Virus record (IMG/VR): IMGVR_UViG_3300038427_000657
Coordinates: 1-64,000 of that record
Reading direction: 5' to 3' (one strand)
DNA length: 64,000 nt
Source of the DNA: a virus
Part shown: piece by piece, positions 1 to 64,000 of the stretch
Numbering within the stretch: the first letter of the stretch is position 1
Layout: each line of letters begins with the position of its first letter
Position numbers and translations under genes: made by a program
Notes under the pieces: model-generated
The model's database searches: none
What the model saw: the letters and a program-made list of their open reading frames with translations, nothing else
Told to the model about the DNA's origin: nothing

Positions 1-1449
1 TTAAGAAGATATGTCAACATTTTTTAAAAATGATGTATCAAACACTTCTGGAATTCCAAAGTAAAATCTATGATATATATTTTTTAAATTTTTATACCAT
101 TCCGATTTTGAAATAAATATGATATATGAAAAAACCTTACCATATGGAAGCCCGTTTGTATTCTTATCCCAATACTTCTTAAAGTCATCACACAAATTAT
201 CCTCAATTCCAACTACTGGCACACATCTGTTGGCTCCCGGACCACTATTTCTATTTACATCATAATCACAAAATCCAAAATAATCCGTTGAATTGGAACT
301 GGGATTACCCGGAAAATAAAAAGAAGGGCATGGATTACTATTCAATATGTAAACGAAAGAAGACTTTTTCAAAAATTCATGTCTAAAATAAAATCTTTTT
401 TCATTTCTATGTTGAATTGGTTTATAATTTTCTAAATCTTCAAATAAATGATAATCGAATCCGTTTAATTTTTTTATTTCATGTATATATTCAATCAATT
501 TTTTTATTTTGTTTGCGCTACCCCTTTTTACACTTCTAATATGTTGATTTCCATCAAATGTGAGCAAATCTTTCAATGTTTCGCAAGTAATAACTGTATC
601 TGGATGAAATATTTTGATCAGTCTATTTTTAAATTGTATTTTTGATTCATCTGAAATAGACAAAAATAGACTTTCACATGGTACCGACCCCAAATATGTT
701 TTCTTGAATATATTTTGAAAAGTTATATACTGTGTATTATTACCATAAAACTCATCAACCAATTTGATTTCTCCATTATATTTAAATGAATTATTATTAG
801 AACGGTTATTGTCAATTTCCATTGATACGAAAACAAGTTTTTGATTCACATCTGGAAATTTATTTATATCCCAAACCTGTAATAACTTGACATATTTTTT
901 CAAAAATAATATAAAAGATTCACACCTTGTAGAATTATTCTGAAATATGGATTTTGGCAAAATATAATGAATAAATCCTTTAACCCTATGTGTAAGAATT
1001 AAATGAATCGTGTTTATTAGAAAAAACACAGATTCTTCTTTTATACCTTTGATAGAATATATTTCCATCAATTGTTGAATGCGTGAGCGATGTGTTTTTA
1101 GAGAGGCGGCAGGACTTCTAAACGGGGGATTTCCAATAAACGTAACATCTCTTGGTGTGGAAAAATCATACTCATAATCATAATCATAAAAATTTTTTAC
1201 TAAAATTGTTTCTTTACCTGTATATTGTTTTGCTAATTCTGCGTCTAATTCTATCCCTATAATTTGATGATTATCAGACGTTGCACATCTTATAGCATTT
1301 AAAAATGCACCATTTCCACAACTAGGTTCTATTATTAAGTTGGTATTTATTTGAATTTTGTCCAAACAAAAATTTACTAAATTGGGTGGTGTTAAGAATT
1401 GTCCTAATCTTTTCTTTTTAGAAGATATGTCTTTATCAACTACATTCAT
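1..1449 (-). CDS. DNA adenine-type methyltransferase of a restriction-modification pair
   Basis: A 482-aa class I SAM-dependent DNA methyltransferase. Residues 15-25 (GQFLTPP) match the N-terminal signature of N6-adenine methyltransferases; EPSCGNGAFL (41-50) is the SAM-binding motif I and NPPF (107-110) the catalytic motif IV. The roughly 370 residues after the catalytic core probably hold target recognition. It overlaps the upstream gene by 4 nt (ATGA), and that gene looks like the partner nuclease. Family knowledge predicts methylation of adenine in a specific site; the site cannot be read from sequence. The gene is complete, with its stop at the window edge. Confidence 0.85.
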   Translation of the reverse strand: MNVVDKDISSKKKRLGQFLTPPNLVNFCLDKIQINTNLIIEPSCGNGAFLNAIRCATSDNHQIIGIELDAELAKQYTGKETILVKNFYDYDYEYDFSTPRDVTFIGNPPFRSPAASLKTHRSRIQQLMEIYSIKGIKEESVFFLINTIHLILTHRVKGFIHYILPKSIFQNNSTRCESFILFLKKYVKLLQVWDINKFPDVNQKLVFVSMEIDNNRSNNNSFKYNGEIKLVDEFYGNNTQYITFQNIFKKTYLGSVPCESLFLSISDESKIQFKNRLIKIFHPDTVITCETLKDLLTFDGNQHIRSVKRGSANKIKKLIEYIHEIKKLNGFDYHLFEDLENYKPIQHRNEKRFYFRHEFLKKSSFVYILNSNPCPSFYFPGNPSSNSTDYFGFCDYDVNRNSGPGANRCVPVVGIEDNLCDDFKKYWDKNTNGLPYGKVFSYIIFISKSEWYKNLKNIYHRFYFGIPEVFDTSFLKNVDISS

Positions 1450-2132
1450 TGTAAATAATCTCCCAAATTTCTAAGAGAGATATTATTATTATGAATTAAT
1501 TCGAACATAATAAATTTTTCTGGCTTAGCGTGAATATTTCTTAACAAAAGGTGTCCTTCCTTCGGATTCCTATGTTGCGGCACAAGATTTATCCTATCAC
1601 TAACTTCACCAATGGTATGTGCAATATTCTCAGATGGAATAACATACACTCTGACTTTGTCCAAGAAAAATACAAACCCTATAAAAATATCAAATTCCGA
1701 TGGGTTCGTTTGCTGAAATGACGTATTACTTAAAGATTGACATTTACCATTTTTATCAAGTCCATGACTAAAATCATCATCTATTGACCTCAATGCACGA
1801 CTATTGAATGTGTTCTTTGTAGGAGAGCTTATTACACAATTCGTTGGTCTTACCTTTTTTGATGATGCTCGAATAACTTTAATTTCAAGTTTGTTATCAT
1901 CACACTTCTTGTCATAATGTGGATTTTCGCCACACACAATACCTTCAAAAACTTTTTCTACATATTCATTGGCAACCCAATGTCCAAATTCTACACCATT
2001 TGGATTCTCAAAATATTTTTCTCCATTAATTTCATCTGGTATAATTTCGTCTGATATAGTTATTAAATCGCTTATTTCAGCAACTGTATTTTTAAGTTCA
2101 TCGTCAAACATTGTAACTATTGTTTCATTCAT
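1446..2132 (-). CDS. Probable restriction endonuclease (PD-(D/E)XK-like)
   Basis: A 228-aa protein translationally coupled (ATGA) to the downstream methyltransferase. LEIKV at residues 82-86 is a plausible E-x-K half of a PD-(D/E)XK nuclease centre, with acidic residues just upstream. The pairing with a methyltransferase is the main argument for function. I do not recognise a named family. No TATTTAT box or early promoter lies immediately upstream; tRNA-Cys starts 107 nt upstream, so it may be read from the tRNA transcript. A later in-frame Met (residue 8) is an alternative start. Confidence 0.6.
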   Translation of the reverse strand: MNETIVTMFDDELKNTVAEISDLITISDEIIPDEINGEKYFENPNGVEFGHWVANEYVEKVFEGIVCGENPHYDKKCDDNKLEIKVIRASSKKVRPTNCVISSPTKNTFNSRALRSIDDDFSHGLDKNGKCQSLSNTSFQQTNPSEFDIFIGFVFFLDKVRVYVIPSENIAHTIGEVSDRINLVPQHRNPKEGHLLLRNIHAKPEKFIMFELIHNNNISLRNLGDYLQ

Positions 2133-2164
2133 ATTCTTGTTTTGTGTTTATAATTCAATTATTA

Positions 2165-2239
2165 TGGAGGCATGTCAGGGAATCGAACCCTGTTCTTTCG
2201 TTTTGCAGACGAACGTATGAGCCATTCTACCACCACGCC
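2165..2239 (-). tRNA. tRNA-Cys(GCA)
   Basis: Cloverleaf with acceptor GGCGTG/CATGCC, anticodon loop CTGCAAA on a TTCGT/ACGAA stem, T-arm with TTCGATT loop, and an encoded CCA end. Anticodon GCA. It heads a minus-strand tRNA cluster. Confidence 0.93.
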
Positions 2240-2243
2240 ATTA

Positions 2244-2308
2244 AGATTCAGACTGGATTAGAGCCAGCGTTTGTCATTTGACTGTTCTACCACTAAACTA
2301 CTGAATCT
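2244..2308 (-). tRNA. tRNA-like element, degenerate or non-canonical
   Basis: A 65-nt element with a perfect 7-bp acceptor-like stem (AGATTCA/TGAATCT), a normal D-arm (GTTTAGTGGTAGAAC) and a T-like hairpin CTGG-CTCTAAT-CCAG whose loop lacks TTCRA. The anticodon arm cannot be folded canonically; GTC-AAAT-GAC is the only local hairpin. No CCA is encoded. It lies 4 nt upstream of tRNA-Cys. It is either a decayed tRNA or a tRNA-shaped processing or decoy element. Confidence 0.5.
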
Positions 2309-2352
2309 CTAAATATAATATATCATAAAAACAAGAAATGGCAACAAATAAT

Positions 2353-2673
2353 TTACTGTATATATTCTTTACTACAAACTAAAACATCACCGACAATAGT
2401 ATCATTACCATACAATTGCGTTGCTCTTAAATTCACAGGCAATCTTTTTAATTTACCTTCTTCATTAAGTATCATTAATCTACCATCTCTAAGATAAACA
2501 ATTTCAATTGGCCCACCATTTGTGAATTCATATAATTCTTCCAAAGAAAAATCTTTTCCGTTTTTGGGTTTTACTGAAATTACTTTACCATCAGAATGTA
2601 TCCATATTGGACCGATGATTTGGCCAGCAAAAGAAATTTCATTTATTAATGATTTAAGACGGATATTTGCCAT
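2353..2673 (-). CDS. Hypothetical protein, TATTTAT-box gene
   Basis: A 106-aa protein of unknown function with no recognised motif; predicted mostly beta (repeated I/V-rich strands). A TATTTAT box at 2680-2686 ends 6 nt before the ATG, placing it in the putative late class. It sits between tRNA clusters. Confidence 0.7.
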   Translation of the reverse strand: MANIRLKSLINEISFAGQIIGPIWIHSDGKVISVKPKNGKDFSLEELYEFTNGGPIEIVYLRDGRLMILNEEGKLKRLPVNLRATQLYGNDTIVGDVLVCSKEYIQ

Positions 2674-2679
2674 AATAGA

Positions 2680-2686
2680 ATAAATA
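2680..2686 (-). promoter_or_regulatory. TATTTAT box (putative late promoter)
   Basis: TATTTAT on the minus strand, 6 nt before the ATG at 2673. Resembles the T4 late-promoter octamer in composition and position, but with a different core. Confidence 0.5.
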
Positions 2687-2706
2687 TATTCATCTTAATC
2701 ATAAGA

Positions 2707-2781
2707 TGGAGCCTGTTGTCAGAATCGAACTGACGCCTTTGCTTTACGAAAGCATCGTGCTGCCATTATCACCAAACAGGC
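2707..2781 (-). tRNA. tRNA-Thr(CGT)
   Basis: Acceptor GCCTGTT/AACAGGC, discriminator T, encoded CCA, T-loop TTCGATT. Anticodon loop TTCGTAA on a TGCT/AGCA stem gives CGU; pair 27-43 is a mismatch. Confidence 0.9.
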
Positions 2782-2855
2782 AAATCGTGGTGCGTATCAA
2801 GGTCATTCCCCATCTCCACACCCAAATGGGATTGAAACGAATCCCAAACCAAAAT

Positions 2856-2930
2856 TGGAGCCTCAGGATGGAGTCGAACCATCTCTTCGTCTTTACCAAA
2901 GACGTATGCTGCCGTTATCATTACAGAGGC
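2856..2930 (-). tRNA. tRNA-Thr(GGT)
   Basis: Perfect anticodon stem CGTCT/AGACG with loop TTGGTAA, TTCGACT T-loop, encoded CCA. The second Thr isoacceptor in the cluster. Confidence 0.92.
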
Positions 2931-2995
2931 ATTATGGAAGGATTTATTTTCCTTAACCTTCCATTTAACGGGCTATGGAAATAAGTCCCGTAAAT

Positions 2996-3072
2996 TGGTA
3001 CACCCGGCAGGAATCGAACCTGCTGTTCTCTACGTTCGAAGCGTAGAATGATTCCATTATCACCACGGGTGC
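2996..3072 (-). tRNA. tRNA-Arg(TCG)
   Basis: Anticodon stem CTACG/CGTAG with loop CTTCGAA, T-loop TTCGATT, encoded CCA. Acceptor GCACCCG/CGGGTGT includes one G-U pair. Confidence 0.92.
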
Positions 3073-3075
3073 ATT

Positions 3076-3252
3076 TCAAAAATCATCGCTAAATTGTTGT
3101 TCTTCTTGTCGTTTTTCTTCTGCTAAACGTTCTTGCTCTTCTGCCCATTGACGATAATAACCATCTTTACCGTAATCCATATCACCGTAACACATGGAAC
3201 AAACTTTTTGTCCATCAGGAATTGGACTTCCACAATTTGTGCAATATTTCAT
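3076..3252 (-). CDS. Small zinc-ribbon protein
   Basis: A 58-aa protein starting at the ATG 7 nt downstream of tRNA-Arg(ACG). Residues 4-7 (CTNC) and 18-21 (CSMC) form a CxxC-x10-CxxC zinc ribbon, followed by a charged Glu/Gln-rich helix. It is wedged between two tRNA genes (3 nt from tRNA-Arg(TCG)), so mRNA and tRNAs probably share a transcript. A longer reading frame upstream runs through the tRNA and is not credible. Confidence 0.75.
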   Translation of the reverse strand: MKYCTNCGSPIPDGQKVCSMCYGDMDYGKDGYYRQWAEEQERLAEEKRQEEQQFSDDF

Positions 3253-3258
3253 AAAATC

Positions 3259-3333
3259 TGGTACTCCACCGGGGAGTCGAACCCCGACTTTCGCTTCCGT
3301 AGAGCGACGTGATATCCATTTCACTAGCAGAGC
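3259..3333 (-). tRNA. tRNA-Arg(ACG)
   Basis: Stem TCGCT/AGCGA with loop CTACGGA gives ACG, which would need A34-to-I deamination (TadA) to read all CGN codons. T-loop TTCGACT, encoded CCA. Confidence 0.9.
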
Positions 3334-3336
3334 ATT

Positions 3337-3410
3337 TGGTGGCAATAAGCGGGGTCGAACCACTATCAAGACCTTATGAGAGTCCTGTCTTACCGTTAGA
3401 CGATACTGCC
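3337..3410 (-). tRNA. tRNA-Met(CAT), elongator or Ile2
   Basis: Acceptor GGCAGTA/TATTGCC, anticodon loop CTCATAA, encoded CCA. CAU could be elongator Met or lysidine-modified Ile(AUA). Pair 1-72 is intact, unlike the initiator at 39158-39234. Confidence 0.88.
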
Positions 3411-3465
3411 ATTAATACTAAATAACTATATCAGAAAAAATAAAAATGTCAAGCGTAACTACAAA

Positions 3466-3945
3466 TTATTGCCCACTAAGAAGATAAAGGCTTCCGGTTG
3501 AACCTTTTGACCCCGAATAAGATGCCACAAAATATCTTCTCCTACTTGAACCTGTTATTCTCATTAAACTTGAACTTACCGATGATGTTGAAACAAACGA
3601 AAATTCTCCAACAAAATTTAAACCATCAATTGAAGAAGACACATAAATACTACCCGTACCACCTACTGATGCTGTTACAAACGCTTGAAATGTATGATTA
3701 TTATAATCAGATACATCTACTGACGATGTTGTAGTCGTTGTAGTTCCATAATAAAGAAAAGAACCAACCGAACTTGTTACGGGATAAGAAAATGATATAA
3801 AAAATGGATTGATAAGCGTAGTTATAAATCCAAATCCTTGCTGTTGTATAACCGCACCATTAAGAGTACCATATGGAATTGGCGGATAATCAGCAATGTC
3901 AGTACTTCCTACGTTTTGTATTGGATTAGGTATATTAATTGGCAT
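3466..3945 (-). CDS. Ser/Thr-rich probable structural protein
   Basis: 159 aa, rich in Ser, Thr, Gly, Val and Tyr, including a TTTTTT run and repeated SSV/TSS segments, typical of extracellular or virion beta-fold proteins. I chose the ATG at 3945 because a TATTTAT box (3958-3964) overlaps the upstream in-frame ATG. No family is recognised. The TATTTAT class here includes the PKD and coiled-coil proteins, so a virion role is inferred. Confidence 0.7.
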   Translation of the reverse strand: MPINIPNPIQNVGSTDIADYPPIPYGTLNGAVIQQQGFGFITTLINPFFISFSYPVTSSVGSFLYYGTTTTTTSSVDVSDYNNHTFQAFVTASVGGTGSIYVSSSIDGLNFVGEFSFVSTSSVSSSLMRITGSSRRRYFVASYSGSKGSTGSLYLLSGQ

Positions 3946-3957
3946 ATGTTTCGCATA

Positions 3958-3964
3958 ATAAATA
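3958..3964 (-). promoter_or_regulatory. TATTTAT box
   Basis: TATTTAT 12 nt upstream of the ATG at 3945; it overlaps codons of the longer reading frame, supporting the shorter start. Confidence 0.5.
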
Positions 3965-3992
3965 TATGCCAATCACAAAAGAATATCAGATT

Positions 3993-4304
3993 TTATTTAG
4001 ATAATTGTCGACTCTTTAATTGTCTCTCATAAGCACAATCTTCACAAAGAAATTTAGTTTCTCCGGGAACACAAAAAAACATTCTGTTTTCCTTACAATC
4101 TTCACAAGTCAATTGAGACAATTCATATTCAAACTGATTTACCTTAGCAAAAGGTCTTAACATTTCAACCAATTGTGGAGAATATTCTACTAATACTGTT
4201 GCATAATTAGTTCCAATATATGCAGTTTTACCAAACTCCTTTGCCATTCTATCTTGAAAGGTTCGAAATTTATCAAATTCTCTTTGTGTGAATGTAACTT
4301 TCAT
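3993..4304 (-). CDS. Hypothetical zinc-binding protein
   Basis: 103 aa. CEDC near residue 70 and CEDC near residue 89 (CEDCKEN and FLCEDCAYE) form two CxxC knuckles, suggesting one bound zinc; basic residues at both ends would suit nucleic-acid binding. It has its own early promoter (4314-4341), which overlaps the end of the upstream GIY-YIG gene. Confidence 0.75.
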   Translation of the reverse strand: MKVTFTQREFDKFRTFQDRMAKEFGKTAYIGTNYATVLVEYSPQLVEMLRPFAKVNQFEYELSQLTCEDCKENRMFFCVPGETKFLCEDCAYERQLKSRQLSK

Positions 4305-4313
4305 AATATGGTA

Positions 4314-4341
4314 ATATTACCATAGAAATATAAAAAGTCAA
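4314..4341 (-). promoter_or_regulatory. Early-type promoter
   Basis: TTGACT, 16 bp, TAATAT. Drives the gene starting at 4304; its -35 box lies in the end of the upstream GIY-YIG gene. Confidence 0.7.
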
Positions 4342-4607
4342 GCCTTAAAATTTGGATGAATAGATTGAATGAGTTTTATTTTCTCTTTACGACCCATTCT
4401 TTTTATTTGAGATTCTTTTTGAGCAGCTTTTGCCCGTGTATCAAATTCTTCAACATATACCAGCTTCACAGGTCTGCGAGTTCTAGTGTATCTTGTTTTA
4501 CTACTACCATCATTATGTTCTTGTATTCTTCTCTCTAAATCTAACGTCCAACCTGTATAAAATGTACTATCATTACATTGAACAATATATGTGTATGATT
4601 TTTCCAT
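4338..4607 (-). CDS. GIY-YIG domain endonuclease (UPF0213-like)
   Basis: 89 aa, single-domain GIY-YIG nuclease. Residues 4-19 (SYTYIVQC...FYTGWT) carry the YIV/YTG form of the GIY-YIG motif; the conserved Arg (R26/R27) and the Glu in the KESQIK helix follow. Length and composition match stand-alone UPF0213/YhbQ-like proteins rather than large homing enzymes. Role unknown; could be DNA processing or a minimal mobile nuclease. Confidence 0.85.
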   Translation of the reverse strand: MEKSYTYIVQCNDSTFYTGWTLDLERRIQEHNDGSSKTRYTRTRRPVKLVYVEEFDTRAKAAQKESQIKRMGRKEKIKLIQSIHPNFKA

Positions 4608-4609
4608 GT

Positions 4610-4876
4610 TTAATATAATTCTGTATAATCTAACTTCATAGTTTTAGGATTTATTTTAACTATTGTTATTGAATTATCTTCTGGAAATTGAGACTTCAAT
4701 CTTCCAAACCATTCATATGCCTCATTTTCCGTTAAAATTTCTGCATTTTTCAGTATAGGTGTCAACTTTGGAATATTTTTGGAACGTTTATCTTCTAAAT
4801 ATACTTTTACATTACCAAGAGGCTTTCCGTTTTCTATGCTAAGTAATCTACTTTTTCTTTCTACTACATATTTCAT
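4610..4876 (-). CDS. Hypothetical protein
   Basis: 88 aa starting at the ATG 2 nt after the upstream HNH gene's stop, so co-transcribed with it. Lysine-rich, with a W-F-G segment near the middle. No family recognised. Confidence 0.65.
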   Translation of the reverse strand: MKYVVERKSRLLSIENGKPLGNVKVYLEDKRSKNIPKLTPILKNAEILTENEAYEWFGRLKSQFPEDNSITIVKINPKTMKLDYTELY

Positions 4877-4877
4877 A

Positions 4878-5174
4878 TTAATGATATTTATTTTTATCTC
4901 TAAACTTACCACGTTCAGATTTAAACAAAACTGTCGGTGGTTGTTTCAATCTCCATTTTAAAAATCTTTGAAATTGTTCTGTTTGAAGAATGGATTCTAT
5001 TGTGTTATATACATCACGGAGTTCATTATGAGTCCAAGTTTTATGAATAAATGATTCACATGTCTCGCAGGTAAGAACAATAGTATCACCACCTTTACTT
5101 TTTGGAATTACATGATGACCACGGGTTAAAGATGGTAATCCACAAAATTCACATTTGTTCATTTCTGCTGCCAT
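4878..5174 (-). CDS. Small HNH-family nuclease
   Basis: 98 aa. CEFC (residues 8-11) and CETC pair as zinc ligands around GHHVIPKSKGG, the HNH core with catalytic His, then a helical tail. Start chosen at 5174, directly downstream of an early promoter (5184-5212). It precedes the gene at 4610-4876. Likely a mobile or DNA-processing nuclease; target unknown. Confidence 0.8.
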   Translation of the reverse strand: MAAEMNKCEFCGLPSLTRGHHVIPKSKGGDTIVLTCETCESFIHKTWTHNELRDVYNTIESILQTEQFQRFLKWRLKQPPTVLFKSERGKFRDKNKYH

Positions 5175-5183
5175 AATTGGCAA

Positions 5184-5212
5184 ATAATACAATAACTAAT
5201 TAGAAAAGTCAA
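5184..5212 (-). promoter_or_regulatory. Early-type promoter
   Basis: TTGACT and TATTAT hexamers upstream of the HNH gene at 4878-5174; overlaps the stop of the gene at 5209-5592. Confidence 0.65.
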
Positions 5213-5592
5213 GAATGAATTCCGGCAAGAGTTTTAAATCTTTCGGTAACTTGTTGATTTTCTTGTTGTAAGGACAGAATATATTGCTGATATTGTTCTT
5301 GAGTAAAAATTCCTTTGGAATAGATGTCAACCAATTCAGGATGTTTTTCCAAATCAGGAGCAAGATTATTATTCATTTTTGCAGAATTAAATTTAATTCT
5401 AATCTCTTCATTATTATAACCATATTCTTTCATCATTTTTATATAATGACGAGGACAAAATCCGTGAGAAAATGTAACTTTCCCTTCTATACCATGTTGT
5501 CTCATAACATGTCTCATAGCAGCACCAACTTCATGAAATTCTACTTCACAATAACTACAAATTTTTACCAATACTTTTTTCTTATCTTCCAT
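5209..5592 (-). CDS. Hypothetical Cys/His-rich protein
   Basis: 127 aa. Near the N-terminus CSYC-x13-H-x4-H resembles a C2H2 zinc finger, followed by a second HGFCPRH cluster. TATTTAT box at 5600-5606, 7 nt before the ATG at 5592; an upstream ATG overlaps the box. C-terminal half is Gln-rich helix. Possibly a DNA- or RNA-binding virion or regulatory protein. Confidence 0.7.
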   Translation of the reverse strand: MEDKKKVLVKICSYCEVEFHEVGAAMRHVMRQHGIEGKVTFSHGFCPRHYIKMMKEYGYNNEEIRIKFNSAKMNNNLAPDLEKHPELVDIYSKGIFTQEQYQQYILSLQQENQQVTERFKTLAGIHS

Positions 5593-5599
5593 ATCTACT

Positions 5600-5606
5600 A
5601 TAAATA
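5600..5606 (-). promoter_or_regulatory. TATTTAT box
   Basis: TATTTAT 7 nt before the ATG at 5592. Confidence 0.5.
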
Positions 5607-6073
5607 TCAACCAAATTTGCGTATAAAGTATTTATCCTTTTGTTCTTGTGATATGCCTGTAAAAGAGTTTATGAAATCAACAAATCTCAATCCGTGTTCT
5701 TCCATACATCTTTTCTTTATTTTAAGCAATGATAATTTAAATATTCTATCATTTTTAATACTATCTATAGTAGATTGTAAAGGATAATACCAACCCCAAT
5801 TATTAGACCACCAATCACACATTTCTTCAACAATCATGCGAATAGTAAGTTCATAATTTATTTGACCATTTAGCAACGGTTCAATTTTTTTAAGTTGTTC
5901 GGATGTAAGATTTTTTTTACCGTAAGATTGGTAATCTCTGAATATTTTTTCAACTTCTTCGGTTGACTGAAAATCAGGATACCATCGTCTATCAATAAAG
6001 CCTATATAATGCTTTATTATTCTACGATGTCTGATTTGCTGGCGTTTAGCATTGTCATATTCACTTACTCCAA
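5607..6073 (-). pseudogene. Open frame lacking a start, abutting tRNA-Leu
   Basis: A protein-like frame runs from the 3' edge of the tRNA at 6076 to a stop at 5607, about 155 codons, with no ATG, GTG or TTG until a TTG at 5876. The part upstream of 5876 reads as ordinary protein (RRIIKHYIGFIDRRWYPDF) continuous with the later sequence. Either the 5' end was lost when the tRNA or a rearrangement arrived, leaving a remnant, or only the 89-aa TTG-initiated product is made. Function unknown; Trp- and Tyr-rich. Confidence 0.5.
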
Positions 6074-6075
6074 AT

Positions 6076-6153
6076 TGGTGCTACTCACAGGACTCGAACC
6101 TGTAAAAACCAAAGTTCTGAGCTTTGGATGACTTCCAATTGCATCAGAGTAGC
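6076..6153 (-). tRNA. tRNA with CAG anticodon (Leu by code), short variable loop
   Basis: Acceptor GCTACTC/GAGTAGC, anticodon stem CCAAAG/CTTTGG with loop CTCAGAA, T-arm ACAGG-TTCGAGT-CCTGT, encoded CCA. Anticodon CAG is Leu, but the variable region is only about 5 nt, whereas Leu tRNAs are class II with a long arm (compare the Leu at 6552-6637). Identity is therefore uncertain. Confidence 0.75.
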
Positions 6154-6180
6154 AAAAAATGCCGGTTATTTGACACCGGC
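6154..6180 (-). terminator. Rho-independent terminator
   Basis: Hairpin GCCGGT/ACCGGC followed on the minus strand by six T residues, ending directly before tRNA-Leu(CAG). It closes the RNA segment at 6181-6300. Confidence 0.65.
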
Positions 6181-6300
6181 AAACTAGGGCTGAGTAGCTT
6201 AAAGAAAATTTCTTTCGAGCCGACGCCTCCACCACTTAATTTTACGAATTAAGAAACGGCCCCAATAGTTGTGGGTGCCAGTTAATTTTAACAAACTAAC
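6181..6300 (-). ncRNA. Candidate small structured RNA
   Basis: About 120 nt without a good ORF between a small TM-peptide gene and a terminator. Contains perfect hairpins AAAGAAA-A-TTTCTTT (6201-6215) and CTTAATT-TTACG-AATTAAG (6235-6253) and GC-rich flanks. A TATAAT-like box near 6308-6313 could start it, or it is the 3' part of the tRNA-Ala transcript. No known family recognised. Confidence 0.4.
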
Positions 6301-6308
6301 AAAATTTA

Positions 6309-6392
6309 TTATAGCAAATTCTTATTTTTTTTCCAAAAAAGAGTTGCTATAATTATTCCGACCACAAGGCCGATGATTATTCCAGTTATCAT
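6309..6392 (-). CDS. 27-aa single-pass membrane peptide
   Basis: ATG at 6392, 5 nt after the tRNA-Ala 3' end; a hydrophobic stretch (IIIGLVVGIIIATLFW) followed by a positive KKNK tail, a classic small inner-membrane peptide with cytoplasmic C-terminus. No Shine-Dalgarno site is visible. Small size limits confidence. Confidence 0.5.
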   Translation of the reverse strand: MITGIIIGLVVGIIIATLFWKKNKNLL

Positions 6393-6396
6393 AAAT

Positions 6397-6472
6397 TGGT
6401 GGAGCCTACGGGATTCGAACCCGTCACCTGCTGAGTGCAAATCAGCCGCTCTCCCAAATGAGCTAAGACCCC
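6397..6472 (-). tRNA. tRNA-Ala(TGC)
   Basis: GCTGA/TCAGC stem with loop TTTGCAC, acceptor GGGGTCT/AGGCTCC, T-loop TTCGAAT, encoded CCA. The usual Ala G3-U70 identity pair is present as G3-T70. Confidence 0.93.
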
Positions 6473-6551
6473 ATATAATTTGTTCATGTTACCACTTAAA
6501 AATACGTTGGTGGAATATGGTTACCCGAACCCAACCACGAACAAATAAAAT

Positions 6552-6637
6552 TGGTGCTGGTAAAAGGAATCGAACCTTCACGGATTACTCCACAAGATCC
6601 TAAGTCTTGCGCGTCTGCCTAGTTCCGCCACACCAGC
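6552..6637 (-). tRNA. tRNA-Leu(TAG)
   Basis: Class II tRNA with long variable arm; CAAGA/TCTTG stem, loop CTTAGGA, T-loop TTCGATT, encoded CCA. Confidence 0.93.
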
Positions 6638-6650
6638 AATATCGACTATA

Positions 6651-6678
6651 ACTATACACAACTTTGAAAAAAAGTCAA
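6651..6678 (-). promoter_or_regulatory. Early-type promoter for the Leu-Ala tRNA unit
   Basis: TTGACT, 16 bp, TATAGT immediately upstream of tRNA-Leu(TAG). Confidence 0.75.
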
Positions 6679-6715
6679 GCCTTTTACTTCTCGATCCTAA
6701 TTTTAATATCGGCTT

Positions 6716-7384
6716 TCATATATTTTGCGGTTCTAGAATTAAGGTATTCTCAGTTACCGTGGGCAACGTTTTTGCAAAATGAACAAATCTTTTATTTAAC
6801 TCATCATCCCAAGGAGACGGTATTCTGTAATCTTTACACCAACGATTAAAATGTTCATCACTTTTATCAACGTTAATAGTAAGGGACATTTCTTCTCCGT
6901 GGGTGTGGCTTTTTCCTGCCTTACAAAGAACCAATTCACGTTCCATATCAGAATGTGTAAGTTTAAAAAAATAGATAGTTGGATTAGCCGCAACTCTCAT
7001 ATCTACACCTAAAATATTGTAGTCACATCCTTGCCACATACGAACCTGCCTTATATTAATACTTGGGTTAGTCAAAGTAATTAATGAAACTTTTATTTCC
7101 TGATCCTTATCATTTCCAAAAGCATCCCCAGCATCCTTGTTTCTTGGGGGACCATAACCCATATCTTTTATTATTCTCTTTTGAATTAGAAAACCATATT
7201 TCTGCGAAGTCATAAAGTACAAAGATTGAAAAAAACTAATTATTGGAAGTTCTAATAACATCTTCTCATTTCTTCTATTATATATAATATCACGCAGTTC
7301 TATATAGCGGGGGTCGGGGGTACTTAGTTCATTTAGTAATTCTATCACCTTTATTGGATCTGCTGATGTTCTTGTATGTTTCAT
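6716..7384 (-). CDS. Probable type II restriction endonuclease
   Basis: 222 aa. D84/D87 followed by QEIKVSL (95-101) fits the PD-(D/E)XK catalytic core, and WQGCDYN downstream resembles the strand after it. It directly follows a DNA methyltransferase on the same strand (gap 64 nt) and has its own early promoter (7424-7452), which would allow it to be timed separately from the methyltransferase. Specific cut site not inferable. Confidence 0.65.
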   Translation of the reverse strand: MKHTRTSADPIKVIELLNELSTPDPRYIELRDIIYNRRNEKMLLELPIISFFQSLYFMTSQKYGFLIQKRIIKDMGYGPPRNKDAGDAFGNDKDQEIKVSLITLTNPSINIRQVRMWQGCDYNILGVDMRVAANPTIYFFKLTHSDMERELVLCKAGKSHTHGEEMSLTINVDKSDEHFNRWCKDYRIPSPWDDELNKRFVHFAKTLPTVTENTLILEPQNI

Positions 7385-7423
7385 TTCATATTTAGTATAT
7401 TTTAATTTACATCAATAATAATT

Positions 7424-7452
7424 ATTATCGTAAATTAAATATAAAAGGTCAA
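7424..7452 (-). promoter_or_regulatory. Early-type promoter
   Basis: TTGACC and GATAAT hexamers upstream of the nuclease gene at 6716-7384; overlaps the methyltransferase stop. Confidence 0.65.
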
Positions 7453-8195
7453 GAAAAAAAACGGTTATATATTTCTTCGTCTAATGCTTTCTTGGCTTTC
7501 TGAAAATATGTCTTATCAATCTCAATTCCAATGAATTTTCGATTTAGATTTCGACATGCTATACCTGTTGTTCCTGCACCCATACAATTGTCCATCACAA
7601 CATCTCCTACGTTTGTATAAGTTTTTATCAAATACTCCAATAATTTTATTGGCTTTTGAGTCGGATGTCCATCTTTCATTCTTGGATTTGGAATCTTAAT
7701 CACACTTCGAGCATGCCTAAACCCGTCATTTTTTTTAGATGACGGTCTTTGAGGATTATAACTTCCCGCTTTATATTTTCCTGTACGATTAATTTCATAA
7801 GGAGTACCCTTTGTCCGTTGTTCGTTATAAGTTGGAAGTTTTTTATAGAAGACCAAAATCAATTCATGGCTTCGAAGTGGTTGATTATTTATATTCATTT
7901 GTCCCGATGAAATAGTTTTTTCCCAAACTATATCATATCTAAAAAATTTAAGATTACTCATAACAAGTCGGCTAGCAAATGGCTGAGTTGCTGTAAATAC
8001 CATGGCACCATTGGGTTTAATAATTCTATGATATTGTTCCCACAATTTATCGAATGGTATTATAATATCCCACTTATTCTGTGTAATCCCATAGGGTAAA
8101 TCAACTAAAATCATATTCACAGATTCATCAAATACTTTTTCCGGCATAATTTTAAGACAATCACCTTCATAAATTGTAATAGTTTTTTCTACCAT
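7449..8195 (-). CDS. DNA methyltransferase (DPPY-type, beta order)
   Basis: 248 aa. DLPYG (32-36) is a variant of the catalytic DPPY motif; near the C-terminus MDNCMGAGTTG is the SAM-binding FxGxG-type motif, giving the permuted (beta) order of N4-cytosine/N6-adenine methyltransferases. HPTQKP precedes it, as in that family. Pairs with the nuclease downstream. Upstream lie a near-consensus sigma70 promoter (8202-8229) and, inside it, a TATTTAT box. Confidence 0.88.
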   Translation of the reverse strand: MVEKTITIYEGDCLKIMPEKVFDESVNMILVDLPYGITQNKWDIIIPFDKLWEQYHRIIKPNGAMVFTATQPFASRLVMSNLKFFRYDIVWEKTISSGQMNINNQPLRSHELILVFYKKLPTYNEQRTKGTPYEINRTGKYKAGSYNPQRPSSKKNDGFRHARSVIKIPNPRMKDGHPTQKPIKLLEYLIKTYTNVGDVVMDNCMGAGTTGIACRNLNRKFIGIEIDKTYFQKAKKALDEEIYNRFFS

Positions 8196-8201
8196 AGTAA
8201 T

Positions 8202-8229
8202 ATTATATAGTATAAATACTAATTGTCAA
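8202..8229 (-). promoter_or_regulatory. Near-consensus sigma70 promoter with internal TATTTAT box
   Basis: TTGACA, 16 bp, TATAAT; a TATTTATA box lies at 8211-8218. Dual control of the methyltransferase is possible. Confidence 0.7.
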
Positions 8230-8263
8230 TTTATATCATATTGCAATTTTTAGTCAACATTTC

Positions 8264-8291
8264 GAAAAAAAATACGCCTAAACATTTAGGC
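8264..8291 (-). terminator. Rho-independent terminator
   Basis: GCCTAAA-TG-TTTAGGC hairpin followed on the minus strand by a run of eight T. Probably ends the giant RNA upstream; a weaker T-tract makes it partly bidirectional. Confidence 0.75.
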
Positions 8292-8302
8292 ATATTTTAT
8301 AA

Positions 8303-8332
8303 ATTATCATTAAAGTTCACAAAAAATGTCAA
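8303..8332 (-). promoter_or_regulatory. Early-like promoter ahead of a terminator
   Basis: TTGACA and GATAAT with 18-bp spacing. Anything started here would meet the terminator at 8264-8291 within about 40 nt. Confidence 0.4.
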
Positions 8333-8334
8333 GG

Positions 8335-9431
8335 ATTATCACGAAACGTTCCCCGAAGGTCTATCTCGACAATTTTGTGATTTACTTTGAGTGAGAATAC
8401 CTCATTGTGTACCGGCCTTCTAAGATTATCGCTACCTTGCGGATAGCCTTCCTTTTCATCCAAATCCACCGTTGCGGGCAACGTATGGTTTATCCGGTAA
8501 GCCTGCCTGTTTTAGTTGGTGGCGTTTCCAACCTGACGATGACGTATTCCGTATTTCATCTAACGTCTGCCTTGCGAGCAGTAAGAGGGGCTAACCTCTC
8601 CGTTATCTTCAACGCGAACAACTTTCGCCTTGCGAGCTACGGTTGCCTGAATTACCTTACGGCTCCAGAATTAAGACTTTTTCAGTTATCGCGGGCACCG
8701 GCTTTGCGTTTTCTAATAGATAACCGGGTTTGACCCCAGTAGCCTACTGTGTATAATACAGTTGCTCTACCTTGAGCTATATCAACCTAACAAACTTGTG
8801 CGGTGCCTGTGGATTCATACCTTTTGGAGATACAAAATGCCACACAAGTCCTAACTTTCCCTTGCGAGTACTTATTCATCTTTCAAGATTCCGTCCTTGG
8901 TATGAGCCGTGGCCGGTTTCTATCAGATTGTCGTGAAGCTTTTGGTTGCTGGCCTCAAACCTCACTACTTTGCTTAAATCTTAACTCTCACTGTTGCGCT
9001 TGGCAGATGGTAGTGCTCGACGGCATCGTTAGTAGATATCTTACAGTGTTACCCTCAGATACCATTTTCCATCCCAGCTTTAAGTGTAACACCATCTTTT
9101 GGATGATATTTACAGATTTCGCTCGTTGTATCGGTGTCCAACCTTGCGATTGGTGAGTGGCCGTTAGGGGCCATCCCTTTGGCCGTATTGCTACGGTTTA
9201 TCTTTATGAAGTCACCTTGCGGCAACTCCAACGGAGACGATACTCCCCGTTAAATCTACTGACAAAGAACAAATATTCATAGTGTGAACAACTATAGTGT
9301 TGTTTACTTACGCCGTCATTACATCGGCACACATGATACGGTTGACTGAACAACTACTACCTTTCGGCGTTTCGTACCGTATGAACACAAACCATTATGA
9401 TTTCATTCGAAAGCGTTCCGAATTCAATCGT
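8335..9431 (-). ncRNA. Giant structured RNA 1 (GOLLD/ROOL-like candidate)
   Basis: About 1.1 kb with no credible ORF, started by an early-type promoter (9438-9465) and followed by a terminator. Four strong hairpins crowd 9138-9251: CCAATC-GCAA-GGTTGG, CCGTA-GCAA-TACGG, AGTTGCC-GCAA-GGTGACT and an 8-bp AACGGGGA/TCTCCGTT stem. Three have GNRA loops. A tRNA-Ile-like module (8716-8786) is embedded. Large ornate phage RNAs next to or containing tRNAs are known (GOLLD, ROOL); membership needs a covariance search. The plus-strand frames here are shadows. Confidence 0.75.
8716..8786 (-). tRNA. tRNA-Ile(TAT)-like module inside giant RNA 1
   Basis: Normal D-arm (TAGCTCAAGGTAGAGCA), perfect anticodon arm ACTGT-ATTATAC-ACAGT with anticodon TAT, and a T-arm CTGGG-GTCAAAC-CCCGG-like hairpin. 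The acceptor pairs only through about 4 bp (GATA/TATC) and there is no CCA, so it is probably a structural domain rather than a charged tRNA. Confidence 0.55.
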
Positions 9432-9437
9432 GAATAC

Positions 9438-9465
9438 ATTTTATCATATCCACACTTTTTGTCAA
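9438..9465 (-). promoter_or_regulatory. Early-type promoter of giant RNA 1
   Basis: TTGACA, 16 bp, TAAAAT; predicted start near 9431. Confidence 0.7.
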
Positions 9466-9514
9466 GCCTCTCTCCGATGTTTCGGCATCTTGTTGAAGAT
9501 AGCCTTGACTAAAT

Positions 9515-9591
9515 TGGTCAGAATGGTGAGATTCGAACTCACGCTCTCAAGCTCCCGAAGCTTGCGCTTTCCCAAACTAAGCTACATTCTG
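9515..9591 (-). tRNA. tRNA-Pro(CGG)
   Basis: Acceptor CAGAATG/CATTCTG, anticodon stem CAAGC/GCTTG with loop TTCGGGA, T-loop TTCGAAT, encoded CCA. Confidence 0.92.
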
Positions 9592-9683
9592 ATTTCAAGA
9601 TACCGATTTACTCTTTTCTGAGGGACCTTTTTATGTTGTTTCCTACAACTAGACAATTTTTTATTGCTGTGTGTATCTTAAAT

Positions 9684-9757
9684 TGGTGGGCAATATAAGA
9701 ATTGAACTTATCTCTATACCGTGTCGAGGTATTATTCTGCCGATAAACTAACTGCCC
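9684..9757 (-). tRNA. tRNA-Val(GAC) with C33
   Basis: Acceptor GGGCAGT/ATTGCCC, stem ATACC/GGTAT, loop TCGACAC, encoded CCA. Position 33 is C instead of the near-universal U; T-loop is TTCAATT. Between it and tRNA-Pro lies a 92-nt spacer with a GTTGT/ACAAC hairpin. Confidence 0.8.
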
Positions 9758-9770
9758 ATAATCAGCAATA

Positions 9771-9798
9771 ACTATATCAGATTTTTGGAAAACGTCAA
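9771..9798 (-). promoter_or_regulatory. Early-type promoter for the Val-Pro tRNA unit
   Basis: TTGACG, 16 bp, TATAGT, ending 13 nt before the tRNA-Val 5' end. Confidence 0.75.
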
Positions 9799-9821
9799 GC
9801 CTCTTTAATATTTTGCGTAAA

Positions 9822-9876
9822 TGGCGGGCGGGCAACGACTTGAACGTTGTGAGACGGCAAAACCGCCATCCCGCCC
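9822..9876 (-). tRNA. 55-nt minimal tRNA-like element
   Basis: Perfect 7-bp acceptor GGGCGGG/CCCGCCC with GCCA end and a perfect T-arm CAACG-TTCAAGT-CGTTG, but only one small hairpin (GGCGGTTTTGCC) in place of the D- and anticodon arms. One base separates it from the next tRNA. Likely still recognised by RNase P and the CCA end machinery, but cannot decode normally. Confidence 0.6.
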
Positions 9877-9877
9877 G

Positions 9878-9947
9878 TGGTGGTCAAGAGTGGGTTTGAA
9901 CGCACTACTTTCCCGTAAAGGATGTTCTGCTTTTAAATTACTTGACC
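9878..9947 (-). tRNA. Degenerate tRNA, possible Val(TAC)
   Basis: Acceptor GGTCAAG/CTTGACC, discriminator A, CCA present. D-arm weak, anticodon region TCC-TTTACG-GGA could present TAC, and the T-arm AGTGCG/CCCACT has a C-C mismatch with a 6-nt loop. 70 nt overall. Identity low confidence. Confidence 0.5.
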
Positions 9948-9951
9948 AAAA

Positions 9952-10026
9952 TGGCGCTTCATAAGGGACTTGAACCCTTATAAGGCGGTTTAGGGGCGCC
10001 TGTTCTTGCCATTGAACTAATGAAGC
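9952..10026 (-). tRNA. Putative amber suppressor tRNA (CTA anticodon, C33)
   Basis: Acceptor GCTTCAT/ATGAAGC with discriminator G and CCA, T-arm AAGGG-TTCAAGT-CCCTT. The 17-nt anticodon arm is GGCGC-CCCTAAA-CCGCC: anticodon CTA, C at position 33 and a C-C mismatch at 31-39. By code it would read UAG. UAG still ends several genes here (for example 45721-45723), so wholesale recoding is unlikely. Confidence 0.65.
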
Positions 10027-10117
10027 GAAAATGTGAATATTTGAAGATAGAATGAATGAATTAATGATTTTGTCATTTTCCGAAATCTATGTAAAGATGT
10101 TCTTCATTCTGGTTATA

Positions 10118-10145
10118 AGTATATCAAACTTTTGGAAAGTGTCAA
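10118..10145 (-). promoter_or_regulatory. Early-type promoter for the aberrant tRNA trio
   Basis: TTGACA, 16 bp, TATACT; its transcript would carry the CTA tRNA, the degenerate Val and the 55-nt element. Confidence 0.75.
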
Positions 10146-10162
10146 GCCTTTTTATTTTCGCA

Positions 10163-10200
10163 TAAAAAACCCGCTGGAGTTTTAATTCAGCGGATTTTTT
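10163..10200. terminator. Bidirectional terminator
   Basis: Stem CCGCTG/CAGCGG flanked by A- and T-tracts on both sides; ends the barrel-protein gene at 10234-10785. Confidence 0.8.
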
Positions 10201-10233
10201 CTATAACTTGTAACCTGAGTTTTTAAGTAACTC

Positions 10234-10785
10234 TTAGAACAGAACTTGAAGACCAATTGTATAGCTAAGTTTATTTTCAAATCTACCAAATGTATCATTA
10301 GCAGCATTAAGGTCAAATGGAGCTTCAATACGACCAAAAAGGTTGACATCTTTCTTCAAATAAAATCTAAGGTCAGCCTCAGGAGCAGCAGTCCATTTTA
10401 ACGGTTGATCACCATAAGCAGCACCAATGTTAACACCTGCATCAGATTGCAAATTACCTATTCTAAACAATCTTGGATCCAAGTATGCTTTTGTAGATAA
10501 TGCCCAACTACTATCGGTAACATCTGAATAACTTATACCTTGGCGAATACCGCCCTCAATAGGGAGAAGCAACTTACCAGTATGACCAAGTTCAAGATTA
10601 AGACCGACAGTAGAATTATTTAATTTATCGTTATTAATTGCCGATGAACCACCACCGCTTAGAGCAAATGTCCACGGACCTACAGCAGCTGCGTTGGTTG
10701 ATAAGTCAACAGCAGAAACTGCGGTTACTGATAACAATAATGCTATAGCAAATAACGCACCAACTAATGTTTTAATATATTTCAT
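10234..10785 (-). CDS. Secreted outer-membrane beta-barrel-like protein
   Basis: 183 aa with a clear Sec signal peptide (MKYIKTLVGALFAIALLLS, cleavage near AVSA-VD) and a mature domain of alternating polar/hydrophobic strands ending in Phe (GLQVLF), the hallmark of outer-membrane barrels. It has a real ribosome-binding site (AAGGAAAAATC-ATG), a roughly 120-nt leader, its own promoter (10906-10933) and a strong terminator, unlike most neighbours. Possibly captured from a Gram-negative host; might alter the cell surface or exclude other phages. Confidence 0.8.
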   Translation of the reverse strand: MKYIKTLVGALFAIALLLSVTAVSAVDLSTNAAAVGPWTFALSGGGSSAINNDKLNNSTVGLNLELGHTGKLLLPIEGGIRQGISYSDVTDSSWALSTKAYLDPRLFRIGNLQSDAGVNIGAAYGDQPLKWTAAPEADLRFYLKKDVNLFGRIEAPFDLNAANDTFGRFENKLSYTIGLQVLF

Positions 10786-10905
10786 GATTTTTCCTTTTTT
10801 ATTTTTTACATTTTCATTATAACCGTTTTAATGATTAATAACTATTCTTCAAAAGCTATTTTCAATCAATAAAATTTCTATAATTATTTTCTAACATTAG
10901 ATTAT

Positions 10906-10933
10906 ACTATAACAAATCTATCAAAAAAGTCAA
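10906..10933 (-). promoter_or_regulatory. Promoter of the barrel-protein gene
   Basis: TTGACT, 16 bp, TATAGT, about 120 nt upstream of the ATG. Confidence 0.65.
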
Positions 10934-10944
10934 CGAATTTCTTT

Positions 10945-11793
10945 TCAGATTATAAAATCCTTATAAGATTCATGATATTCTCCAATAGTATAATAAAATT
11001 TGTTTATTAACTCAATTATTTCAGGCGTCAACCTTTGTTTTGCTTTATCAATTGTGGATTGAGGAATAGAACGAACACCATAAAATGCTTCGGCAATGGA
11101 ACCTGCAATGGCTGCAATAGTATCAGTATCACCCTTGGTATAAACTGCATTACGAATGGCTGACTCATAATCCGTGGATTCCATAAAGCATATTAATGCT
11201 TGAGGAGCGGTTACATCACATCTGATAGTAGTTTTTGGTAACAATCGTAGTTCTTCAACAGTCATATTCAACATATGACCAAAACTCTTTTCCACATATG
11301 ATTTAATTTGTAATTTTGACTTTCCATGCAATGCCATATAAATGGCAGAAACAATTGATTGAATTCCACGAGCCGATTCTGGAGAATTATGTGTCATTCT
11401 GATACTTTCTAATGCTACAGATTTTGCTATATTAAAATCGTCATAGTATAAACCAATAGGACTACAACGCATCATACATCCATTTGCATAACTATTCTTT
11501 ACTGTAATTCCGCCTTCACTAACCCATTCATAAAATCCACTTCCATATCCTTTATTTGGATATTTTGACGCCCACTTTTTGTATAATTCTGCAAATGGAG
11601 GATAACCTATAGGCGAATCATTAATAGTAAATGTTTGTAAAATTGCATCAGCAGTAGCGCAAGTAAGAACGGTATCATCCGTAAAACGTGAATTTCTTCC
11701 ATCAAACAAAGAAAAATTTCTATCATCTACAAAATTAAGACCAGCACCTTCGTAGGGTGAACCGACTATATCTCCTATAATTGCTCCAATCAT
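10945..11793 (-). CDS. ADP-ribosylglycohydrolase (DraG/ARH family) 1
   Basis: 282 aa, full length for the family. GAIIGDIVGSPYE (3-15), FTDDTVLTCATADAIL near 37-52 and GDTDTIAAIAG near 235 supply the Asp/Thr residues that hold the two catalytic metals. Removes ADP-ribose from proteins or nucleic acids in known members. Last gene of a four-gene operon, 3 nt after a second ARH-like gene. Host or phage target is unknown. Confidence 0.9.
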   Translation of the reverse strand: MIGAIIGDIVGSPYEGAGLNFVDDRNFSLFDGRNSRFTDDTVLTCATADAILQTFTINDSPIGYPPFAELYKKWASKYPNKGYGSGFYEWVSEGGITVKNSYANGCMMRCSPIGLYYDDFNIAKSVALESIRMTHNSPESARGIQSIVSAIYMALHGKSKLQIKSYVEKSFGHMLNMTVEELRLLPKTTIRCDVTAPQALICFMESTDYESAIRNAVYTKGDTDTIAAIAGSIAEAFYGVRSIPQSTIDKAKQRLTPEIIELINKFYYTIGEYHESYKDFII

Positions 11794-11796
11794 AAA

Positions 11797-12993
11797 TTAT
11801 TTTTCTTTTATATTGTTCAGTATGTCTTTTATAGCATCTTTATTAACATTGTATTCTGTTCTTTTTCTTTGTGTTGTAATTTCAGGCAACGGGTCACCCA
11901 TTACTCCTTCCATTGGTTGACAATATCTTATCCATTTTTCAGGTGGAGAACTGATAATTCCAATCATACCACCAACAATAGCACAATTTGTATCAACATC
12001 ACCAAAACATTTACAAGTATCAATTAAAACCTTTTCATACATTTCATCTAATGGATATAAGGATAATGCCTGTATTGTTAAAAATACACATAATGGAACT
12101 GTATCTTGACAAGTAACATATGTTCCATTTCCTAAAATTTCAATCAGTTTCATCAAAGGTATGTCCAATGGAAGTTCCTTTGCTTTAAGAATACCTTTTT
12201 TTACTTGGCTATCAGGAATAAATTCCAAGATGTAATCATAGATTTTCTTGGTATCCATATCTGTGACATAATTTGTATTCAACACCTTTTCCGATTTATA
12301 TACCCATTCAGACAACGAAATACACTTTGCTAATGATGCAATAGCAATAGCACCAGCAATCCCTTCCGGATGACAATGAGTTGGTTCTGCTGATAACGTT
12401 GCTTGTTTAACAACTTCTTCAATTGGAGAAAGATAAAAATACGCACCCAATGGAGGAATTCTCATAGCAGACCCATTACCACACGAACCAACTTTTTGTG
12501 GAAGAAATTTTTGACTACCATCTTTTCTTAATTCCGATAAAGCATCTTTGACAGATTTACCATGCGCAATATCACCTATTAACACATCAATGTTTGATGG
12601 ACTTTCGCCTCTCTGAAATGTTAAATTTGCTTCTCTCCAAGGTTTACCCTCATAAATATCTTTTAACACTTTCCTAGTCATCAATCCGTAACCATAAATT
12701 TCACCATCAGGGTCACGGGTATAATATCTAGTTGCCCATTCCATCGCTAACTTATCTTGTAAAATTTTCTTGTTGTTAAACAAGTGATTTACCAAAACGA
12801 TTGCCTCTTCCGTGTCATCGGAATATTGGAATGATTTTCCCATAGGGTCTATGTTATCTATCCCAAATTTAGCAATTCCTTCATCCAACGCTTTTAATAT
12901 GTCTTGAGCGTAATAAAACTGTCCAACATTTCCAATACAATCACCAACCCACAAACCTTTGAGGGATTTTACCATTAATTCTATATTATTCAT
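11797..12993 (-). CDS. ADP-ribosylglycohydrolase-like protein 2
   Basis: 398 aa, larger than ARH 1. SLKGLWVGDCIGN (9-21), YSDDTEEA and the late GDVDTNCAIVGG metal-binding motif identify the DraG fold; SCGNGSAMRIPPLG and EPTHCHPEG match conserved family segments. The first SDDT motif follows the family pattern, so activity is plausible. Central gene of the DUF1152-ARH-ARH operon. Confidence 0.85.
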   Translation of the reverse strand: MNNIELMVKSLKGLWVGDCIGNVGQFYYAQDILKALDEGIAKFGIDNIDPMGKSFQYSDDTEEAIVLVNHLFNNKKILQDKLAMEWATRYYTRDPDGEIYGYGLMTRKVLKDIYEGKPWREANLTFQRGESPSNIDVLIGDIAHGKSVKDALSELRKDGSQKFLPQKVGSCGNGSAMRIPPLGAYFYLSPIEEVVKQATLSAEPTHCHPEGIAGAIAIASLAKCISLSEWVYKSEKVLNTNYVTDMDTKKIYDYILEFIPDSQVKKGILKAKELPLDIPLMKLIEILGNGTYVTCQDTVPLCVFLTIQALSLYPLDEMYEKVLIDTCKCFGDVDTNCAIVGGMIGIISSPPEKWIRYCQPMEGVMGDPLPEITTQRKRTEYNVNKDAIKDILNNIKEK

Positions 12994-13032
12994 AATATCA
13001 TTATATTCCAGCTACAATTTTGATTCCCATAT

Positions 13033-13923
13033 TTAATACGGTATTGATTGAGACATTCTTGTAGGAATTGACATTTCCTCAATAGTCGATATTGACTCCG
13101 CAAAAGTAAAATGATTCTCCAATAGAGGAATAATATTATTCTTTTTAATAACAACATCTCCATCAAAAAACCACATGATACCCATTAATGGGGATAAGAA
13201 TACTAAAACTTCAGGATATATAGATGACTCATTTTGATACCATTTTTCTCCAACCAATCCTTCTATGGAAGGTATTATTCTTGGATGAATATGACTTTTT
13301 CTATAATTTGGAAGATTTGCTATGTTTTCATAGGCAGATTTGTAAAATTGAAATGATGACATATTTTTAGTAAGAGAACAAGAACCAAGAAATGCATCAT
13401 CTTTTATCAATTCTGCCATATTTTCCAACGCATGATAATGAGAAATTTGTTCTTCAACTTCACAACCAAATCCAAAAACAACCAACCACTTTTTTATTGG
13501 AATGTTTTTAAAAGCTGCAAGAGCCACAAAATCTTCTCCTACAGTTCCTTTAAACTCTTCATCACCATGCATTAAAGAATCCACACCACAATCAACCATA
13601 ATAACATGGTCAATATTATGTTTTTCAATTATCTTTTCATAACTTTTTCGGAGAATAGAAGGACCAACTCTACCATCAATATAAATAGGTTTCTTTATAA
13701 ATTTGGCAAGTGGAATTTCAGGCAAAAAAGATGAACTATCATGTTCATTCTCATCAACTATTGAAGAAACTAAATGGGAAAATTGATGACTATGAAAGAA
13801 ACAATTCATGCCCATTCTTGTTAACGTGTAATAAATAGGTAATGTTCCGTAAATATCAAAACCACCACCCATACCACACAGCAGAACGTTAGCACCCTCT
13901 ACTTTACTAGGTAGATTTAACAT
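13033..13923 (-). CDS. DUF1152-like protein
   Basis: 296 aa. The N-terminal CGMGGGFDIYGTLPIY glycine-rich signature matches DUF1152, whose members are mostly of unknown function. A VDCGVDSLMHGDEE segment in the middle is also conserved-looking. Placed between a small protein and two ADP-ribosylglycohydrolases, it may act on the same metabolite or modification; that is inference. Confidence 0.8.
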   Translation of the reverse strand: MLNLPSKVEGANVLLCGMGGGFDIYGTLPIYYTLTRMGMNCFFHSHQFSHLVSSIVDENEHDSSSFLPEIPLAKFIKKPIYIDGRVGPSILRKSYEKIIEKHNIDHVIMVDCGVDSLMHGDEEFKGTVGEDFVALAAFKNIPIKKWLVVFGFGCEVEEQISHYHALENMAELIKDDAFLGSCSLTKNMSSFQFYKSAYENIANLPNYRKSHIHPRIIPSIEGLVGEKWYQNESSIYPEVLVFLSPLMGIMWFFDGDVVIKKNNIIPLLENHFTFAESISTIEEMSIPTRMSQSIPY

Positions 13924-14074
13924 AGTTATTTTTAATCAACCTTTCCAATTTCTTAAGAGCATATTTCGTCAGAGGCATTGTTTTCTGTAATTGTAACAAA
14001 GCTTCCTTTTCTGTTGTTAAAGGATTGTTTAACCTACCTTCCAATGTTGGCCAATTCAGAACATTTTTTTTCAT
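13907..14074 (-). CDS. Small 55-aa protein, first gene of the ADP-ribose operon
   Basis: Starts at the ATG 9 nt downstream of an early promoter and overlaps the start of the DUF1152 gene by 17 nt, implying translational coupling. Lys/Leu-rich and helical (ALLQLQKTMPLTKYALKKL). No family recognised. Confidence 0.65.
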   Translation of the reverse strand: MKKNVLNWPTLEGRLNNPLTTEKEALLQLQKTMPLTKYALKKLERLIKNNYVKST

Positions 14075-14082
14075 ATCATTTT

Positions 14083-14110
14083 ATGATACCACAAGTTTAG
14101 AAAAAGTCAA
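14083..14110 (-). promoter_or_regulatory. Early-type promoter of the ADP-ribose operon
   Basis: TTGACT, 16 bp, TATCAT, upstream of the genes from 14074 down to 10945. Confidence 0.75.
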
Positions 14111-14118
14111 GCGTATGA

Positions 14119-14745
14119 TTATTTTTTATTTTCAACAAACTTGTAGAATTTATTAGCAACTAACAAAACATCTTCTTCTGTGGGAACAGGAGAATTAATA
14201 TTTTCAAAACTTCGTTTATATTGAATCCATGCTAATGATTGTCCAAGAATATCGGCACGGATTTCATAAGCATTTTTGTTAACTGATTTTACTTCCGATG
14301 AAGGTATAATTTTTTTGGTATTGGTAGGTAAATATTCCATTTCCTCAGAAGTTAATACATTAGTAAGAATATTCTTTTCTGTACCATTTTTTATATCAGA
14401 AGATTCTTTATTGACACCACCAAAACAATTCTTTGATTCAGTGGATGTATTTTCATTCACAATTACTTCAAAATCTTCCAATCCTCCAAATATTTCTTGT
14501 TTAAACCAATTTTTAGCAGCTTCTATCCAACGTATCTGTTTATCTTTTTCAATATTACTTAATTCTCTATTTCTTCTATTCCAATTAATATTCCATCCAC
14601 TATCCGAGCCATCACTCGGATACCATTCATCTATTTTTTTAATTATTGCAGCTGCATTTTTAATTTTAAGTTCTACTTTACCTTTTTTTAGAATGATGAT
14701 GGGAGTTGAATCTGAATCCTTGTAGTTTGATTCGCTTTTATTCAT
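14119..14745 (-). CDS. Hypothetical protein
   Basis: 208 aa, charged, with a central low-complexity Asn/Thr/Ser/Lys stretch and an ordered C-terminus (SLAWIQYKRSFENIN). Preceded by AGAAAGG, a plausible ribosome-binding site 10 nt before the ATG. No clear promoter of either class. Confidence 0.65.
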   Translation of the reverse strand: MNKSESNYKDSDSTPIIILKKGKVELKIKNAAAIIKKIDEWYPSDGSDSGWNINWNRRNRELSNIEKDKQIRWIEAAKNWFKQEIFGGLEDFEVIVNENTSTESKNCFGGVNKESSDIKNGTEKNILTNVLTSEEMEYLPTNTKKIIPSSEVKSVNKNAYEIRADILGQSLAWIQYKRSFENINSPVPTEEDVLLVANKFYKFVENKK

Positions 14746-14822
14746 AACGTAAACCTTTCTGTGTGTGTTGTTGTAGAATTCTTTTGAATTCCAACAATAT
14801 ATATTAACACGAAAGAGAAAGT

Positions 14823-15161
14823 TTATTTTTTATTTTCTATTTGTTTTCTTAAATTCTTTACAAATTCATGAAGTTTATAATTGTATTTGATAGGCATTTC
14901 ATAAAGTAATTCTTCCTTGGAAAGAACCCAGTCACCTTTTGCTGTAGGGTCAATTCTAGCACCGACAGAAGTTTTTCCTGATTCTGCATCAGTTCTATAT
15001 GTAAATGCTAATAAACCTTTTCTATTCAAAGTATTCTTGACAACTTCTTCAATCCTTTTTTTATCTTCATCAGAAATGTCAAAATCATCAACAAGTTTAA
15101 TACCATTTAAAAATCCAATAACGGATTCAGTTATAATTTTTTTTACTTCAAATTTTTTCAT
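14823..15161 (-). CDS. Hypothetical protein with VKKxIxES N-terminus
   Basis: 112 aa. Start set at 15161, 2 nt after the upstream gene, with GAAAGAAAT before it. N-terminus KFEVKKIITESVIGFL resembles those of the proteins at 17405 and 18772 (hydrophobic-basic helix). Possibly a shared capsid-targeting or prohead-entry signal; inference. Confidence 0.65.
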   Translation of the reverse strand: MKKFEVKKIITESVIGFLNGIKLVDDFDISDEDKKRIEEVVKNTLNRKGLLAFTYRTDAESGKTSVGARIDPTAKGDWVLSKEELLYEMPIKYNYKLHEFVKNLRKQIENKK

Positions 15162-15162
15162 A

Positions 15163-16002
15163 TTATATTTCTTTCTTACCAAATCCAGAATCAAGACCTA
15201 TTTTAAATAATTCATCAACTGATTCTCTGGTTACATCAAAAATTTCATTCAAATGTTCAAGTTCATTTAAAGCATTGATATAATTTTCATAATCTCTAAT
15301 ATTAGTAATTGCATTATTTCCTTGCCTAGAAATTTCTTTAAAATGACCACGAAGTTCATTCATTACTCTTTCCACATCATCTTTTCTTTCAGGCGCTTTT
15401 TCATAAATTTTTTGAGCCCAATAATCTAAAAATTGGAGTAATGATTCACGATGATTTAAAAATAAATCACTTGCACCGTTGACTACTAATTTATTTTTTT
15501 TCAAATATGCCTCTACCATCAATTTTATATCATTTATCATAGCTATTAATACCTCATGAGAGTGTTTATGACCTTCACTTATATTAACAAACGATGAATG
15601 TTCTTCCACTTCTTCTTGTATCTCTTTAATAACAAATTTTATGAGTGGTTTTAATACAGACTTATTTACAAATACTTCTTCTTGTAATCTCTCCAAAGCT
15701 TGTTTAAGTTTTTCAACCAACAAATCATAATCTGCATCCCCATGTCCAAATCTAAGTTTCAAGGTATCATAAGCTTTTTGTAAAGCTTTAAAAATATCCA
15801 ATCTATCTTCTGTTTTCAATGCTTTGTAAACAAATTGAACTGCAACTTCAATTTGTATTATATAATCCGCACCCGGCAGGCTCATCCCCGACGCTTGAAA
15901 GCTATAATTCGGCACGTCCAACAACCGCTGACCAATAACACTGTGCAGTTCTATTAATTGTGTTTGTGTTTCTTCCAATAATAATCTGGTATAATCTTCC
16001 AT
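15163..16002 (-). CDS. Coiled-coil protein, probable virion or scaffold component
   Basis: 279 aa, almost entirely amphipathic helix rich in Glu, Lys, Leu and Gln. A TATTTAT box (16010-16016) lies 7 nt before the ATG at 16002; the longer frame upstream is promoter sequence. Downstream gene follows after 2 nt. No family recognised. Confidence 0.7.
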   Translation of the reverse strand: MEDYTRLLLEETQTQLIELHSVIGQRLLDVPNYSFQASGMSLPGADYIIQIEVAVQFVYKALKTEDRLDIFKALQKAYDTLKLRFGHGDADYDLLVEKLKQALERLQEEVFVNKSVLKPLIKFVIKEIQEEVEEHSSFVNISEGHKHSHEVLIAMINDIKLMVEAYLKKNKLVVNGASDLFLNHRESLLQFLDYWAQKIYEKAPERKDDVERVMNELRGHFKEISRQGNNAITNIRDYENYINALNELEHLNEIFDVTRESVDELFKIGLDSGFGKKEI

Positions 16003-16009
16003 GTGTATT

Positions 16010-16016
16010 ATAAATA
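16010..16016 (-). promoter_or_regulatory. TATTTAT box
   Basis: CTATTTATAATACACATG context; 7 nt before the ATG at 16002. Confidence 0.5.
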
Positions 16017-16048
16017 GAGAAAGAAATGATAGAAGAAGGTACAAAAAA

Positions 16049-16452
16049 TGGTGGACGTGACGGGAATTGAACCCGTGTTTTTACCATTACACCCATCCAG
16101 CACTACATGTTTATCAACTTTAAACTTCGGTTTAATATCAAAATTTGAGAAAATTATCAAACCTAGATTGAGAACTGCCCAATCTAACCAGTCCTGTAAT
16201 TTTAACCACAAGCAGTTTTCTCACGGTTTTACGCCATTATTGAATTAGTGAGAATCACTCAACATGACGGAGCGGAAACTAGGCCGCTACAGCGACTTCC
16301 TCAAAGGTATTAACCTCAAAAGCAAAGTCAGCATTTACCAATCGATTTAGATTAGCATTTAGTTTAGTCTTCGTTTTTTAAGAGGCCACAGATGACCAAT
16401 CCTCTACATGCTCTGTATGACTGTTATGATAAATCGATACCATTACACGCCC
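16049..16452 (-). ncRNA. ssrA: tmRNA (transfer-messenger RNA)
   Basis: 404 nt. The ends form a tRNA-like domain: acceptor GGGCGTG/CACGTCC, discriminator A, encoded CCA, T-arm ACGGG-TTCAATT-CCCGT. An internal frame (16279-16356) starts at GCT and ends EEVAVAA-stop, the hydrophobic Ala-rich tail of proteolysis tags. An early-type promoter (16469-16496) starts about 10 nt upstream. Frees stalled ribosomes and tags the products. Tag length is 25 codons from the first GCT, or 17 if the second GCT resumes; both follow TAAAT. Confidence 0.9.
16279..16356 (-). other. tmRNA tag reading frame
   Basis: Begins ANLNR and ends EEVAVAA followed by TAG. Longer than the typical 10-15 residues. An alternative resume codon within it (ADFAF) would give 17 residues. 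Confidence 0.75.
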
Positions 16453-16468
16453 ACATCAAGTAAAAATA

Positions 16469-16496
16469 AATATACCACATTTACAAAAAATGTCAA
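16469..16496 (-). promoter_or_regulatory. Early-type promoter of tmRNA
   Basis: TTGACA, 16 bp, TATATT, divergent from the PKD gene. Confidence 0.75.
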
Positions 16497-16516
16497 GCGA
16501 TTGAATTTAATAAAAA

Positions 16517-16523
16517 TATTTAT
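16517..16523 (+). promoter_or_regulatory. TATTTAT box
   Basis: 4 nt before the ATG at 16528. Confidence 0.5.
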
Positions 16524-16527
16524 AAAC

Positions 16528-17346
16528 ATGAATTATTTGATAGAACCATATAATGCTTATCAGAAACCACCCAAAAAGAAACACTGGATGGAAATTGCTG
16601 AAGAAGAGGCACTTTATCACCAAATAGCAATAGACCAATTAGCAAGAGAACAAATGTTGCTTAAAGAACAGAGTGCTCTTAAACAAAGTCAAAATTTAGC
16701 ATTACTTTCCCAAGTACCTCAACCACCTTCACAACAAGTTCAAGATGGGCAATTTGGCGCAAATTCTGGTGCTGGTGGCGTAGTACCTGTCGATGTACTT
16801 ATCTATCAAGAGGAACAATCAGAAACGGCTTCATTCTCTACAACACCTTCATCTGGTGTAGGTCCTTTAACAGTAACTTTCTTGAATTTAACCTTTACAC
16901 CAGAAAATGATACATTCTACTGGAATTTAGGCAGTGGCTCATTGACAAGTACAGCTATAAATCCACCAGCAGTTACTTATACACAAACAGGAAGTTATAC
17001 AGTAGCATTACAAGAAACAAGTTCAACAGGTGCATCTTCATCAATTTCTAAAACAATTACTGTGAACGCACCAACATTGACAGCAGCTTTTACCGTTATT
17101 AGCAGTTCCGCAAATACAGCTCATAAATTCACAGCTTCATTTACGGGGTCAGTAACTTATAATAGTATTGGAACTCTATCAGGACTTTGGACATTTGGTG
17201 ATGCAACTTCTTCGGCATATACAACCAATAATCCGTTTACTCATAGTTATACCACAGGTAGTTATACAGCTTCATTAGCGGTGACGGAAAGTTTATATAA
17301 CATTATAGCTACGTCTTCAAATGCTTATATCAGTCAATCAACTTAA
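16528..17346 (+). CDS. PKD-domain protein, probable virion surface component
   Basis: 272 aa. N-terminal 70 residues are helical and Gln-rich; two PKD-like beta domains follow: FTPENDTFYWNLGSGS...YTVALQE near 125-165 and GLWTFGDATSS...YTASLAV near 235-260, with the W-x-F-G-D signature. Such domains are common in phage tail or capsid decoration proteins. TATTTAT box 4 nt before the start. Signal peptide absent, so not secreted by Sec. Confidence 0.8.
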   Translation: MNYLIEPYNAYQKPPKKKHWMEIAEEEALYHQIAIDQLAREQMLLKEQSALKQSQNLALLSQVPQPPSQQVQDGQFGANSGAGGVVPVDVLIYQEEQSETASFSTTPSSGVGPLTVTFLNLTFTPENDTFYWNLGSGSLTSTAINPPAVTYTQTGSYTVALQETSSTGASSSISKTITVNAPTLTAAFTVISSSANTAHKFTASFTGSVTYNSIGTLSGLWTFGDATSSAYTTNNPFTHSYTTGSYTASLAVTESLYNIIATSSNAYISQST

Positions 17347-17404
17347 CCTTATTATTTATAAGTATTCTAATTTTATAGATAAGAATAATAGTTAATTAAA
17401 AAAT

Positions 17405-18100
17405 TTAATGCTTCAATGTTCCAAGACCCAATCTTGGCATAACTTGACCAGTTTTACTCTTTTTATAGCTTGGCCTGTATCCTTTACCTGATGGTGTTTC
17501 TTCCGGATGTTCCCTATTCCAAATATCCCAATCCCTATCTGTCCACAAACTTGTATCATTGGGGTCATAAGTTCCTGCAGCTATTTTTGCTTTTTTCAAT
17601 TCAGCTTTTTTTCTATTTTCTTCTCTTTCCTGCTTTTCCATTGCTTTCCATTCAGCTGCTTTTTCACCCGGTTTTATTAGTGCTAATCTTTCTTCTGGTG
17701 TCATTTCATCTGGGTCTTTTGGTTCTGCTGCTAATTCTCTGTCTATATCTGCTTCAGTTGGTGTAATTCTTCTTAATTCTGGTTCATCGATAGCTAATAC
17801 CGACTTTCCTTGCTTTTGTATATCTGCATTGATAACTTTCAAATCATTCATTTTAGCTTCATATGCAGCTTGTGCAATAAAATCTTTTATTATATGAATA
17901 GCATTTTTATTTACACCACCAAGTTTTAATCTAACAATGGTGTCACTTAATGTTCCATATTCCCTTTCATGACCTAGAGAATGTTTCATGCCTATATCAG
18001 GAGCTTTGGGTTCTTCTTGCTCTTCTACCGCTTCAGCTAATATTTTTTTTGTTTCGCGGATGACTTCTTTAATCAATATTTTGAGTTCGTATATGTTCAT
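17405..18100 (-). CDS. Charged helical protein with LIKEV N-terminus
   Basis: 231 aa beginning IYELKILIKEVIRETKKIL, the hydrophobic-basic amphipathic helix also seen at 14823 and 18772. The middle is very Glu/Lys/Pro-rich, the C-terminus basic (YKKSKTG). TATTTAT box at 18110-18116, 9 nt before the ATG. Resembles small internal or prohead-core proteins in composition; inference only. Confidence 0.7.
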   Translation of the reverse strand: MNIYELKILIKEVIRETKKILAEAVEEQEEPKAPDIGMKHSLGHEREYGTLSDTIVRLKLGGVNKNAIHIIKDFIAQAAYEAKMNDLKVINADIQKQGKSVLAIDEPELRRITPTEADIDRELAAEPKDPDEMTPEERLALIKPGEKAAEWKAMEKQEREENRKKAELKKAKIAAGTYDPNDTSLWTDRDWDIWNREHPEETPSGKGYRPSYKKSKTGQVMPRLGLGTLKH

Positions 18101-18109
18101 ATATGCTAA

Positions 18110-18116
18110 ATAAATA
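18110..18116 (-). promoter_or_regulatory. TATTTAT box
   Basis: 9 nt before the ATG at 18100, back to back with the plus-strand box at 18143-18149. Confidence 0.5.
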
Positions 18117-18142
18117 TAGTTTAATTTATACCAAAGCATAAC

Positions 18143-18149
18143 TATTTAT
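18143..18149 (+). promoter_or_regulatory. TATTTAT box
   Basis: 8 nt before the ATG at 18158. Confidence 0.5.
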
Positions 18150-18157
18150 ACGCTTAT

Positions 18158-18775
18158 ATGAGTTTCAATAAACAGGAATTCCACATACCTTCTATTGATG
18201 AACCGGTGAATTTTTCAATACAAGAAAGGCAATTTTTACTGGATTTATCTAGAATGACATTGATAAATATAATAAATAGCAATATATCAAATATGGACCT
18301 CAAGGATATTCCACCAAGATTAACTGATATAAAAGCATGTTTTGTAACACTAACAAAGAATGACATTTTAAGAGGTTGTATTGGTAATATTATTCCAAGA
18401 GAACCACTTTATCAATCAGTTATAAATAATACACAACATGCAGCCATTCGTGATTGGCGTTTTTTGCCGGTCCAATCTAATGAACTGGATAAAATCAAAA
18501 TTGAAATCAGCATATTGACCGAACCAAAACCATTAAATTTCAATTCACCAGAAGATTTATTAAATAAATTACAACCTTACAAGGATGGCGTAATATTAAA
18601 AATTGATTCTCACAATGCTACATTTTTACCGCAAGTATGGAAACAACTTCCCGATAAAGTTGAATTCTTGAATCGGTTGTCAGAAAAAGCCTGTCTTGAC
18701 CCGTTAGTATGGAGAGATAAAGGAACTTCTGTTTCTATTTATTATGTGGAATCATTTGAAGAAATCAAAACATGA
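18158..18775 (+). CDS. AMMECR1-domain protein
   Basis: 205 aa. The segment ACFVTLTKNDILRGCIGNI (65-83) is the AMMECR1 signature (xFVTLxxxGxLRGCIG), and HAAIRDWRFLPV plus KIKIEISILTEPKPL match later conserved blocks; DGVILK is also retained. Cellular roles of the family are unresolved; in bacteria it occurs next to Memo and radical-SAM genes, absent here. Overlaps the next gene by ATGA. Rare cargo for a phage. Confidence 0.88.
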   Translation: MSFNKQEFHIPSIDEPVNFSIQERQFLLDLSRMTLINIINSNISNMDLKDIPPRLTDIKACFVTLTKNDILRGCIGNIIPREPLYQSVINNTQHAAIRDWRFLPVQSNELDKIKIEISILTEPKPLNFNSPEDLLNKLQPYKDGVILKIDSHNATFLPQVWKQLPDKVEFLNRLSEKACLDPLVWRDKGTSVSIYYVESFEEIKT

Positions 18776-19608
18776 ATGCGGTTAAAGTAAAAAAGTTAAT
18801 TAAAGAGTATATAATTGCTAAAGCAATAGGTCAATCTCACATAATTAAGGAAACTGCCACTCCAACAAGAATACCACTAAAAATGTATCATGGCACCATT
18901 GAAAGTAGAGCTAATCGAGCTTGGAAGTATGGGTTGGACCCAATGCATAATAAAAATTATGCTTGGGCACAAAAAGGTATATATCTTACAACAAATCCAT
19001 CCACAGCAAAGTATTTTGGTGCCTCTGGAAATTATCCTCCCGAAGATAAGAGTGGAAAAAGTAAGAGAGCTATGCCATTTGGTATAGGTGGCAGGGAAGA
19101 TGTAATTGTCATTACTATAAGCACACAAGGATTAGACCCAAAAAAATTCAAAGTTGACTCAAGGGTAAAAGATTCATTGATTTATTTTGGATCCATTCCA
19201 GCAAAAAATATTATTGATTGGGATAAAATGGAATCTATTGATGAAATATCCAGAGAAGATTTTGCAAAAAGTCTTAATAAAGTCAAACAAATGAGCACAA
19301 TTCAAGCAAGAATGACCACTCGAATAAAAGATAGAATAAAAAACTCATTGATTAGAAAAGACCATATAAATCGAGGTAAATGTATTCATGATGAAAATGA
19401 TGCATATGAATATCCAAATAAAATGAAATCTCTCATTTGCAAGCATTGCATTGAAACAAGATACGAACCAAAAAGAAGTAAAGCGATTCTTGCAGGTAAA
19501 TGTCCAAAGTGTATGACATATGGCTTGTATGTAATCAAACGTTACAATAATAGAATATCAGTCCTTTGCCAAATTTGTAATGAAAGAAGAGCAGGAAAAA
19601 GAAGGTAA
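18772..19608 (+). CDS. ADP-ribosyltransferase-like protein with zinc ribbons
   Basis: 278 aa. N-terminus VKVKKLIKEYIIAKA matches the shared helix of neighbouring genes. Residues 40-100 (YHGTIESRANRAWKYGLDP...KGIYLTTNPSTAKYFG) resemble the H-Y-[EDQ]-type ADP-ribosyltransferase fold: LYHGT-like strand, then YLT-x-AKYF. The C-terminus carries three CxxC pairs (CKHC, CPKC, CQIC) plus CIHD, likely zinc ribbons. Enzyme assignment is inferred; catalytic Glu not pinned. Coupled to AMMECR1. Confidence 0.6.
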   Translation: MNAVKVKKLIKEYIIAKAIGQSHIIKETATPTRIPLKMYHGTIESRANRAWKYGLDPMHNKNYAWAQKGIYLTTNPSTAKYFGASGNYPPEDKSGKSKRAMPFGIGGREDVIVITISTQGLDPKKFKVDSRVKDSLIYFGSIPAKNIIDWDKMESIDEISREDFAKSLNKVKQMSTIQARMTTRIKDRIKNSLIRKDHINRGKCIHDENDAYEYPNKMKSLICKHCIETRYEPKRSKAILAGKCPKCMTYGLYVIKRYNNRISVLCQICNERRAGKRR

Positions 19609-19621
19609 ATATTAAAATAGT

Positions 19622-20146
19622 TTAACTCTTGAATTCAGGAATCCTATAAATTGTTTTTCTATAACCAGAAATATTAAGTGAAGTGGGATAACTGTAATAA
19701 TACAACATATGGAATTTTATGAAATTTAACTGATCGCTTATACACATGCGTTCCATATCCTCATTGGGTAATCCCAAATATTGAGGACTGACATATTCTC
19801 CACTGTCAAATTCATATTCACATCCTAAAAACAATGCACCACGCCTCAAAGATTCTTCAAATAATGATTCTTCAAGAGATTTGTCATCCTCACTGTCTTT
19901 TTCAATGGTATAATATCGCAGACTTGCCCATATTACACATCCTGCCAATTCCACAGAATCCAAGATACAATCCGTTTGGTCAATTTTTACATAATAATGA
20001 ACACAAGGCGTGTCAAACATTTTGTCGGTAAACTCTTTTAAAGCTTGCTTTACGATTGCTTCATTTTTTCCGGTTATGTAAAAGTTCGGTTGTCCATTGT
20101 TACCAATCCGGACTTCGGTTATAGTGGTTAAAAATTTACCATTCAT
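19622..20146 (-). CDS. Member of a three-gene tandem family (1)
   Basis: 174 aa, unknown function. Shares with the next two upstream genes the layout of a beta-rich core, a long helix and a conserved [G/C]-E-Y-E-[F/L]-D... segment (CEYEFDSGEY) followed by a strand and an N-rich loop. Overlaps the upstream gene by 11 nt. Confidence 0.65.
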   Translation of the reverse strand: MNGKFLTTITEVRIGNNGQPNFYITGKNEAIVKQALKEFTDKMFDTPCVHYYVKIDQTDCILDSVELAGCVIWASLRYYTIEKDSEDDKSLEESLFEESLRRGALFLGCEYEFDSGEYVSPQYLGLPNEDMERMCISDQLNFIKFHMLYYYSYPTSLNISGYRKTIYRIPEFKS

Positions 20147-20873
20147 TTTGTTTATATAATTGTTCCCTTATATTCCTAATTCGGTTGACATAACCAAAAG
20201 ATTCGATTTTCATGTCGGTTATGTGCTCTTCTGTTTCATCCAATTCATATTCACCCAAGATGAAAAATTCACAAGTTCGGTTGATTTCATTCAAAATGTT
20301 AAGACTTTCTATAGTATTAAATTCATCATAGGCATCATCGTAATAGATAAATGAAGCGGTTATTTTAATATCATCAAATATTAAACCATAAAATAACAAT
20401 TCAATATCTTTTCCGGTATTCAAAGAAACACAACCACTCTTAATAATGAATCGGGGAAGTGTTTGGTTATAATACTTTTTAATATTATCATTAAATGTCT
20501 TAATTGCTGTTTGAATCACATAACGGTTAAATGACAAATAAAGGAGTTTATCAGAAGAATTGACAACAAAATTTTTATTGTTGTTATTGTTTTGTTTGGG
20601 ACTTCCAATGATTACATCAAACATTATAGGAATTACATTCGGTTTTTGAACCTTTGGTTGTGGTTGAGTTGCCCCGACAACTGCTGCTTCATCCTTTGCT
20701 GCTTTTGCTACTGACTGTGAAATCAAACTACGGTAAGGCCAACTTGAAGGACGAGATACGGACAAATCTTTATAATCATCATCAAAATCATCAAAAAAAG
20801 CTTTATCTGCATCATTTTTTAGTGACATAACCTGATAATATTTGTAAAATTTTGCGGATGGTGATACTTTCAT
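20136..20873 (-). CDS. Member of a three-gene tandem family (2)
   Basis: 245 aa; about 60 extra N-terminal residues, acidic then Pro/Ala-rich. The core ends FFILGEYELDETEEHITDMK...FGYVN, matching its neighbours. Function unknown. Confidence 0.65.
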   Translation of the reverse strand: MKVSPSAKFYKYYQVMSLKNDADKAFFDDFDDDYKDLSVSRPSSWPYRSLISQSVAKAAKDEAAVVGATQPQPKVQKPNVIPIMFDVIIGSPKQNNNNNKNFVVNSSDKLLYLSFNRYVIQTAIKTFNDNIKKYYNQTLPRFIIKSGCVSLNTGKDIELLFYGLIFDDIKITASFIYYDDAYDEFNTIESLNILNEINRTCEFFILGEYELDETEEHITDMKIESFGYVNRIRNIREQLYKQNEW

Positions 20874-20878
20874 AAAAT

Positions 20879-21406
20879 TTACTTATTGGACAAAAGAACT
20901 TGTTCCTGATTTGATACAATTGTGTCATTTATATAACAAAGGGAATCAACCCTGAAATCAGTTATATGATTATTTTCCAAAAATACAACAGTAGTATTAT
21001 TATTGGACACATTCTCAAGCTCTGCATCGCCGGTAACATAAAAGAAACCATCATTGTTTATCTGATGGTATATCTCTGGAATAGTTGAGATAATTTTCAA
21101 TCTTACAAGTAACGGAGAACTTATAATTCGCCCGCCATCTCTTGGAAAAATACCAAAATGAATCAATTGAAGATAATATGTGTGTGAAGACACATCATTT
21201 CCTCTAATAAAAAATTTATCATCATGATTTAAATGAAGCCTACAAAATATATCAAAACCATCAAGAACTTTTGTCAGGTCATCTTTCCTATTTTTATTAT
21301 GCCATGCATGACATATACATTCCATTATCTTATTATTACAACTCTGGTTTTTGCCAATCCACAAAGGAAAGTCATAATCATAAAATTCTTTTTTTATAAA
21401 TGCCAT
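20879..21406 (-). CDS. Member of a three-gene tandem family (3)
   Basis: 175 aa; C-terminal GDAELENVSNNNTT...ITDFRVDSLCYIND corresponds to the conserved segment of genes 1 and 2. A (TAA)12 microsatellite lies 7 nt upstream of its ATG, so expression of the cluster could vary with repeat number. Confidence 0.65.
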   Translation of the reverse strand: MAFIKKEFYDYDFPLWIGKNQSCNNKIMECICHAWHNKNRKDDLTKVLDGFDIFCRLHLNHDDKFFIRGNDVSSHTYYLQLIHFGIFPRDGGRIISSPLLVRLKIISTIPEIYHQINNDGFFYVTGDAELENVSNNNTTVVFLENNHITDFRVDSLCYINDTIVSNQEQVLLSNK

Positions 21407-21412
21407 TTGTGT

Positions 21413-21451
<39 letters not shown>

Positions 21452-21688
21452 TTATGTTGTGTTAAGTTTAAATAAGTAAAAAAACAAGTTGGCTAAAATA
21501 GCCCATATTCCTATTACCATCGAATAAGCCAAGAAAATTGACAAAATACCAAGTGGTAATAATGGAGTAAAGCAAAGAATTATTCCCAGAACACCAAAGA
21601 AGAGGAATATGCCTAATGCTAAAGGAACTAAGCAACAAGCAATTATAAGGAATATACATAATTTTAACATATAACAAAGACAGTTCAT
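21452..21688 (-). CDS. Small membrane protein
   Basis: 78 aa, nearly wholly hydrophobic with two or three TM helices (IFLIIACCLVPLALGIFLFF, GILSIFLAYSMVIGIWAIL). Early promoter (21697-21725) upstream. Function unknown. Confidence 0.75.
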   Translation of the reverse strand: MNCLCYMLKLCIFLIIACCLVPLALGIFLFFGVLGIILCFTPLLPLGILSIFLAYSMVIGIWAILANLFFYLFKLNTT

Positions 21689-21696
21689 ATTTTTAT

Positions 21697-21725
21697 ATGA
21701 TACAGGAAAATGCTTAAATTGTCAA
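21697..21725 (-). promoter_or_regulatory. Early-type promoter
   Basis: TTGACA, 17 bp, TATCAT; drives the membrane protein and probably the tandem family. Confidence 0.7.
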
Positions 21726-21872
21726 GTTCTTTTGTGCTTTCCGACATTATAAGAGCTAAAATTGTGTTAAGAGTTTTGTTGTGTGTAAAGCACATGAGAA
21801 TATAAAGCGCATGTAAATACGTATTTTATTTCTTAAGAAAAAATGGAGTTCCCGTCGCAGACTAACATGCGC

Positions 21873-21990
21873 GGGGTAGCAGCCCCCTTTTGATCCCCAT
21901 GATCAGAAGGGCACCCCACACCTGCTAGGGTGGGGTAATGGGGTGGTTAAGTCAACCTAATAAGCCCAGCCCGCGTAGGCTAGGGCTTAT
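21873..21990. ncRNA. Hairpin array, candidate structured RNA
   Basis: Four successive hairpins in a 270-nt stretch without a gene: GGGG-TAGCAG-CCCC (21873-21886); a 10-bp CCTTTTGATC/GATCAGAAGG stem (21886-21910); ACCCCAC/GTGGGGT (21913-21936); and ATAAGCCC-AGCC/GGCT-GGGCTTAT (21960-21990). The last may end the minus-strand gene at 21998, but no T-run follows. GC content is far above the flanks. Strand not resolved. Confidence 0.5.
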
Positions 21991-21997
21991 GGTGTTA

Positions 21998-22186
21998 TTA
22001 CTTGGTGGAAGAAGGTGAACCAAATCTCCAAGGTTCTTTACGAAAGTTTTCCAATCGGATACCTTGTTCTCCTAACCGTCTTCCGTTCAATTCATTTTGG
22101 ATATAAATGAACGTCTTGGTTTTGCGAACGGTAGTCGTTATGGTATCTTTACCGGCTGTAAGTTTGCTGGTGTATGTCTTTGCCAT
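21998..22186 (-). CDS. Hypothetical basic protein
   Basis: 62 aa, Lys/Arg/Thr-rich. Early promoter at 22220-22247. The 5' leader (AAACAAACAATAACACAATATG) lacks a ribosome-binding site and is shared with the genes at 25732 and 44077. Confidence 0.65.
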   Translation of the reverse strand: MAKTYTSKLTAGKDTITTTVRKTKTFIYIQNELNGRRLGEQGIRLENFRKEPWRFGSPSSTK

Positions 22187-22219
22187 ATTGTGTTATTGTT
22201 TGTTTTAACTAACAAAGAC

Positions 22220-22247
22220 AGTTTATCGAATATTTATAGAAAGTCAA
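22220..22247 (-). promoter_or_regulatory. Early-type promoter
   Basis: TTGACT, 16 bp, TAAACT. Confidence 0.7.
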
Positions 22248-22564
22248 GCCTTTAAGTTTAATATGGTTTTCTTGAAAAACCTGTCTGACAATGTTTCAAC
22301 ACGGTCAATTTCTTCACGCATTCTGCCAATTTCTTGACGTAAGGCGTGATAAGCCATATACTTTACCGAAGGAATCCAATATTCGGTTAGCTCAAATTTA
22401 ACCTGCTTACCGCCACGAATAGTAACGTATGATGTTCCGTTTTCCCAAACAAGTATGTAAACGTCACCAAACCATCCACCCATTGCTGAACCTGAATGAA
22501 CTTCTTCAAATCCAAGTTCTTTGAGTGTTTGACGGGATTTTGCTGTCAGAACTATTCTTGCCAT
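22244..22564 (-). CDS. Hypothetical protein
   Basis: 106 aa, start at the ATG following the TM-protein gene. Beta-strand core (GDVYILVWENGTSYVTI) then a Glu/Arg-rich helix. Ends in Ala with its TGA inside the next promoter's -35 box. Confidence 0.65.
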   Translation of the reverse strand: MARIVLTAKSRQTLKELGFEEVHSGSAMGGWFGDVYILVWENGTSYVTIRGGKQVKFELTEYWIPSVKYMAYHALRQEIGRMREEIDRVETLSDRFFKKTILNLKA

Positions 22565-22569
22565 AAGGT

Positions 22570-22728
22570 TTACCACACTTTACTAAGAAAGTGAATAGCA
22601 ACATAGATACCAGCACCAACAAGAGGCAGTGAACCGATGACACCGATTATCCAAATGGCGATGATGAAGTTTCTGGCGCGGTTGAATGACTTATCAAAAT
22701 CATCGTTGTTAGGAAATAATCTGTTCAT
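22570..22728 (-). CDS. 52-aa membrane protein
   Basis: N-terminal 20 polar residues, then one long TM segment (FIIAIWIIGVIGSLPLVGAG). Directly after an early promoter (22735-22762) and 5 nt before the next gene. Confidence 0.6.
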   Translation of the reverse strand: MNRLFPNNDDFDKSFNRARNFIIAIWIIGVIGSLPLVGAGIYVAIHFLSKVW

Positions 22729-22734
22729 AAAAGT

Positions 22735-22762
22735 AGTTTACCGTTTATTTAAGAAATGTCAA
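22735..22762 (-). promoter_or_regulatory. Early-type promoter
   Basis: TTGACA, 16 bp, TAAACT; -35 overlaps the stop of the upstream gene. Confidence 0.7.
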
Positions 22763-23112
22763 GCGTTCTCAATTCGTACCCATACCGTATTTTCAATAGC
22801 GCTGGGACAAGTTTCATTGATAAGTTTGTCCACGACTCTGCCATGAAAATAATGAATACAGGAATGACATGGAAAAAGTGACGCGAATGGTTCGGAGTCA
22901 ATGAACCACTTCCAATAATCTCCAGATGTGGAACGCTGTAAACGAACTTTGGTGAACCCTTTATTTTTTGGATTTTTGAGGCGAACTATCAACCGGCAAC
23001 TTCTACCCCTTGCGCCGAGCTTGGAGAGAACGGAATCACAAAATGCTAGAAATCCTTTTGACCATAGCCTTCCACTGAATTTCTCTTCATTCAAAGTGAG
23101 TGGAATAATCAT
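22759..23112 (-). CDS. Hypothetical protein
   Basis: 117 aa, basic, containing CHSC-x2-H-x3-H (FPCHSCIHYFHG), a possible zinc site near residue 80. Own early promoter. Unknown function. Confidence 0.65.
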   Translation of the reverse strand: MIIPLTLNEEKFSGRLWSKGFLAFCDSVLSKLGARGRSCRLIVRLKNPKNKGFTKVRLQRSTSGDYWKWFIDSEPFASLFPCHSCIHYFHGRVVDKLINETCPSAIENTVWVRIENA

Positions 23113-23118
23113 ATAATC

Positions 23119-23146
23119 AATTTACCAAAGTTTTATTGAAGGTCAA
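23119..23146 (-). promoter_or_regulatory. Early-type promoter
   Basis: TTGACC, 16 bp, TAAATT. Confidence 0.65.
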
Positions 23147-23430
23147 GCCTTCGACGGTGTTATGTGAACCGATGGGAAATGTCTGCTCATCTGTAAACTG
23201 AATTGTTCAACATCACCTTCGACTTGTACCAGTTCCATTTTGTAAATGTATTCCATGATGAAATAAAATTCAGCACAATGGAAAAACAAATGATACACTT
23301 CACGGTCATTGGATATGGCCAAATGAAAATTTCCAAAGGAATGAAGGAGATTGCTATGCGGTGTTCCGTAGTTGCGGAAATCTCGAAGAATTTGAGCAAA
23401 ATCTACGTTGGTAATAGTGAAAAATTTCAT
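23143..23430 (-). CDS. Hypothetical protein
   Basis: 95 aa, aromatic- and His-rich (YHLFFHCAEFYF). Own early promoter (23437-23464). Ends in Ala-TGA within the next promoter. Confidence 0.65.
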   Translation of the reverse strand: MKFFTITNVDFAQILRDFRNYGTPHSNLLHSFGNFHLAISNDREVYHLFFHCAEFYFIMEYIYKMELVQVEGDVEQFSLQMSRHFPSVHITPSKA

Positions 23431-23436
23431 ATCTTT

Positions 23437-23464
23437 AACTTACCAAATGTTTATAGAAAGTCAA
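23437..23464 (-). promoter_or_regulatory. Early-type promoter
   Basis: TTGACT, 16 bp, TAAGTT. Confidence 0.7.
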
Positions 23465-23694
23465 GCGTTCTCTAAATGACGTTGTGAACGAACTATAGCA
23501 GAGAAAGCATCAGTGTATCTTTTCATTGCTTCTTTTCTGGAAATACGGGTGAAACTATCAGGATGTATTCGATAGTTAGCGATTGAATTATACCACGCTG
23601 AACCACTGAAGTACTGGAATAGTTTAGGATTTTCCGACTCACGGCAAAGTATCTCGCTAAGTGATACCCAATAAATATATCGGATTTTTTTCAT
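23461..23694 (-). CDS. Hypothetical protein
   Basis: 77 aa, basic, aromatic-rich N-terminus (KKIRYIYWVSLSE). Own early promoter. Ends Asn-Ala-TGA inside the next -35 box. Confidence 0.65.
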   Translation of the reverse strand: MKKIRYIYWVSLSEILCRESENPKLFQYFSGSAWYNSIANYRIHPDSFTRISRKEAMKRYTDAFSAIVRSQRHLENA

Positions 23695-23700
23695 GGTATT

Positions 23701-23728
23701 AACCTACCATTATTTTAAGAAATGTCAA
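23701..23728 (-). promoter_or_regulatory. Early-type promoter
   Basis: TTGACA, 16 bp, TAGGTT. Confidence 0.65.
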
Positions 23729-23734
23729 GCGTTC

Positions 23735-24073
23735 TTAATCTGTTCCCCATTCAAGTAAGTCTAAGCGACCTATTGAACGGAGATAAGCAGGCGTCAATTC
23801 AGGTTTGCCACTTGTATCCACGGGGATTGATTCTTTGGTTTCAGATATGATTGCGTCTTTTCTTTCTTGTGGTAAAGACTCAAAAATTTCTTGATGAATT
23901 TGGTCAAGTAAAGTTGAACTAGCTTCGGAAAGTTTTTCTCCAATCCAGTTATCCACCGTTTCAACATCGGCCAATTTTCCATTGGTCCCGAGAGCACGCC
24001 GTTGGTGTGAAAGTGTGGGATTTTCAGTGAGAAATTGGAGTAATTCGTCAATGGCAGTAGTAAAATCTTTCAT
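23735..24073 (-). CDS. Hypothetical acidic protein
   Basis: 112 aa, Glu-rich helices (LLQFLTENPTL; EIFESLPQERKDAIISE). CACAATATG start context and early promoter at 24086-24113. Confidence 0.65.
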   Translation of the reverse strand: MKDFTTAIDELLQFLTENPTLSHQRRALGTNGKLADVETVDNWIGEKLSEASSTLLDQIHQEIFESLPQERKDAIISETKESIPVDTSGKPELTPAYLRSIGRLDLLEWGTD

Positions 24074-24085
24074 ATTGTGGCGTAA

Positions 24086-24113
24086 AGTTTACACCACATT
24101 AAAAATCCGTCAA
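24086..24113 (-). promoter_or_regulatory. Early-type promoter
   Basis: TTGACG, 16 bp, TAAACT. Confidence 0.7.
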
Positions 24114-24119
24114 GCCTCG

Positions 24120-24332
24120 TTACTTATGTTGTTCAATAGCAGGTAGTTGTGGCGTGTCATGCAAATGTTGCCACGAAGCACCACAAGCAATTGTCAAAAA
24201 AATACCAATGACAAGAAAAATGAATGCGTCACAAATGTAATTATTTTTTCCATTTGTTATCGCCGACAACAGATAGGCGAATAAGAATAAACACCAAACA
24301 AGAATGGTAGCTCCAATTAAAAAAGGATTCAT
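24120..24332 (-). CDS. Small membrane protein
   Basis: 70 aa with two TM helices (LIGATILVWCLFLFAYLLS and AFIFLVIGIFLTIACGAS). Early promoter at 24342-24369. Confidence 0.7.
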   Translation of the reverse strand: MNPFLIGATILVWCLFLFAYLLSAITNGKNNYICDAFIFLVIGIFLTIACGASWQHLHDTPQLPAIEQHK

Positions 24333-24341
24333 AGTATTTGT

Positions 24342-24369
24342 AATTTATACCACAATAGAACTTTGTCAA
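24342..24369 (-). promoter_or_regulatory. Early-type promoter
   Basis: TTGACA, 16 bp, TAAATT. Confidence 0.7.
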
Positions 24370-24380
24370 GCGTCACTGTT

Positions 24381-24599
24381 TTATTCCACTAACTGATTGA
24401 ACCATGATTGAGAACGGTGTTCAGCGCAACCTTTTAGCCATTGATTGATATGATGATTGATAGTTTTGCTGTGAAATTTGTTAGTTCTATAAAATTTGTT
24501 ACCAACCTTTGCAGCAACTGGAATTGAGTAAGAAAAAAGAACAGTTTTATTGCCCATTACCAATTCCGATTGATTAGGCCCTATGATTTTTACCTTCAT
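24381..24599 (-). CDS. Hypothetical protein
   Basis: 72 aa, basic. Start moved to 24599 because the upstream in-frame ATG lies within the promoter (TTGACA, 17 bp, TAAATT), whose -35 contains the preceding gene's stop. Unknown function. Confidence 0.6.
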   Translation of the reverse strand: MKVKIIGPNQSELVMGNKTVLFSYSIPVAAKVGNKFYRTNKFHSKTINHHINQWLKGCAEHRSQSWFNQLVE

Positions 24600-24631
24600 A
24601 GGACCAAATTTACTTGACTTTTGTAGGGTTG

Positions 24632-24874
24632 TCAAGTTTCTATAAGTTTTCCATCTTTGAGAATATTCTCGTCAATGGCTCTATCACGGGCATCGTAAAA
24701 GTAAAGTGGTCGACCGTTTATTTCAATCCAAATAGCAGTTTCCAACACTTGATATGATAAACCTTCACCGTTTAAGTGTTTTTGAACCCAATTGAACATA
24801 GCGGTAAAAGCTTCCTTGAAGGAGTTACATTTTACAGGTTCTTGGTCCAAAGCAATAAAAGTGTAGTTTTCCAT
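24632..24874 (-). CDS. Hypothetical protein
   Basis: 80 aa from the ATG at 24874, 4 nt after a short upstream ORF's stop; a longer start at 24934 in the same frame is possible. Contains WVQKHLNGEG and a beta strand IWIEING. Confidence 0.55.
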   Translation of the reverse strand: MENYTFIALDQEPVKCNSFKEAFTAMFNWVQKHLNGEGLSYQVLETAIWIEINGRPLYFYDARDRAIDENILKDGKLIET

Positions 24875-24878
24875 AACA

Positions 24879-24953
24879 TTACTTTCGTTTGTAGAACCGC
24901 ACTGACATGCGAACCATGTTGGTACTTCGTTCAATGTAAAATCGTATTGTCAT
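24879..24953 (-). CDS. 24-aa leader or small peptide
   Basis: Begins in a CACAATG context just after the promoter and ends 4 nt before the next ATG. Arg/Lys-rich (VRMSVRFYKRK). May be a leader peptide setting downstream translation. Confidence 0.35.
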   Translation of the reverse strand: MTIRFYIERSTNMVRMSVRFYKRK

Positions 24954-24995
24954 TGTGAGTTGAATTTATCAAACATTCAAGAAATGTCAAGCGTG

Positions 24996-25310
24996 TCAGT
25001 CAGTGAAACTGAAACACTCCGGACATAATCCCTGATATTTATACCACGTTGTTTTTGAAACTTGTTCACCACACTCTTCGTTTTGACAGTGATATGTCTT
25101 TTCGACTTTCCGATAGTCAGACGGATTTGTTGAACCTTGAATGGTTGGATTGGCACGCCAAGCCGAAGCCGGCGTCTTGTAACCAAGCTGTATGTGATTA
25201 TTGTAAATGCGACAAAAGGATTCAAATTCAGTAAAGTCTTTATACTGGTCTTGTAGTTTCCCTTGCCATCCCATCAAACCAGATTTACAAATAACAGATT
25301 TTCTTTTCAT
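24996..25310 (-). CDS. Hypothetical zinc-ribbon protein
   Basis: 104 aa. Start at 25310 in CACAATATG context; the longer frame reads through the promoter. C-terminal CQNEEC and CPEC pairs form a zinc ribbon. Confidence 0.7.
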   Translation of the reverse strand: MKRKSVICKSGLMGWQGKLQDQYKDFTEFESFCRIYNNHIQLGYKTPASAWRANPTIQGSTNPSDYRKVEKTYHCQNEECGEQVSKTTWYKYQGLCPECFSFTD

Positions 25311-25352
25311 ATTGTGATGGAAGTTTACATTTCTTTTAGCAAATGTCAAGCG

Positions 25353-25508
25353 TCACACAATGATACTGGCTACTTTGAGATTTGCGATTGTGTCCTTGGT
25401 GTTCCGGCCCCTTGAAACATTAGCAATCCTCGCAATGTTTCGGAGTTGTTCCCTTGTAAGGGATGGATGTTTAAATGATTGTCGCCAGTAATTGTAAAGT
25501 ATTTTCAT
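25353..25508 (-). CDS. 51-aa basic protein
   Basis: Starts in CACAATATG context downstream of an early promoter; helical, with LTREQLRNIARIANVSRGR resembling a small helix-turn-helix or SAP-like nucleic-acid-binding unit. Its TGA sits beside the next promoter. Confidence 0.6.
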   Translation of the reverse strand: MKILYNYWRQSFKHPSLTREQLRNIARIANVSRGRNTKDTIANLKVASIIV

Positions 25509-25563
25509 ATTGTGATTGTAGTTTATATGAAAAATTCAATTTGTCAAGCCTCACTGTCAACGC

Positions 25564-25591
25564 TTGACAATTTTTAAAGTTATGTTATTAT
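25564..25591 (+). promoter_or_regulatory. Early-type promoter of ncRNA copy 1
   Basis: TTGACA, 16 bp, TATTAT on the plus strand. Confidence 0.7.
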
Positions 25592-25607
25592 TTTCTCATA
25601 ATAAACG

Positions 25608-25712
25608 ATGTGGCTGAAAGATGCCGGAGAGTAGGGGACTGGAGTCTGCGGTGATTCCTTTAACGTTATCTGAAAACAACCGCAAGAGTCAGGTGAGCCG
25701 AAGCCCACCTAA
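25608..25712 (+). ncRNA. Dispersed small RNA family, copy 1
   Basis: Conserved core: GGC/GCC hairpin, AGAGTAGGGGAC, TGGAGTCTGCGGTGATTCC, then TTTAACGTTA. Followed by a stable AGGTGAGC-CGAA-GCCCACCT hairpin (about 25693-25712). No ORF. Related copies at 27123, 30090, 36391 and 46457. Confidence 0.6.
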
Positions 25713-25731
25713 CTCCCACAATATGACCAAC

Positions 25732-26289
25732 TTACCGACTTACCAATTCCAAAGTGTCGCCGTTCACTTTGACTTGTGCGATTTGTGACGAGTCAAGAGC
25801 GAACTCGCGGAACTTGCTGACGGTTAGCATATTGCGGATTTTGTTTTGTTCAATCGTCAGCGGCCGGCTGTTCACTGTCGGGTAAATCCCTTCAACCAAT
25901 ACCGTTTTTGCGTGAGACAATCCGAAAAGTTGAATTGTATTGTCGGCGGTGTTCAAGTTCACGCCGTTACCAATCGGAATGTATTGGCCCCTTTTCGTGT
26001 AATCTTCGTTTTGTTCCCCGCGGGCGTGTGCCTCCAGAGTCTTTTTGAGGCTGGCCATGACATTTGCGGCTGCCTGTTTGGTTAATTCATTCCACGTTGC
26101 GGAGTTTTCCGCCGTGAGAATTTCCAGTTCAGTAACGGATTTTTCAACCGCTCGGTGGTAGGAAAACCCGACATTGATAGTGTGACGGGCCAATTCCCCA
26201 CTTTTCTTTGCCAAGTAGGTAATGGAAACAAACTGGTTTCCTTTAATGGCCGTCAGAGCCTTTGTAATTTCTGCGACTAAGTTTGTCAT
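25732..26289 (-). CDS. Hypothetical protein
   Basis: 185 aa, higher GC than neighbours. An N-terminal alpha/beta part carries the basic segment KKSGELARHTINVGFSYHRAVEK, and a C-terminal part ends in beta strands. Early promoter and the same ribosome-site-free A-rich leader as 21998 and 44077. No family recognised. Confidence 0.7.
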   Translation of the reverse strand: MTNLVAEITKALTAIKGNQFVSITYLAKKSGELARHTINVGFSYHRAVEKSVTELEILTAENSATWNELTKQAAANVMASLKKTLEAHARGEQNEDYTKRGQYIPIGNGVNLNTADNTIQLFGLSHAKTVLVEGIYPTVNSRPLTIEQNKIRNMLTVSKFREFALDSSQIAQVKVNGDTLELVSR

Positions 26290-26354
26290 ATTTTGTGTTT
26301 TTGTTTATGTTTGTTTCAACCAACAAAAACAGTTTATATTTGTTTTAAAAATTG

Positions 26355-26555
26355 TCAAGCCTTGTGGAACCGATGTTGCGGATTCGGGGGATTAGGCGAA
26401 ACATTGGTTTTCAAAGGAAAACCGGAAATTCTGACAGTCACAGGTTTCGGTTTCAATCCGTTACCGGCGCCGGTTTTGTCACTCGGAGTGCGGTGACACA
26501 TAGGGCAACAACGTTCGTTTTCGTCGTATTCAGTTTGACAGTAGTGGCAAATCAT
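26355..26555 (-). CDS. Small zinc-ribbon protein
   Basis: 66 aa: CHYC (3-6) and CPMC (17-20) form a zinc ribbon, followed by a Pro/Gly-rich basic tail. Own early promoter. Confidence 0.7.
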   Translation of the reverse strand: MICHYCQTEYDENERCCPMCHRTPSDKTGAGNGLKPKPVTVRISGFPLKTNVSPNPPNPQHRFHKA

Positions 26556-26592
26556 AATGGTATTTTATACTTGTTTTAGAATTTGTCAAGCG

Positions 26593-26850
26593 TCAATCGT
26601 CAAGGTGATTGACGATGCGAGATTGAACTTTGGCAGCATCGTGAAATACTTTGTGCATATTGACTCGGCCAAGATTATCCATCGTGCCAGACCGTTTCAC
26701 AGCACCATTGATGATGCGTGCCACTTTGTCAGCCGTTGCCCGACCACCGGGCATAAGCGGCGTAACGTATTCGTAATTTGGTGCGGTGAATTTCCAGCGG
26801 CGCCCTGCGGCTCCGTAGGTAACGTTTTCGTGAATATATGTTTTTGTCAT
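26593..26850 (-). CDS. Hypothetical protein
   Basis: 85 aa; start at 26850 after the promoter-derived extension. Arg/Lys-rich, with MPGGRATADKVARIINGAVKR near the centre. Unknown. Confidence 0.6.
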   Translation of the reverse strand: MTKTYIHENVTYGAAGRRWKFTAPNYEYVTPLMPGGRATADKVARIINGAVKRSGTMDNLGRVNMHKVFHDAAKVQSRIVNHLDD

Positions 26851-26885
26851 ATCGTGCCGGTAGTTTATATTACTTTTAAGAAATG

Positions 26886-27074
26886 TCAAGCCTCAATTTT
26901 TATTGGGGCGTCAACAATTTGAAAAGTGCTGTCAACAAAAGAAATGTTGTTATCAACTAAGACGTTTTCAATTTGTTCTTCTATAAGAGGAACGTTGCTT
27001 GTAATTTCGTAAATTTTGGGAGAAGGAATTGACTCAGATTCCTCAACGAGAACAAAATATTTGTGTTTTTTCAT
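26886..27074 (-). CDS. Hypothetical acidic protein
   Basis: 62 aa; start at 27074 behind an early promoter. Weakly similar in layout to the protein at 28974 (short strand, acidic loop, NxLVDxxISF-like helix-strand). Ends in Ala-TGA in the next -35. Confidence 0.6.
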   Translation of the reverse strand: MKKHKYFVLVEESESIPSPKIYEITSNVPLIEEQIENVLVDNNISFVDSTFQIVDAPIKIEA

Positions 27075-27122
27075 ATTGTAGTAACAATTTATATTAGTTT
27101 TAGAAAATGTCAAGCGTCACTT

Positions 27123-27198
27123 TTTAACGATAAAGTAATCAACGCACTCTCTGGTCCCTTACTCTTGGCGCTTTTCAGTCGGCCTCAAACTTTATTGT
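27123..27198 (-). ncRNA. Dispersed small RNA family, copy 5 (minus strand)
   Basis: Reads AAGAGTAAGGGACCAGAG, TGCGTTGATTACTTTATCGTTA on the minus strand, preceded by a GGC/GCC hairpin. Directly downstream of an early promoter (27205-27232); no ORF. Confidence 0.6.
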
Positions 27199-27204
27199 AA
27201 GAAA

Positions 27205-27232
27205 ATTTTACCATTGTTTTAAGAAATGTCAA
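27205..27232 (-). promoter_or_regulatory. Early-type promoter of ncRNA copy 5
   Basis: TTGACA, 16 bp, TAAAAT. Confidence 0.7.
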
Positions 27233-27243
27233 GCCTTCGTCTT

Positions 27244-27552
27244 TCAACGAAGATACGCCGGTCCATAAGGTCCCATGCTGCCCAATCCGTTAAAAGTATC
27301 AAAAATGTTGCCTCTTGCGTGTTTGGCGGGTGCTTTCCATGATGCCGGTTTAAGCACGTCGCCGTTGGTGCGGTCAATGAAAGCATGAGCGGAATTGTCT
27401 CGCATGACACGAATATATCGACTGCCTTCGGTAGCCGTTATTGTGGGCACATCCAATGATGGAAAACTTGCGGCCATGTAGGCCCTGTTTTTATCGATGA
27501 TGCCCTGCATCCATGATTTGAATTCGGGCGTTTCAAGAGTGACGTTAATCAT
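27244..27552 (-). CDS. Hypothetical protein
   Basis: 102 aa starting in CACAATATG context at 27552. Contains HAFIDRTNGDVLKPASWKAP, reminiscent of small phage proteins with DxxNGDVLK..W. A DUF with unknown role is possible. Confidence 0.65.
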   Translation of the reverse strand: MINVTLETPEFKSWMQGIIDKNRAYMAASFPSLDVPTITATEGSRYIRVMRDNSAHAFIDRTNGDVLKPASWKAPAKHARGNIFDTFNGLGSMGPYGPAYLR

Positions 27553-27587
27553 ATTGTGATGGTAGTTTATATTTCTTTTTAGAAATG

Positions 27588-27986
27588 TCAAGCCTTCCGA
27601 ACAATTCGACATTGTTCTCGTAAACATCCACTAACAAGATAAGGTTGATGCGTCACAACATAAACACGTTTGAACTTTTTCGCGTCGGGATTTTCCTGCA
27701 ATGCACATTCAAACTCCATTGCTTCTCCGGGTACCATCCAACGGTCAGGAAAAACAAAATAATGTGGTCCTGCACCAATCGGTTGACGTTTCAACACTCT
27801 TTCAATCAATCCCATTCCTGCGTCACGAATGTATTCCCACCGTTCATCCCGTGGACCGGGTGAATCAATACGACCACAAACAGCCATTAAGTAATCAAAC
27901 GGCTGATTATATTCCGCTGGGCGAACATAATCCTTAAACATTTCGTCAATTTGATTAAACGGATTTGTAACAATGATTTTACCCAT
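27588..27986 (-). CDS. Hypothetical protein
   Basis: 132 aa, start at 27986 behind an early promoter. Mixed alpha/beta; GAGPHYFVFPDRWMVPGEA near residue 75. No family recognised. Confidence 0.65.
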   Translation of the reverse strand: MGKIIVTNPFNQIDEMFKDYVRPAEYNQPFDYLMAVCGRIDSPGPRDERWEYIRDAGMGLIERVLKRQPIGAGPHYFVFPDRWMVPGEAMEFECALQENPDAKKFKRVYVVTHQPYLVSGCLREQCRIVRKA

Positions 27987-28026
27987 AATTTTATTTAATA
28001 TCAATTTACCAAAAAAATTGTTTCTG

Positions 28027-28464
28027 TCAAGCCCCGTAAATCCTTGACCAACATTCTGGTCCGATACCACGGCGAATTGATTCCGGGACTGTTAGAGTGC
28101 GGCCACAGCAGCCACATTTCCCTTCATGGTGAATCGTTCCATTTTTTAACGTCATTCCGTTAAATACACCTTGCATAACCCACTTAAAGATAATGACATC
28201 GGAGGAATTTTCATTTCGTTTGCTTTTGGATGTCAGGCGGAAGAAACCGGTGGCCTTGTCAACCATTCCGATATACGCGTAACTATTTTCGTTGTCAGGA
28301 CCGGCCAACAAAAAGACACCATAAGAAGGATTATGAAACCGTTCGGTTTTCTTGAAGCGGCGAATTTTATACGTTCGCCACGCGTGAGTCACGTCTGATT
28401 CAACAGTGAAAGTTGCGTTACCACCGAAGAAGAAATTTTTGTTTAATTCAATTGTGTTTGTCAT
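28027..28464 (-). CDS. DUF6011-like zinc-motif protein
   Basis: 145 aa. C-terminus GKCGCCGRTLTVPESIRRGI then GPEC matches the CGxCGRxLxxPxSxxxGIGPxC motif of DUF6011-like phage proteins, binding zinc. Start in CACAATATG context at 28464. Confidence 0.75.
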   Translation of the reverse strand: MTNTIELNKNFFFGGNATFTVESDVTHAWRTYKIRRFKKTERFHNPSYGVFLLAGPDNENSYAYIGMVDKATGFFRLTSKSKRNENSSDVIIFKWVMQGVFNGMTLKNGTIHHEGKCGCCGRTLTVPESIRRGIGPECWSRIYGA

Positions 28465-28509
28465 ATTGTGATGACATGATACAATTGTTTTAACAAATGT
28501 CAAGCTTTG

Positions 28510-28761
28510 TTAGGGGTATTTAATCGTTGTCGGTAACATCAAATGGTTAAGATAGTTACATTCAACATCATGGGAAATCATCCGGCGACATGACATTATT
28601 GTTGGAAAATCAAAACGATAAGCTGCCCAATTACGACTGCGGAAAATTTCACAATTTTTCTTTTCTTCGTGAAAAGCTTTGTCAGCAGCTTCGGGTGTAT
28701 GATACCATTCAACCCCGTTACCGTCCCTGCTTTCCCATGCTACAACGTAAACTTTTTTCAT
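28510..28761 (-). CDS. Hypothetical protein
   Basis: 83 aa; an N-terminal VYVVAWESRDGNGVEWYHTPEAA strand-turn-strand suggests a small alpha/beta fold. Own early promoter. Confidence 0.65.
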   Translation of the reverse strand: MKKVYVVAWESRDGNGVEWYHTPEAADKAFHEEKKNCEIFRSRNWAAYRFDFPTIMSCRRMISHDVECNYLNHLMLPTTIKYP

Positions 28762-28803
28762 ATTGTAAAATCAGTTTACATTTGTTTTGAGAAATGTCAA
28801 GCT

Positions 28804-28959
28804 TCACTCATCACGGCCAAAATCCCTTGTCAAATTTTCTTCCACGGAAGAAACAATAAAATCTGTTAATTCTTTTTCCGTAGTAGGTTCATCGTAACCA
28901 CTGATTCCAACTTGACGTTGAATGCGTTCAATCAATTTGTCAGGAATTTCAATTTTCAT
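28804..28959 (-). CDS. 51-aa acidic protein
   Basis: Complete small ORF with ATG at 28959; helical and Glu/Asp-rich (LIERIQRQVGISGYDEPTTE). Similar in layout to antitoxin-like or DUF-type small regulators, but unassigned. Confidence 0.55.
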   Translation of the reverse strand: MKIEIPDKLIERIQRQVGISGYDEPTTEKELTDFIVSSVEENLTRDFGRDE

Positions 28960-28973
28960 AACGTTAATTGTTA

Positions 28974-29180
28974 TTAGAAACGTTGACCAATTAAACCTTG
29001 TGCTTCAACGGGTTTAACAGCACGAATTTCGGAATAACCAACCTTGTGGTCCATTAGCATAGTATTCACAAGCCGGTCATTGTTAGCAGGAGTAGCAATC
29101 AGTTGCTCGTGTTTTACATTGTTGCGATACCACACAACAATACACATTTTCGTTATCGGAAGCTTAAAGTGTGTTTTCAT
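28974..29180 (-). CDS. Hypothetical protein
   Basis: 68 aa; start at 29180 in a CACAATATG context. Strand-rich with YSEIRAVKPVEA near the end. May be a distant relative of 26886-27074. Confidence 0.6.
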   Translation of the reverse strand: MKTHFKLPITKMCIVVWYRNNVKHEQLIATPANNDRLVNTMLMDHKVGYSEIRAVKPVEAQGLIGQRF

Positions 29181-29215
29181 ATTGTGATTGAAGTTTATAC
29201 AATGTTTATAAAATG

Positions 29216-29440
29216 TCAAGCCACTTTCACGGCATTGGCTTTGATTTCAGCAACATAAACGTCGCCCATTTCACCATTGGGACAAATGGGAGTGACAACA
29301 TTACAAAACCACCGTGCATAAGGTTTGTTATCGTCTGCCTGCCATTTTTTCAGAACATTCCACGTCCATGTTCCATCAAATGAACGCCATACTTCGTAAG
29401 GTTTGTCCTTTGGTCGCGTCTTACCACAAAGATTTTTCAT
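29216..29440 (-). CDS. Hypothetical CPNGE-family protein (1)
   Basis: 74 aa. W/Y-rich, with ICPNGEMGDVYVAEIKA at the C-terminus, paralleled by LCPNGEIRKVCCDVLK in the protein at 31279-31590, so the two look paralogous. Confidence 0.65.
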   Translation of the reverse strand: MKNLCGKTRPKDKPYEVWRSFDGTWTWNVLKKWQADDNKPYARWFCNVVTPICPNGEMGDVYVAEIKANAVKVA

Positions 29441-29470
29441 AACAATAATTTACCAAAAAAGTTGAAACTG

Positions 29471-29968
29471 TCAAGCCTCTTTAACGCCAGTGAATATTGG
29501 TTTATTTCCCATGCCAAGGGTATGTGAAAAAACAGGTATATCGTCTCTATTATTTTTGCCAGAAAAAGGCATAGACCGTTCCGACCTGTAAAGAAATATA
29601 CCAACACAGTTTGGTTCGGTTTCATTCTCAAATTCATAATGGTCTTTAATAGTATCCAGTATTGATTGAATCGTTTTGCCGGAAGAAATAAAATCATCAA
29701 AAATGATATATTTTTTCATTCCAACATGGCCTTCGAGACGGCCGCAACCGGCGTGAGAATCATCAGAAGGTTTTCTGCAAATGGTGACAAATTTTTCAAG
29801 TTGATGAGCAACTATCGGAGCCATAAGAGCACCCGACATTCCCCGAAAAACAATAGTATCAAATTCAATTTTAGACAATTCAATTAATTTGATTACTCCG
29901 TCAATTGTCGCGTGAGACTTTTTCGGGTCCAATGCGACATCCAGATAACTTGTTGAAATGTTGCTCAT
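29471..29968 (-). CDS. Phosphoribosyltransferase-family protein
   Basis: 165 aa. YIIFDDFISSGKTI (around residues 107-120) is the type I PRTase PRPP-binding loop (DD-x-x-[ST]-G-x-T), and FRGMSGAL earlier fits the first phosphate loop. Probably acts in nucleotide salvage or modification; substrate not inferable. Start at 29968 in CACAATATG-like context. Confidence 0.85.
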   Translation of the reverse strand: MSNISTSYLDVALDPKKSHATIDGVIKLIELSKIEFDTIVFRGMSGALMAPIVAHQLEKFVTICRKPSDDSHAGCGRLEGHVGMKKYIIFDDFISSGKTIQSILDTIKDHYEFENETEPNCVGIFLYRSERSMPFSGKNNRDDIPVFSHTLGMGNKPIFTGVKEA

Positions 29969-30022
29969 ATTGTGATACCACTTTATCAATTTCTTTTAGA
30001 AAGTCAAGCGTTGCGGTGGCGC

Positions 30023-30050
30023 TTGACATTTCTTAAAACAATGGTAAAAT
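30023..30050 (+). promoter_or_regulatory. Early-type promoter of ncRNA copy 2
   Basis: TTGACA, 16 bp, TAAAAT. Confidence 0.7.
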
Positions 30051-30056
30051 GTTTTC

Positions 30057-30154
30057 AGAAATTGGGAATGGGTTGGCGGCGACACCGAAAGCCAGACTAG
30101 CGAAGAAAGCGAAGGGTAGGGGACCGGAGCCTGCGATGATTCCTTTAACGTTAA
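30057..30154 (+). ncRNA. Dispersed small RNA family, copy 2
   Basis: Core GTAGGGGACCGGAGCCTGCG then ATGATTCCTTTAACGTTA at 30115-30153. A longer GC-rich 5' part precedes it than in other copies. No ORF; a second plus-strand promoter follows at 30164. Confidence 0.6.
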
Positions 30155-30163
30155 TGGTCACGC

Positions 30164-30192
30164 TTGACAATAATTGAATTTTATGTTAAATT
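30164..30192 (+). promoter_or_regulatory. Early-type promoter without an obvious gene
   Basis: TTGACA, 17 bp, TAAATT. Its transcript runs into the 3' end of the minus-strand HNH gene at 30233, so it may make a short RNA or antisense transcript. Confidence 0.5.
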
Positions 30193-30232
30193 CGTGGTAA
30201 GCGTAAAGTAGTGTGCTCAAAAATAGGTGATA

Positions 30233-30781
30233 TTATGCGATATGATGATTGACTATATTTTGACAGAATGAGAAAAATTCAGCATCGGACATAGTGTGTT
30301 TTGCTGTATTAACGGCTCTTGTCACCAATCTTAGATTTTCTAATATATTGGTGCCGCCCTTGCTTCGTGGTATAATGTGGTCAACCGAAATGTTTTCAAT
30401 GGTTAATTTTTCTCCAGAAATTGGGCAGCGCAGTCCCTGTTTTTTTGCGAGGCTCCATAAGTCTAAAGCAGTTATCTTACCAATCTTACATAATCGGTTA
30501 GTATGTCTAGCCATTAGTTGAAATGTATGACATTTATATCTTTGATAACCCATCTTCTTTTGCCAATAGGGAGATTTACTGCGCCTCTCCATTTTCTTTT
30601 CTCTTGATATTACTGTAATTTTTTCATAGTAGCGCTTCCATTTTTTTCTTAATTTTTCATAACGAATAGGGTCATTCCTAATTCTTTTTATTTTTCGTTT
30701 ATATGCTTCTTTACGCTTCTGTTTGTAGTGTTTATACCGTTTTGAGTCTTGTTTCAGTTTTTCTTTTAACTCTTTCCTCAT
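30233..30781 (-). CDS. Free-standing HNH homing-type endonuclease
   Basis: 182 aa. The N-terminal 80 residues are Lys/Arg/Tyr-rich helix (DNA binding); CPISGEKLTIENISVDHIIP-RSKGG-N (116-141) is the HNH core, with catalytic His in DHIIP and N in LENLR. Paralogue of 49135-49587. A TATTTAT box (30787-30793) lies 5 nt before the ATG; the longer upstream frame is non-coding. Confidence 0.85.
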   Translation of the reverse strand: MRKELKEKLKQDSKRYKHYKQKRKEAYKRKIKRIRNDPIRYEKLRKKWKRYYEKITVISREKKMERRSKSPYWQKKMGYQRYKCHTFQLMARHTNRLCKIGKITALDLWSLAKKQGLRCPISGEKLTIENISVDHIIPRSKGGTNILENLRLVTRAVNTAKHTMSDAEFFSFCQNIVNHHIA

Positions 30782-30786
30782 ACCCC

Positions 30787-30793
30787 ATAAATA
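30787..30793 (-). promoter_or_regulatory. TATTTAT box
   Basis: 5 nt before the HNH ATG at 30781. Confidence 0.5.
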
Positions 30794-30844
30794 TCTTTTG
30801 CGGCACCAAAACGCAGAAAAATAGCGCGGGGGGTCCTTAATTTT

Positions 30845-30884
30845 ATTTTCCGCTGGGGGTACTATCCCGCCCACTATAGGGTTA
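30845..30884. repeat. Dispersed intergenic hairpin (GGGGGTACTAT type)
   Basis: GGGGGTACTATCCC plus CTATAGGG; one of seven related intergenic hairpins. Confidence 0.5.
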
Positions 30885-30927
30885 ATGGAGTTAAAAATTC
30901 CACCAAAGCCAAGCATGAATTCTTGGA

Positions 30928-31017
30928 TTACAAGCTAGTGTAAGTCTTCTTGGAAACCAATACTTCAATACTACTCTGAATGGTCTTGTAGGTTTCTTTA
31001 ATACCATTTTCACAAAA
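30928..31017 (-). other. In-frame continuation after a TAA stop
   Basis: 29 codons directly after and in frame with the stop of the gene at 31018-31245, reading FCENGIKETYKTIQSSIEVL..., which looks coding but has no start codon. Possible read-through extension or split-gene remnant. Confidence 0.4.
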
Positions 31018-31245
31018 TTAAAGTGTTTCAAGATAAAGCCATTCACGGTCTTTCTTTGTCCAATAGTAACGACTGTAATTCAACCCAGTTTTAAGTTCCA
31101 CCAAAACAGTATCATAAATAACACCAATACCGAATAGTTTATCGATATCGTCACGATTGACCAAAAGACAATTCTGGCGAGCTTCGGTTCGGACTTCAAG
31201 TTCCGTAAACCATTTCTGGGCTCGTTCCAATGCCATATTGTTCAT
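31018..31245 (-). CDS. Hypothetical protein
   Basis: 75 aa (or 72 from the second Met in AACAATATG context). Alpha/beta with VYD-x-VLVELKTGLNYSRYYW. Followed in frame by a plausible C-terminal extension beyond TAA. Confidence 0.65.
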   Translation of the reverse strand: MNNMALERAQKWFTELEVRTEARQNCLLVNRDDIDKLFGIGVIYDTVLVELKTGLNYSRYYWTKKDREWLYLETL

Positions 31246-31278
31246 AATGGCTTAAATATACGAAACTTTTAGAAAATG

Positions 31279-31590
31279 TCAAGCGGCGATTTGAGGAAAA
31301 ATCTTTTGTTGACGTTTAAAGTATGTATCAGTATTCCTTGGTTTCAGAACATCACAACAAACTTTTCGTATTTCACCATTCGGGCAAAGAACAAAAGATG
31401 TCCAATATAATCCATTCCAAAATCGACTGGGAGCGGCTTCGGGGTCTTTATATTTCCTTACTTCTGTTCCCACCAGTAAACCGGGGTTCTCATTACTAGA
31501 AATCTCAGCAATGACAAAATAACTGTGAGAAGCTACTACTGATGCAGCTTGGGTATGGCGGTCAATGTGAGATTTGATAGACTTGGGCAT
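31279..31590 (-). CDS. Hypothetical CPNGE-family protein (2)
   Basis: 103 aa; FVLCPNGEIRKVCCDVLK links it to 29216-29440. Overlaps the upstream gene by 29 nt, so coupled. Ends Ala-Ala-TGA within the next -35 box. Confidence 0.65.
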   Translation of the reverse strand: MPKSIKSHIDRHTQAASVVASHSYFVIAEISSNENPGLLVGTEVRKYKDPEAAPSRFWNGLYWTSFVLCPNGEIRKVCCDVLKPRNTDTYFKRQQKIFPQIAA

Positions 31591-31846
31591 AATCGTTTGG
31601 TCCTTTTAGACGAATAATTTTTGCAGTTATTTTGTCAATTGAGTCATCAAGTTTAAGAACATCATCTGCGGTGAAATATATTGCAAAATCTGTACTTTGA
31701 AAATGAAAACCAAGAGGATATTTTTCAGGCAATACCGTTAACTGACCAACCCATGAATCACTTTGCGTTCCAAATCCATCCCGAACAATAACAATGGTTT
31801 TACCATTGAGTAAATTCAACTCATGTTCCATTAATTCTACATTCAC
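31562..31846 (-). CDS. Hypothetical protein
   Basis: 94 aa, beta-rich N-terminus (GKTIVIVRDGFGTQSDSWVG) and FYFTADDVLKLDD later. Early promoter upstream, divergent from the plus-strand block. Confidence 0.65.
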   Translation of the reverse strand: MNVELMEHELNLLNGKTIVIVRDGFGTQSDSWVGQLTVLPEKYPLGFHFQSTDFAIYFTADDVLKLDDSIDKITAKIIRLKGPNDYAQVYQISH

Positions 31847-31892
31847 AATATCAATTTACCATAGATTTTTTAAATGTCAAGCATCCAAACGC

Positions 31893-31920
31893 TTGACATT
31901 TTATAGAATCGTGATAACGT
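31893..31920 (+). promoter_or_regulatory. Early-type promoter, start of plus-strand block
   Basis: TTGACA, 16 bp, TAACGT; divergent from the promoter of 31562-31846. Confidence 0.65.
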
Positions 31921-31926
31921 AACGCC

Positions 31927-32109
31927 ATGATTAAAAATCGTTTTGAAGTTGGTGAAGCAGTTATGGTTACTCCAAAAGCCGAAGATGATTGGCATGAGTT
32001 TTTGGGAACGGTGAAAATAATCCGTCACGATGGCCTTTTAATCACAGTTGAGGACCAAAAGGGAGATTGTTTTGATTGTGACCCTGACCAAGTTAATTTA
32101 TTGGAATAA
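31927..32109 (+). CDS. Hypothetical small beta protein
   Basis: 60 aa, likely small barrel (FEVGEAVMVTPKAED, GTVKIIRHDGLLITVED), similar in feel to SH3/KOW-like folds. Followed after 3 nt by the next ORF. Confidence 0.65.
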   Translation: MIKNRFEVGEAVMVTPKAEDDWHEFLGTVKIIRHDGLLITVEDQKGDCFDCDPDQVNLLE

Positions 32110-32112
32110 ATA

Positions 32113-32259
32113 ATGAAATCAGATTCAGAAGAAATTGACATAGAAGAGGAACGACTTCCTGATTCTGTAGAAGTATTAGAAGAACTTAACAAATTACCTG
32201 CTTATCGAGAATTCCTTCGTGAACGCAATGATGAATCATTAACATACGGTGATACATAA
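32113..32259 (+). CDS. 48-aa acidic protein
   Basis: Very acidic (SDSEEIDIEEERLPDSVEVL), helical. Start 3 nt after the upstream stop. Confidence 0.55.
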   Translation: MKSDSEEIDIEEERLPDSVEVLEELNKLPAYREFLRERNDESLTYGDT

Positions 32260-32262
32260 AAT

Positions 32263-32337
32263 ATGGAACCTTATACCGTTGTTTTAGCTGGATTTGGTAT
32301 TGTAGTCATAATTCTTATTCTTCGTCAAAAGGCTTGA
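32263..32337 (+). CDS. 24-aa membrane peptide
   Basis: Single TM segment (VVLAGFGIVVIILIL) then RQKA; the TGA stop lies inside the next promoter's -35 box (32334-32339). Confidence 0.5.
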   Translation: MEPYTVVLAGFGIVVIILILRQKA

Positions 32338-32361
32338 CTTTTTCTAATTCCACAGTAAGAT
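32334..32361 (+). promoter_or_regulatory. Early-type promoter
   Basis: TTGACT, 16 bp, TAAGAT. Confidence 0.65.
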
Positions 32362-32368
32362 ATAAAAT

Positions 32369-32545
32369 ATGACACCGTTACCATTGAATCCAAAAGTGCT
32401 AATTCTTATTGACCCTAAAACGGGTGAACGGTTAGCAACCGCATCAAATATTGACCCGAAACTTTTCGTGAATATTACAGATAACCCAGATTATTTCAAG
32501 GAACAAGCTAAAGGGTTGCCATTCAACGAACTTCAGCCTAATTAA
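32369..32545 (+). CDS. 58-aa hypothetical protein
   Basis: Begins PLPLNPKVLILIDPKTGERL; complete ORF behind its own promoter. Unknown. Confidence 0.6.
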   Translation: MTPLPLNPKVLILIDPKTGERLATASNIDPKLFVNITDNPDYFKEQAKGLPFNELQPN

Positions 32546-32560
32546 GTCATCAATAAGCGC

Positions 32561-32588
32561 TTGACTTTTTTTCATATCCTTCTATAGT
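32561..32588 (+). promoter_or_regulatory. Early-type promoter
   Basis: TTGACT, 16 bp, TATAGT. Confidence 0.7.
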
Positions 32589-32589
32589 T

Positions 32590-32811
32590 ATGGATGATAT
32601 GAAAAAAGTGAAATTTTTAAAGTTGACCACGGTTGACTATGATGAAGGTAACGATATGCCGGGTGAAAAAACCTTTTACCCGAATGATACCATTGACGTT
32701 TATTCCATAGAAGAAACTCAGGGACGAAGTTTCGTTGACATTTGGCTGGAAAACGATTCTGTTTTATTGGATGTTCCAAAAACTTCATTTGAAGTGATTC
32801 AAAACATTTGA
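32590..32811 (+). CDS. Hypothetical protein
   Basis: 73 aa (70 from the second Met). Beta-rich, with KKVKFLKLTTVDYDEGND. The ATG lies directly at the promoter's predicted start, so the message may be nearly leaderless. Confidence 0.6.
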   Translation: MDDMKKVKFLKLTTVDYDEGNDMPGEKTFYPNDTIDVYSIEETQGRSFVDIWLENDSVLLDVPKTSFEVIQNI

Positions 32812-32835
32812 CAATTTTATAAAAACGTGTAAAAT
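32808..32835 (+). promoter_or_regulatory. Early-type promoter
   Basis: TTGACA, 16 bp, TAAAAT; -35 contains the upstream stop. Confidence 0.7.
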
Positions 32836-32845
32836 ATCATTCAAC

Positions 32846-33499
32846 ATGAAACATTTATCAAAATTTTTAGGAACTCTTCTATCATTAGTAATAGTTCTAA
32901 CTTCAACCACTGAAAGTGCTACTCTTACCGTAGGATGGAACAAAAGTGTAAATCCAGCTGTAGCTGGTTATAAAGTTTATTACGGTACTATTTTAGGAAT
33001 TTATACAAGTGTTATCACTAATAGTAACGCAAGTATAACAAACCAAACAATTTCTAATTTATTACCAAAAACAGTTTATTATTTTGTAATCAGTTCTTAT
33101 GATATAAATAAACTTGAAGGTTCATTTTCACCAACAATACATTATTCAACAGATTTTCAATTGTTATCTACACCAAATCTTCGAGTTAATATAACAACAA
33201 ATTTAGTAGGCTACTGGCAAACTAATTATAGTCCTGTTTTACATAGAACTAATATATTTTACATACCAGTAGGATATACATGGACAAATTATCCAATAAC
33301 TAATTTAACTATTTCATTACCGTGGATACCAACAAATGCAACATCGTGGACATTGTGGGCTTCAACCAATCTTGGTAATCCATTATGGTCTATTTATGCA
33401 AGTAATCATAATAATACTCCACTTGCAAGTGTAAACGCACCTATTGGACCCGGTTATCCCCCTATTGAATTTTTCAGATTTTCATATAGAACCAACTAA
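32846..33499 (+). CDS. Secreted fibronectin type III-like protein
   Basis: 217 aa with signal peptide (FLGTLLSLVIVLTSTTESA) and an Fn3 domain (LTVGWNKSVNPAVAGYKVYYG...YYFVISSYDI, about 26-100), then a Thr/Asn-rich tail with more strands. Probably exported or membrane-tethered in the host; adhesion or superinfection roles possible. Confidence 0.8.
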   Translation: MKHLSKFLGTLLSLVIVLTSTTESATLTVGWNKSVNPAVAGYKVYYGTILGIYTSVITNSNASITNQTISNLLPKTVYYFVISSYDINKLEGSFSPTIHYSTDFQLLSTPNLRVNITTNLVGYWQTNYSPVLHRTNIFYIPVGYTWTNYPITNLTISLPWIPTNATSWTLWASTNLGNPLWSIYASNHNNTPLASVNAPIGPGYPPIEFFRFSYRTN

Positions 33500-33502
33500 C
33501 GC

Positions 33503-33530
33503 TTGACAATTCTATAAAAAGATATAAAAT
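33503..33530 (+). promoter_or_regulatory. Early-type promoter
   Basis: TTGACA, 16 bp, TAAAAT. Confidence 0.7.
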
Positions 33531-33539
33531 ATCATCATT

Positions 33540-33839
33540 ATGGCAAGAAAAGAAAAAGGTTACTCACACAAAAAGGCCGATGTTCGCAAGGCTCGGAAAC
33601 GGGAAGAAGCCGAAACTCGGCAACTCAAATATAACAGACTATCACGAGCAGACAAAATTACTCTTGTTACCAACCGTGGTGGAAGTCAACGAGAACTTGC
33701 TCGGCTTATACAATTGAAGGAAAAGCAACCTGCTCAAGCACCAGTAGCAACGGTGACTGAAAAAGAAACGTCACCAAGGCGGACATCAAAGTCCGAAGTG
33801 GTAAGAGCTGCTAAAACAAAGCGGCCAAGCAGGTCATAA
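33540..33839 (+). CDS. Highly basic protein
   Basis: 99 aa, about one third Lys/Arg (ARKEKGYSHKKADVRKARKR), plus a PAQAPVATVTE linker and basic tail. Likely binds nucleic acid. Followed by the structured RNA at 33848. Confidence 0.7.
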   Translation: MARKEKGYSHKKADVRKARKREEAETRQLKYNRLSRADKITLVTNRGGSQRELARLIQLKEKQPAQAPVATVTEKETSPRRTSKSEVVRAAKTKRPSRS

Positions 33840-33847
33840 GATTTTAA

Positions 33848-34034
33848 ACGGGGTAACCGAACAGTATAAAGTTTGAGTGGCGGCGAAGGCCCATAAGCTT
33901 CGTGTAGTAGGAACCCCGTCAATTTAATGGCCAGAGCCGTAAAAGGCGGATGCTGACTAAATCGTAGGGAGTGCTTGGATTTGACTACGATTGACCAAGA
34001 GGCGTTGGTAACTGGAGAAGACCCAGACTGGCCA
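33848..34034 (+). ncRNA. Multi-branched structured RNA
   Basis: 187-nt non-coding interval with two closed domains. Domain 1: ACGGGGT 33848-33854 pairs ACCCCGT 33913-33919, enclosing CGAAG/CTTCG. Domain 2: TGGCCAG 33928-33934 pairs CTGGCCA 34028-34034, enclosing GCC/GGC, ATCGTAG/CTACGAT (33961-33991), ACCAA/TTGGT (33994-34009) and CTGG/CCAG (34012-34026). It ends 7 nt before a 48-aa ORF, so it could be a cis-regulator or an independent RNA. No known family recognised. Confidence 0.7.
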
Positions 34035-34041
34035 CCAATTT

Positions 34042-34188
34042 ATGGGTAAAAGTTACAGACATGACAGTAAGAATGAACGTTGGCGCAAAGCCAAACAGCA
34101 AAAGTCTCGTAAATCAAACAAATTGAAACTTCAACCTTTTGTTGATGATGACCCCCGACAGTATCCTAATTTTGAAGGTGGTTCGTAG
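34042..34188 (+). CDS. 48-aa basic protein
   Basis: Begins GKSYRHDSKNERWRKAKQQK, strongly basic N-half and acidic C-half. Starts 7 nt after the multi-branched RNA. Confidence 0.6.
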   Translation: MGKSYRHDSKNERWRKAKQQKSRKSNKLKLQPFVDDDPRQYPNFEGGS

Positions 34189-34194
34189 AAAGGC

Positions 34195-34222
34195 TTGACT
34201 TCTATAAAATCTTTGATAAATT
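34195..34222 (+). promoter_or_regulatory. Early-type promoter
   Basis: TTGACT, 16 bp, TAAATT. Confidence 0.7.
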
Positions 34223-34228
34223 ACCGCC

Positions 34229-34495
34229 ATGATAAACACCTTTGAAGTCACTCTAAAAGTTATAGTTCATTCCGATGAAAAAAGCGGATTTCTGGACGAA
34301 AATTCAATTAAAGGATTGATCAATCAAGGAATGGAAACCATAGCTGAGAGATTTGATGGTCTGACTATCGTTGGTGATAAAAATGAGACTTCACCTAATT
34401 CTATCAATGTTCAAGTAACCAGCCTCAAAGTTGGTGGAAAAAAACGAAATCCTGATACTTTTGGAACCGATGATATTCCTTGGGGCCGGGACTAA
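34229..34495 (+). CDS. Hypothetical phage protein
   Basis: 88 aa, alpha/beta (TFEVTLKVIVHSDEKSGFLD), acidic tail. Own promoter. No family recognised. Confidence 0.65.
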   Translation: MINTFEVTLKVIVHSDEKSGFLDENSIKGLINQGMETIAERFDGLTIVGDKNETSPNSINVQVTSLKVGGKKRNPDTFGTDDIPWGRD

Positions 34496-34498
34496 GGC

Positions 34499-34526
34499 TT
34501 GACTTCTATAAAAAGTGTGGTATAAG
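34499..34526 (+). promoter_or_regulatory. Early-type promoter
   Basis: TTGACT, 16 bp, TATAAG. Confidence 0.65.
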
Positions 34527-34532
34527 AATACC

Positions 34533-34655
34533 ATGAACATTCTAAAATTAGTTGGATTTGTATTTCTTTGTATTACATTTCCATTATGGGTTGGGCCGTT
34601 AGTTGTTGTAATTCTTGTGGCTACCATAATTGATGGTATTACTTTTGAACACTAA
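34533..34655 (+). CDS. 40-aa membrane protein
   Basis: Two short hydrophobic stretches (LKLVGFVFLCITF; GPLVVVILVATII). Confidence 0.55.
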   Translation: MNILKLVGFVFLCITFPLWVGPLVVVILVATIIDGITFEH

Positions 34656-34666
34656 AATAGAGTTGT

Positions 34667-34945
34667 ATGACCAACTTGGAATCTTTTGGCTCTATTCGTC
34701 ATTACAAACTTTTAATCCTTAGAGTCAAGGATGATAAGATTTTGTGGCGAAAAGTTTCCAACATTCTCAATAATCTTCGCCGTGACCTTCGCCCTTGGCA
34801 AGTAGTTGACCGAACAAATCAATTACGAGAAGGTGAAAAATACGCAATTCAGGCTCTTCGAGACACAAAACTTCCCCGCGATGTGAAAATCTACATGATT
34901 ACGGGAATGATGTCTGAATTCGGTTTTACCTTTGAGAACGCTTGA
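34667..34945 (+). CDS. Hypothetical basic protein
   Basis: 92 aa, Arg/Leu-rich helices (WRKVSNILNNLRRDLRPW). Ends Asn-Ala-TGA in the next -35 box. Confidence 0.65.
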   Translation: MTNLESFGSIRHYKLLILRVKDDKILWRKVSNILNNLRRDLRPWQVVDRTNQLREGEKYAIQALRDTKLPRDVKIYMITGMMSEFGFTFENA

Positions 34946-34969
34946 CTTTCTACAAAATTTTAGTAAATT
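34942..34969 (+). promoter_or_regulatory. Early-type promoter overlapping a stop
   Basis: TTGACT, 16 bp, TAAATT; the TGA of 34667-34945 lies within the -35. Confidence 0.7.
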
Positions 34970-34975
34970 ACCGTT

Positions 34976-35377
34976 ATGAGTTTAAAACAAACAATTGATA
35001 AAGCCATTAAACAAATTGTGGCCGATGCTGAAACTCACGGTAAACTTTCTTATGGTGATGGAATTAAATGGCGTGAAGAATTGACATTACTGGAAAATCG
35101 ACTGGCAACTTTAGATATGGCAAACCGTCCCGGTCTAAACCCCGGACGCCATATCAAATTCCAAGTTGCAGATGGTTACGCAAATTGTATCGTCACAAAA
35201 GTTCTAAAAAACATTGTTCACGTTGTTCATGTTCCCATTCTTGACGGTTATCACTTCAACGGAATATATCAAGACGAAAGAGGGCACCTTTGCCTTCCCC
35301 GTCCTGTTGCTCAACGGTCAATAGATTGGGACGAAAAAATGGAAATTCTTTTCAAAAAGAAAGATACCACAGTATGA
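34976..35377 (+). CDS. Hypothetical protein
   Basis: 133 aa; N-terminal helices then a beta-rich domain (KFQVADGYANCIVTKVL; HVPILDGYHFNGIYQ). Overlaps the next ORF by ATGA. Confidence 0.65.
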   Translation: MSLKQTIDKAIKQIVADAETHGKLSYGDGIKWREELTLLENRLATLDMANRPGLNPGRHIKFQVADGYANCIVTKVLKNIVHVVHVPILDGYHFNGIYQDERGHLCLPRPVAQRSIDWDEKMEILFKKKDTTV

Positions 35378-35514
35378 TTAAATTAAATCCAAAAATACTG
35401 AAAAGAATATGGGTTAAATTTCGTCTTAATTTAATCAACACTTGTAAAGCACCCAAACCTTATCAAGTTTCCAGTTTCTTCTACAAAGCATTAAGAGAAG
35501 GTTTTATCCAATAA
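35374..35514 (+). CDS. 46-aa basic protein
   Basis: Starts inside the upstream stop (ATGA). Basic helix (LNPKILKRIWVKFRLNL). Confidence 0.55.
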   Translation: MIKLNPKILKRIWVKFRLNLINTCKAPKPYQVSSFFYKALREGFIQ

Positions 35515-35517
35515 AGC

Positions 35518-35545
35518 TTGACAAAATCTAAACATCCGATATAAT
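35518..35545 (+). promoter_or_regulatory. Early-type promoter
   Basis: TTGACA, 16 bp, TATAAT. Confidence 0.75.
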
Positions 35546-35552
35546 TATTATC

Positions 35553-35759
35553 ATGAACAGATTGGAAATTTTGGTTCTGAATAAATCAGCAGAAGTTTAC
35601 ACTCGTTATTGCTCAATTGATGATACTATATCATTTCTCCGCAGAGTTAGAATTCATAATTTCAGTATTGTTGCTCATAAAGGAAGAAAAGCAATTTTCA
35701 TCGAACGGATTGACCCATCAACTTTGGTTAAAGAATTAACCGATTTCCAAAATCAGTGA
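35553..35759 (+). CDS. Hypothetical protein
   Basis: 68 aa, alpha/beta. Its TGA overlaps the GTG of the next gene. Confidence 0.6.
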   Translation: MNRLEILVLNKSAEVYTRYCSIDDTISFLRRVRIHNFSIVAHKGRKAIFIERIDPSTLVKELTDFQNQ

Positions 35760-36154
35760 GTAATCGAACACTCAAAGAGGAATTACACAAAAAAGACCCC
35801 CGTTGTCATTGGTGCAGAAGAGTCACAAAACTTATATGTGAACCTACAATAAAGGGGCAGCCTGACCCACTCATGGCAACAATTGACCATGTGGTTTCCC
35901 GTTATAATGTCCATCGATGGGTAAAGAAAAAAAAGAGAAGTCAAAAACGCAAAGTGTTGGCATGTTTTGAGTGTAATCATAACAGGTCTGTAAGAGAAAC
36001 CCTTTCTTTATCTCGTGCTGAAATCTTAAAACGAAGTCAGGGATTTTCCTTATCTCCCCGTGGTAAACCGAAGATTATTAAACCATTATCCACCGTTCGT
36101 GAAGTGCTTGCCAAACTAAAACCTTCTGATAATATAAAAACTGTATATGGATGA
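35756..36154 (+). CDS. HNH-family endonuclease
   Basis: 132 aa from a GTG. CHWC (17-20) and CFEC near residue 73 are zinc pairs around ATIDHVVSRY, the HNH core (DH), with N in CNHNRS. Basic C-terminus. Mobile or packaging-linked nuclease; context gives no choice. Confidence 0.8.
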   Translation: MSNRTLKEELHKKDPRCHWCRRVTKLICEPTIKGQPDPLMATIDHVVSRYNVHRWVKKKKRSQKRKVLACFECNHNRSVRETLSLSRAEILKRSQGFSLSPRGKPKIIKPLSTVREVLAKLKPSDNIKTVYG

Positions 36155-36353
36155 AAAAGAATTTTCCGAATTCTTAAGCAAAATTTTCAAACTTAAACCA
36201 GACCAACTGGAACAAATGTTTGTTTGTCTTGCTGATAATTTTCGTTGCAATAGGGGCAAAGATATAAATTACCCAGCTCTTGCGTGGCGTTGCAAACAAG
36301 CATATCAGATTATCCAGCACCGCACTCCACCAAAGTCAAGAAGCAACGCTTGA
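36147..36353 (+). CDS. Hypothetical protein
   Basis: 68 aa; overlaps the HNH gene by 8 nt and ends Asn-Ala-TGA inside the promoter of ncRNA copy 3. Confidence 0.6.
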   Translation: MDEKEFSEFLSKIFKLKPDQLEQMFVCLADNFRCNRGKDINYPALAWRCKQAYQIIQHRTPPKSRSNA

Positions 36354-36377
36354 CATTTCTTAAAACAATGGTAATAT
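36350..36377 (+). promoter_or_regulatory. Early-type promoter of ncRNA copy 3
   Basis: TTGACA, 16 bp, TAATAT. Confidence 0.7.
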
Positions 36378-36390
36378 TTCCCCATAGTAA

Positions 36391-36455
36391 AGATGTGGCT
36401 GAAAAACGCCGGAGAGTGGGGGACCGGAGGATCTTTAAATTACTTTATCGTTATA
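36391..36455 (+). ncRNA. Dispersed small RNA family, copy 3
   Basis: GATGTGGCTGAAAAACGCC hairpin, then GGAGAGTGGGGGACCGGAG, and TTACTTTATCGTTA. The 3' half is closest to copy 5. No ORF. Confidence 0.6.
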
Positions 36456-36468
36456 AAATTATCAACGC

Positions 36469-36496
36469 TTGACAAATCCAATTTCTTTGATAAATT
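36469..36496 (+). promoter_or_regulatory. Early-type promoter
   Basis: TTGACA, 16 bp, TAAATT. Confidence 0.7.
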
Positions 36497-36502
36497 ATCC
36501 GC

Positions 36503-36763
36503 ATGTCAGGTAAAATTATTTATCATTTTGATGAAAATGATAATGTAACTTCCTCAATTTATGACGGTGAATTGAAGGATGGAGATTATGGCATCTGGAC
36601 TAAATTTAATGGCATGTATGTTACTTCAAAGGAATTTCTACTTAACTGGAGAATAAAATGTGAACTGGAAGATTATCAAGTCACTCGGTCACAAATTCTT
36701 GTAGAATTCAAACGTAAGCGAACTTTGGTTGCAAAACTCAATAGTCAACTTTCCAGCGCTTGA
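36503..36763 (+). CDS. Hypothetical protein
   Basis: 86 aa, acidic beta-rich N-half (YHFDENDNVTSSIYDGEL), basic C-half. Ends Ala-TGA in the next -35. Confidence 0.65.
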   Translation: MSGKIIYHFDENDNVTSSIYDGELKDGDYGIWTKFNGMYVTSKEFLLNWRIKCELEDYQVTRSQILVEFKRKRTLVAKLNSQLSSA

Positions 36764-36787
36764 CTTCTATAAAAATTCTGTTAAGTT
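36760..36787 (+). promoter_or_regulatory. Early-type promoter
   Basis: TTGACT, 16 bp, TAAGTT. Confidence 0.65.
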
Positions 36788-36797
36788 ATCATCCACA

Positions 36798-37667
36798 ATG
36801 ATTGAATCAATGAAATCATTTATGGAGTCAGTATTAAACCGCAACGGTTTCAATGCAGACAAAGATACACTGAAATTCGGCGAACGCAATCTAAAACTGG
36901 ATGACGTTATCACTCTTTCACTTCCGGCAGGTCATAGTTGTCCCTTTGCAAAAGATTGCCGGAGTTGCGCCATTCATAATCCCCGAAAACGTCACGATGT
37001 TGGCGACAGACGCAAATACATTATTCAAGACGGTCCGGAAACGAAATACCGTTGTTTCACCGCCATCGATGAAGTGTTGCGGCCTAACGTCAGACTTGCA
37101 CGGTGGCATAACTTCTTTTTACTTTTGGCTGCGTGCCGAAAAAGTAAGTCCGCAGTGGTTAGATTAATAGAAGCATCGTTACCACCGGCAAAATGGGGCA
37201 GACCAACCCGCGCACACGTTGCGGGAGATTTTTTCAATCAAACTTATTTTGATGCATGGATGGAAATTGCAAGACGCCATCCAAATCGTTTATTCTACGC
37301 TTACACAAAGGCGTTGCCATTTTGGATTAAACGACTCAAAACCATACCGAAAAATTTCAAATTAACAGCTTCTTATGGTGGCACGCATGATGATTTAATC
37401 AAAAAATATAAGCTTCGCTATTCGGTAGTCGTTTCTTCATTAGAAGAAGCAAAAAAACTTCGTTTACCAATAGACCATGACGATAGCCACGCTTACGGTA
37501 ACGGTGGCAACTTCGCACTGTTACTTCACGGAACACAGCCGGAAGGCAGTTTCTTTGCCAAAGCGTGGAAAAAACTTATAGATATAGGCATGGGCGGTTA
37601 TGGTAAACAGAAAATTATTCGAATGGGGTCCAAAACTGTAAGTGTCAAGACTGGCTACTTTTCGTAA
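36798..37667 (+). CDS. gp88-family phage protein
   Basis: 289 aa. Features of the phage gp88 (Gene product 88) family: LSLPAGHSCPFAKDC and CRSCA near residues 38-57, RHDVGDRRKYIIQDG, ARWHNFFLLL, HVAGDFFNQTYFDAW and GGHxxGNGGNF-like blocks. Cys clusters at the N-terminus could hold a metal or Fe-S centre. Function not established in the family. Starts in a CCACAATG context. Confidence 0.8.
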   Translation: MIESMKSFMESVLNRNGFNADKDTLKFGERNLKLDDVITLSLPAGHSCPFAKDCRSCAIHNPRKRHDVGDRRKYIIQDGPETKYRCFTAIDEVLRPNVRLARWHNFFLLLAACRKSKSAVVRLIEASLPPAKWGRPTRAHVAGDFFNQTYFDAWMEIARRHPNRLFYAYTKALPFWIKRLKTIPKNFKLTASYGGTHDDLIKKYKLRYSVVVSSLEEAKKLRLPIDHDDSHAYGNGGNFALLLHGTQPEGSFFAKAWKKLIDIGMGGYGKQKIIRMGSKTVSVKTGYFS

Positions 37668-37673
37668 GTGCTC

Positions 37674-37690
37674 GGGGAGTACTACTCCCC
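37674..37690. repeat. Dispersed intergenic hairpin (GTACTAC family)
   Basis: GGGGAGT-ACT-ACTCCCC, 7-bp stem, between the gp88 stop and the next promoter. Confidence 0.6.
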
Positions 37691-37702
37691 ACCGTATAAG
37701 GC

Positions 37703-37730
37703 TTGACATTTATAAAAATTTTGTTAAAAT
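37703..37730 (+). promoter_or_regulatory. Early-type promoter
   Basis: TTGACA, 16 bp, TAAAAT. Confidence 0.75.
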
Positions 37731-37736
37731 AAATTT

Positions 37737-38150
37737 ATGATGAATTACACATACCGTTATGAAATTCAGGGTGGTGGCAGCGCTCACTATGTTAAACTGG
37801 TTTTTGACCGTGTTCTTTCCGGCAACAGTGTTTACCGAAGTGGAATTCTTCGGGAAAAAGCATCTCCAAAAGTCTGTGAGTTAATGGATGCTATTGCGGA
37901 CACTCCAAATGTTATAAAAACGCGTGATAATGATTTTACCGGGCCTTCGGAATTAATTCACGTATCGGGTTGTGAAATTTTAGTTGCCGTTGCGCCATTC
38001 ATTGGAGGCGTCAATATTCCCGAAGTCGCCAATCAGATTATCAAGAAAGTCCAGCGCCGTTTTGCCAAGGGTGAAAATCGTAAACGCATTCTTTACAAAG
38101 ATTTGGAAGCAAAACAGAAGGCTCTTAATCTCAAGACTTGGGGAGACTAA
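37737..38150 (+). CDS. Hypothetical protein
   Basis: 137 aa (second Met adjacent). Alpha/beta with a basic C-terminus (VQRRFAKGENRKRILYKDL). Unknown. Confidence 0.7.
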   Translation: MMNYTYRYEIQGGGSAHYVKLVFDRVLSGNSVYRSGILREKASPKVCELMDAIADTPNVIKTRDNDFTGPSELIHVSGCEILVAVAPFIGGVNIPEVANQIIKKVQRRFAKGENRKRILYKDLEAKQKALNLKTWGD

Positions 38151-38172
38151 GGGGTGGTAGTACTACCCTCTA
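38151..38172. repeat. Dispersed intergenic hairpin (GTACTAC family)
   Basis: GGGGTGGTAGTACTACCCTC, containing the palindrome GGTAGTACTACC, between a stop and the next promoter. Confidence 0.6.
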
Positions 38173-38184
38173 CCATATAAAGGC

Positions 38185-38212
38185 TTGACTTTTGTAAAAA
38201 TTTCGGTAAAAT
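38185..38212 (+). promoter_or_regulatory. Early-type promoter
   Basis: TTGACT, 16 bp, TAAAAT. Confidence 0.7.
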
Positions 38213-38221
38213 AACAAAAAT

Positions 38222-38659
38222 ATGAAAATTCCAGATAACTATCGAAAACTTAAATCGGATGAAATAATTCGTGAAGGTGACATTTATCAAAACATAATCA
38301 ATCCTTCAATAATCGCGAAGACTCATAACTCCATTGGAAAACCAGTCCGCCATTATACTAATTATATTTTCTTCCGCAGACGCCATACGAAGCAATCAGT
38401 TTCAAGAGCAGTAATCACTACCAAACCCGATGCAACAAAAAAACCAATTGTAATTGTATCATTTCGTTATCCTCACCGTGGAGATTGGGACAAGTTCCGT
38501 ATTGTTCAAGTTATTTCATTGAATGAAAAATATCTGGTTGGATTGGAGCGGACTGAAGAAGATAACGGTAAGTATAGTTATCAATTCAAGAAATTCCTAC
38601 GCAATCGCATCTCCAGTTCAGGAGCAATTCAACTTGAATCTTACAACCCACCAGCCTAA
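38222..38659 (+). CDS. Hypothetical protein
   Basis: 145 aa, last of the plus-strand block. Early segments YRKLKSDEIIREGDIYQN and FFRRR resemble small DNA-associated phage proteins; unassigned. Converges on the minus-strand tRNA unit. Confidence 0.65.
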   Translation: MKIPDNYRKLKSDEIIREGDIYQNIINPSIIAKTHNSIGKPVRHYTNYIFFRRRHTKQSVSRAVITTKPDATKKPIVIVSFRYPHRGDWDKFRIVQVISLNEKYLVGLERTEEDNGKYSYQFKKFLRNRISSSGAIQLESYNPPA

Positions 38660-38693
38660 AACAAAATTAATGTGGGGCACCCGTAGTATAGGG

Positions 38694-38772
38694 TGGTAGC
38701 CCCACGGGGATTTGAACCCACGTTCTCAAGCTTGAAGGGCTTGCGACCTATCCAATTAGTCTATATAGGGCC
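38694..38772 (-). tRNA. tRNA-Glu(TTC) with C33
   Basis: CAAGC/GCTTG stem with loop CCTTCAA: anticodon TTC, C at position 33. T-loop TTCAAAT, encoded CCA. A GTACTAC-family-like GC-rich segment overlaps its 3' side. Confidence 0.85.
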
Positions 38773-38776
38773 ATTG

Positions 38777-38849
38777 TGGAGCGAACTAAAGGAATCGAAC
38801 CTTTCCCTGCAAGCTGGAAGCCTGCCGTGCTCCAGAACACCAAGTCCGC
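38777..38849 (-). tRNA. tRNA-Gly(TCC)
   Basis: GCAGG/CTTGC stem, loop CTTCCAG, T-loop TTCGATT, encoded CCA. Confidence 0.9.
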
Positions 38850-38899
38850 ACATGAATAAGTAGTCCCCGGAAGATGAAAACTACAAAAATTTTAATGAG

Positions 38900-39085
38900 T
38901 TACAGCTCGTCAATTTCTTCTCGAATTTCTTCGCTATCCTTTTGAAGACGTTTCAATCGTTGACTCGTATAAGTCTCTTCTTCATCGGTGCACAACCCAC
39001 CAAGAGTTACTGCATCTTTCGCAACTTCAATGGGCGCTGTTACCACATCGAAGCCGGTTTTTAATAATTTTCCGAATAATCCCAT
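38900..39085 (-). CDS. Small conserved-looking phage protein
   Basis: 61 aa: GLFGKLLKTGFDVVTAPIEV amphipathic helix, AVTLGG, then a charged coiled coil (RLKRLQKDSEEIREEIDEL). Short proteins of this shape recur in tailed phages but have no known role. Confidence 0.7.
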   Translation of the reverse strand: MGLFGKLLKTGFDVVTAPIEVAKDAVTLGGLCTDEEETYTSQRLKRLQKDSEEIREEIDEL

Positions 39086-39087
39086 AA

Positions 39088-39147
39088 AAAGGGCGCCGGT
39101 GATAGGGAGCGCAAATAACTAACACCGACTGCTGCTTCTACCTATCA
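39088..39147 (-). terminator. Long-loop hairpin and T-run
   Basis: CGGTGATAGG and CCTATCACCG form a 10-bp stem with about 40-nt loop, followed by GGCGCCCTTTTT on the minus strand. Likely ends the giant RNA 2/tRNA-fMet transcript or acts in the leader of 38900-39085. Confidence 0.55.
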
Positions 39148-39157
39148 CCGACAAAAT

Positions 39158-39234
39158 TGGTTGCGGGGGCTGGATTTGAACCAGCGACCTTCACGTTATG
39201 AGCGTGACGAGCTACCGAGCTGCTCCACCCCGCT
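39158..39234 (-). tRNA. Initiator tRNA-fMet(CAT)
   Basis: GCGGGG/CCCCGC acceptor with unpaired position 1 (A-A), CACG-CTCATAA-CGTG anticodon arm, T-arm GCTGG-TTCAAAT-CCAGC, encoded CCA. The 1-72 mismatch marks an initiator. Lies 5 nt after giant RNA 2. Confidence 0.93.
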
Positions 39235-39239
39235 ATTCA

Positions 39240-40122
39240 AATGCGTTCCGGAAGGATTCGCTTGTTACCTTCGACTATTCTTACCTTTCAGTTATTCAGT
39301 CAGTTGGAACCCGTCGATTCCTAAACCACGCCGTTATGGCTTATTAGCGTGATTACAAAGGATTTTTCAGTTGGCCTACTTAGTCATCCTTTACCTTACT
39401 TACTCCGGCTACTTTCGTATCCATAAAGATTCTTCACCTTCATGTTACTTTACTGCTAACGGTAGCAGTTACTCAGTCACGGAACACAAAATTATTCAAA
39501 GAACGTCTTTTATTGATGGAGAGTTTTAGAGGAAACAATATCGTCTTGCATTACCCTCGCAGCAGCTTACTGTTTTCACCAACAAAAAATTATCTTATCA
39601 CAACTTAATAGATTATCAAGCTTTGTTGGTGGTTCACGGTAGCAGGTAGGAATCTTTAAGGGTTTGAGCCAACCTAAATGTCCTTATTCAGGAACCTATA
39701 TGCCAACAAAAAATTCATGGGCTGGATGATTGGTTATGAAAGTTGCCGCTTTCAGCCAATCGGCAATACAGCCTCTACAATTTCATCTGGTCATCCTCAG
39801 AAACTTAGACCGGCATGGACCAAGTTTCTTACTTAGCCGACTCCAGACGGCCCCTTTCGGAGCATTCATTTCTTTCCACATTACCATCAGCATTACGCCG
39901 ATACGTTGTAGTCTCAACCTTCGGGTCGCTTAGCGGCCACGAGTAATCTTCTTACTCTCTTTTCCTAACAATTGGGTTTCAACTGTCTCCGGTGTTTCGG
40001 TATTTGTTCCCGGCGCTTTTATTTAAGCTAAGAACGCTTTACTGTCACGTTCTAGTCATCTCCCAGCTTTGGCTAATTCCAATGGGAACATCGCTCACCG
40101 GCGACTTTTACCACTGGACAAC
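39240..40122 (-). ncRNA. Giant structured RNA 2 (GOLLD/ROOL-like candidate)
   Basis: About 880 nt without a credible ORF, from an early-type promoter (40129-40156) to tRNA-fMet. Clear hairpins: GCTCC-GAAA-GGGGC (39850-39863), CGACC-CGAA-GGTTG (39915-39929), ACTGCTA-CCGT-TAGCAGT (39452-39469) and AGAACG/CGTTCT (40031-40053). Architecture (own promoter, tRNA neighbour, no ORF) parallels giant RNA 1, but the two sequences are not obviously alike. Confidence 0.75.
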
Positions 40123-40128
40123 GAATAA

Positions 40129-40156
40129 ATAGTATCAAAGAACCAAAAAATGTCAA
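40129..40156 (-). promoter_or_regulatory. Early-type promoter of giant RNA 2
   Basis: TTGACA, 16 bp, TACTAT; overlaps the 3' end of the gene at 40153. Confidence 0.75.
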
Positions 40157-40344
40157 GCCTCTGATTTTCCTAATTCCCTCAATCTCTGGTCACCAGAACC
40201 TACAATTTTACCTTCACGCGTTCTGGTTCGATTATCACCCTTATCATGTCTAGCAACAAGCTTTCCACTACCATCACGAAGCCAATTGCCATCTTGGCGA
40301 CCAATGATTTTACCTTCGCGGTTTCTTATGAAATTATCTGGCAT
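40153..40344 (-). CDS. Short-repeat protein
   Basis: 63 aa made of three imperfect about 18-residue repeats (R-x-R-E/D-G-K-I/L-I/V-G/A-R), e.g. REGKIIGRQDGNWLRDGSGK. Such repeats form beta-hairpin stacks. Ends Glu-Ala-TGA in the next promoter. Confidence 0.65.
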   Translation of the reverse strand: MPDNFIRNREGKIIGRQDGNWLRDGSGKLVARHDKGDNRTRTREGKIVGSGDQRLRELGKSEA

Positions 40345-40427
40345 AACTAATCTTCAATCTTTAGTATCGGCAAAAAATTGTGAAAGTCCGGTCTTTCAAT
40401 AACCCTATCAGACAAGGGAATAAAATT

Positions 40428-40814
40428 TTACCTGTTTGTTACCACCGTGACACTGGTAATCAAATAACTTGTGTTTCTTCGGAATGGATTATACAAAAGT
40501 GTTTGATGATATTTCAAAGAAACCATGTTACCATTATCCACCGCAGACTCAAGAGCAGGGACCAATGACTGATTTAAGCAACTGAATTCCCAAACGTTAG
40601 CCGATGCTGACTTACCTTGAATAACACCGCCCAAAATCAATTCACCCTCATGCGATTTGACAAAGATGCCTTTGTTACTGAATTTTGAAATGGTGCCTGT
40701 TCTTGTTCCATCACTGACACTACAACCGCCGCTACCACCAACAACAATAGCAGCCAAAAGACCAAGGATTGCAACAACAATCATTAACTCAATCAACGTG
40801 AATGCTTTTTTCAT
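40428..40814 (-). CDS. Type IV prepilin-like signal fused to a phage-type beta domain
   Basis: 128 aa. The N-terminus KKAFTLIELMIVVAILGLLA is a textbook prepilin/pseudopilin motif including Glu5. The rest (GTISKFSNKGIFVKSHEGEL...NVWEFSCLN...NTSYLITSV) resembles a small soluble domain in phage and plasmid proteins. Early promoter and CATTATG start. If processed by a host prepilin peptidase it could join or block pili or secretion pseudopili. Confidence 0.8.
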   Translation of the reverse strand: MKKAFTLIELMIVVAILGLLAAIVVGGSGGCSVSDGTRTGTISKFSNKGIFVKSHEGELILGGVIQGKSASANVWEFSCLNQSLVPALESAVDNGNMVSLKYHQTLLYNPFRRNTSYLITSVTVVTNR

Positions 40815-40867
40815 AATGTTATGATTTTACACAGTTTTTATATTTTGTCAAGCGATGAAGTTATTAT

Positions 40868-41032
40868 TTAATAATACCGTTCAGGATGAAGAGCAATCTC
40901 CGATGGCTTCCAAACAGCCTTTGAATAATTAGCGAAAGCTTCTCTCGAAGAAACTGGCTTACCGTCAATTTCCCAGTAACCAAATGACGGAAATACTACA
41001 AATATCTTTTCATGTTCAGGCACATTCTTCAT
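40868..41032 (-). CDS. 54-aa hypothetical protein
   Basis: Complete ORF with ATG at 41032, in order after 41039-41254. Aromatic-rich (FVVFPSFGYWEID; WKPSEIALHPERYY). Confidence 0.6.
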   Translation of the reverse strand: MKNVPEHEKIFVVFPSFGYWEIDGKPVSSREAFANYSKAVWKPSEIALHPERYY

Positions 41033-41038
41033 AAAATC

Positions 41039-41254
41039 TTATATTGTTATCAGTTCCCTTAAAGGAGATACTGCGTTTGCTTTAATTCTTGCCCATAATT
41101 CGGGATATTGTAAAGCAAAAATTGTTTGTTGCAACTTCCAGATTGATTCATCTTGTTCATCAATTATTTGATGTGCTTCGTCTAGGGATTGTCTCAATCC
41201 ATGACTTTTTTCCATTTCACAGAGCAACAAATCATTAGCTGTTTGTAAAATCAT
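41039..41254 (-). CDS. Hypothetical coiled-coil protein
   Basis: 71 aa, Gln/Glu-rich heptads (SLDEAHQIIDEQDESIWKLQ). Starts 7 nt downstream of tRNA-Arg(TCT). Confidence 0.6.
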   Translation of the reverse strand: MILQTANDLLLCEMEKSHGLRQSLDEAHQIIDEQDESIWKLQQTIFALQYPELWARIKANAVSPLRELITI

Positions 41255-41260
41255 AAATTT

Positions 41261-41337
41261 TGGTACAGGAGCCGGGACTTGAACCCGGAACCATCTGCTT
41301 AGAAGGCAGATGCTCTATCCAGTTGAGCTACTCCTGC
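41261..41337 (-). tRNA. tRNA-Arg(TCT)
   Basis: TCTGC/GCAGA stem, loop CTTCTAA, T-arm CCGGG-TTCAAGT-CCCGG, encoded CCA. The mRNA frame at 41315 overlaps its first 23 nt. Confidence 0.93.
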
Positions 41338-41488
41338 GTTCATCGGGAATGACATGATAAGGCCCTACCATAAAACTGTCAGGCCTTTCACCGCACTTTT
41401 GGCAATTCATGTGAATTGAATGTAAATCTGCCCACCAAGGCGGTAACATAATAAACCATTCATGTCCATTCTTACACTTCACTTTCAT
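41315..41488 (-). CDS. Small zinc protein overlapping a tRNA
   Basis: 57 aa from the ATG at 41488 (a GTG 15 nt upstream is alternative). CKNGHEW and CQKC with intervening His fit a zinc site. The last 8 codons and stop lie inside the tRNA-Arg gene. TATTTAT box at 41506-41512. Confidence 0.6.
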   Translation of the reverse strand: MKVKCKNGHEWFIMLPPWWADLHSIHMNCQKCGERPDSFMVGPYHVIPDERRSSSTG

Positions 41489-41505
41489 TTGTGGAATGTT
41501 CACAA

Positions 41506-41512
41506 ATAAATA
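41506..41512 (-). promoter_or_regulatory. TATTTAT box
   Basis: 17 nt before the ATG at 41488, or 2 nt before the alternative GTG. Confidence 0.4.
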
Positions 41513-41522
41513 CTACCATGAA

Positions 41523-41738
41523 TTACTTTTTCGTCAAGCCTCTCGAAACTTTCATATATGGTTTATATGTTATAAGATACCATAATGATTTCCAAAGACC
41601 AAACTTTTTTTCGGGGTCAGGGTCAGGTGATTTTATCCATCCTTCCGCAGTGCAACGATTACAGATATAAGGTTGGTCTGCTCCATTCACTGGTCGACCA
41701 CATATCAAACATTTCTTAAAATAATATTTGGCACCCAT
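41523..41738 (-). CDS. Small zinc-ribbon protein
   Basis: 71 aa; CLIC (10-13) and CNRC (26-29) zinc ribbon, then basic tail. TATTTAT box at 41744-41750, 5 nt before the ATG. Confidence 0.7.
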   Translation of the reverse strand: MGAKYYFKKCLICGRPVNGADQPYICNRCTAEGWIKSPDPDPEKKFGLWKSLWYLITYKPYMKVSRGLTKK

Positions 41739-41743
41739 GCGAA

Positions 41744-41750
41744 ATAAATA
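41744..41750 (-). promoter_or_regulatory. TATTTAT box
   Basis: 5 nt before the ATG at 41738. Confidence 0.5.
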
Positions 41751-41755
41751 CCTTA

Positions 41756-43204
41756 TCAGATATTCATTCCTTTGGCAAATCTGAATAATCTTTCCGTAGG
41801 GATTAAATCAGCATCCGATAAGGTGCCGTCATTCAGAGCAGTAACAAAACGGTTTCTATCATTAAACCGTCTGCAAACATTTTCTTCAATCGTTCTCGCT
41901 GCGTATAAGAATCTTTGATAAACATCCGAAAGAGCATAAGCTCTATCAATTCGTCCGGCTGACTGGAGAACAGCAATTGCTGACCATGATGGATTGATGA
42001 CCGATGAACGCGGGCGATTGCCCAAAATATCATGCAAATTAATACATTGGCCACCAGCAGCAAGATTTGCCACCATGAAATGTTTTTTGTCAGCTTGAAA
42101 CTCGTCTATGTCTTGAAGCCGTTGCTTCATCGATTGTTCACCGTAAATTTTTCCGACCAAAGCAGGATTAAATTCTTTCCCAAGGCGTAAAACGATTGCT
42201 TCAATGGTATCAGTAAAATTAACAAAAATAACTGCTGAACGGCCTTCTGTATTATAGTCTGCCACCATTTCAACGATAGTAGGAACTTTTAACATTTCAG
42301 CTTTTCGTCTTGCCTTTATGATGGCAGCAAGAACATGGTCTTTGTAAGATTCACACCGTTTCTCCAGTAAATCTAATTCTGATTCCATTTCATCATAAAC
42401 TTCCTGAATCTTATCGGATGCGGTGCCCATGTCATAAGCTTCAGCCACAACTTGTGTAGGCGGAAAAATATCCTTCATGTCCCTTCGAGTGAGACGCGAC
42501 CCTACTTTTCTGAAATTATAAAGATGTTCACGAACAGCTTGAATTTTTGCCATTGATTCTGTATTTTCCGAATCAAAATATTGTCGTCCCCATTTACCAA
42601 TCCACTGCGCACCAGCAGATTCAGCAAACTTCTTAAATTCCTTCATTTGACCATTGTGAAGGTTCATTGCAAAACCGAATGCTCTCATGTCCAGCGGAGA
42701 CGTTGCTTGTGTCGCTGACATTAAGTGACATTTATATCCTTGCATCTTAATATTAAAAAGAATTCCAGCATTCAAAGAGTCAACGCCCTTCATCTTATGA
42801 CTCTCATCCAATACAATTAGCCAGTCTTTTGGAATCTTGAACATTGCCCGAAGAAATTCAGGGACTTCAATATCCTTGCCAATGTTGTAGAGTTTCTTAT
42901 ACTTCTTTTGAGAAATTCTTTTGTAAAATGAAGTGTTACCACGGGCTAATTTCTCATAATTAATGATGAATTCAGGTTTTAGACCAAAGGATTCAAGCAC
43001 TAACTTCCATGTAGGAATACCAAGTTTAGGACAGATAACTACGAACTTACATTTAAGATGACGAAGGATAGCACAAGCTGCATAAGTTTTACCTGTGCCA
43101 GTTGCGGAACCATCCCATGCAATACCGTTTTGCTCAAGAGAATTGACAAGAAATTCAGCATGTTTAAATTGCGGCTGTAATAAACCGGTTGTGTCAAAAT
43201 TCAT
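41756..43204 (-). CDS. Superfamily 2 (SNF2-like) helicase/ATPase
   Basis: 482 aa. Walker A GSATGTGKTYAA (32-43), motif II VLDESHK, motif III LMSATQATS, and motif VI QSAGRIDRAY near the C-terminus define an SF2 ATPase; no extra domain is visible. Likely a DNA-remodelling or replication/recombination helicase comparable in size to T4 UvsW-type enzymes, though the exact class is unresolved. Early-type promoter upstream. Confidence 0.88.
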   Translation of the reverse strand: MNFDTTGLLQPQFKHAEFLVNSLEQNGIAWDGSATGTGKTYAACAILRHLKCKFVVICPKLGIPTWKLVLESFGLKPEFIINYEKLARGNTSFYKRISQKKYKKLYNIGKDIEVPEFLRAMFKIPKDWLIVLDESHKMKGVDSLNAGILFNIKMQGYKCHLMSATQATSPLDMRAFGFAMNLHNGQMKEFKKFAESAGAQWIGKWGRQYFDSENTESMAKIQAVREHLYNFRKVGSRLTRRDMKDIFPPTQVVAEAYDMGTASDKIQEVYDEMESELDLLEKRCESYKDHVLAAIIKARRKAEMLKVPTIVEMVADYNTEGRSAVIFVNFTDTIEAIVLRLGKEFNPALVGKIYGEQSMKQRLQDIDEFQADKKHFMVANLAAGGQCINLHDILGNRPRSSVINPSWSAIAVLQSAGRIDRAYALSDVYQRFLYAARTIEENVCRRFNDRNRFVTALNDGTLSDADLIPTERLFRFAKGMNI

Positions 43205-43241
43205 AACCGAATTATACCAAACAATTACGGAAAGTCAAGCG

Positions 43242-43541
43242 TCAATCATTAAATACCGTTGCCTTGAAAGAAGAATATACGGGATATTGGCGAATACTTT
43301 CCTCAGTAAGAACATATTCCCATGATGTAATATCACCCCCTTTATCCTTCACAACTTTTGATAATACGAAGGTAACGATTTCATCTGTAAACAATTTAAC
43401 CGCAAATCCAACATCACAAGCATCGTTATAAATGCGCTGAAGATGGCGGTCATCCATATCTGATGCTTCACTTGTGAAGGTAAAAGTATGCTTATCATAA
43501 GTGAATCTATCACTCGGAAACGCAATTAAATTAAATTTCAT
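43242..43541 (-). CDS. Hypothetical protein
   Basis: 99 aa, alpha/beta. Overlaps the upstream gene by ATGA. Unknown. Confidence 0.65.
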   Translation of the reverse strand: MKFNLIAFPSDRFTYDKHTFTFTSEASDMDDRHLQRIYNDACDVGFAVKLFTDEIVTFVLSKVVKDKGGDITSWEYVLTEESIRQYPVYSSFKATVFND

Positions 43542-43735
43542 AGTTGGTCAATAGTGTTTTCTGCACATTCCTTGACACTTGGAATGTCATTTCGATACGG
43601 AGAACAGTCAACATACTCTCCATCTGCATCTGCAATGGAAGCATAGTAACCTTCACTATGATCACAGATATAAATGGTGTAGCCCTTGTATTGGTAAGCT
43701 GTGATAACATTACTCTTTTTCTTTTTCCGTTTCAT
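43538..43735 (-). CDS. Hypothetical protein
   Basis: 65 aa, basic start (KRKKKKSNVITAYQYKGYTI) and aromatic strands. Behind an early promoter near 43740-43770. Confidence 0.6.
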   Translation of the reverse strand: MKRKKKKSNVITAYQYKGYTIYICDHSEGYYASIADADGEYVDCSPYRNDIPSVKECAENTIDQL

Positions 43736-43772
43736 GTGGGTATTTTATCAAACATTTAAGAAATGTCAAGCG

Positions 43773-43973
43773 TTAGGACAAAATCGTTTTAATGATGACG
43801 AAGACCAGACGACACCAATAATAACCCCTATAACAAAATTTCTGCCATAATGTCAGCTTTACACCCGTTATGGCTTTTAAATAAGCAGGCAGGAAGAAAA
43901 GGAAATACATCACTATTAATGAAAATAATAGTACACTGAAAACGATTACAAGTATTCCTAACAAATTCATCAT
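43773..43973 (-). CDS. Small membrane protein
   Basis: 66 aa with two TM segments (LGILVIVFSVLLFSLIVMYF; WCRLVFVIIKTIL). Early promoter upstream. Confidence 0.65.
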   Translation of the reverse strand: MMNLLGILVIVFSVLLFSLIVMYFLFFLPAYLKAITGVKLTLWQKFCYRGYYWCRLVFVIIKTILS

Positions 43974-44024
43974 GGTAATATTCTACCAAACATTTGAAAA
44001 ATGTCAAGCCCTGAAAAGGAAACA

Positions 44025-44052
44025 GGGCTCGTATCATTGACTACACGAGCCC
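44025..44052 (-). terminator. Terminator of 44077-44595
   Basis: GGGCTCGT/ACGAGCCC stem followed by TGTTT. Confidence 0.6.
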
Positions 44053-44076
44053 CGTTTTGTATTGTATTTCAACAGC

Positions 44077-44595
44077 TTAACCAACAGCCGGCTGAATCGC
44101 CGGAGCGGTTTCAGCTGCCGGAGAGGAAACTGGTTCACTCACTGCGGGTGCTGACTGAGCAGGCGGGGGAGCAGTGGTAGAAGCAGCTTCGGCGGGTGCT
44201 GCCGTTGTGGGTGCGGCCGGTGCAACTGCTACAGACGCCGGAGCGGCTGCGACAGGGGTAGAAACGGGAGCCACCTTGGTTTTCTTCACCTTGGCGGTTG
44301 CCAAAGTCATGGTGCTTTTGTCGTAGTTTTCCTTCAATACGAAAACAGACTTCGGGCGGCCAACCGCACCGTGAGCTTGTTTCTTCGACTGGAGCTCCAG
44401 AATTGTTCCATCCTTCACGCCGGCATCCACCTTGTTTCGGAGTGACAATTCGCACTGATGCTCATTGCGACTGAACAAAGTAGCCATCGTGAATGGCCGT
44501 TTGGGCCAGTTGGTTTTCTTCGGGGGTGCTCCAATATGGCCCCATTCACCCTTTTGACTCTTGCCCTTGCGAGCGTTCTTTGCGTTTTTACTCAT
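44077..44595 (-). CDS. Winged-helix-like protein with Pro/Ala-rich tail (1)
   Basis: 172 aa. Basic N-terminus, then a domain with PFTMATLFSRNEHQCELSLR...GRPKSVFVL resembling a small winged helix, then a 65-residue Ala/Pro/Ser/Thr tail. Divergently paired with a similar protein at 44786. Likely a DNA-binding or nucleoid-like protein. Uses the ribosome-site-free A-rich leader. Confidence 0.65.
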   Translation of the reverse strand: MSKNAKNARKGKSQKGEWGHIGAPPKKTNWPKRPFTMATLFSRNEHQCELSLRNKVDAGVKDGTILELQSKKQAHGAVGRPKSVFVLKENYDKSTMTLATAKVKKTKVAPVSTPVAAAPASVAVAPAAPTTAAPAEAASTTAPPPAQSAPAVSEPVSSPAAETAPAIQPAVG

Positions 44596-44751
44596 ATTTA
44601 CTTATGGTTTTTGATTTGTTTTTGTTTTATGTTTGTTTCGATTGTGAAAACATTTTACATCATTTCTATAAGAAGTCAAGCCCTGTAAAAACTTCTTTGG
44701 AGAATATCAATATTGAAAACTTTAACGATATTTGAGAAATTCAATTAACGC

Positions 44752-44779
44752 TTGACTTTTTATAGAATGCTGATAAACT
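44752..44779 (+). promoter_or_regulatory. Early-type promoter
   Basis: TTGACT, 16 bp, TAAACT. Confidence 0.7.
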
Positions 44780-44785
44780 AGCTTT

Positions 44786-45493
44786 ATGAATAAAACACCA
44801 TTAAAATTTCCAAGTGGAGTTTTCACCCACACGGAATTAGCGAAGTTCAATAATCAAACCAACCAGCAAGTCTGGATACGGTATCAAGAAGCCATCAAAA
44901 GTGGCGTAATCGTGACTGCCGGAAACCGGCCATCTGCCGGAAAAGGAAAACCGTCAAAATTGTGGAAATTGGCAGACGGTCAACCTGTTCCTATCGTCAC
45001 CCCTTCACCAGCACCTGTAACACCAACACCAGCCGTTATTCCGCCAACTGTTCCAACTGAACCCGTAATTGTTCCCGCAGCTGAATCACCAAAATTACTA
45101 TCCGAGTCAACCGAAACTGCCAAGGTGGAAGCGAAACCTGACACAACGCCAACCGTTGAAATTCCTTTGGTAGTGGAAGTTTTGAAGGTTGAACCAACCG
45201 GTATCACTCCGTCAGTGAAAGTCAAAATTGACCCTGTGGTAGAAGTCAAAAAGATTGTCGAAGATGCCCGCACCTTGAAAGAAACGTGTCCTATTTGTAA
45301 TCATCCATTGCTTGCCATAAACGATGCAACCGGCATCATGGTTTGGTGTCCTCAACCATCCGAAATTTGCCCGTCAGCAGAAAATCCGTTTGGTCACGGT
45401 AAAACTGAGCAGGAAGCTTATTTCAAGCTTATCGAAAGGTGGACTCGTAAATCATCCATTGTATCGGTAGGTAGTAACAGACTCCAATCCTAA
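44786..45493 (+). CDS. Winged-helix-like protein with Pro-rich linker and zinc domain (2)
   Basis: 235 aa. The N-terminal domain (FPSGVFTHTELAKFNNQTN...SAGKGKPSKLWKL) matches the one at 44077 in layout; a Pro/Thr/Val-rich linker follows, and the C-terminus has CPIC (about 170) and CPQPSEIC, a possible zinc finger. Opposite strand to gene 1, so the pair is divergent. Confidence 0.65.
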   Translation: MNKTPLKFPSGVFTHTELAKFNNQTNQQVWIRYQEAIKSGVIVTAGNRPSAGKGKPSKLWKLADGQPVPIVTPSPAPVTPTPAVIPPTVPTEPVIVPAAESPKLLSESTETAKVEAKPDTTPTVEIPLVVEVLKVEPTGITPSVKVKIDPVVEVKKIVEDARTLKETCPICNHPLLAINDATGIMVWCPQPSEICPSAENPFGHGKTEQEAYFKLIERWTRKSSIVSVGSNRLQS

Positions 45494-45503
45494 TTGACAA
45501 CGC

Positions 45504-45531
45504 TTGACTCTTTTCATATCTTTGATAAATT
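45504..45531 (+). promoter_or_regulatory. Early-type promoter
   Basis: TTGACT, 16 bp, TAAATT. Confidence 0.7.
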
Positions 45532-45540
45532 ACCATTTAT

Positions 45541-45723
45541 ATGGCACTAACATATCAAGAACTGTTGGAAAAACTTTACGAAATGTCACCGTTGGAATTG
45601 AAGCAACCCGTTCAGCTTCGTGACTACGGGAACGAAGAAACTCACGAAGCTATAGACTTCATTCCCCTTGCTATTGGTAGCAAACCCCAAATTTTCCAAA
45701 TTGGATTTCACGAAAGAGAATAG
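45541..45723 (+). CDS. Hypothetical protein
   Basis: 60 aa, ends in TAG one base before the next ATG. Pro/Leu/Glu-rich (EKLYEMSPLELKQPVQLRDYG). Confidence 0.65.
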   Translation: MALTYQELLEKLYEMSPLELKQPVQLRDYGNEETHEAIDFIPLAIGSKPQIFQIGFHERE

Positions 45724-45724
45724 C

Positions 45725-46420
45725 ATGAATTCTTTGCTCGATTATAACCGGGCTGACTCTTCTCTGATGGACCGATGCTTTCGCAATCTCGTTGACAAGA
45801 TGTTTGAGATTGAAGCACAAAAAGCCAATGAAACAATCGGTGAAACTGCTGACCAAAAATATCAGCGTCATGTGGATGCTGATAGTGGATATAAATGCAT
45901 CCATCTTGGAATAAACGATTTCATTCAACAACTCCAATTTGTTGTCAAAGAGTTACATTTGACATCTACACAAATATCCAAAATAAAATTTCTCGATGTT
46001 GGTTGTGGCGTTGGGCAAAAAGTGTTTTTAGCCAGTTGTTTTGGATTTGACGCTTTCGGTTTGGAATTGAGGAAAGAACTGATTGAAGCTGGACGAGGGT
46101 TGTTTAGTAAGCTAAATGCAGACTATATTTTTCGTCAATATGGTTCTTGCCGTTGTGACCGTGATTTTTTCATTCAAGGAAACGCACTAACTTATACAGG
46201 ATATAATCAATTTGACATTCTTTATTTCTATTGTCCTCTTCACAAGAACGAGCTGGAAATAGAATTAGAAAAGAAACTCGCTCAAGATGCTAAACCCGGC
46301 ACTATTATTTTGGCAAATTTACCAAAATATTTTTACCATTATGATGAACCTTGCAAAGCTCCCGAAGGATGGCAACGACTCATCGATTCCACTGGCGGGC
46401 TTGTCTATCAAAAGATTTAG
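45725..46420 (+). CDS. SAM-dependent methyltransferase-like protein
   Basis: 231 aa. FLDVGCGVGQKVFLA (about 84-98) is motif I of class I methyltransferases; GFDAFGLELRKELIEAGRGL follows with the acidic ribose ligand, and ILYFYCPLHKNE takes the place of motif IV. The LELRKE spacing resembles DOT1-like enzymes. Substrate unknown (DNA, RNA or protein). Confidence 0.75.
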   Translation: MNSLLDYNRADSSLMDRCFRNLVDKMFEIEAQKANETIGETADQKYQRHVDADSGYKCIHLGINDFIQQLQFVVKELHLTSTQISKIKFLDVGCGVGQKVFLASCFGFDAFGLELRKELIEAGRGLFSKLNADYIFRQYGSCRCDRDFFIQGNALTYTGYNQFDILYFYCPLHKNELEIELEKKLAQDAKPGTIILANLPKYFYHYDEPCKAPEGWQRLIDSTGGLVYQKI

Positions 46421-46421
46421 C

Positions 46422-46449
46422 TTGACTTTTATAAAAACTTTGTTAGACT
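46422..46449 (+). promoter_or_regulatory. Early-type promoter of ncRNA copy 4
   Basis: TTGACT, 16 bp, TAGACT; starts at the methyltransferase stop. Confidence 0.7.
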
Positions 46450-46456
46450 ATTACCG

Positions 46457-46576
46457 TTGTGGAGATAAACCTCCAGAGAGTAGGGGACCGGAGCCTGCGA
46501 TGATTCCTTTATCGATAATTATTATAAACGCACGTGAACGGCGCCGACTTTACTATCGTCAGCGCCGTTACTTTTT
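46457..46576 (+). ncRNA. Dispersed small RNA family, copy 4, with terminator
   Basis: GGAG-ATAAAC-CTCC (same hairpin as GGC/GCC in other copies), AGAGAGTAGGGGACCGGAG, CCTGCGATGATTCCTTTA, then AACGGCGC/GCGCCGTT stem and T5 (46537-46576), a rho-independent terminator. About 120 nt; no ORF. Confidence 0.7.
46537..46576 (+). terminator. Terminator of ncRNA copy 4
   Basis: 8-bp AACGGCGC/GCGCCGTT stem, T5. Confidence 0.7.
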
Positions 46577-46680
46577 ACCAGAGTTTGGCTTTCCACGGAG
46601 CCAATACCGTCTAACTTACCCATCCCCCATGTCAGCTTTTTGGTAGTTTGCTAACGAACCCCCGACTGGCCGGTCACCGA
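46540..46680 (-). ncRNA. Convergent minus-strand RNA candidate
   Basis: An early promoter (46682-46709) faces into a GC-rich stretch with no ORF (contains GGTGACCGGCC), running into the terminator of copy 4. Possible antisense or independent RNA. Confidence 0.4.
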
Positions 46681-46681
46681 A

Positions 46682-46709
46682 ACGTTACCACCATTTTAGA
46701 AAAAGTCAA
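46682..46709 (-). promoter_or_regulatory. Early-type promoter
   Basis: TTGACT, 16 bp, TAACGT; no gene downstream, faces copy 4. Confidence 0.6.
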
Positions 46710-46951
46710 GCGCTGAAGAAAGGAAGATTGTAACTTGCAGACCTTTGCCATGTAATGTTTCCCCCTGTGTCAACCACTCGTAATTCAGGCTTCACTCCGT
46801 TTATTGAACCATTGATAAATGTATGAAGTGCGCCTGACGCAATCTCCTGAACAAGAACATAGTTGCCTACTTCATAACGTTTACCGCTAAAAGCATCCTT
46901 CTCTATTTTTGAAGGAACCACTTTAACAACGATTGCGGGTATTTTTTCCAT
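46706..46951 (-). CDS. Hypothetical protein
   Basis: 81 aa, beta-rich (IPAIVVKVVPSKIEKD). Second gene after the TM protein 46973; ends Ala-TGA in the promoter at 46682-46709. Confidence 0.65.
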   Translation of the reverse strand: MEKIPAIVVKVVPSKIEKDAFSGKRYEVGNYVLVQEIASGALHTFINGSINGVKPELRVVDTGGNITWQRSASYNLPFFSA

Positions 46952-46972
46952 ATTGTTTGTTATACTAAATAG

Positions 46973-47131
46973 TTAAAAAAGCCAATTAAAAAGAGACAAC
47001 AGAATAAATGATAGAATACCGGCTAATCCACCAATGAACAAACCTTTCTTTACATTATGTTGTAAAATTCCGTAAATGACAAAGTTTCCACAAAATACAC
47101 CGAGGGCTAATCCTAATGGTAGTATAATCAT
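46973..47131 (-). CDS. 52-aa membrane protein
   Basis: Two TM segments (LPLGLALGVFCGNFVIYGIL; LFIGGLAGILSFILLSLF). Early promoter upstream. Confidence 0.6.
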   Translation of the reverse strand: MIILPLGLALGVFCGNFVIYGILQHNVKKGLFIGGLAGILSFILLSLFNWLF

Positions 47132-47162
47132 ATTTTTAATTTACCAAAATTTTTATAAAAGT

Positions 47163-47189
47163 CAAGCCCCAAGGTTTCCCCTAGGGCTT
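47163..47189 (-). terminator. Hairpin sharing the next promoter's -35
   Basis: AAGCCCTAGG-GGAAA-CCTTGGGGCTT; its 3' arm is the GGGGCTTGAC of the promoter for 46973. Confidence 0.5.
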
Positions 47190-47208
47190 GGCTATGACCG
47201 GTCTTGAA

Positions 47209-48102
47209 TTATTCCATAGAACCAGAATGCGCTGCTTCGGGGCCCGGAATTGCCGGAGCCGTAATTATTTCATCATGTAAAACCACAGCAGGTTGAGCTT
47301 CGGCTACGACGACTTCCGTTTGTGTTACCGGCGTCACTTCAGCAGTGGTATCAATTACCAAGCCGGCATAATCATCACAAATTTTGTGAAGTCTGCCAGT
47401 GCGAGCAGGTAGTGTCCACAAACCACTTGCCTTTGACTCAGCACGGGGCTTGAGATTTTCCGTCACTGAATTGAACAACGCCCACAAATTTTTCTTGCCG
47501 AATTCAGGATGGCGGGGATTCTTGAATTCCTTGTAAATATCCCCAAATTTCTGCCACGGAAAAACATCGCCAGCAATTTCTGCTAACAGCCAAGCAGCAT
47601 CCTTGTCACTCAGCGCTGTAGCCTTGTAAGTGTCAATCCGTTTGCCTTGGTCATTGTATCGCTTTGAGAGCTGGCCAATAGCAGTGTCAACCATCCGCGG
47701 AATATCCTCTTCGATATTCTTGGTTGACTTGCGGTGAAAAACGATTTCAGAGCTGAAAGCCAAGTTATCACACACAAAGACACTTGAGCCAACAGCCAAG
47801 CCCCGTGAAAGTGATTTATCAATGGACCCGCGAATTCCAATTACATAAGCGTAGTCAACGCTATCTTGACCATTGGCAATCTGAAGTAACCCGAACATTC
47901 GAGCGTTACCTTCAGTTACTCCGTAAGCTTCAACGACAATTTTCATGCCAGAAGCGGCTAATGAACGTTCAACTTCTTGCACCAATCGAATATGTGGGAT
48001 TGGATGCCATGTTTCCGTTGCCTGTGGGCAAGGAATGAGTGATAGAGTTTGGCGGTCAATTGCTCGAGCGCCACAATGAAGAACTAAGTTTGTTTTATTC
48101 AT
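47209..48102 (-). CDS. DUF932 phage/plasmid protein
   Basis: 297 aa. Pattern of the DUF932 family: an N-terminal alpha/beta block, FVCDNLAFSSEIVFHRKS near residue 110 (G-x-x-V-F-V-C-D-N-L), and a helix RMVDTAIGQL. A Pro/Val-rich tail follows. Members lie in phage and plasmid early regions; function unclear (nucleoid or plasmid maintenance proposals). Early promoter upstream. Confidence 0.8.
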   Translation of the reverse strand: MNKTNLVLHCGARAIDRQTLSLIPCPQATETWHPIPHIRLVQEVERSLAASGMKIVVEAYGVTEGNARMFGLLQIANGQDSVDYAYVIGIRGSIDKSLSRGLAVGSSVFVCDNLAFSSEIVFHRKSTKNIEEDIPRMVDTAIGQLSKRYNDQGKRIDTYKATALSDKDAAWLLAEIAGDVFPWQKFGDIYKEFKNPRHPEFGKKNLWALFNSVTENLKPRAESKASGLWTLPARTGRLHKICDDYAGLVIDTTAEVTPVTQTEVVVAEAQPAVVLHDEIITAPAIPGPEAAHSGSME

Positions 48103-48142
48103 AACGGTTTTAATTTATCAGAATTTTTATAGAAGTCAAGCC

Positions 48143-48364
48143 TCACTTGTTAAGTTCTTTCCTCAACTCCTGTTCAACCTTTTTAACAAGGTCCGCTCGT
48201 ATGCCACCGTCAAAAGGGTCATTCCAACTTTTACCGCATTGCTCCACTAACTGGAATTCACTTATGTAAATTGACATCTGGTTTTTCAATTTGTGAACAT
48301 TTGCACCAGTTGCCTTTAATTGGCAATCTGCCCAAAGTTTATGGTCAAAGATTGGCGGTTCCAT
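48143..48364 (-). CDS. Hypothetical protein
   Basis: 73 aa from the ATG at 48364; a start at 48406 overlapping the upstream gene is possible. Acidic/basic helical, C-terminal KKVEQELRKELNK. Confidence 0.6.
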   Translation of the reverse strand: MEPPIFDHKLWADCQLKATGANVHKLKNQMSIYISEFQLVEQCGKSWNDPFDGGIRADLVKKVEQELRKELNK

Positions 48365-48372
48365 TGAAGAAA

Positions 48373-48588
48373 TTAATATTCGTAAGCAAAATTTCTCTGA
48401 ATCCACTGCTTACCATCTTCAATCCAAATTTCCTTATATCCTCTGCCCAGAACTTCAACAGTTGCATGGTCGCCCTCTTTTAAGAGAAGAAAAAGAGCAT
48501 TGTAACTTTTACCCTCTTTATTTTCCAATTCAGGTAAATCAGTGTATTTGTGGTTAGCATCCAAATGGTATGCAGAAACGATTTTCAT
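48373..48588 (-). CDS. Hypothetical protein
   Basis: 71 aa, beta-rich; follows 48592-48936 after 3 nt. Confidence 0.6.
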   Translation of the reverse strand: MKIVSAYHLDANHKYTDLPELENKEGKSYNALFLLLKEGDHATVEVLGRGYKEIWIEDGKQWIQRNFAYEY

Positions 48589-48591
48589 AAA

Positions 48592-48936
48592 TCAATCCCA
48601 CCAAAGTCGATATGTCAACGGTATATCGCCACGAAATGTATATTCATCAGCATTGTATTTCCCTGCTAGTGTTTCCATAAATGAGACAAAATCCTTTGTG
48701 GTAATATTACCTGAATAATCTTTGACATATATTACTCTGCTTCCTTCATTTCCCACTAGAATTGTAGGTGAGTGAAAGCGCTGACATATTTCATTCACAA
48801 TATCAGCAATGTTTTCCGGTATATTGTTGTATATCCCCAAATTTAGAATACACTTGATTTCCGCAGGCGGTAATTCAATCAAATAATTCAGTTCATCATC
48901 CAACGTTTTTAAGAACTTTTCAGAGTGTTTTGCCAT
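48592..48936 (-). CDS. Hypothetical protein
   Basis: 114 aa, first of the 48143-48936 operon behind an early promoter near 48945-48972. Contains GSRVIYVKDYSGNI; acidic overall. Unknown. Confidence 0.65.
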   Translation of the reverse strand: MAKHSEKFLKTLDDELNYLIELPPAEIKCILNLGIYNNIPENIADIVNEICQRFHSPTILVGNEGSRVIYVKDYSGNITTKDFVSFMETLAGKYNADEYTFRGDIPLTYRLWWD

Positions 48937-48998
48937 AAGTTCAATATATCAAAACTTTATAAAAAGTCAAGCGCTGACATGAAAACACAGTTGAAGGC

Positions 48999-49026
48999 TT
49001 GACAAATATAAAAACTATGATATAAT
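48999..49026 (+). promoter_or_regulatory. Near-consensus early-type promoter
   Basis: TTGACA, 16 bp, TATAAT; followed by a 105-nt leader before the HNH start. Confidence 0.75.
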
Positions 49027-49123
49027 AAAATCACACCGAAGATCCCCTAATTCCTGAATTGTATAGTAATTTATGGCGCATACCACAATGTTATCAATTT
49101 GAGCGTAAACATTAATTGCGCTC

Positions 49124-49130
49124 TATTTAT
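49124..49130 (+). promoter_or_regulatory. TATTTAT box
   Basis: 4 nt before the HNH ATG at 49135; the same gene has an early promoter. Confidence 0.5.
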
Positions 49131-49134
49131 TGGT

Positions 49135-49587
49135 ATGAAAGAAACTTATATTGAAAAATTAAAAAGAGAAAATCCAGAAAAATACAATCAATACCGCCAA
49201 AAATGGAAAGTAAATTATTGGAAAAATAAGACAAATCCTCAAAGAAGAAACGGTGTAAATGAAAGTAGAAAGCGTTATTATTGGCGACATGCCTGTTTAA
49301 GAATAGCTTATTCTATAAAGAGAAAAGATAGAACATCAATTATTACAGGATGGGATATATGGAAATTAGCTAAACAACAAAAACTTATATGCGCATTAAC
49401 AGGTCGTAAATTGAGTGGTGGTAACGTTTCTCCTGACCATATTATTCCTTTGCGTAATGGTGGAACCAGTGATATTTCTAACATAAGATTGACCATAAAA
49501 GAAGCCAATATTGCTAAACACTATATGTCACATCCTGATTTTATAAATCTTTGTGTGGATATTGTAAAACATAACAGTAACGCTTGA
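49135..49587 (+). CDS. Free-standing HNH homing-type endonuclease
   Basis: 150 aa; the longer frame contains the TATTTAT box. Basic helical N-terminus (EKLKRENPEKYNQYRQKWK), HNH core CALTGRKLSG...SPDHIIPLRNGG...NIRLT. Clear paralogue of 30233-30781. Confidence 0.85.
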   Translation: MKETYIEKLKRENPEKYNQYRQKWKVNYWKNKTNPQRRNGVNESRKRYYWRHACLRIAYSIKRKDRTSIITGWDIWKLAKQQKLICALTGRKLSGGNVSPDHIIPLRNGGTSDISNIRLTIKEANIAKHYMSHPDFINLCVDIVKHNSNA

Positions 49588-49611
49588 CTTTCTATAAACA
49601 TTTGATAACAT
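49584..49611 (+). promoter_or_regulatory. Early-type promoter without a gene
   Basis: TTGACT, 16 bp, TAACAT, starting at the HNH stop. Confidence 0.65.
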
Positions 49612-49614
49612 ATC

Positions 49615-49810
49615 TATGTGAGGCGACCTACGGGCTCCGGAAGGTAGATACTACAATTCTTCAAATTTCTTCGCCATATTGGCATCCATATCTCACAATA
49701 CCATGCGCCGTGGCGTTTATACAAACATTTCAAAATCATTTCTTATTATTATCGTTAAAGATGAAACTGGCTGCGTTTTGCGCAGCGTTAACGATAAACT
49801 TCGCCAAACC
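49615..49810 (+). ncRNA. Structured non-coding RNA candidate
   Basis: Downstream of a lone promoter and without ORF. A CTAC/GTAG hairpin near 49630-49650, and a long stem TTATCGTTAA (about 49747-49756) pairing TTAACGATAA (about 49789-49798), enclosing a GCTGCG/CGCAGC hairpin. The TTATCGTTA string echoes the 3' end of the small RNA family. Confidence 0.5.
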
Positions 49811-49849
49811 CATCCTTTTCTATTATTTATAGAATCCTAAAAAGCGCTG

Positions 49850-50340
49850 TTCTCTGAAAAAATATTTTTAAGAGCTAAATCCTAATTTTTTTAGAATTAA
49901 GCGCTTTCTGAATATAAAATTTAAAAGCGCACAACGCAAAATAAAATAATTTTTTGGGCGATCATGATAGTACTTAGAAGTACTTCTGTACCTAGTTAAA
50001 TTATTAAAAGTACTTATAATTAATATTAAGTACAATTTTAAAAAGTACCTAGAAAGCCCTGTATAATAGTATAATCATGATCTAACCAGCATGGGGAAAT
50101 TCTGGCTCTTAGAGCTGTAACCAACCGACATTCATTCACACAATTACTTAAATTTAAGAGCCTGATTTTTACAATATTTTAAGAAAACGCACACACTATC
50201 TAGCTCTTTAAACTATCCTATTTCTACAAACAATCATTGTAGATATTCAGCCTCATTTAATCCACCAGTCACATAACGCTTTCGACGAGAACAGCGCTGG
50301 GGGTACTCACCCCTCAATAGGGCTAGAGAGTGATATGTAA
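49850..50340. other. AT-rich convergence region with AAGTACTT repeats
   Basis: 490 bp without a gene. Holds three AAGTACTT or near-AAGTACTT palindromes (49970-50050), two GTACCTAG, paired GATCATGAT/ATCATGATC sites (about 49963 and 50085) and several AGCGCT/AAGCGC words. Lies between the converging 49587 and 50345 genes. Could be a replication-initiation or protein-binding region. Confidence 0.45.
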
Positions 50341-50374
50341 ATATTTATACAAGTGAGGGTGGTACTACTCCCTC
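50299..50374. repeat. Two GTACTAC-family hairpins
   Basis: GGGGGTACTCACCCCTC (50299-50315) and GAGGGTGGTACTACTCCCTC (50355-50374), each with a nearby TAGGG word. Confidence 0.55.
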
Positions 50375-50518
50375 TGTGGATATAGGGATGGTTCCTTTGC
50401 CTTTACATTTCCAACAACCAATAGAGTAACATCCAACGTATATCTTGAACCTTCTTAGCTCACCTTTACCCTTGCATTCAGGACAAATCTGTTCAGGAAC
50501 TTGTTCATTTATTTTCAC
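50345..50518 (-). CDS. 57-aa DnaJ-type zinc-finger protein, or continuation of the next gene
   Basis: Possible GTG start at 50518. Two CxxCxGxG repeats (CPECKGKG; CWKCKGKG) as in DnaJ Cys-rich domains. The frame is continuous with the gene at 50543-50782 across its TAA, so a read-through product is possible. Confidence 0.5.
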   Translation of the reverse strand: MKINEQVPEQICPECKGKGELRRFKIYVGCYSIGCWKCKGKGTIPISTEGVVPPSLV

Positions 50519-50542
50519 AAATTTAGATACGTATTCAGCTAA

Positions 50543-50782
50543 TTATTGTGAGAAATTTAATTCATTTTCCCTAAAATTCGGCCACCAATATTCATTATAA
50601 TTATGCCAATAATCTTCTGTGTAAAGATAATCGCCTTGCTTCTCACCTTTATGCCAAAGAATGAACTGCACTTCGCCAGTGAATCGGTTTCGTCTGGCTG
50701 TTTGTGTATGTATATGTTTATCTTCTCCGCTTGTGCAGGTTCCATACACCCATTTCAGTTTATGAAAGAATTTTTTTAACAT
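50543..50782 (-). CDS. Hypothetical Trp/Tyr-rich protein
   Basis: 79 aa from the ATG at 50782; unusually aromatic (DYWHNYNEYWWPNF). TAA stop followed in frame by the zinc-finger ORF. Confidence 0.6.
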   Translation of the reverse strand: MLKKFFHKLKWVYGTCTSGEDKHIHTQTARRNRFTGEVQFILWHKGEKQGDYLYTEDYWHNYNEYWWPNFRENELNFSQ

Positions 50783-50805
50783 ACTATAACCATCTTTTGT
50801 TTTTA

Positions 50806-50907
50806 TTACAAAATTATACTTAATGCAGTCAGCAGAAAGGCAATTCCTGTCAGTAAAAATAAAACCCAAGGTGGCGTGTTATCTACAAATTCTAAAAGTT
50901 TTCTCAT
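50806..50907 (-). CDS. 33-aa membrane peptide
   Basis: Single TM helix (WVLFLLTGIAFLLTALSIIL). Between 50782 and 50924. Confidence 0.55.
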   Translation of the reverse strand: MRKLLEFVDNTPPWVLFLLTGIAFLLTALSIIL

Positions 50908-50923
50908 AATTCACTTATCATTT

Positions 50924-51328
50924 TTACAATACAAAAAATAACAAAGCTCCCACAGTAATCAATACGTCCCCAATGGATACGTATGAAATTCTAAAGTCAA
51001 TAATATCTCCAAACCACTTCAATCTTGTCTTTGGATTTATTAAGCAATGAGACAAATTATACGGTTCAATGTTACCATCAAAATTCTCTGATACCGGCAT
51101 TTTTCCCTTATTCAACGTTATTACCGAATAGTTCATCATACAACCTGATACCATCAGAAATGTTGGTATAATTAAAGAAAAATTCTCTTGTGAACATGCA
51201 CCTGAATAACTAAAGAAAATTAGTACAAACCAAAGAGGAAAAATTACATAGAAAAAGAATTTTCTGCTTTTCTTTTTAATAAGAAGCATTACCACAACTA
51301 TTGATAAAGTCATCAAAAATGTAATCAT
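50924..51328 (-). CDS. Four-TM membrane protein
   Basis: 134 aa with hydrophobic segments at residues 3-20, 24-42, 50-68 and 115-134. Unknown. Confidence 0.7.
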   Translation of the reverse strand: MITFLMTLSIVVVMLLIKKKSRKFFFYVIFPLWFVLIFFSYSGACSQENFSLIIPTFLMVSGCMMNYSVITLNKGKMPVSENFDGNIEPYNLSHCLINPKTRLKWFGDIIDFRISYVSIGDVLITVGALLFFVL

Positions 51329-51336
51329 ATCTGTTT

Positions 51337-51645
51337 TTATCCTTCTATAGCATTTACCACTTTTTTTACCGTTTCTGTAAGTTGTTCGTGAGTCATTATA
51401 GACGTTTTAACGTCTTTGGGTGGTTCACAGTAAATGGTTGTTACTCCGTGTTCATCGGTGCGCGTGCTAACTTTTGCACCTTGTTTGACAATGATTTTCA
51501 TTTTTGTTCCCCAACCACCCACTTCCACTTTGATGAAATTTTCAATAATTAGGTCAACCAAGTGTTTTGATAATGGCCTTTGTTTTGAGTTTTCGTATGT
51601 GGAATACGTTGCATCAAAACTGGCTGCTGGTCTTGTTTTGCTCAT
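51337..51645 (-). CDS. Hypothetical protein
   Basis: 102 aa, basic N-half and strand-rich middle (KVEVGGWGTKMKIIVKQGAKV). Operon with 51651-51845. Confidence 0.65.
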   Translation of the reverse strand: MSKTRPAASFDATYSTYENSKQRPLSKHLVDLIIENFIKVEVGGWGTKMKIIVKQGAKVSTRTDEHGVTTIYCEPPKDVKTSIMTHEQLTETVKKVVNAIEG

Positions 51646-51650
51646 ATCTT

Positions 51651-51845
51651 TTAACCTTCAACAGAACCGTTAAAAAGAGTCAATTCTTCTTCTTCAAACT
51701 TACAGCACCATCCTTCCAAAGTGTATGTAAATTTTTTAAGAAATTTGTCGTAAATGATGTAACTTACGCGGGCAATGGCCGTTATATTCTTTGGTGAGCC
51801 GTCAAATGTGACTACATCGTTTATCTTGAATTTTGGAGTTTTCAT
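51651..51845 (-). CDS. Hypothetical small beta protein
   Basis: 64 aa; KFKINDVVTFDGSPKNITA then a second strand pair, typical of small SH3-like barrels. Early promoter upstream (TTGACT, TATCAT). Confidence 0.65.
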   Translation of the reverse strand: MKTPKFKINDVVTFDGSPKNITAIARVSYIIYDKFLKKFTYTLEGWCCKFEEEELTLFNGSVEG

Positions 51846-51882
51846 TATTTCATGATACCATGCGCTTATAAAAAGTCAAGCC

Positions 51883-52110
51883 TCACTTCTTCTCACCGTC
51901 AGGATTTGGTGGAACAGGTGTATGTTCAACGATTGCTTTTGCTATTGATTTTCCTACCGCATACAATACCGTTGATTGTGAAAGAAAATGGATAGCAGTA
52001 TTTACATTATCCCCAACAATACTCATTCCATCATGGTAAAGCTTGTCTGCTTCTTCACCAACATTCTTCATAATACTTTCAGCAAATGCTTTTGTTTCTT
52101 GGTTTATCAT
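51883..52110 (-). CDS. Hypothetical helical protein
   Basis: 75 aa, amphipathic, C-terminal PVPPNPDGEKK. Last gene of an operon running from the promoter near 55085. Confidence 0.6.
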   Translation of the reverse strand: MINQETKAFAESIMKNVGEEADKLYHDGMSIVGDNVNTAIHFLSQSTVLYAVGKSIAKAIVEHTPVPPNPDGEKK

Positions 52111-52114
52111 ATTT

Positions 52115-52417
52115 TTATGTATGTTGAGTTTTATTCTTATTTACCGTATTCAATTTAATAAATTCTTCCAATGAAACTTCCATAAAGTCTGTCCATGTCA
52201 TATCACTTGCACCTACCACCATTTTGCAATCCTCATCGTAACCTGTAATAATCCACTCCCAATAACGTGTCATATCATTCCACCAGTGTCCATTTCTTAT
52301 GATATTGAAATCTCTTATTCTTCTTGTTTTTGTAAATACATAACCATATTTAAAAAGCGTGGTAAGAACCTTTTCAATTCTTTCTCTATTCCTACCAACA
52401 TGGATTTTATACTTCAT
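52115..52417 (-). CDS. Paralogous family A, member 1
   Basis: 100 aa. Shares with 53472-53753: R-x-E-x-I-x-K-V-L-x-x-L-F-x-x-G-Y-V-F, an R-[IL]-R-[DT]-x-x pattern, and a W-x-W-I-[IV] strand. Unknown function. Confidence 0.65.
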   Translation of the reverse strand: MKYKIHVGRNRERIEKVLTTLFKYGYVFTKTRRIRDFNIIRNGHWWNDMTRYWEWIITGYDEDCKMVVGASDMTWTDFMEVSLEEFIKLNTVNKNKTQHT

Positions 52418-52423
52418 ACTTAT

Positions 52424-52639
52424 TTATTTGTGTATTTTATTATATTTGTAATCAAATATAAAGTAATGAATATCTCCGGAAGTATCAATCGTTTGATACT
52501 CTTTTGCTTTTTGACAATACCATATATTGTTAAATGTTCTTATCAGATAAGCAAGTTCATCAGAGTTAACCATAAAGTATCGTTTGTTTCCTCTACAATA
52601 TATGCAAACACTTGGTTCATTGATTACCACTTCTGCCAT
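52424..52639 (-). CDS. Hypothetical protein
   Basis: 71 aa; CIYCRGNKRYFMVNSDELAYL, with CxxC and a Tyr-rich C-terminus. Confidence 0.6.
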   Translation of the reverse strand: MAEVVINEPSVCIYCRGNKRYFMVNSDELAYLIRTFNNIWYCQKAKEYQTIDTSGDIHYFIFDYKYNKIHK

Positions 52640-52642
52640 ATA

Positions 52643-52960
52643 TTATTTCTTTTTTTTATCACCGTCACTGAAAACCACGTTATTTTCTTGGATGTATTCA
52701 AGGACGCTTCTGATTCTTTTACGAATTGATTCTTGTTTATCTTCCAACCGTTCCAATTCTTCTTGTAGAAATTCCTTTGATGGTTTACTTACTTTTTTCC
52801 AGTTCACACCGCGATAGTGTTCACCAAATGACCAGTCGGAATTAATTCTATCAAAGTAATCTTTAACACTAGCTTTGGAATACCCTGTCAAATTGACAAA
52901 CAACCATTTACCTATTCCACTTGACCAACTGCCTCTATATTTGTATATTTGAAGTTTCAT
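52643..52960 (-). CDS. Hypothetical protein
   Basis: 105 aa; Trp/Gly-rich N-half (YRGSWSSGIGKWLFVNL), Glu/Lys helical C-half. Overlaps the upstream gene by ATGA. Confidence 0.65.
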   Translation of the reverse strand: MKLQIYKYRGSWSSGIGKWLFVNLTGYSKASVKDYFDRINSDWSFGEHYRGVNWKKVSKPSKEFLQEELERLEDKQESIRKRIRSVLEYIQENNVVFSDGDKKKK

Positions 52961-53466
52961 ATTCTTTCCCCAGCAGCATTGATAATTGGACCCTTTATTC
53001 TTGCCTTCTTAAAACTCTCACCGAACGTTTTTAAATCTTTAAGCAAACCATTCCATGAAGGTTGATTCACTACAGGCGATTGAACATTTATAAACTTTCC
53101 AACTTTTCCTATTTCTTCTAAAAGTTTCATTTGTTCTTGTCTGTGAGATTTGATATTTCTGGTGTAAGCTTTTTTCAACAATTTCAAGGTACTCTTTACT
53201 TTCTGTTCAAATTTTCTGGATAACCACCGTCTGTCAATTTCTGGCAATGGAGAAAGAGGTATAAAAGTATTACCATCTTCAGCAAATTTCCATCCAATGT
53301 TTATTGTTTCTTCTACAAAGTAACTGTAACCATCCATCCAAAAATCTCTTGTAATATACGTGTTACTTCTATCAGGTAAAATACCAACTCCACTTTGACC
53401 GTAACCATGATTTATACGAATTAATTTCTTTTTACCAAACACTTTTATGTAGATTCTTTTTTTCAT
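52957..53466 (-). CDS. Hypothetical basic protein
   Basis: 169 aa. Basic alpha/beta, with RIYIKVFGKKKLIRINHGYG at the start and helices SLKLLKKAYTRNIKSHR. Possible nucleic-acid binding; no family recognised. Confidence 0.65.
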   Translation of the reverse strand: MKKRIYIKVFGKKKLIRINHGYGQSGVGILPDRSNTYITRDFWMDGYSYFVEETINIGWKFAEDGNTFIPLSPLPEIDRRWLSRKFEQKVKSTLKLLKKAYTRNIKSHRQEQMKLLEEIGKVGKFINVQSPVVNQPSWNGLLKDLKTFGESFKKARIKGPIINAAGERI

Positions 53467-53471
53467 TTTAT

Positions 53472-53753
53472 TTATTTTAATTTTAATTCAATAAACGCTT
53501 CAGCGGTTGTTTCTATAAAACCGTAAGGTATATCATAATATGCGGTAACAACCGCTTTACACGTTGAATCAGTATTAAGAACAATCCACTTCCAATGTAT
53601 AAAATCACCATCATACCATTTGAGAAATGAATCTGTTGTTCTTAATCTTTTATTTGTATCAAAAACATAACCATGAGCAAAAAGGATTTTTAATACCTTT
53701 AAAATTTCACTTCTATTCTCATTTACTCTTATGGCATAAATGATAGGTGGCAT
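53472..53753 (-). CDS. Paralogous family A, member 2
   Basis: 93 aa; RSEILKVLKILFAHGYVF and HWKWIVLNTDSTCKAVV align with 52115-52417. Confidence 0.65.
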   Translation of the reverse strand: MPPIIYAIRVNENRSEILKVLKILFAHGYVFDTNKRLRTTDSFLKWYDGDFIHWKWIVLNTDSTCKAVVTAYYDIPYGFIETTAEAFIELKLK

Positions 53754-53754
53754 T

Positions 53755-54300
53755 TTATTGTTCGGTTGTAGTAATTATATCTTTTCTTGTGAAAATGTCA
53801 AATGAATATTTACACGCCAGACAGAAATTACAAATTTTCTTAAAATAAGGAAAAATATAACGTTTTTTTGCAGGAATGAGATTCAAGGCGTTTGCTTTCT
53901 GGAAGAACAACCTTTTTTCCAATCTAATTCTTTCAGTGACTTGATTCTTTTTAAAGAATTCCAAGTTAAGTTTACCATCAACAAGTTGTTCTGCATCCAT
54001 TTTTCTAATCACCATATCATTCTTGATAATATCTTTCACAATTTCTTCGGCCTCACTGATATTATCAAAAATCATTTGTCCAATCTTGATTTCCAAGACG
54101 TTGCACCCATATTTCAAATTATGACGTTTACAGTAATTGCTTAGAGAATGGTTGGAAACGATTCTTTCTTGGCGTGCCATCAGAAATTTAATAGGTATCT
54201 CAGAAGGGTATATTTTGGTTAGAATCAACCGAGCGACAAATAAAAGTGCAGCGTCTCCTTTCCACGCTAAAACGTTATTTTCGTGACGACAAAGTTTCAT
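53755..54300 (-). CDS. Hypothetical protein
   Basis: 181 aa, basic, helical with a C-rich C-terminus (KKICNFCLACKYS). Its stop adjoins the next start. Unknown. Confidence 0.65.
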   Translation of the reverse strand: MKLCRHENNVLAWKGDAALLFVARLILTKIYPSEIPIKFLMARQERIVSNHSLSNYCKRHNLKYGCNVLEIKIGQMIFDNISEAEEIVKDIIKNDMVIRKMDAEQLVDGKLNLEFFKKNQVTERIRLEKRLFFQKANALNLIPAKKRYIFPYFKKICNFCLACKYSFDIFTRKDIITTTEQ

Positions 54301-54678
54301 TTATCTTTTGAGTAAATCTTTATTCTCACCAATATTTCCGATTACTTTTATTTCATTGGGATTACAAATATTTTCGGGAGTAAATCGGTTTGCGTAATAT
54401 TTTACTTCAAAAATACTTTCCTCCCACGCAATTATAGCTTCTCCACATAATTCAACAATATCTCCTTCGTAAATCTCTTTGCTATTCTTGTCTTTTAAGC
54501 CAGTAAATTGTTGAACAATAAAGGTTTGGTTTCTTCCTATAAAGAAGGCAATAGAAATACCACCAGCAAGTTCTTTTGCACTTTCACCATGTAACCAGAA
54601 GTAAAGACCATTATCGGTATTCCAAAAGGTTTTTTCGGTTTTGTCCCAAACTCTGAATTTAATTATTCTATTTTTCAT
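54301..54678 (-). CDS. YopX-like phage protein
   Basis: 125 aa. IIKFRVWDKTEKTF at the N-terminus, QQFTGLKDKNSKEIYEGDIVEL and the late VIGNIGEN block are the YopX signature. Function unknown; common in phage early operons. Confidence 0.85.
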   Translation of the reverse strand: MKNRIIKFRVWDKTEKTFWNTDNGLYFWLHGESAKELAGGISIAFFIGRNQTFIVQQFTGLKDKNSKEIYEGDIVELCGEAIIAWEESIFEVKYYANRFTPENICNPNEIKVIGNIGENKDLLKR

Positions 54679-54911
54679 ATTTTAGTGGGTGGTTCAATCT
54701 TCCATCCGGCTTCTTTTCTCAACTCGTCATGAAAACGACAAAAGCAATACCAATGTAGGACAAAAATAATAGCAATGATTATACTAATCACTGCTCCAAG
54801 TTTTGGAAATCTTTGTGTCCATAAAGTTAAAGTGGATATGAACGCAAAAATGCCGGTAAAGCCAGTTGTTAAAACTATGAACAACGGTGTCAGTGGAGAT
54901 TTACATTTCAT
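54675..54911 (-). CDS. Small membrane protein
   Basis: 78 aa from the ATG at 54911, with two TM helices (LFIVLTTGFTGIFAFISTL; AVISIIIAIIFVLHWYCF) and cytoplasmic basic tail. Follows 54916-55074. Confidence 0.65.
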   Translation of the reverse strand: MKCKSPLTPLFIVLTTGFTGIFAFISTLTLWTQRFPKLGAVISIIIAIIFVLHWYCFCRFHDELRKEAGWKIEPPTKI

Positions 54912-54915
54912 AAAT

Positions 54916-55074
54916 TTAAATTTCTTTCCTTTCAAGATATTGACCAAGTGTTTCATTTTCTTGACCGTCAATGGCAAAAGCAATGCCGACCATTAAGATA
55001 GATGGAACGGATAATAAAGCCAACAAACAGGCTATTCCAAGAATAGGATAAACTATTAGGTTTTTCAATTTCAT
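54916..55074 (-). CDS. 52-aa membrane protein
   Basis: TM segment YPILGIACLLALLSVPSILM. First gene of the ten-gene operon down to 51883, early promoter near 55085-55114. Confidence 0.6.
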   Translation of the reverse strand: MKLKNLIVYPILGIACLLALLSVPSILMVGIAFAIDGQENETLGQYLERKEI

Positions 55075-55119
55075 AACCAATATAGTAGTTTATCATACTT
55101 CTATAAAAAGTCAAGCGCT

Positions 55120-55152
55120 AGTGGGAGTCCTACTACCACTATCCCTATAGGG
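55120..55152. repeat. GTACTAC-family hairpin
   Basis: AGTGG-GAGTCCTACTA-CCACT with palindrome CCCTATAGGG following. Confidence 0.5.
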
Positions 55153-55166
55153 TATATGATAAATTG

Positions 55167-55484
55167 TTAAGATTTAATCTTGTCAATAGAATCGGAGTTT
55201 TCTAAAAAATAATATTTTTCCGCAAGAAGGCTTACATATCCCACAAGAGCACCTAATAGAGAACCAAAAACAAATAGTATGTAACCTCCAATTAGTAAAG
55301 CAAAGTTTATTTGCCAAGTTACATGATGCACAACCATCCCAAACACGGAAAATACAAGGCAGGAAGGAAGCATACCTCCAAACACCACAAGAGCAACAAT
55401 CAAGTTAAAATACAATTTTTTGTGTTTTTGACGCCAGCCCTTAAACCACTGACAGCATTTTTTGCTAAAAATTATTATGTTCAT
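55167..55484 (-). CDS. Membrane protein
   Basis: 105 aa, two TM helices plus basic N-terminus (FSKKCCQWFKGWRQKHKK). Overlaps the upstream gene by 20 nt. Confidence 0.65.
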   Translation of the reverse strand: MNIIIFSKKCCQWFKGWRQKHKKLYFNLIVALVVFGGMLPSCLVFSVFGMVVHHVTWQINFALLIGGYILFVFGSLLGALVGYVSLLAEKYYFLENSDSIDKIKS

Positions 55485-55662
55485 GATTTTTGGAATTTTC
55501 GTATTTCTTTAATATATACCCGATAAAATTTTCTTTCTTATCAATTTGAGTCACAATCTGCCAACCAAATTTTCTCAAAATTGGATTAAATATTACCTTA
55601 AACCAACGTCTGTGGGAAATCAACTTTCCCTCTTTATCATATACTAGTTGGCCTTTCATCAT
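55465..55662 (-). CDS. Hypothetical protein
   Basis: 65 aa, basic/aromatic (SHRRWFKVIFNPILRKFGW). Unknown. Confidence 0.6.
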   Translation of the reverse strand: MMKGQLVYDKEGKLISHRRWFKVIFNPILRKFGWQIVTQIDKKENFIGYILKKYENSKNHEHNNF

Positions 55663-55665
55663 ATT

Positions 55666-55761
55666 TTACTTTTCTTTGGGAATCATATCATTTAACCATT
55701 TAAGAACTTCTTCCATCGTGGAATCTTTGTTAATCCAAAGACCGGGTGAAACTTGTTTCAT
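55666..55761 (-). CDS. 31-aa ORF, or C-terminus of a longer frame
   Basis: Has its own ATG at 55761. The same frame stays open back to the TAA of the gene at 55924, reading a coiled coil (KELEQERKEAEQERYKYAI), so it may be the end of a read-through product covering 55666-55923. Confidence 0.5.
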   Translation of the reverse strand: MKQVSPGLWINKDSTMEEVLKWLNDMIPKEK

Positions 55762-55923
55762 ATTTCTATGCTGTATTTCTTCACCTTTTTTAAGAAATTC
55801 GTCTATCAACTTTTTTATTTCTTTAAGTTGAATTATAGCATATTTGTACCGTTCTTGTTCGGCTTCTTTTCGTTCTTGTTCAAGTTCTTTCTGTATTTTA
55901 ATGTTATGATTATAAAACCACCA

Positions 55924-56127
55924 TTATATTATCAATTTTCCCCAATGATACATTCCTAATATTGAAAATAACACTACAACTATACACCATAATAAATGTG
56001 CTGACAAAGTAAGAGCAATACCACCACAAAATAAGAATAACATTATAATGAAGCCAGAGTACATTTCACACACTGGATTTTCAGGATTTTGTTCTTTTAA
56101 CCATTCTTTGTAATAACTACCGTTCAT
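55924..56127 (-). CDS. Small membrane protein
   Basis: 67 aa, start at 56127. TM helices FIIMLFLFCGGIALTLS and WCIVVVLFSILGMY. Its TAA is followed in frame by an 85-codon open stretch. Confidence 0.65.
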   Translation of the reverse strand: MNGSYYKEWLKEQNPENPVCEMYSGFIIMLFLFCGGIALTLSAHLLWCIVVVLFSILGMYHWGKLII

Positions 56128-56128
56128 A

Positions 56129-56449
56129 TTATTTATTTTTAAAAGAAACATCAACTGGTATTTCTGTAACATTATATTTTTTAATAATTGTCCAATAAGT
56201 ATAACTTAAATCAATTATTTCAGTCCTACCTATCCAGTTAGAAAAATATCTAGGAGAATCATCTCGTGTAATTTTTATGACATATTTTACATCATCATTA
56301 CTTTCATTTAAATTCAAAATAGTTTCAACTATGCCTTCGTGATAATAACTAGCATACGTGAAACCAATAGTATCGCCGACTTCAATAACTTTTGAATAAT
56401 CAATAGGAGTTAAGTTTCTTCTGAAAAATTTTTTAACAAATTCTAACAT
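56129..56449 (-). CDS. Hypothetical protein
   Basis: 106 aa from the ATG at 56449. Beta-rich (VGDTIGFTYASYYHEGIVE). Unknown. Confidence 0.65.
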   Translation of the reverse strand: MLEFVKKFFRRNLTPIDYSKVIEVGDTIGFTYASYYHEGIVETILNLNESNDDVKYVIKITRDDSPRYFSNWIGRTEIIDLSYTYWTIIKKYNVTEIPVDVSFKNK

Positions 56450-56453
56450 AATT

Positions 56454-56750
56454 TTATCTATTAAACCATAACACATGAGTTGCCCACGCAGGCGGTGTTA
56501 TTTTAAATTTTGTAATGTCAGAAGGGTGAATATGCAATCTACCTTTTATCCATACTCCATCAGCCCGTTTGAAAGAAAATACGCCATGGCCATCGTAATC
56601 AATAAAGCCAACACCTTCAACTTGTTCTATCCAATCTTTGATAGGTATTAAATCACCATTAGTTCCATCGTGGATTTCAAGACCACTATCCCACATATCA
56701 TACGCTTGTTCAAGGCGTTTTCTGTAATCTTCTATGGTTAATTCTCCCAT
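56454..56750 (-). CDS. Hypothetical protein
   Basis: 98 aa from the ATG at 56750; acidic helix (TIEDYRKRLEQAYDMWD) then aromatic strands. Confidence 0.65.
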   Translation of the reverse strand: MGELTIEDYRKRLEQAYDMWDSGLEIHDGTNGDLIPIKDWIEQVEGVGFIDYDGHGVFSFKRADGVWIKGRLHIHPSDITKFKITPPAWATHVLWFNR

Positions 56751-56755
56751 AAATC

Positions 56756-56944
56756 TTAAGTTGATTTTTCCAATACAACCGAACAAAGATAATTAACTTC
56801 GCTTCTACTCCACGTTTTATCATAATGAGAAGAAACAGAATTAATCATTGAACCGGGAACTACTTTCCATCCATCTTCAAGAAGTTGATTAACTTTTTCT
56901 TCAAAGATTCTTGGGCTTGTGCTTGTAACTATTTTTTGTGCCAT
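56756..56944 (-). CDS. Hypothetical protein
   Basis: 62 aa; basic N-half. The -VGxG- and Val-rich C-terminus is strand-like. Unknown. Confidence 0.6.
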   Translation of the reverse strand: MAQKIVTSTSPRIFEEKVNQLLEDGWKVVPGSMINSVSSHYDKTWSRSEVNYLCSVVLEKST

Positions 56945-56984
56945 ATTATTATTAATAATATGTAATAAGGCTTTCCTTCATACG

Positions 56985-57197
56985 TTACTTCCTTATAACA
57001 GTGTTTGTAATCCACTGAAATTCGCTATGAGGAAATTCATTATAAGGATTGTCTTTATTAATAGTGACAAAGTGAGCAACGCCAGCATTTATGGCATCAT
57101 ATCTCATATTGTTTTTACAAATTTCATATCCTACATAAAACCCCACCATAAATACAATTGATACAATAATGACAATTTTCCATTCACTTGTTTTCAT
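56985..57197 (-). CDS. Membrane-anchored protein
   Basis: 70 aa with an N-terminal TM anchor (IVIIVSIVFMVGFYVGYEI). Confidence 0.65.
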   Translation of the reverse strand: MKTSEWKIVIIVSIVFMVGFYVGYEICKNNMRYDAINAGVAHFVTINKDNPYNEFPHSEFQWITNTVIRK

Positions 57198-57228
57198 AAA
57201 CTAATTAATGATGAATATTATGGTAATT

Positions 57229-57807
57229 TTATCGGTGGTTAGTATTTTGATGACCTTGAATAGTGTCAATTACATATTCAATAATGTAAACTTTCGGTGC
57301 CACTTTGATTTTAACTATTTCAAATGCATTTGCACCAACACCAAATGTTATAAATAAACAGGCAACAACTGCTAATATCCACTTGAAAAGTGTAGTTACT
57401 TGGTGTTCAGATGGGTCGCCATAACTTTCTGTGCTCGCTTTTGATTGATATTTTTTTAGTTTATAGGAAAAAAACAGACAAACACCTGCTATAAATGTGA
57501 AAATAGAAGCCCAAGTTACTGCGCGGAACAATCGCCACATGAGAAATTGTTTAATCACGTCAGGAGCTTGTTCGGCAATAAAATCAACAGATTTGTGGAT
57601 TGCCTGTTTGGAAGCTCCATAAATTTCTCCACTGGCGTCTTTCACACCAGAAAGCATTTCAATAAGAACTTGGTTCAAGTTGGTTGATACCACGGCAGTT
57701 GCGGTATTCTTTACTTGTTCCAAAGTAGTAGGAGTATTGGTTTGAGCAAAAACCGGAACGGTCAATGCTAACAACGACATAACAACGATTGAGAATAGTG
57801 ATTTCAT
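57229..57807 (-). CDS. Paralogous membrane protein with signal peptide (1)
   Basis: 192 aa. Signal peptide (IVVMSLLALTVPVFAQ), helical region, then two TM helices. SGVKDASGEIYGASKQAIHK and SVDFIAEQAPDVIKQFLMW align closely with the protein at 59459. Probably an inner-membrane protein with periplasmic N-domain; a pore or inhibitor role is speculative. Early promoter upstream. Confidence 0.75.
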   Translation of the reverse strand: MKSLFSIVVMSLLALTVPVFAQTNTPTTLEQVKNTATAVVSTNLNQVLIEMLSGVKDASGEIYGASKQAIHKSVDFIAEQAPDVIKQFLMWRLFRAVTWASIFTFIAGVCLFFSYKLKKYQSKASTESYGDPSEHQVTTLFKWILAVVACLFITFGVGANAFEIVKIKVAPKVYIIEYVIDTIQGHQNTNHR

Positions 57808-57845
57808 AGTTTGATAAGTTTAGAATAGTTTTGTAAAAAGTCAAG

Positions 57846-58050
57846 CGTGGAGTTCCTATACATCCACTTACCGCTTTATAGAACAAACCTTGATAATTAT
57901 TTGGATTTACTGAATAATCCAAATCCCAAAATCTCAATTTGTAGCGTGTATCTATTGGAAAGTGAAAATCAAACTAACGTCCACATCTCTACAAGAGAGG
58001 TAGTTCTTTTTGATATTCTTCCCAACAAATCCAATAAATTCATCTTGACC
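57846..58050 (-). pseudogene. Possible frameshifted small gene
   Basis: Between 57807 and 58040. Two protein-like stretches in different frames (DEFIGFVGKNIKKNYLSCRD and PIDTRYKLRFWDLDYSVNPN) abut near 57960, consistent with one-base damage. No intact ORF of more than 35 codons. Confidence 0.35.
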
Positions 58051-58426
58051 AACCACATTTAAGACACTTTTCAATCCACGGAGATTCCTGAATCAAATTA
58101 AGTGTTGCACAATGAGGGCACAATGTTTTTTCTTTCTTTTTTTCAATCGATTTCTTTTTCTTTCCAAAAATTTTATCAAACCGTTCTCGGTAAACATTAC
58201 CCTTTACAGGTCGGGGTCTTGAACCTTTTCCACATTGTATTCTTTGTGATTTTTCATTCATAAAACGTAAAGAAATTATAGGTGTTGAAACTAAAAATGA
58301 AACAGTGAACAAATTGGGATATTCTTTGGCAATTTCCAAAGCGTTGTCAATGCCTTCTTTTTTTAATCCATCTGCAGTTCTTGGACAATTTGATAAGGCG
58401 TTTATTAGTTTTAATAAATTACGCAT
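58040..58426 (-). CDS. Hypothetical zinc-ribbon protein
   Basis: 128 aa from the ATG at 58426. C-terminal CPHC and CLKCGW zinc ribbon; central RPRPVKGNVYRERFDKIFG basic. Overlaps the upstream gene by 8 nt. Confidence 0.65.
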   Translation of the reverse strand: MRNLLKLINALSNCPRTADGLKKEGIDNALEIAKEYPNLFTVSFLVSTPIISLRFMNEKSQRIQCGKGSRPRPVKGNVYRERFDKIFGKKKKSIEKKKEKTLCPHCATLNLIQESPWIEKCLKCGWSR

Positions 58427-58778
58427 AAACGGTTTGAATTTGCCCAAATGCTTTGTATTCGGCAATTTGTTTGTTTGCCAATTTTACTCTTTCTTGTTGT
58501 TTTCTCAATTCTCGCTTTTCTTGTAAATATTGGTCGTGTAGCTTTTCCAATTCGGCCTTCTCACCTTCTTTGCGTGATTTGTAAAGAGTAATGAGTGAGG
58601 GGTCAGCGATATGAAATCTGTTAGATTGCAATGTTCCTAACTTCACACCTTTTTCCAAAGATATTAGAACAAAAGGATACAGAGGATTATTTTTACAAGG
58701 TTCAACCTTTACCTTGACAATTCTATTGGAAGGCCAAACGGCAATGTAACCGATTATTGGAAATTTTTGAGTTTTCAT
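58419..58778 (-). CDS. Hypothetical protein
   Basis: 119 aa: beta-rich N-half (IGYIAVWPSNRIVKVKVEP) and a Glu/Lys/Gln helix in the C-half. Unknown. Confidence 0.65.
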   Translation of the reverse strand: MKTQKFPIIGYIAVWPSNRIVKVKVEPCKNNPLYPFVLISLEKGVKLGTLQSNRFHIADPSLITLYKSRKEGEKAELEKLHDQYLQEKRELRKQQERVKLANKQIAEYKAFGQIQTVYA

Positions 58779-58957
58779 TCCAATCCTTCTCTTGCTATTT
58801 TAGATATTAGAATAAATTTAGAATCGTTGTAATATATTTCTGACATTGCTAGAATAGTTTCAAGAGCCTTAGTAGCTTTATTTTCTCTAGTTTCCGCAGG
58901 AGAATTTTTTCGGAGTGCTCTCCGATTTCTCTTTTGTTTTGATAGCGTTCTTTTCAT
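58775..58957 (-). CDS. Hypothetical basic protein
   Basis: 60 aa, strongly basic N-terminus (RTLSKQKRNRRALRKN). Early promoter upstream. Confidence 0.6.
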   Translation of the reverse strand: MKRTLSKQKRNRRALRKNSPAETRENKATKALETILAMSEIYYNDSKFILISKIAREGLE

Positions 58958-59003
58958 TAGGAAAATAGTCTATCACGATTCTTTGAGAAAGTCAAGTTTT
59001 CTC

Positions 59004-59282
59004 TTACTCCAATTTTCGCCAACTTACATTAGACACGTCCCAACCAAAGCTATTCCACCGTCCAGTTGCTGGATGGTCAGCATGGTGCTTCCCATTTCCT
59101 TCGGTGAACCTAATCATTTGTATTGAAATTTCTGGAAGAGATGAATGATTTAAGCAATGTATTTCACGGTCTGCAAAAGCAGCATCTTCTTGTGTCAATG
59201 GTGTGCATCGGTCATATCGCATCATATCCACGGGAACAGGCCCAGTACCTGTTACCGTGAATTCGTTTGCATATTTAAGCAT
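59004..59282 (-). CDS. Hypothetical protein
   Basis: 92 aa, His-rich centre (HCLNHSS; KHHADHP). Unknown. Confidence 0.6.
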   Translation of the reverse strand: MLKYANEFTVTGTGPVPVDMMRYDRCTPLTQEDAAFADREIHCLNHSSLPEISIQMIRFTEGNGKHHADHPATGRWNSFGWDVSNVSWRKLE

Positions 59283-59451
59283 AAAGATAGTATAGTCGTA
59301 ATACTAAAAGAATCAGAAGGAGCAATATACCCATTGGTCTAAAATATAAAGAACAGATAATAAAGCCTGTAATGACTGATATGGCTAGTAAAAATCTGTA
59401 TGGCTCTCTTACTCTGTCATACCATTGATTAATTGACCGTATTATTTTCAC
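59275..59451 (-). CDS. Small membrane protein
   Basis: 58 aa from a GTG at 59451, with two TM segments (FLLAISVITGFIICSLYF; GILLLLILLVLRLYYL). A longer start overlapping 59459 is unlikely. Confidence 0.55.
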   Translation of the reverse strand: MKIIRSINQWYDRVREPYRFLLAISVITGFIICSLYFRPMGILLLLILLVLRLYYLYA

Positions 59452-59458
59452 AAAAATT

Positions 59459-60061
59459 TTAGTTATGGTGTTGCTGCATACCTTGTATGCTATTAACCAC
59501 GTATTCAATCAAATATACGCGGGGTGCCACCAAAATTTGAGTAATAGTCATACCATTTATTGAAAGATTAATCATTAATAAAATTATTCCTACAATTCTG
59601 AAAAACCACTTCCACCCTGCCAAATCGCCTTTGTCGGTAGTGTATTTGTCATTTTCGGGAATTTTGTCTGATTTAGCAAGAAGACGAGCTTTCCGAGCAA
59701 ACCAGAAGAAAGCTAATGACGGAATAATCCAAATGATAGCATAAATAACTGCTTGTGCCATCTTCCAGTGGAGAAATTCTTTTACCACCAACGGTGCCTG
59801 CTCCGAAGCAAAGTCAACTGACTTTATAATGGCAGTTTTGGAAGCGTCATAGATTTCACCACTGGCGGTTTTGACGCCTTGGAGCATACTGATAACAACT
59901 TCATTAAGATTGGTTGCTACAATCGTATGCGCTGTAGTTTTTGCCTGCTCCAATAATGATGGATTATTGGTAGCCGGAGTATTGGTTTCAGTGGCGAAAA
60001 CAGGAATCGCCGATGCGAATAGAGATATGAATGTTGCTACGATTAGTGTTTTTATTTTCAT
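59459..60061 (-). CDS. Paralogous membrane protein with signal peptide (2)
   Basis: 200 aa; signal peptide (VATFISLFASAIPVFAT), helical periplasmic region QGVKTASGEIYDASKTAIIK and SVDFASEQAPLVVKEFL, two TM helices. Close paralogue of 57229-57807. Confidence 0.75.
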   Translation of the reverse strand: MKIKTLIVATFISLFASAIPVFATETNTPATNNPSLLEQAKTTAHTIVATNLNEVVISMLQGVKTASGEIYDASKTAIIKSVDFASEQAPLVVKEFLHWKMAQAVIYAIIWIIPSLAFFWFARKARLLAKSDKIPENDKYTTDKGDLAGWKWFFRIVGIILLMINLSINGMTITQILVAPRVYLIEYVVNSIQGMQQHHN

Positions 60062-60065
60062 AATG

Positions 60066-60593
60066 TTAAGTTAGATCCCACATAAGTCTTACCAATCCGA
60101 ATACAATGATTAAAAGCAAGGAAGATATGACAAGCGTTCCACCTACCCAGTTCCAAATAAAGAAATAATTATTCAAATCATAACATCCTTGAAATACTGA
60201 TAACATTGGTCCAGCCTCACCTTGTTCTTGTGCGGTAATCTGTTGAATTGCGGTGTTATATTGAAAAGACGAAGGATCCATACTTTGAATTTCGGTCAAC
60301 CGTGCGGAAAGAGTTTCCAAAGCTTTCAGATTGGCGTCAAAATTGTTATTTGGTGTTTTGAGAAAAAGAGCATCGTATTCAGCAAAATCTCCATTTGTTT
60401 TACCTTGTTTTAGAGTATTGAGAAATTGGGAAATATATTGTTGTTTTGCTGGAATCGTTGAAGATTTTTCAGCCAATGACCACAGTTGAGAATAGTGTTT
60501 CTCATAGTTGTAACTGCTCAAAATACCCAATCGAATTTCACAGCTCAAAATTAAAATGCCGACAATGGATAGAATTAGCGATAGATTTTTCAT
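60066..60593 (-). CDS. Membrane protein with periplasmic domain
   Basis: 175 aa; N-terminal TM anchor (LILSIVGILILSC) and a C-terminal TM (TLVISSLLLIIVFGLVRL) flank a helical domain. Start at 60593 behind an early promoter. Neighbour of a paralogous signal-peptide protein; likely the same system. Confidence 0.7.
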   Translation of the reverse strand: MKNLSLILSIVGILILSCEIRLGILSSYNYEKHYSQLWSLAEKSSTIPAKQQYISQFLNTLKQGKTNGDFAEYDALFLKTPNNNFDANLKALETLSARLTEIQSMDPSSFQYNTAIQQITAQEQGEAGPMLSVFQGCYDLNNYFFIWNWVGGTLVISSLLLIIVFGLVRLMWDLT

Positions 60594-60645
60594 AATGTTG
60601 AATAGTTTATCAGGAATTTGTAAAAAGTCAAGCGTTAACACGTTA

Positions 60646-60879
60646 TCACACTTCCCATTCTGTGACAACTTTTTTCGGTTTTGGTATAACAAATTCACCA
60701 GCCATAATCAGAACGGACTTGGATGGAAAGTATTCTAAATCAATTTTCTCGGTGCCATCAAGAAAAGTATATCCTTCATATTCTCCACTTTGTAATTTTT
60801 TGTTTAATTCTGATTTTGTGACGACATCGTAACCGACTTCATCTTCACAACGACTAAGGATTAGGTATTTTTTATTCAT
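60646..60879 (-). CDS. Hypothetical protein
   Basis: 77 aa, acidic alpha/beta. Overlaps the upstream gene by ATGA. Confidence 0.6.
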   Translation of the reverse strand: MNKKYLILSRCEDEVGYDVVTKSELNKKLQSGEYEGYTFLDGTEKIDLEYFPSKSVLIMAGEFVIPKPKKVVTEWEV

Positions 60880-61163
60880 AGATTTATTTCTTTGTAAAAT
60901 TTTCTCAAATTTTTACCACCGTTTAGAAATGTATTGGTGATTTCTCTAAAAATTGTGAACTTTCCTTTAACTTCCCATGTTTCCACTGTCTTTTTAATGG
61001 GTCCGAATGTAATCACTTCTGCTTCGTTTTTGTGTTTATCACAAAATTTCTTTATTTCTTCCAATAATTGTTTTCGTGTAGGTGCTGAAATTGTTCCACC
61101 ATATACACCACCAGAAATGAAATAAACGCTGTGTGGCGTAGAATAAGTAATAGATTGTTTCAT
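60876..61163 (-). CDS. Hypothetical protein
   Basis: 95 aa; strand-rich with GTISAPTRKQLLEEIKKFCD. Unknown. Confidence 0.65.
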   Translation of the reverse strand: MKQSITYSTPHSVYFISGGVYGGTISAPTRKQLLEEIKKFCDKHKNEAEVITFGPIKKTVETWEVKGKFTIFREITNTFLNGGKNLRKFYKEINL

Positions 61164-61166
61164 AAA

Positions 61167-61484
61167 TTAACCGTTGTTAGCTAAATGTGCCGCAGAAGCA
61201 TATTCTTCAAATTCATAAACAGTATCACCGTTATCAATTGCACATTGGATTAATTCTTGCAAAGTATCAAATTTGCCTCCGCCCAAACAACTTTCAATAT
61301 GAGGATTAATCCACTGAACGAAATACCATTTATCATTTCTTTGAACGGCAATATCAAAATTACTAACTGCCTGACGAGGCGAACGACTAAGATAAACATG
61401 GTCTGTATCCAGTTTTTCTACACGAACGTAGTTTTGCCCTTTTTTATTTCTACTTATTACTACTTTTCCGTAATGCTTTTCCAT
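61167..61484 (-). CDS. Hypothetical protein
   Basis: 105 aa from the ATG at 61484. Strand-rich with a helical C-terminus. Unknown. Confidence 0.65.
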   Translation of the reverse strand: MEKHYGKVVISRNKKGQNYVRVEKLDTDHVYLSRSPRQAVSNFDIAVQRNDKWYFVQWINPHIESCLGGGKFDTLQELIQCAIDNGDTVYEFEEYASAAHLANNG

Positions 61485-61488
61485 ATTA

Positions 61489-61740
61489 TTATTTGTTTTG
61501 AGAATTAAATGCGTTGTAAATAAGTTCGTATTCTTTTTCTGTTGCTTTTCGTGGTGGTATTTGGGGTGTCTTAATAAACGCTCCACAATAATTCCATGCA
61601 CGAATTAAAAGGATTACTGATGATGCTTTTTGGAATCTACGATTTGTTGGAACTTTGTTGCCGGGAATGAACATTCCTTCAAATCCTTTGTATATGTATT
61701 CCATCGGTTCATCACAGATTTCAGGGATATTTAGTTTCAT
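61489..61740 (-). CDS. Hypothetical protein
   Basis: 83 aa, Pro- and aromatic-rich (WNYCGAFIKTPQIPP). Unknown. Confidence 0.6.
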   Translation of the reverse strand: MKLNIPEICDEPMEYIYKGFEGMFIPGNKVPTNRRFQKASSVILLIRAWNYCGAFIKTPQIPPRKATEKEYELIYNAFNSQNK

Positions 61741-61761
61741 ACAATTTTTACAACTTTGATG

Positions 61762-62031
61762 TCAATTTTTAAATGTAAATGTGTATTTTCCAGATAATCT
61801 ATCTAAATACCACTCAAATCCTTTATAGTGGTCATTTATAAATGATGCTAAAATTAAATCTCGTGGCATTTCAGATATCCCATATTTAGATTCGACATAA
61901 GTATAACGAAATTTTATTATTTTAATTTTCTTACTTTTTAGTGCTTTTAAGATTATACTACCAACCATTCCATCATTCGGGCGTGATTCATAGACTTTGG
62001 AAAAATCTAAGTTAACTGTAACTTGTTTCAT
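61762..62031 (-). CDS. Hypothetical protein
   Basis: 89 aa; basic strand-rich. Unknown. Confidence 0.6.
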   Translation of the reverse strand: MKQVTVNLDFSKVYESRPNDGMVGSIILKALKSKKIKIIKFRYTYVESKYGISEMPRDLILASFINDHYKGFEWYLDRLSGKYTFTFKN

Positions 62032-62035
62032 AAAA

Positions 62036-62296
62036 TCAAATTTTCACAAACTTTTTGAAATTCCACACATACGGCCAGAAAAATTCGTTTCTATCTTCAT
62101 AAAGAGGAATAATAATAAGTCCACTTTGTTTTGTGCCCATATCGTCAGTTATTCCATTCTCAACAATAACAGCGACTTCAAATTCCGTTTTAGTTGTGAT
62201 TTTCTTTGGAGTAGCAAAACCACAGGCTATATCGAAAGCATCTTTTTTGGATGCTGATTTTACTCTGTCACCAACTTTGAATTCATTATTTTTCAT
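62036..62296 (-). CDS. Hypothetical small beta protein
   Basis: 86 aa; KVGDRVKSASKKDAFDIA then repeated Val/Ile strands, barrel-like. Confidence 0.65.
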   Translation of the reverse strand: MKNNEFKVGDRVKSASKKDAFDIACGFATPKKITTKTEFEVAVIVENGITDDMGTKQSGLIIIPLYEDRNEFFWPYVWNFKKFVKI

Positions 62297-62308
62297 TACC
62301 CCAATTTG

Positions 62309-62593
62309 TTAAGCATAGTTAAAATTGATTTCACAAATGGGAGACTGCTTAGAAGTTACAGTAATTTCATATAACAATACCCAACTGTCCACTTCTTCAC
62401 AACTTCTTGGCTCTTTTTCAAAATCTTTTCGGAGAAACTTCATAAGAGTTATGTCCCATTTCATGGCGTCATGAATTTTATCTTCATGGTCTTGGATAGA
62501 TTTTGCAGCTTCTTCAAACGTATTGCCCGTGGCAATAGCCATGCCGCCGCAATAACCCCAAAATTTAGATGGTAAGAATACAAATAGTTTCAT
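62309..62593 (-). CDS. Hypothetical protein
   Basis: 94 aa, first of the 60646-62593 operon; early promoter near 62601-62625. Alpha/beta. Confidence 0.65.
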   Translation of the reverse strand: MKLFVFLPSKFWGYCGGMAIATGNTFEEAAKSIQDHEDKIHDAMKWDITLMKFLRKDFEKEPRSCEEVDSWVLLYEITVTSKQSPICEINFNYA

Positions 62594-62630
62594 GGTAAAA
62601 TTTTATCACACTTTTATAAAATGTCAAGCG

Positions 62631-62888
62631 TCACTTGGTTTTCTCCAATGTTTTAATAGGAATAAGTTTTCCGTATATTCCGTTATAATTGTAACGGTTA
62701 ATAAGAAGGAATCTAAAATATCCCCAGAATCGTTTATAGTTCATGTGATATTTTCTCCATAAATTTATTGCTATTTTTGTGCGGTGAACATTAGGAAGGT
62801 CTTGTGAAAATATACGAGTAAAACCAACGAAAGCATTATATCCATCATTATGCTTCCGAATAGAGAAAGAGCGATAAGATGATTTCAT
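62631..62888 (-). CDS. Hypothetical basic protein
   Basis: 85 aa, very basic/aromatic (NLWRKYHMNYKRFWGYFRF). Overlaps upstream by ATGA. Confidence 0.65.
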   Translation of the reverse strand: MKSSYRSFSIRKHNDGYNAFVGFTRIFSQDLPNVHRTKIAINLWRKYHMNYKRFWGYFRFLLINRYNYNGIYGKLIPIKTLEKTK

Positions 62889-63079
62889 TCTATTTTAGAA
62901 ATTAAATAAGAACAAAATGTTCCTGTTTTTAGAGAAACACTGAAATTATCAAAAATAAGACAATCATCATGAATAACAGAAAGTTTCCTCTGTTCATCCC
63001 TTGTGATTTTTCGGCCAATCAAGGAAGCCAACCTATTGTAGAGATTAGTCAATCCTAAAATTTCTTCTTGAGCGTTCAT
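62885..63079 (-). CDS. Hypothetical protein
   Basis: 64 aa, helical. Unknown. Confidence 0.6.
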   Translation of the reverse strand: MNAQEEILGLTNLYNRLASLIGRKITRDEQRKLSVIHDDCLIFDNFSVSLKTGTFCSYLISKIE

Positions 63080-63083
63080 TTTG

Positions 63084-63188
63084 TTATTTTTTCTTTGAAC
63101 GTTCCTTTAAAGATTTATACATCGTAAGAATTAAAGCAGCAGGAATAAATCTTACTGCTGCCCATAACCATTGAAAGAAATTTTTCAT
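63084..63188 (-). CDS. 34-aa membrane-associated peptide
   Basis: Amphipathic/TM helix (WLWAAVRFIPAALILTMY) and basic tail. Start coupled (TAATG) to the ligase stop. Confidence 0.55.
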   Translation of the reverse strand: MKNFFQWLWAAVRFIPAALILTMYKSLKERSKKK

Positions 63189-64000
63189 TATTTCATTTGT
63201 GATTTAAGAAAATTCTTATACATTTCTACAGTCTTTTTAGAAATAGCTTTCTTTACCGCATCGGATTCTACAATTTCACCTTTTGCCTCACGCAATACAT
63301 CTTCGGTCATTGCTGAAATAATTTCTCGCATTTTCTCCATACAATGACCGGGAATCTTGTCAATAACGTGTTGTAATCTTGTTGCTGTTACCCACTCATT
63401 TGCAATGGCGTTTGCGTCTTCCAACATTTTCAGTTTTGACGGGTCAACGACAGGTCGGGGAGTGGCGGTTTCCTTAAACTCTTCGCCTTTGTGTTTACAA
63501 ATTACTCGTTCACCATTATTCATAGTAAGTTCAATTAAAGGCCGAAGAACAACGCCTTCACGTTTCTTTCCTTTGCCTGCCATGTAATCTTCAGCAGTAG
63601 TAACACCGTTTCTAACGGATTGAACGCTACATGCATCTCTTTGTTGGTCAACACCGCTCAATGATGTTTCAACAATTAAAATACCAAGGCCATTTATTGT
63701 AGCTTTTGCCAAAGAAACTTTGATATAATGAACAAATTCAAGGCCCAATTTCTTAGCAACCTGTTCAGCATCGGGAACATTCAACCAACAATCGCCAATC
63801 TGAACATCAAATACAATAAATTTGAGATTTGGACCGTAAGTATGCGACATTCCTTGACATTTACCACCATAGGCTTCACCGTAAACAGTAACGGATTTAT
63901 CACAAGGAATACCAAGGTTATTAAAGGCTTTCAGTAGTTCTGCCTCGTTGAATAGTGATAAGAACTTATTGTGGCTCTCACCACCAGCGAAAAAGGTCAG
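63188..64000 (-). CDS. RNA ligase (Rnl2-like), 5'-truncated by window edge
   Basis: 271 residues visible, still open at the edge. VYGEAYGGKCQGM is motif III, FIVFDVQIGDCWL motif IIIa, EGVVLRPLIEL motif IV and ICKHKGEEF motif V of nucleotidyltransferase ligases; the C-terminal helical domain matches Rnl2-type enzymes. The N-terminal Lys-adenylation motif I lies outside. Seals nicked RNA, typically tRNA cleaved by host anticodon nucleases; fits the tRNA-rich genome. Confidence 0.85.
   Translation of the reverse strand: MTFFAGGESHNKFLSLFNEAELLKAFNNLGIPCDKSVTVYGEAYGGKCQGMSHTYGPNLKFIVFDVQIGDCWLNVPDAEQVAKKLGLEFVHYIKVSLAKATINGLGILIVETSLSGVDQQRDACSVQSVRNGVTTAEDYMAGKGKKREGVVLRPLIELTMNNGERVICKHKGEEFKETATPRPVVDPSKLKMLEDANAIANEWVTATRLQHVIDKIPGHCMEKMREIISAMTEDVLREAKGEIVESDAVKKAISKKTVEMYKNFLKSQMK

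Follow-up and report, generated by a model that had tools for sequence, protein, structure and literature searches.

A probable new family of structured phage RNA upstream of tRNA-Met, with a loop that may mediate self-association

RNA 2, a non-coding region directly upstream of a tRNA-Met gene in a phage that also carries GOLLD, almost certainly represents a small family of structured phage RNAs that is new. Its members, found in three phages, have a compact 3' core of ~245 nt in which numerous base pairs have changed on both sides while remaining paired, and a loop in this core (L6) holds a different palindrome in each of them. Known large ornate RNAs are few, with functions that are not yet settled; the RNA 2 family, compact, constant in its gene neighborhood and equipped with a loop whose self-pairing can be tested, lends itself to asking whether RNA self-assembly is general in phage RNAs.

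The RNA 2 locus and its conserved core

The window, the 64,000-nucleotide stretch of viral DNA analysed here, belongs to a 189-kb IMG/VR record (IMGVR_UViG_3300038427_000657), and an identical copy of the same stretch is present in a 365-kb record (IMGVR_UViG_3300038424_000251). As the terminase of the latter is related to T4-like phage terminases and the record carries 54 tRNA/tmRNA genes, it is that of a jumbo phage. The window also holds a phage-encoded tmRNA (16049-16452, minus strand), a suppressor-like tRNA with a CUA anticodon, called Pyl (9952-10026, minus strand), and a 28-43 bp repeat before several small genes (~24000-36400 and 46477-46519), which is probably a repeated promoter/leader. 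RNA 2 lies on the minus strand, which the preliminary description had left unsaid, and reads from promoter P1 toward tRNA-Met, in the gene order helicase, tRNA-Arg(UCU), 63-aa ORF, gap, tRNA-Met, tRNA-Glu and gp88-like gene. The features are as follows, all on the minus strand:

40153-40344, minus: 63-aa ORF upstream of promoter P1, a gene-order marker, ~41-55% identical to ORFs in the corresponding position of L166, L167, L168 and L178
40129-40156, minus: promoter P1, TTGACA-16-TACTAT with extended -10 (TG); L165 and L178 have matching promoters in the corresponding position
39235-40122, minus: RNA 2 at the largest extent that is likely, 888 nt counted from its expected start up to the last base ahead of tRNA-Met; no ORF, more structured than shuffles, ends inferred
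40079-40117, minus: conserved 5' hairpin (7 bp, internal loop, 4 bp), common to the window, L165 and L178
39488-40078, minus: variable middle with stable hairpins, unalignable to relatives
39592-39619, minus: possible internal promoter P2, TTGATA-16-TAAGAT with extended -10; a similar stretch occurs in L178
39243-39487, minus: conserved 3' core of ~245 nt, a closed domain of 11 helices (alignment A4, model R1)
39373-39376, minus: GGCC, the palindrome within L6, a loop spanning 39377-39372; GAUC in L165 and GUAC in L178
39158-39234, minus: tRNA-Met(CAU), initiator-like, starting 8 nt after the core
39100-39147, minus: hairpin after tRNA-Met, kept in L165; possible transcript end or separate small RNA
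8388-8852, minus: RNA 1, matching GOLLD (Rfam RF02032, 155 bits), with a promoter of the same type at 9465-9438

The preliminary description had taken the region for a giant RNA without an ORF and with its own promoter, and both of these points are borne out: the RNA 2 region contains no sense ORF, the longest sense stop-to-stop run being 48 codons, and promoter P1 (40156-40129, minus strand) stands before it. Multiple perfect hairpins had also been reported; this holds in a loose sense, as a perfect inverted repeat of 10 bp is found along with several shorter helices. Compared with dinucleotide shuffles, the folding energy of the whole region gave z = -3.3 (20 shuffles), that of the 5' part (39500-40122) z = -3.4 and that of the core z = -3.7, with none of 200 shuffles as stable. 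The coding windows that served as a comparison set had a mean z of -0.57, and since the lowest one reached -3.6, folding energy alone is weak evidence and the case for RNA 2 rests on covariation.

Relatives were reached through synteny, starting from an alignment of the helicase (A3). The last ~270 nt of RNA 2 are matched at 82% in L165 (IMGVR_UViG_3300035696_000047) and at 74% in L178 (IMGVR_UViG_3300000553_000004), and the order helicase, tRNA-Arg(UCU), RNA, tRNA-Met and gp88-like gene is common to both, although L165 yielded no 63-aa ORF and L178 no tRNA-Glu call. Two different DNA patterns, run over all of IMG/VR, retrieved three contigs only, those of the window phage, L165 and L178, and covariance model R1, with scores of 290-314 bits, detected the same three phages among 65 sources (1.24 Mb) and 32 phage records. 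GTDB genomes contained no copy of RNA 2 and plasmids no match to it; in GenBank phages, blastn gave matches to tRNA-Met only, among the matches listed, and a search with the core alone gave short chance matches. Blastn against 50 terminase relatives likewise returned chance matches only, except in the same phage. L162, picked up through a 17-mer match, was dropped as a relative since the match lies in a coding region.

The core is closed by helix P1 (39487-39480 paired with 39250-39243). Alignment A4 of the three sequences supports 69 pairs, with 97.6% of the cells paired, and 21 of these pairs have changed on both sides and are still paired, as against a mean of 8.2 in shuffled alignments, none of 500 of which reached 21. 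When the structure was slid along the alignment, at most three both-side changes were seen; the structure was built from the same three sequences on which it was tested, which gives it an edge over the slid controls, yet the gap is large. The 5' hairpin, for its part, has both-side changes in six of 12 consensus pairs, and three pairs are broken in one sequence. The two conserved elements are separated by a middle part that could not be aligned when the full regions were compared using MAFFT, and which spans ~590 nt from hairpin to core in the window, compared with roughly 200 nt for L165 and 350 nt for L178. Within this variable part CACCAACAAA is flanked by two identical copies of AATTTTTTGTTGG (39579-39591, 39622-39631 and 39703-39715, minus strand), either of which can serve as its partner, a possible alternative pairing.

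Transcript extent and the junction with tRNA-Met

Promoter P1 belongs to a class, TTGACA-N13/14-TGnTAnnAT, with 22 sites in the 365-kb phage and zero to one in ten shuffles, and one of these 22 sites is the promoter of RNA 1. The stricter pattern of P2 has only one further copy in the 365-kb phage. In L178, a TTGACA-16-TAAGAT promoter ends where the core begins and another promoter precedes tRNA-Met, whereas in L165 the same scan detected promoter P1 only and no internal promoter. Thus, at least one relative can produce the core by itself, while a single RNA is favored in L165.

The preliminary description had an initiator tRNA as the neighbor of RNA 2. A tRNA-Met does adjoin it, with a body matching phage tRNA-Met genes at up to 91% and an A.A mismatch at position 1:72, as in initiators, but the three stacked G-C pairs typical of initiators are absent. 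Neither a promoter nor a terminator was found in the 8-nt gap between core and tRNA-Met in the window, so this tRNA would be transcribed from P1 or P2 unless a promoter is hidden in the core, and it is likely, judging from this layout, that tRNA-Met is cut from the RNA 2 transcript in the window. The arrangement that joins the two is not conserved: the corresponding gap is ~67-69 nt in L165 and L178, and the L178 tRNA has a separate promoter. Since L178 has separate promoters for core and tRNA, function may depend neither on the tRNA linkage nor on the long 5' part.

That RNA 2 is one 0.9-kb molecule from which tRNA-Met is cut is thus plausible. A division of the region into two RNAs, viz., a 5' RNA of ~450-530 nt from P1 and a core RNA from P2 that is joined to tRNA-Met and functional by itself, is a serious competitor, though we lean against it. 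It would account for the L178 promoters directly before the core and before tRNA-Met, for the weaker similar site in the window (39619-39592) and for a precedent in L166-L168, where the same slot holds two promoters and two RNAs; it sits poorly with L165, in which the same scan found no internal promoter, and with the conservation of P1 and the 5' hairpin along with the core. The ~0.9 kb of the preliminary description is therefore best read as an upper limit, given that conservation is limited to the 5' hairpin and the last ~245 nt, and what stands of its giant RNA of RNA 1-like architecture is a structured non-coding RNA that has its own promoter, differs from RNA 1 and shows covariation among relatives, but not the single ~0.9-kb molecule. 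We consider it improbable that RNA 2 is a long structured leader of tRNA-Met, which would control the processing or supply of the initiator-like tRNA without self-association. The 8-nt gap with no promoter in it, and the presence of a structured RNA before tRNA-Met throughout the six phages compared, that of the window among them, are what such a leader would predict; the wider gap in L165 and L178, the tRNA's own promoter in L178, the palindrome pattern of L6 and a core of 11 helices, more elaborate than a leader requires, speak against it.

Loop L6 and the same slot in other phages

Among the unpaired columns of the core, L6 is the only window in which complementarity is kept in all three sequences, and each of the three is self-complementary. 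Column shuffles produced a variable palindrome in 1.8% and three different palindromes in 0.6% of cases. As four adjacent loop bases cannot pair within a chain, the conserved palindrome suggests that two copies of the RNA pair with each other. The symmetric intermolecular kissing loop of OLE is reported to behave alike, its GGCC switching to GAUC or AGCU (PMC12286853). A loop palindrome that covaries between relatives, a trait of ornate self-associating RNAs, is thus found in RNA 2 over three sequences; with three independent members only, the palindrome evidence is thin. On these grounds, we put the chance that RNA 2 copies bind each other through L6 slightly below even, and a cage-like RNA 2 particle is a speculative and rather unlikely extension of this idea.

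Combining these observations, we consider it about evenly balanced whether RNA 2 founds a phage RNA family that is released from a tRNA-Met transcript and acts as a self-associating scaffold by means of L6. The RNA 2 transcript would run into tRNA-Met, and RNase P would cut at the 5' end of the tRNA, which would free RNA 2 with the core at its 3' end. The L6 palindrome would then join RNA 2 copies, perhaps giving rise to a self-associating scaffold like OLE, GOLLD and ROOL. A role in the control of tRNAs or translation may be guessed from the placement in a tRNA island.

The slot between helicase and tRNA-Met is occupied differently in L166 (IMGVR_UViG_3300025536_000038), L167 (IMGVR_UViG_3300031772_000204) and L168 (IMGVR_UViG_3300019458_000020), where it reads promoter, RNA-A, promoter, RNA-B and tRNA-Met, with RNA-C further on:

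L166 ~8660-9240, L167 ~4372-5235, L168 ~11674-12345: RNA-A and RNA-B, with a separate promoter before each
L166 ~9390-9523, L168 ~12925-13055, L167 at the same place: RNA-C, compact and structured, located between tRNA-Met and tRNA-Glu; the stem that closes it is CUUAGC/GCUAAG

Compensatory changes occur in four of 19 pairs of RNA-B, and 10 of 37 pairs of RNA-C are changed on both sides over the three phages; an Rfam scan that covered the RNA-C part of G022 (L136) gave no match there. RNA-A and RNA-B were considered as distant homologs of RNA 2 and rejected, the unfiltered core model giving background scores only, and in a MAFFT alignment of the L166-L168 slot RNAs with the window little was aligned beyond the promoters, so that this alignment is not taken as evidence of homology. 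RNA-A, RNA-B and RNA-C are separate candidates from RNA 2. A supposed fourth RNA (RNA-D) has the look of a divergent gene for tRNA-Gly; at ~9605-9705 in L166 and at 12666-12742 in L178 there is a gene resembling tRNA-Gly(UCC) whose T arm is altered and which ARAGORN did not call. The region after tRNA-Met in L178 (~12360-12660) is ORF-poor with apparent hairpins and is possibly another structured RNA.

Related phages place a different structured RNA in this slot, which suggests that different RNAs serve a common need. A bolder proposal is that RNA 2 is a fourth natural RNA class that self-assembles without protein into a symmetric particle, in a phage that carries GOLLD, and that the unrelated slot RNAs of related phages make these RNAs interchangeable; we regard this as doubtful.

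Comparison with known large RNAs

RNA 1 (8388-9465, minus strand) is a GOLLD RNA with a tRNA inside it (8786-8715). The preliminary description saw no obvious sequence similarity between RNA 1 and RNA 2, and direct comparison agrees; a short similarity between the 5' end of RNA 1 and the 3' end of RNA 2 (CGGAACGC) was rejected as chance. The covariance search it had proposed gave the same answer, as the GOLLD model found RNA 1 while returning no RNA 2 match at E up to 10 and none in the L165 and L178 records. The ROOL model (RF03087) gave no RNA 2 match at E up to 10, with the 14-genome control also lacking a match, and the OLE model (RF01071) matched neither RNA 2 nor the control genomes; the ROOL and OLE negatives are thus less secure than the GOLLD one, which had RNA 1 as its positive control. 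None of the three RNA 2 members had a credible match among the Rfam 15 models, model R1 found nothing in the 1-kb gap of Vibrio phage ICP1 that holds an RNA of ~800 nt, and no description of an RNA like RNA 2 at such a place was found in the open-access literature.

These results bear on two further explanations. That RNA 2 is a ribozyme or ligand-binding RNA, with an active site formed from the conserved purine-rich junctions, would explain the many invariant unpaired stretches of the core (GUGAAGAAUC, ACGAAAGUA and GUAACAAGCGA); it strikes us as quite improbable, as Rfam offers no credible ribozyme, riboswitch or intron match and the tRNA is the only downstream gene to control. Less probable still, to the point that we give it hardly any weight, is the reading of RNA 2 as a GOLLD or ROOL that is a remnant or has diverged greatly: the phage and tRNA-island setting, a variable part followed by a conserved 3' domain and the GOLLD-type promoter would all fit, but RNA 2 shares no sequence similarity with RNA 1 and remains unmatched by either model even at E 10 in a window where GOLLD itself is detected.

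Considered as a distinct family, RNA 2 has several likenesses to known large RNAs. Like GOLLD, it is large, phage-encoded, located in a tRNA island and made up of a conserved 3' part and a variable 5' part, and the GOLLD RNA of the same phage lies only 30 kb away behind the same type of promoter; its helices, however, differ from those of GOLLD, whose model it does not match. GOLLD forms a 14-mer RNA cage. With ROOL it shares the phage and tRNA setting, large size and a variable stretch inside. The ~800-nt non-coding RNA of Vibrio phage ICP1 (PMC7567579) is likewise a large orphan phage RNA and similar in size, though no tRNA is near it, whereas the lncRNAs of phage K (PMC9241854), likened to RNA 2 by description only, are large and adjoin tRNA genes, at least one of them having its own promoter. 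OLE, unlike the phage-encoded RNA 2, is cellular and has protein partners, but it has a loop whose palindromic tetranucleotide switches (GGCC, GAUC), a resemblance in kind to L6 of RNA 2.
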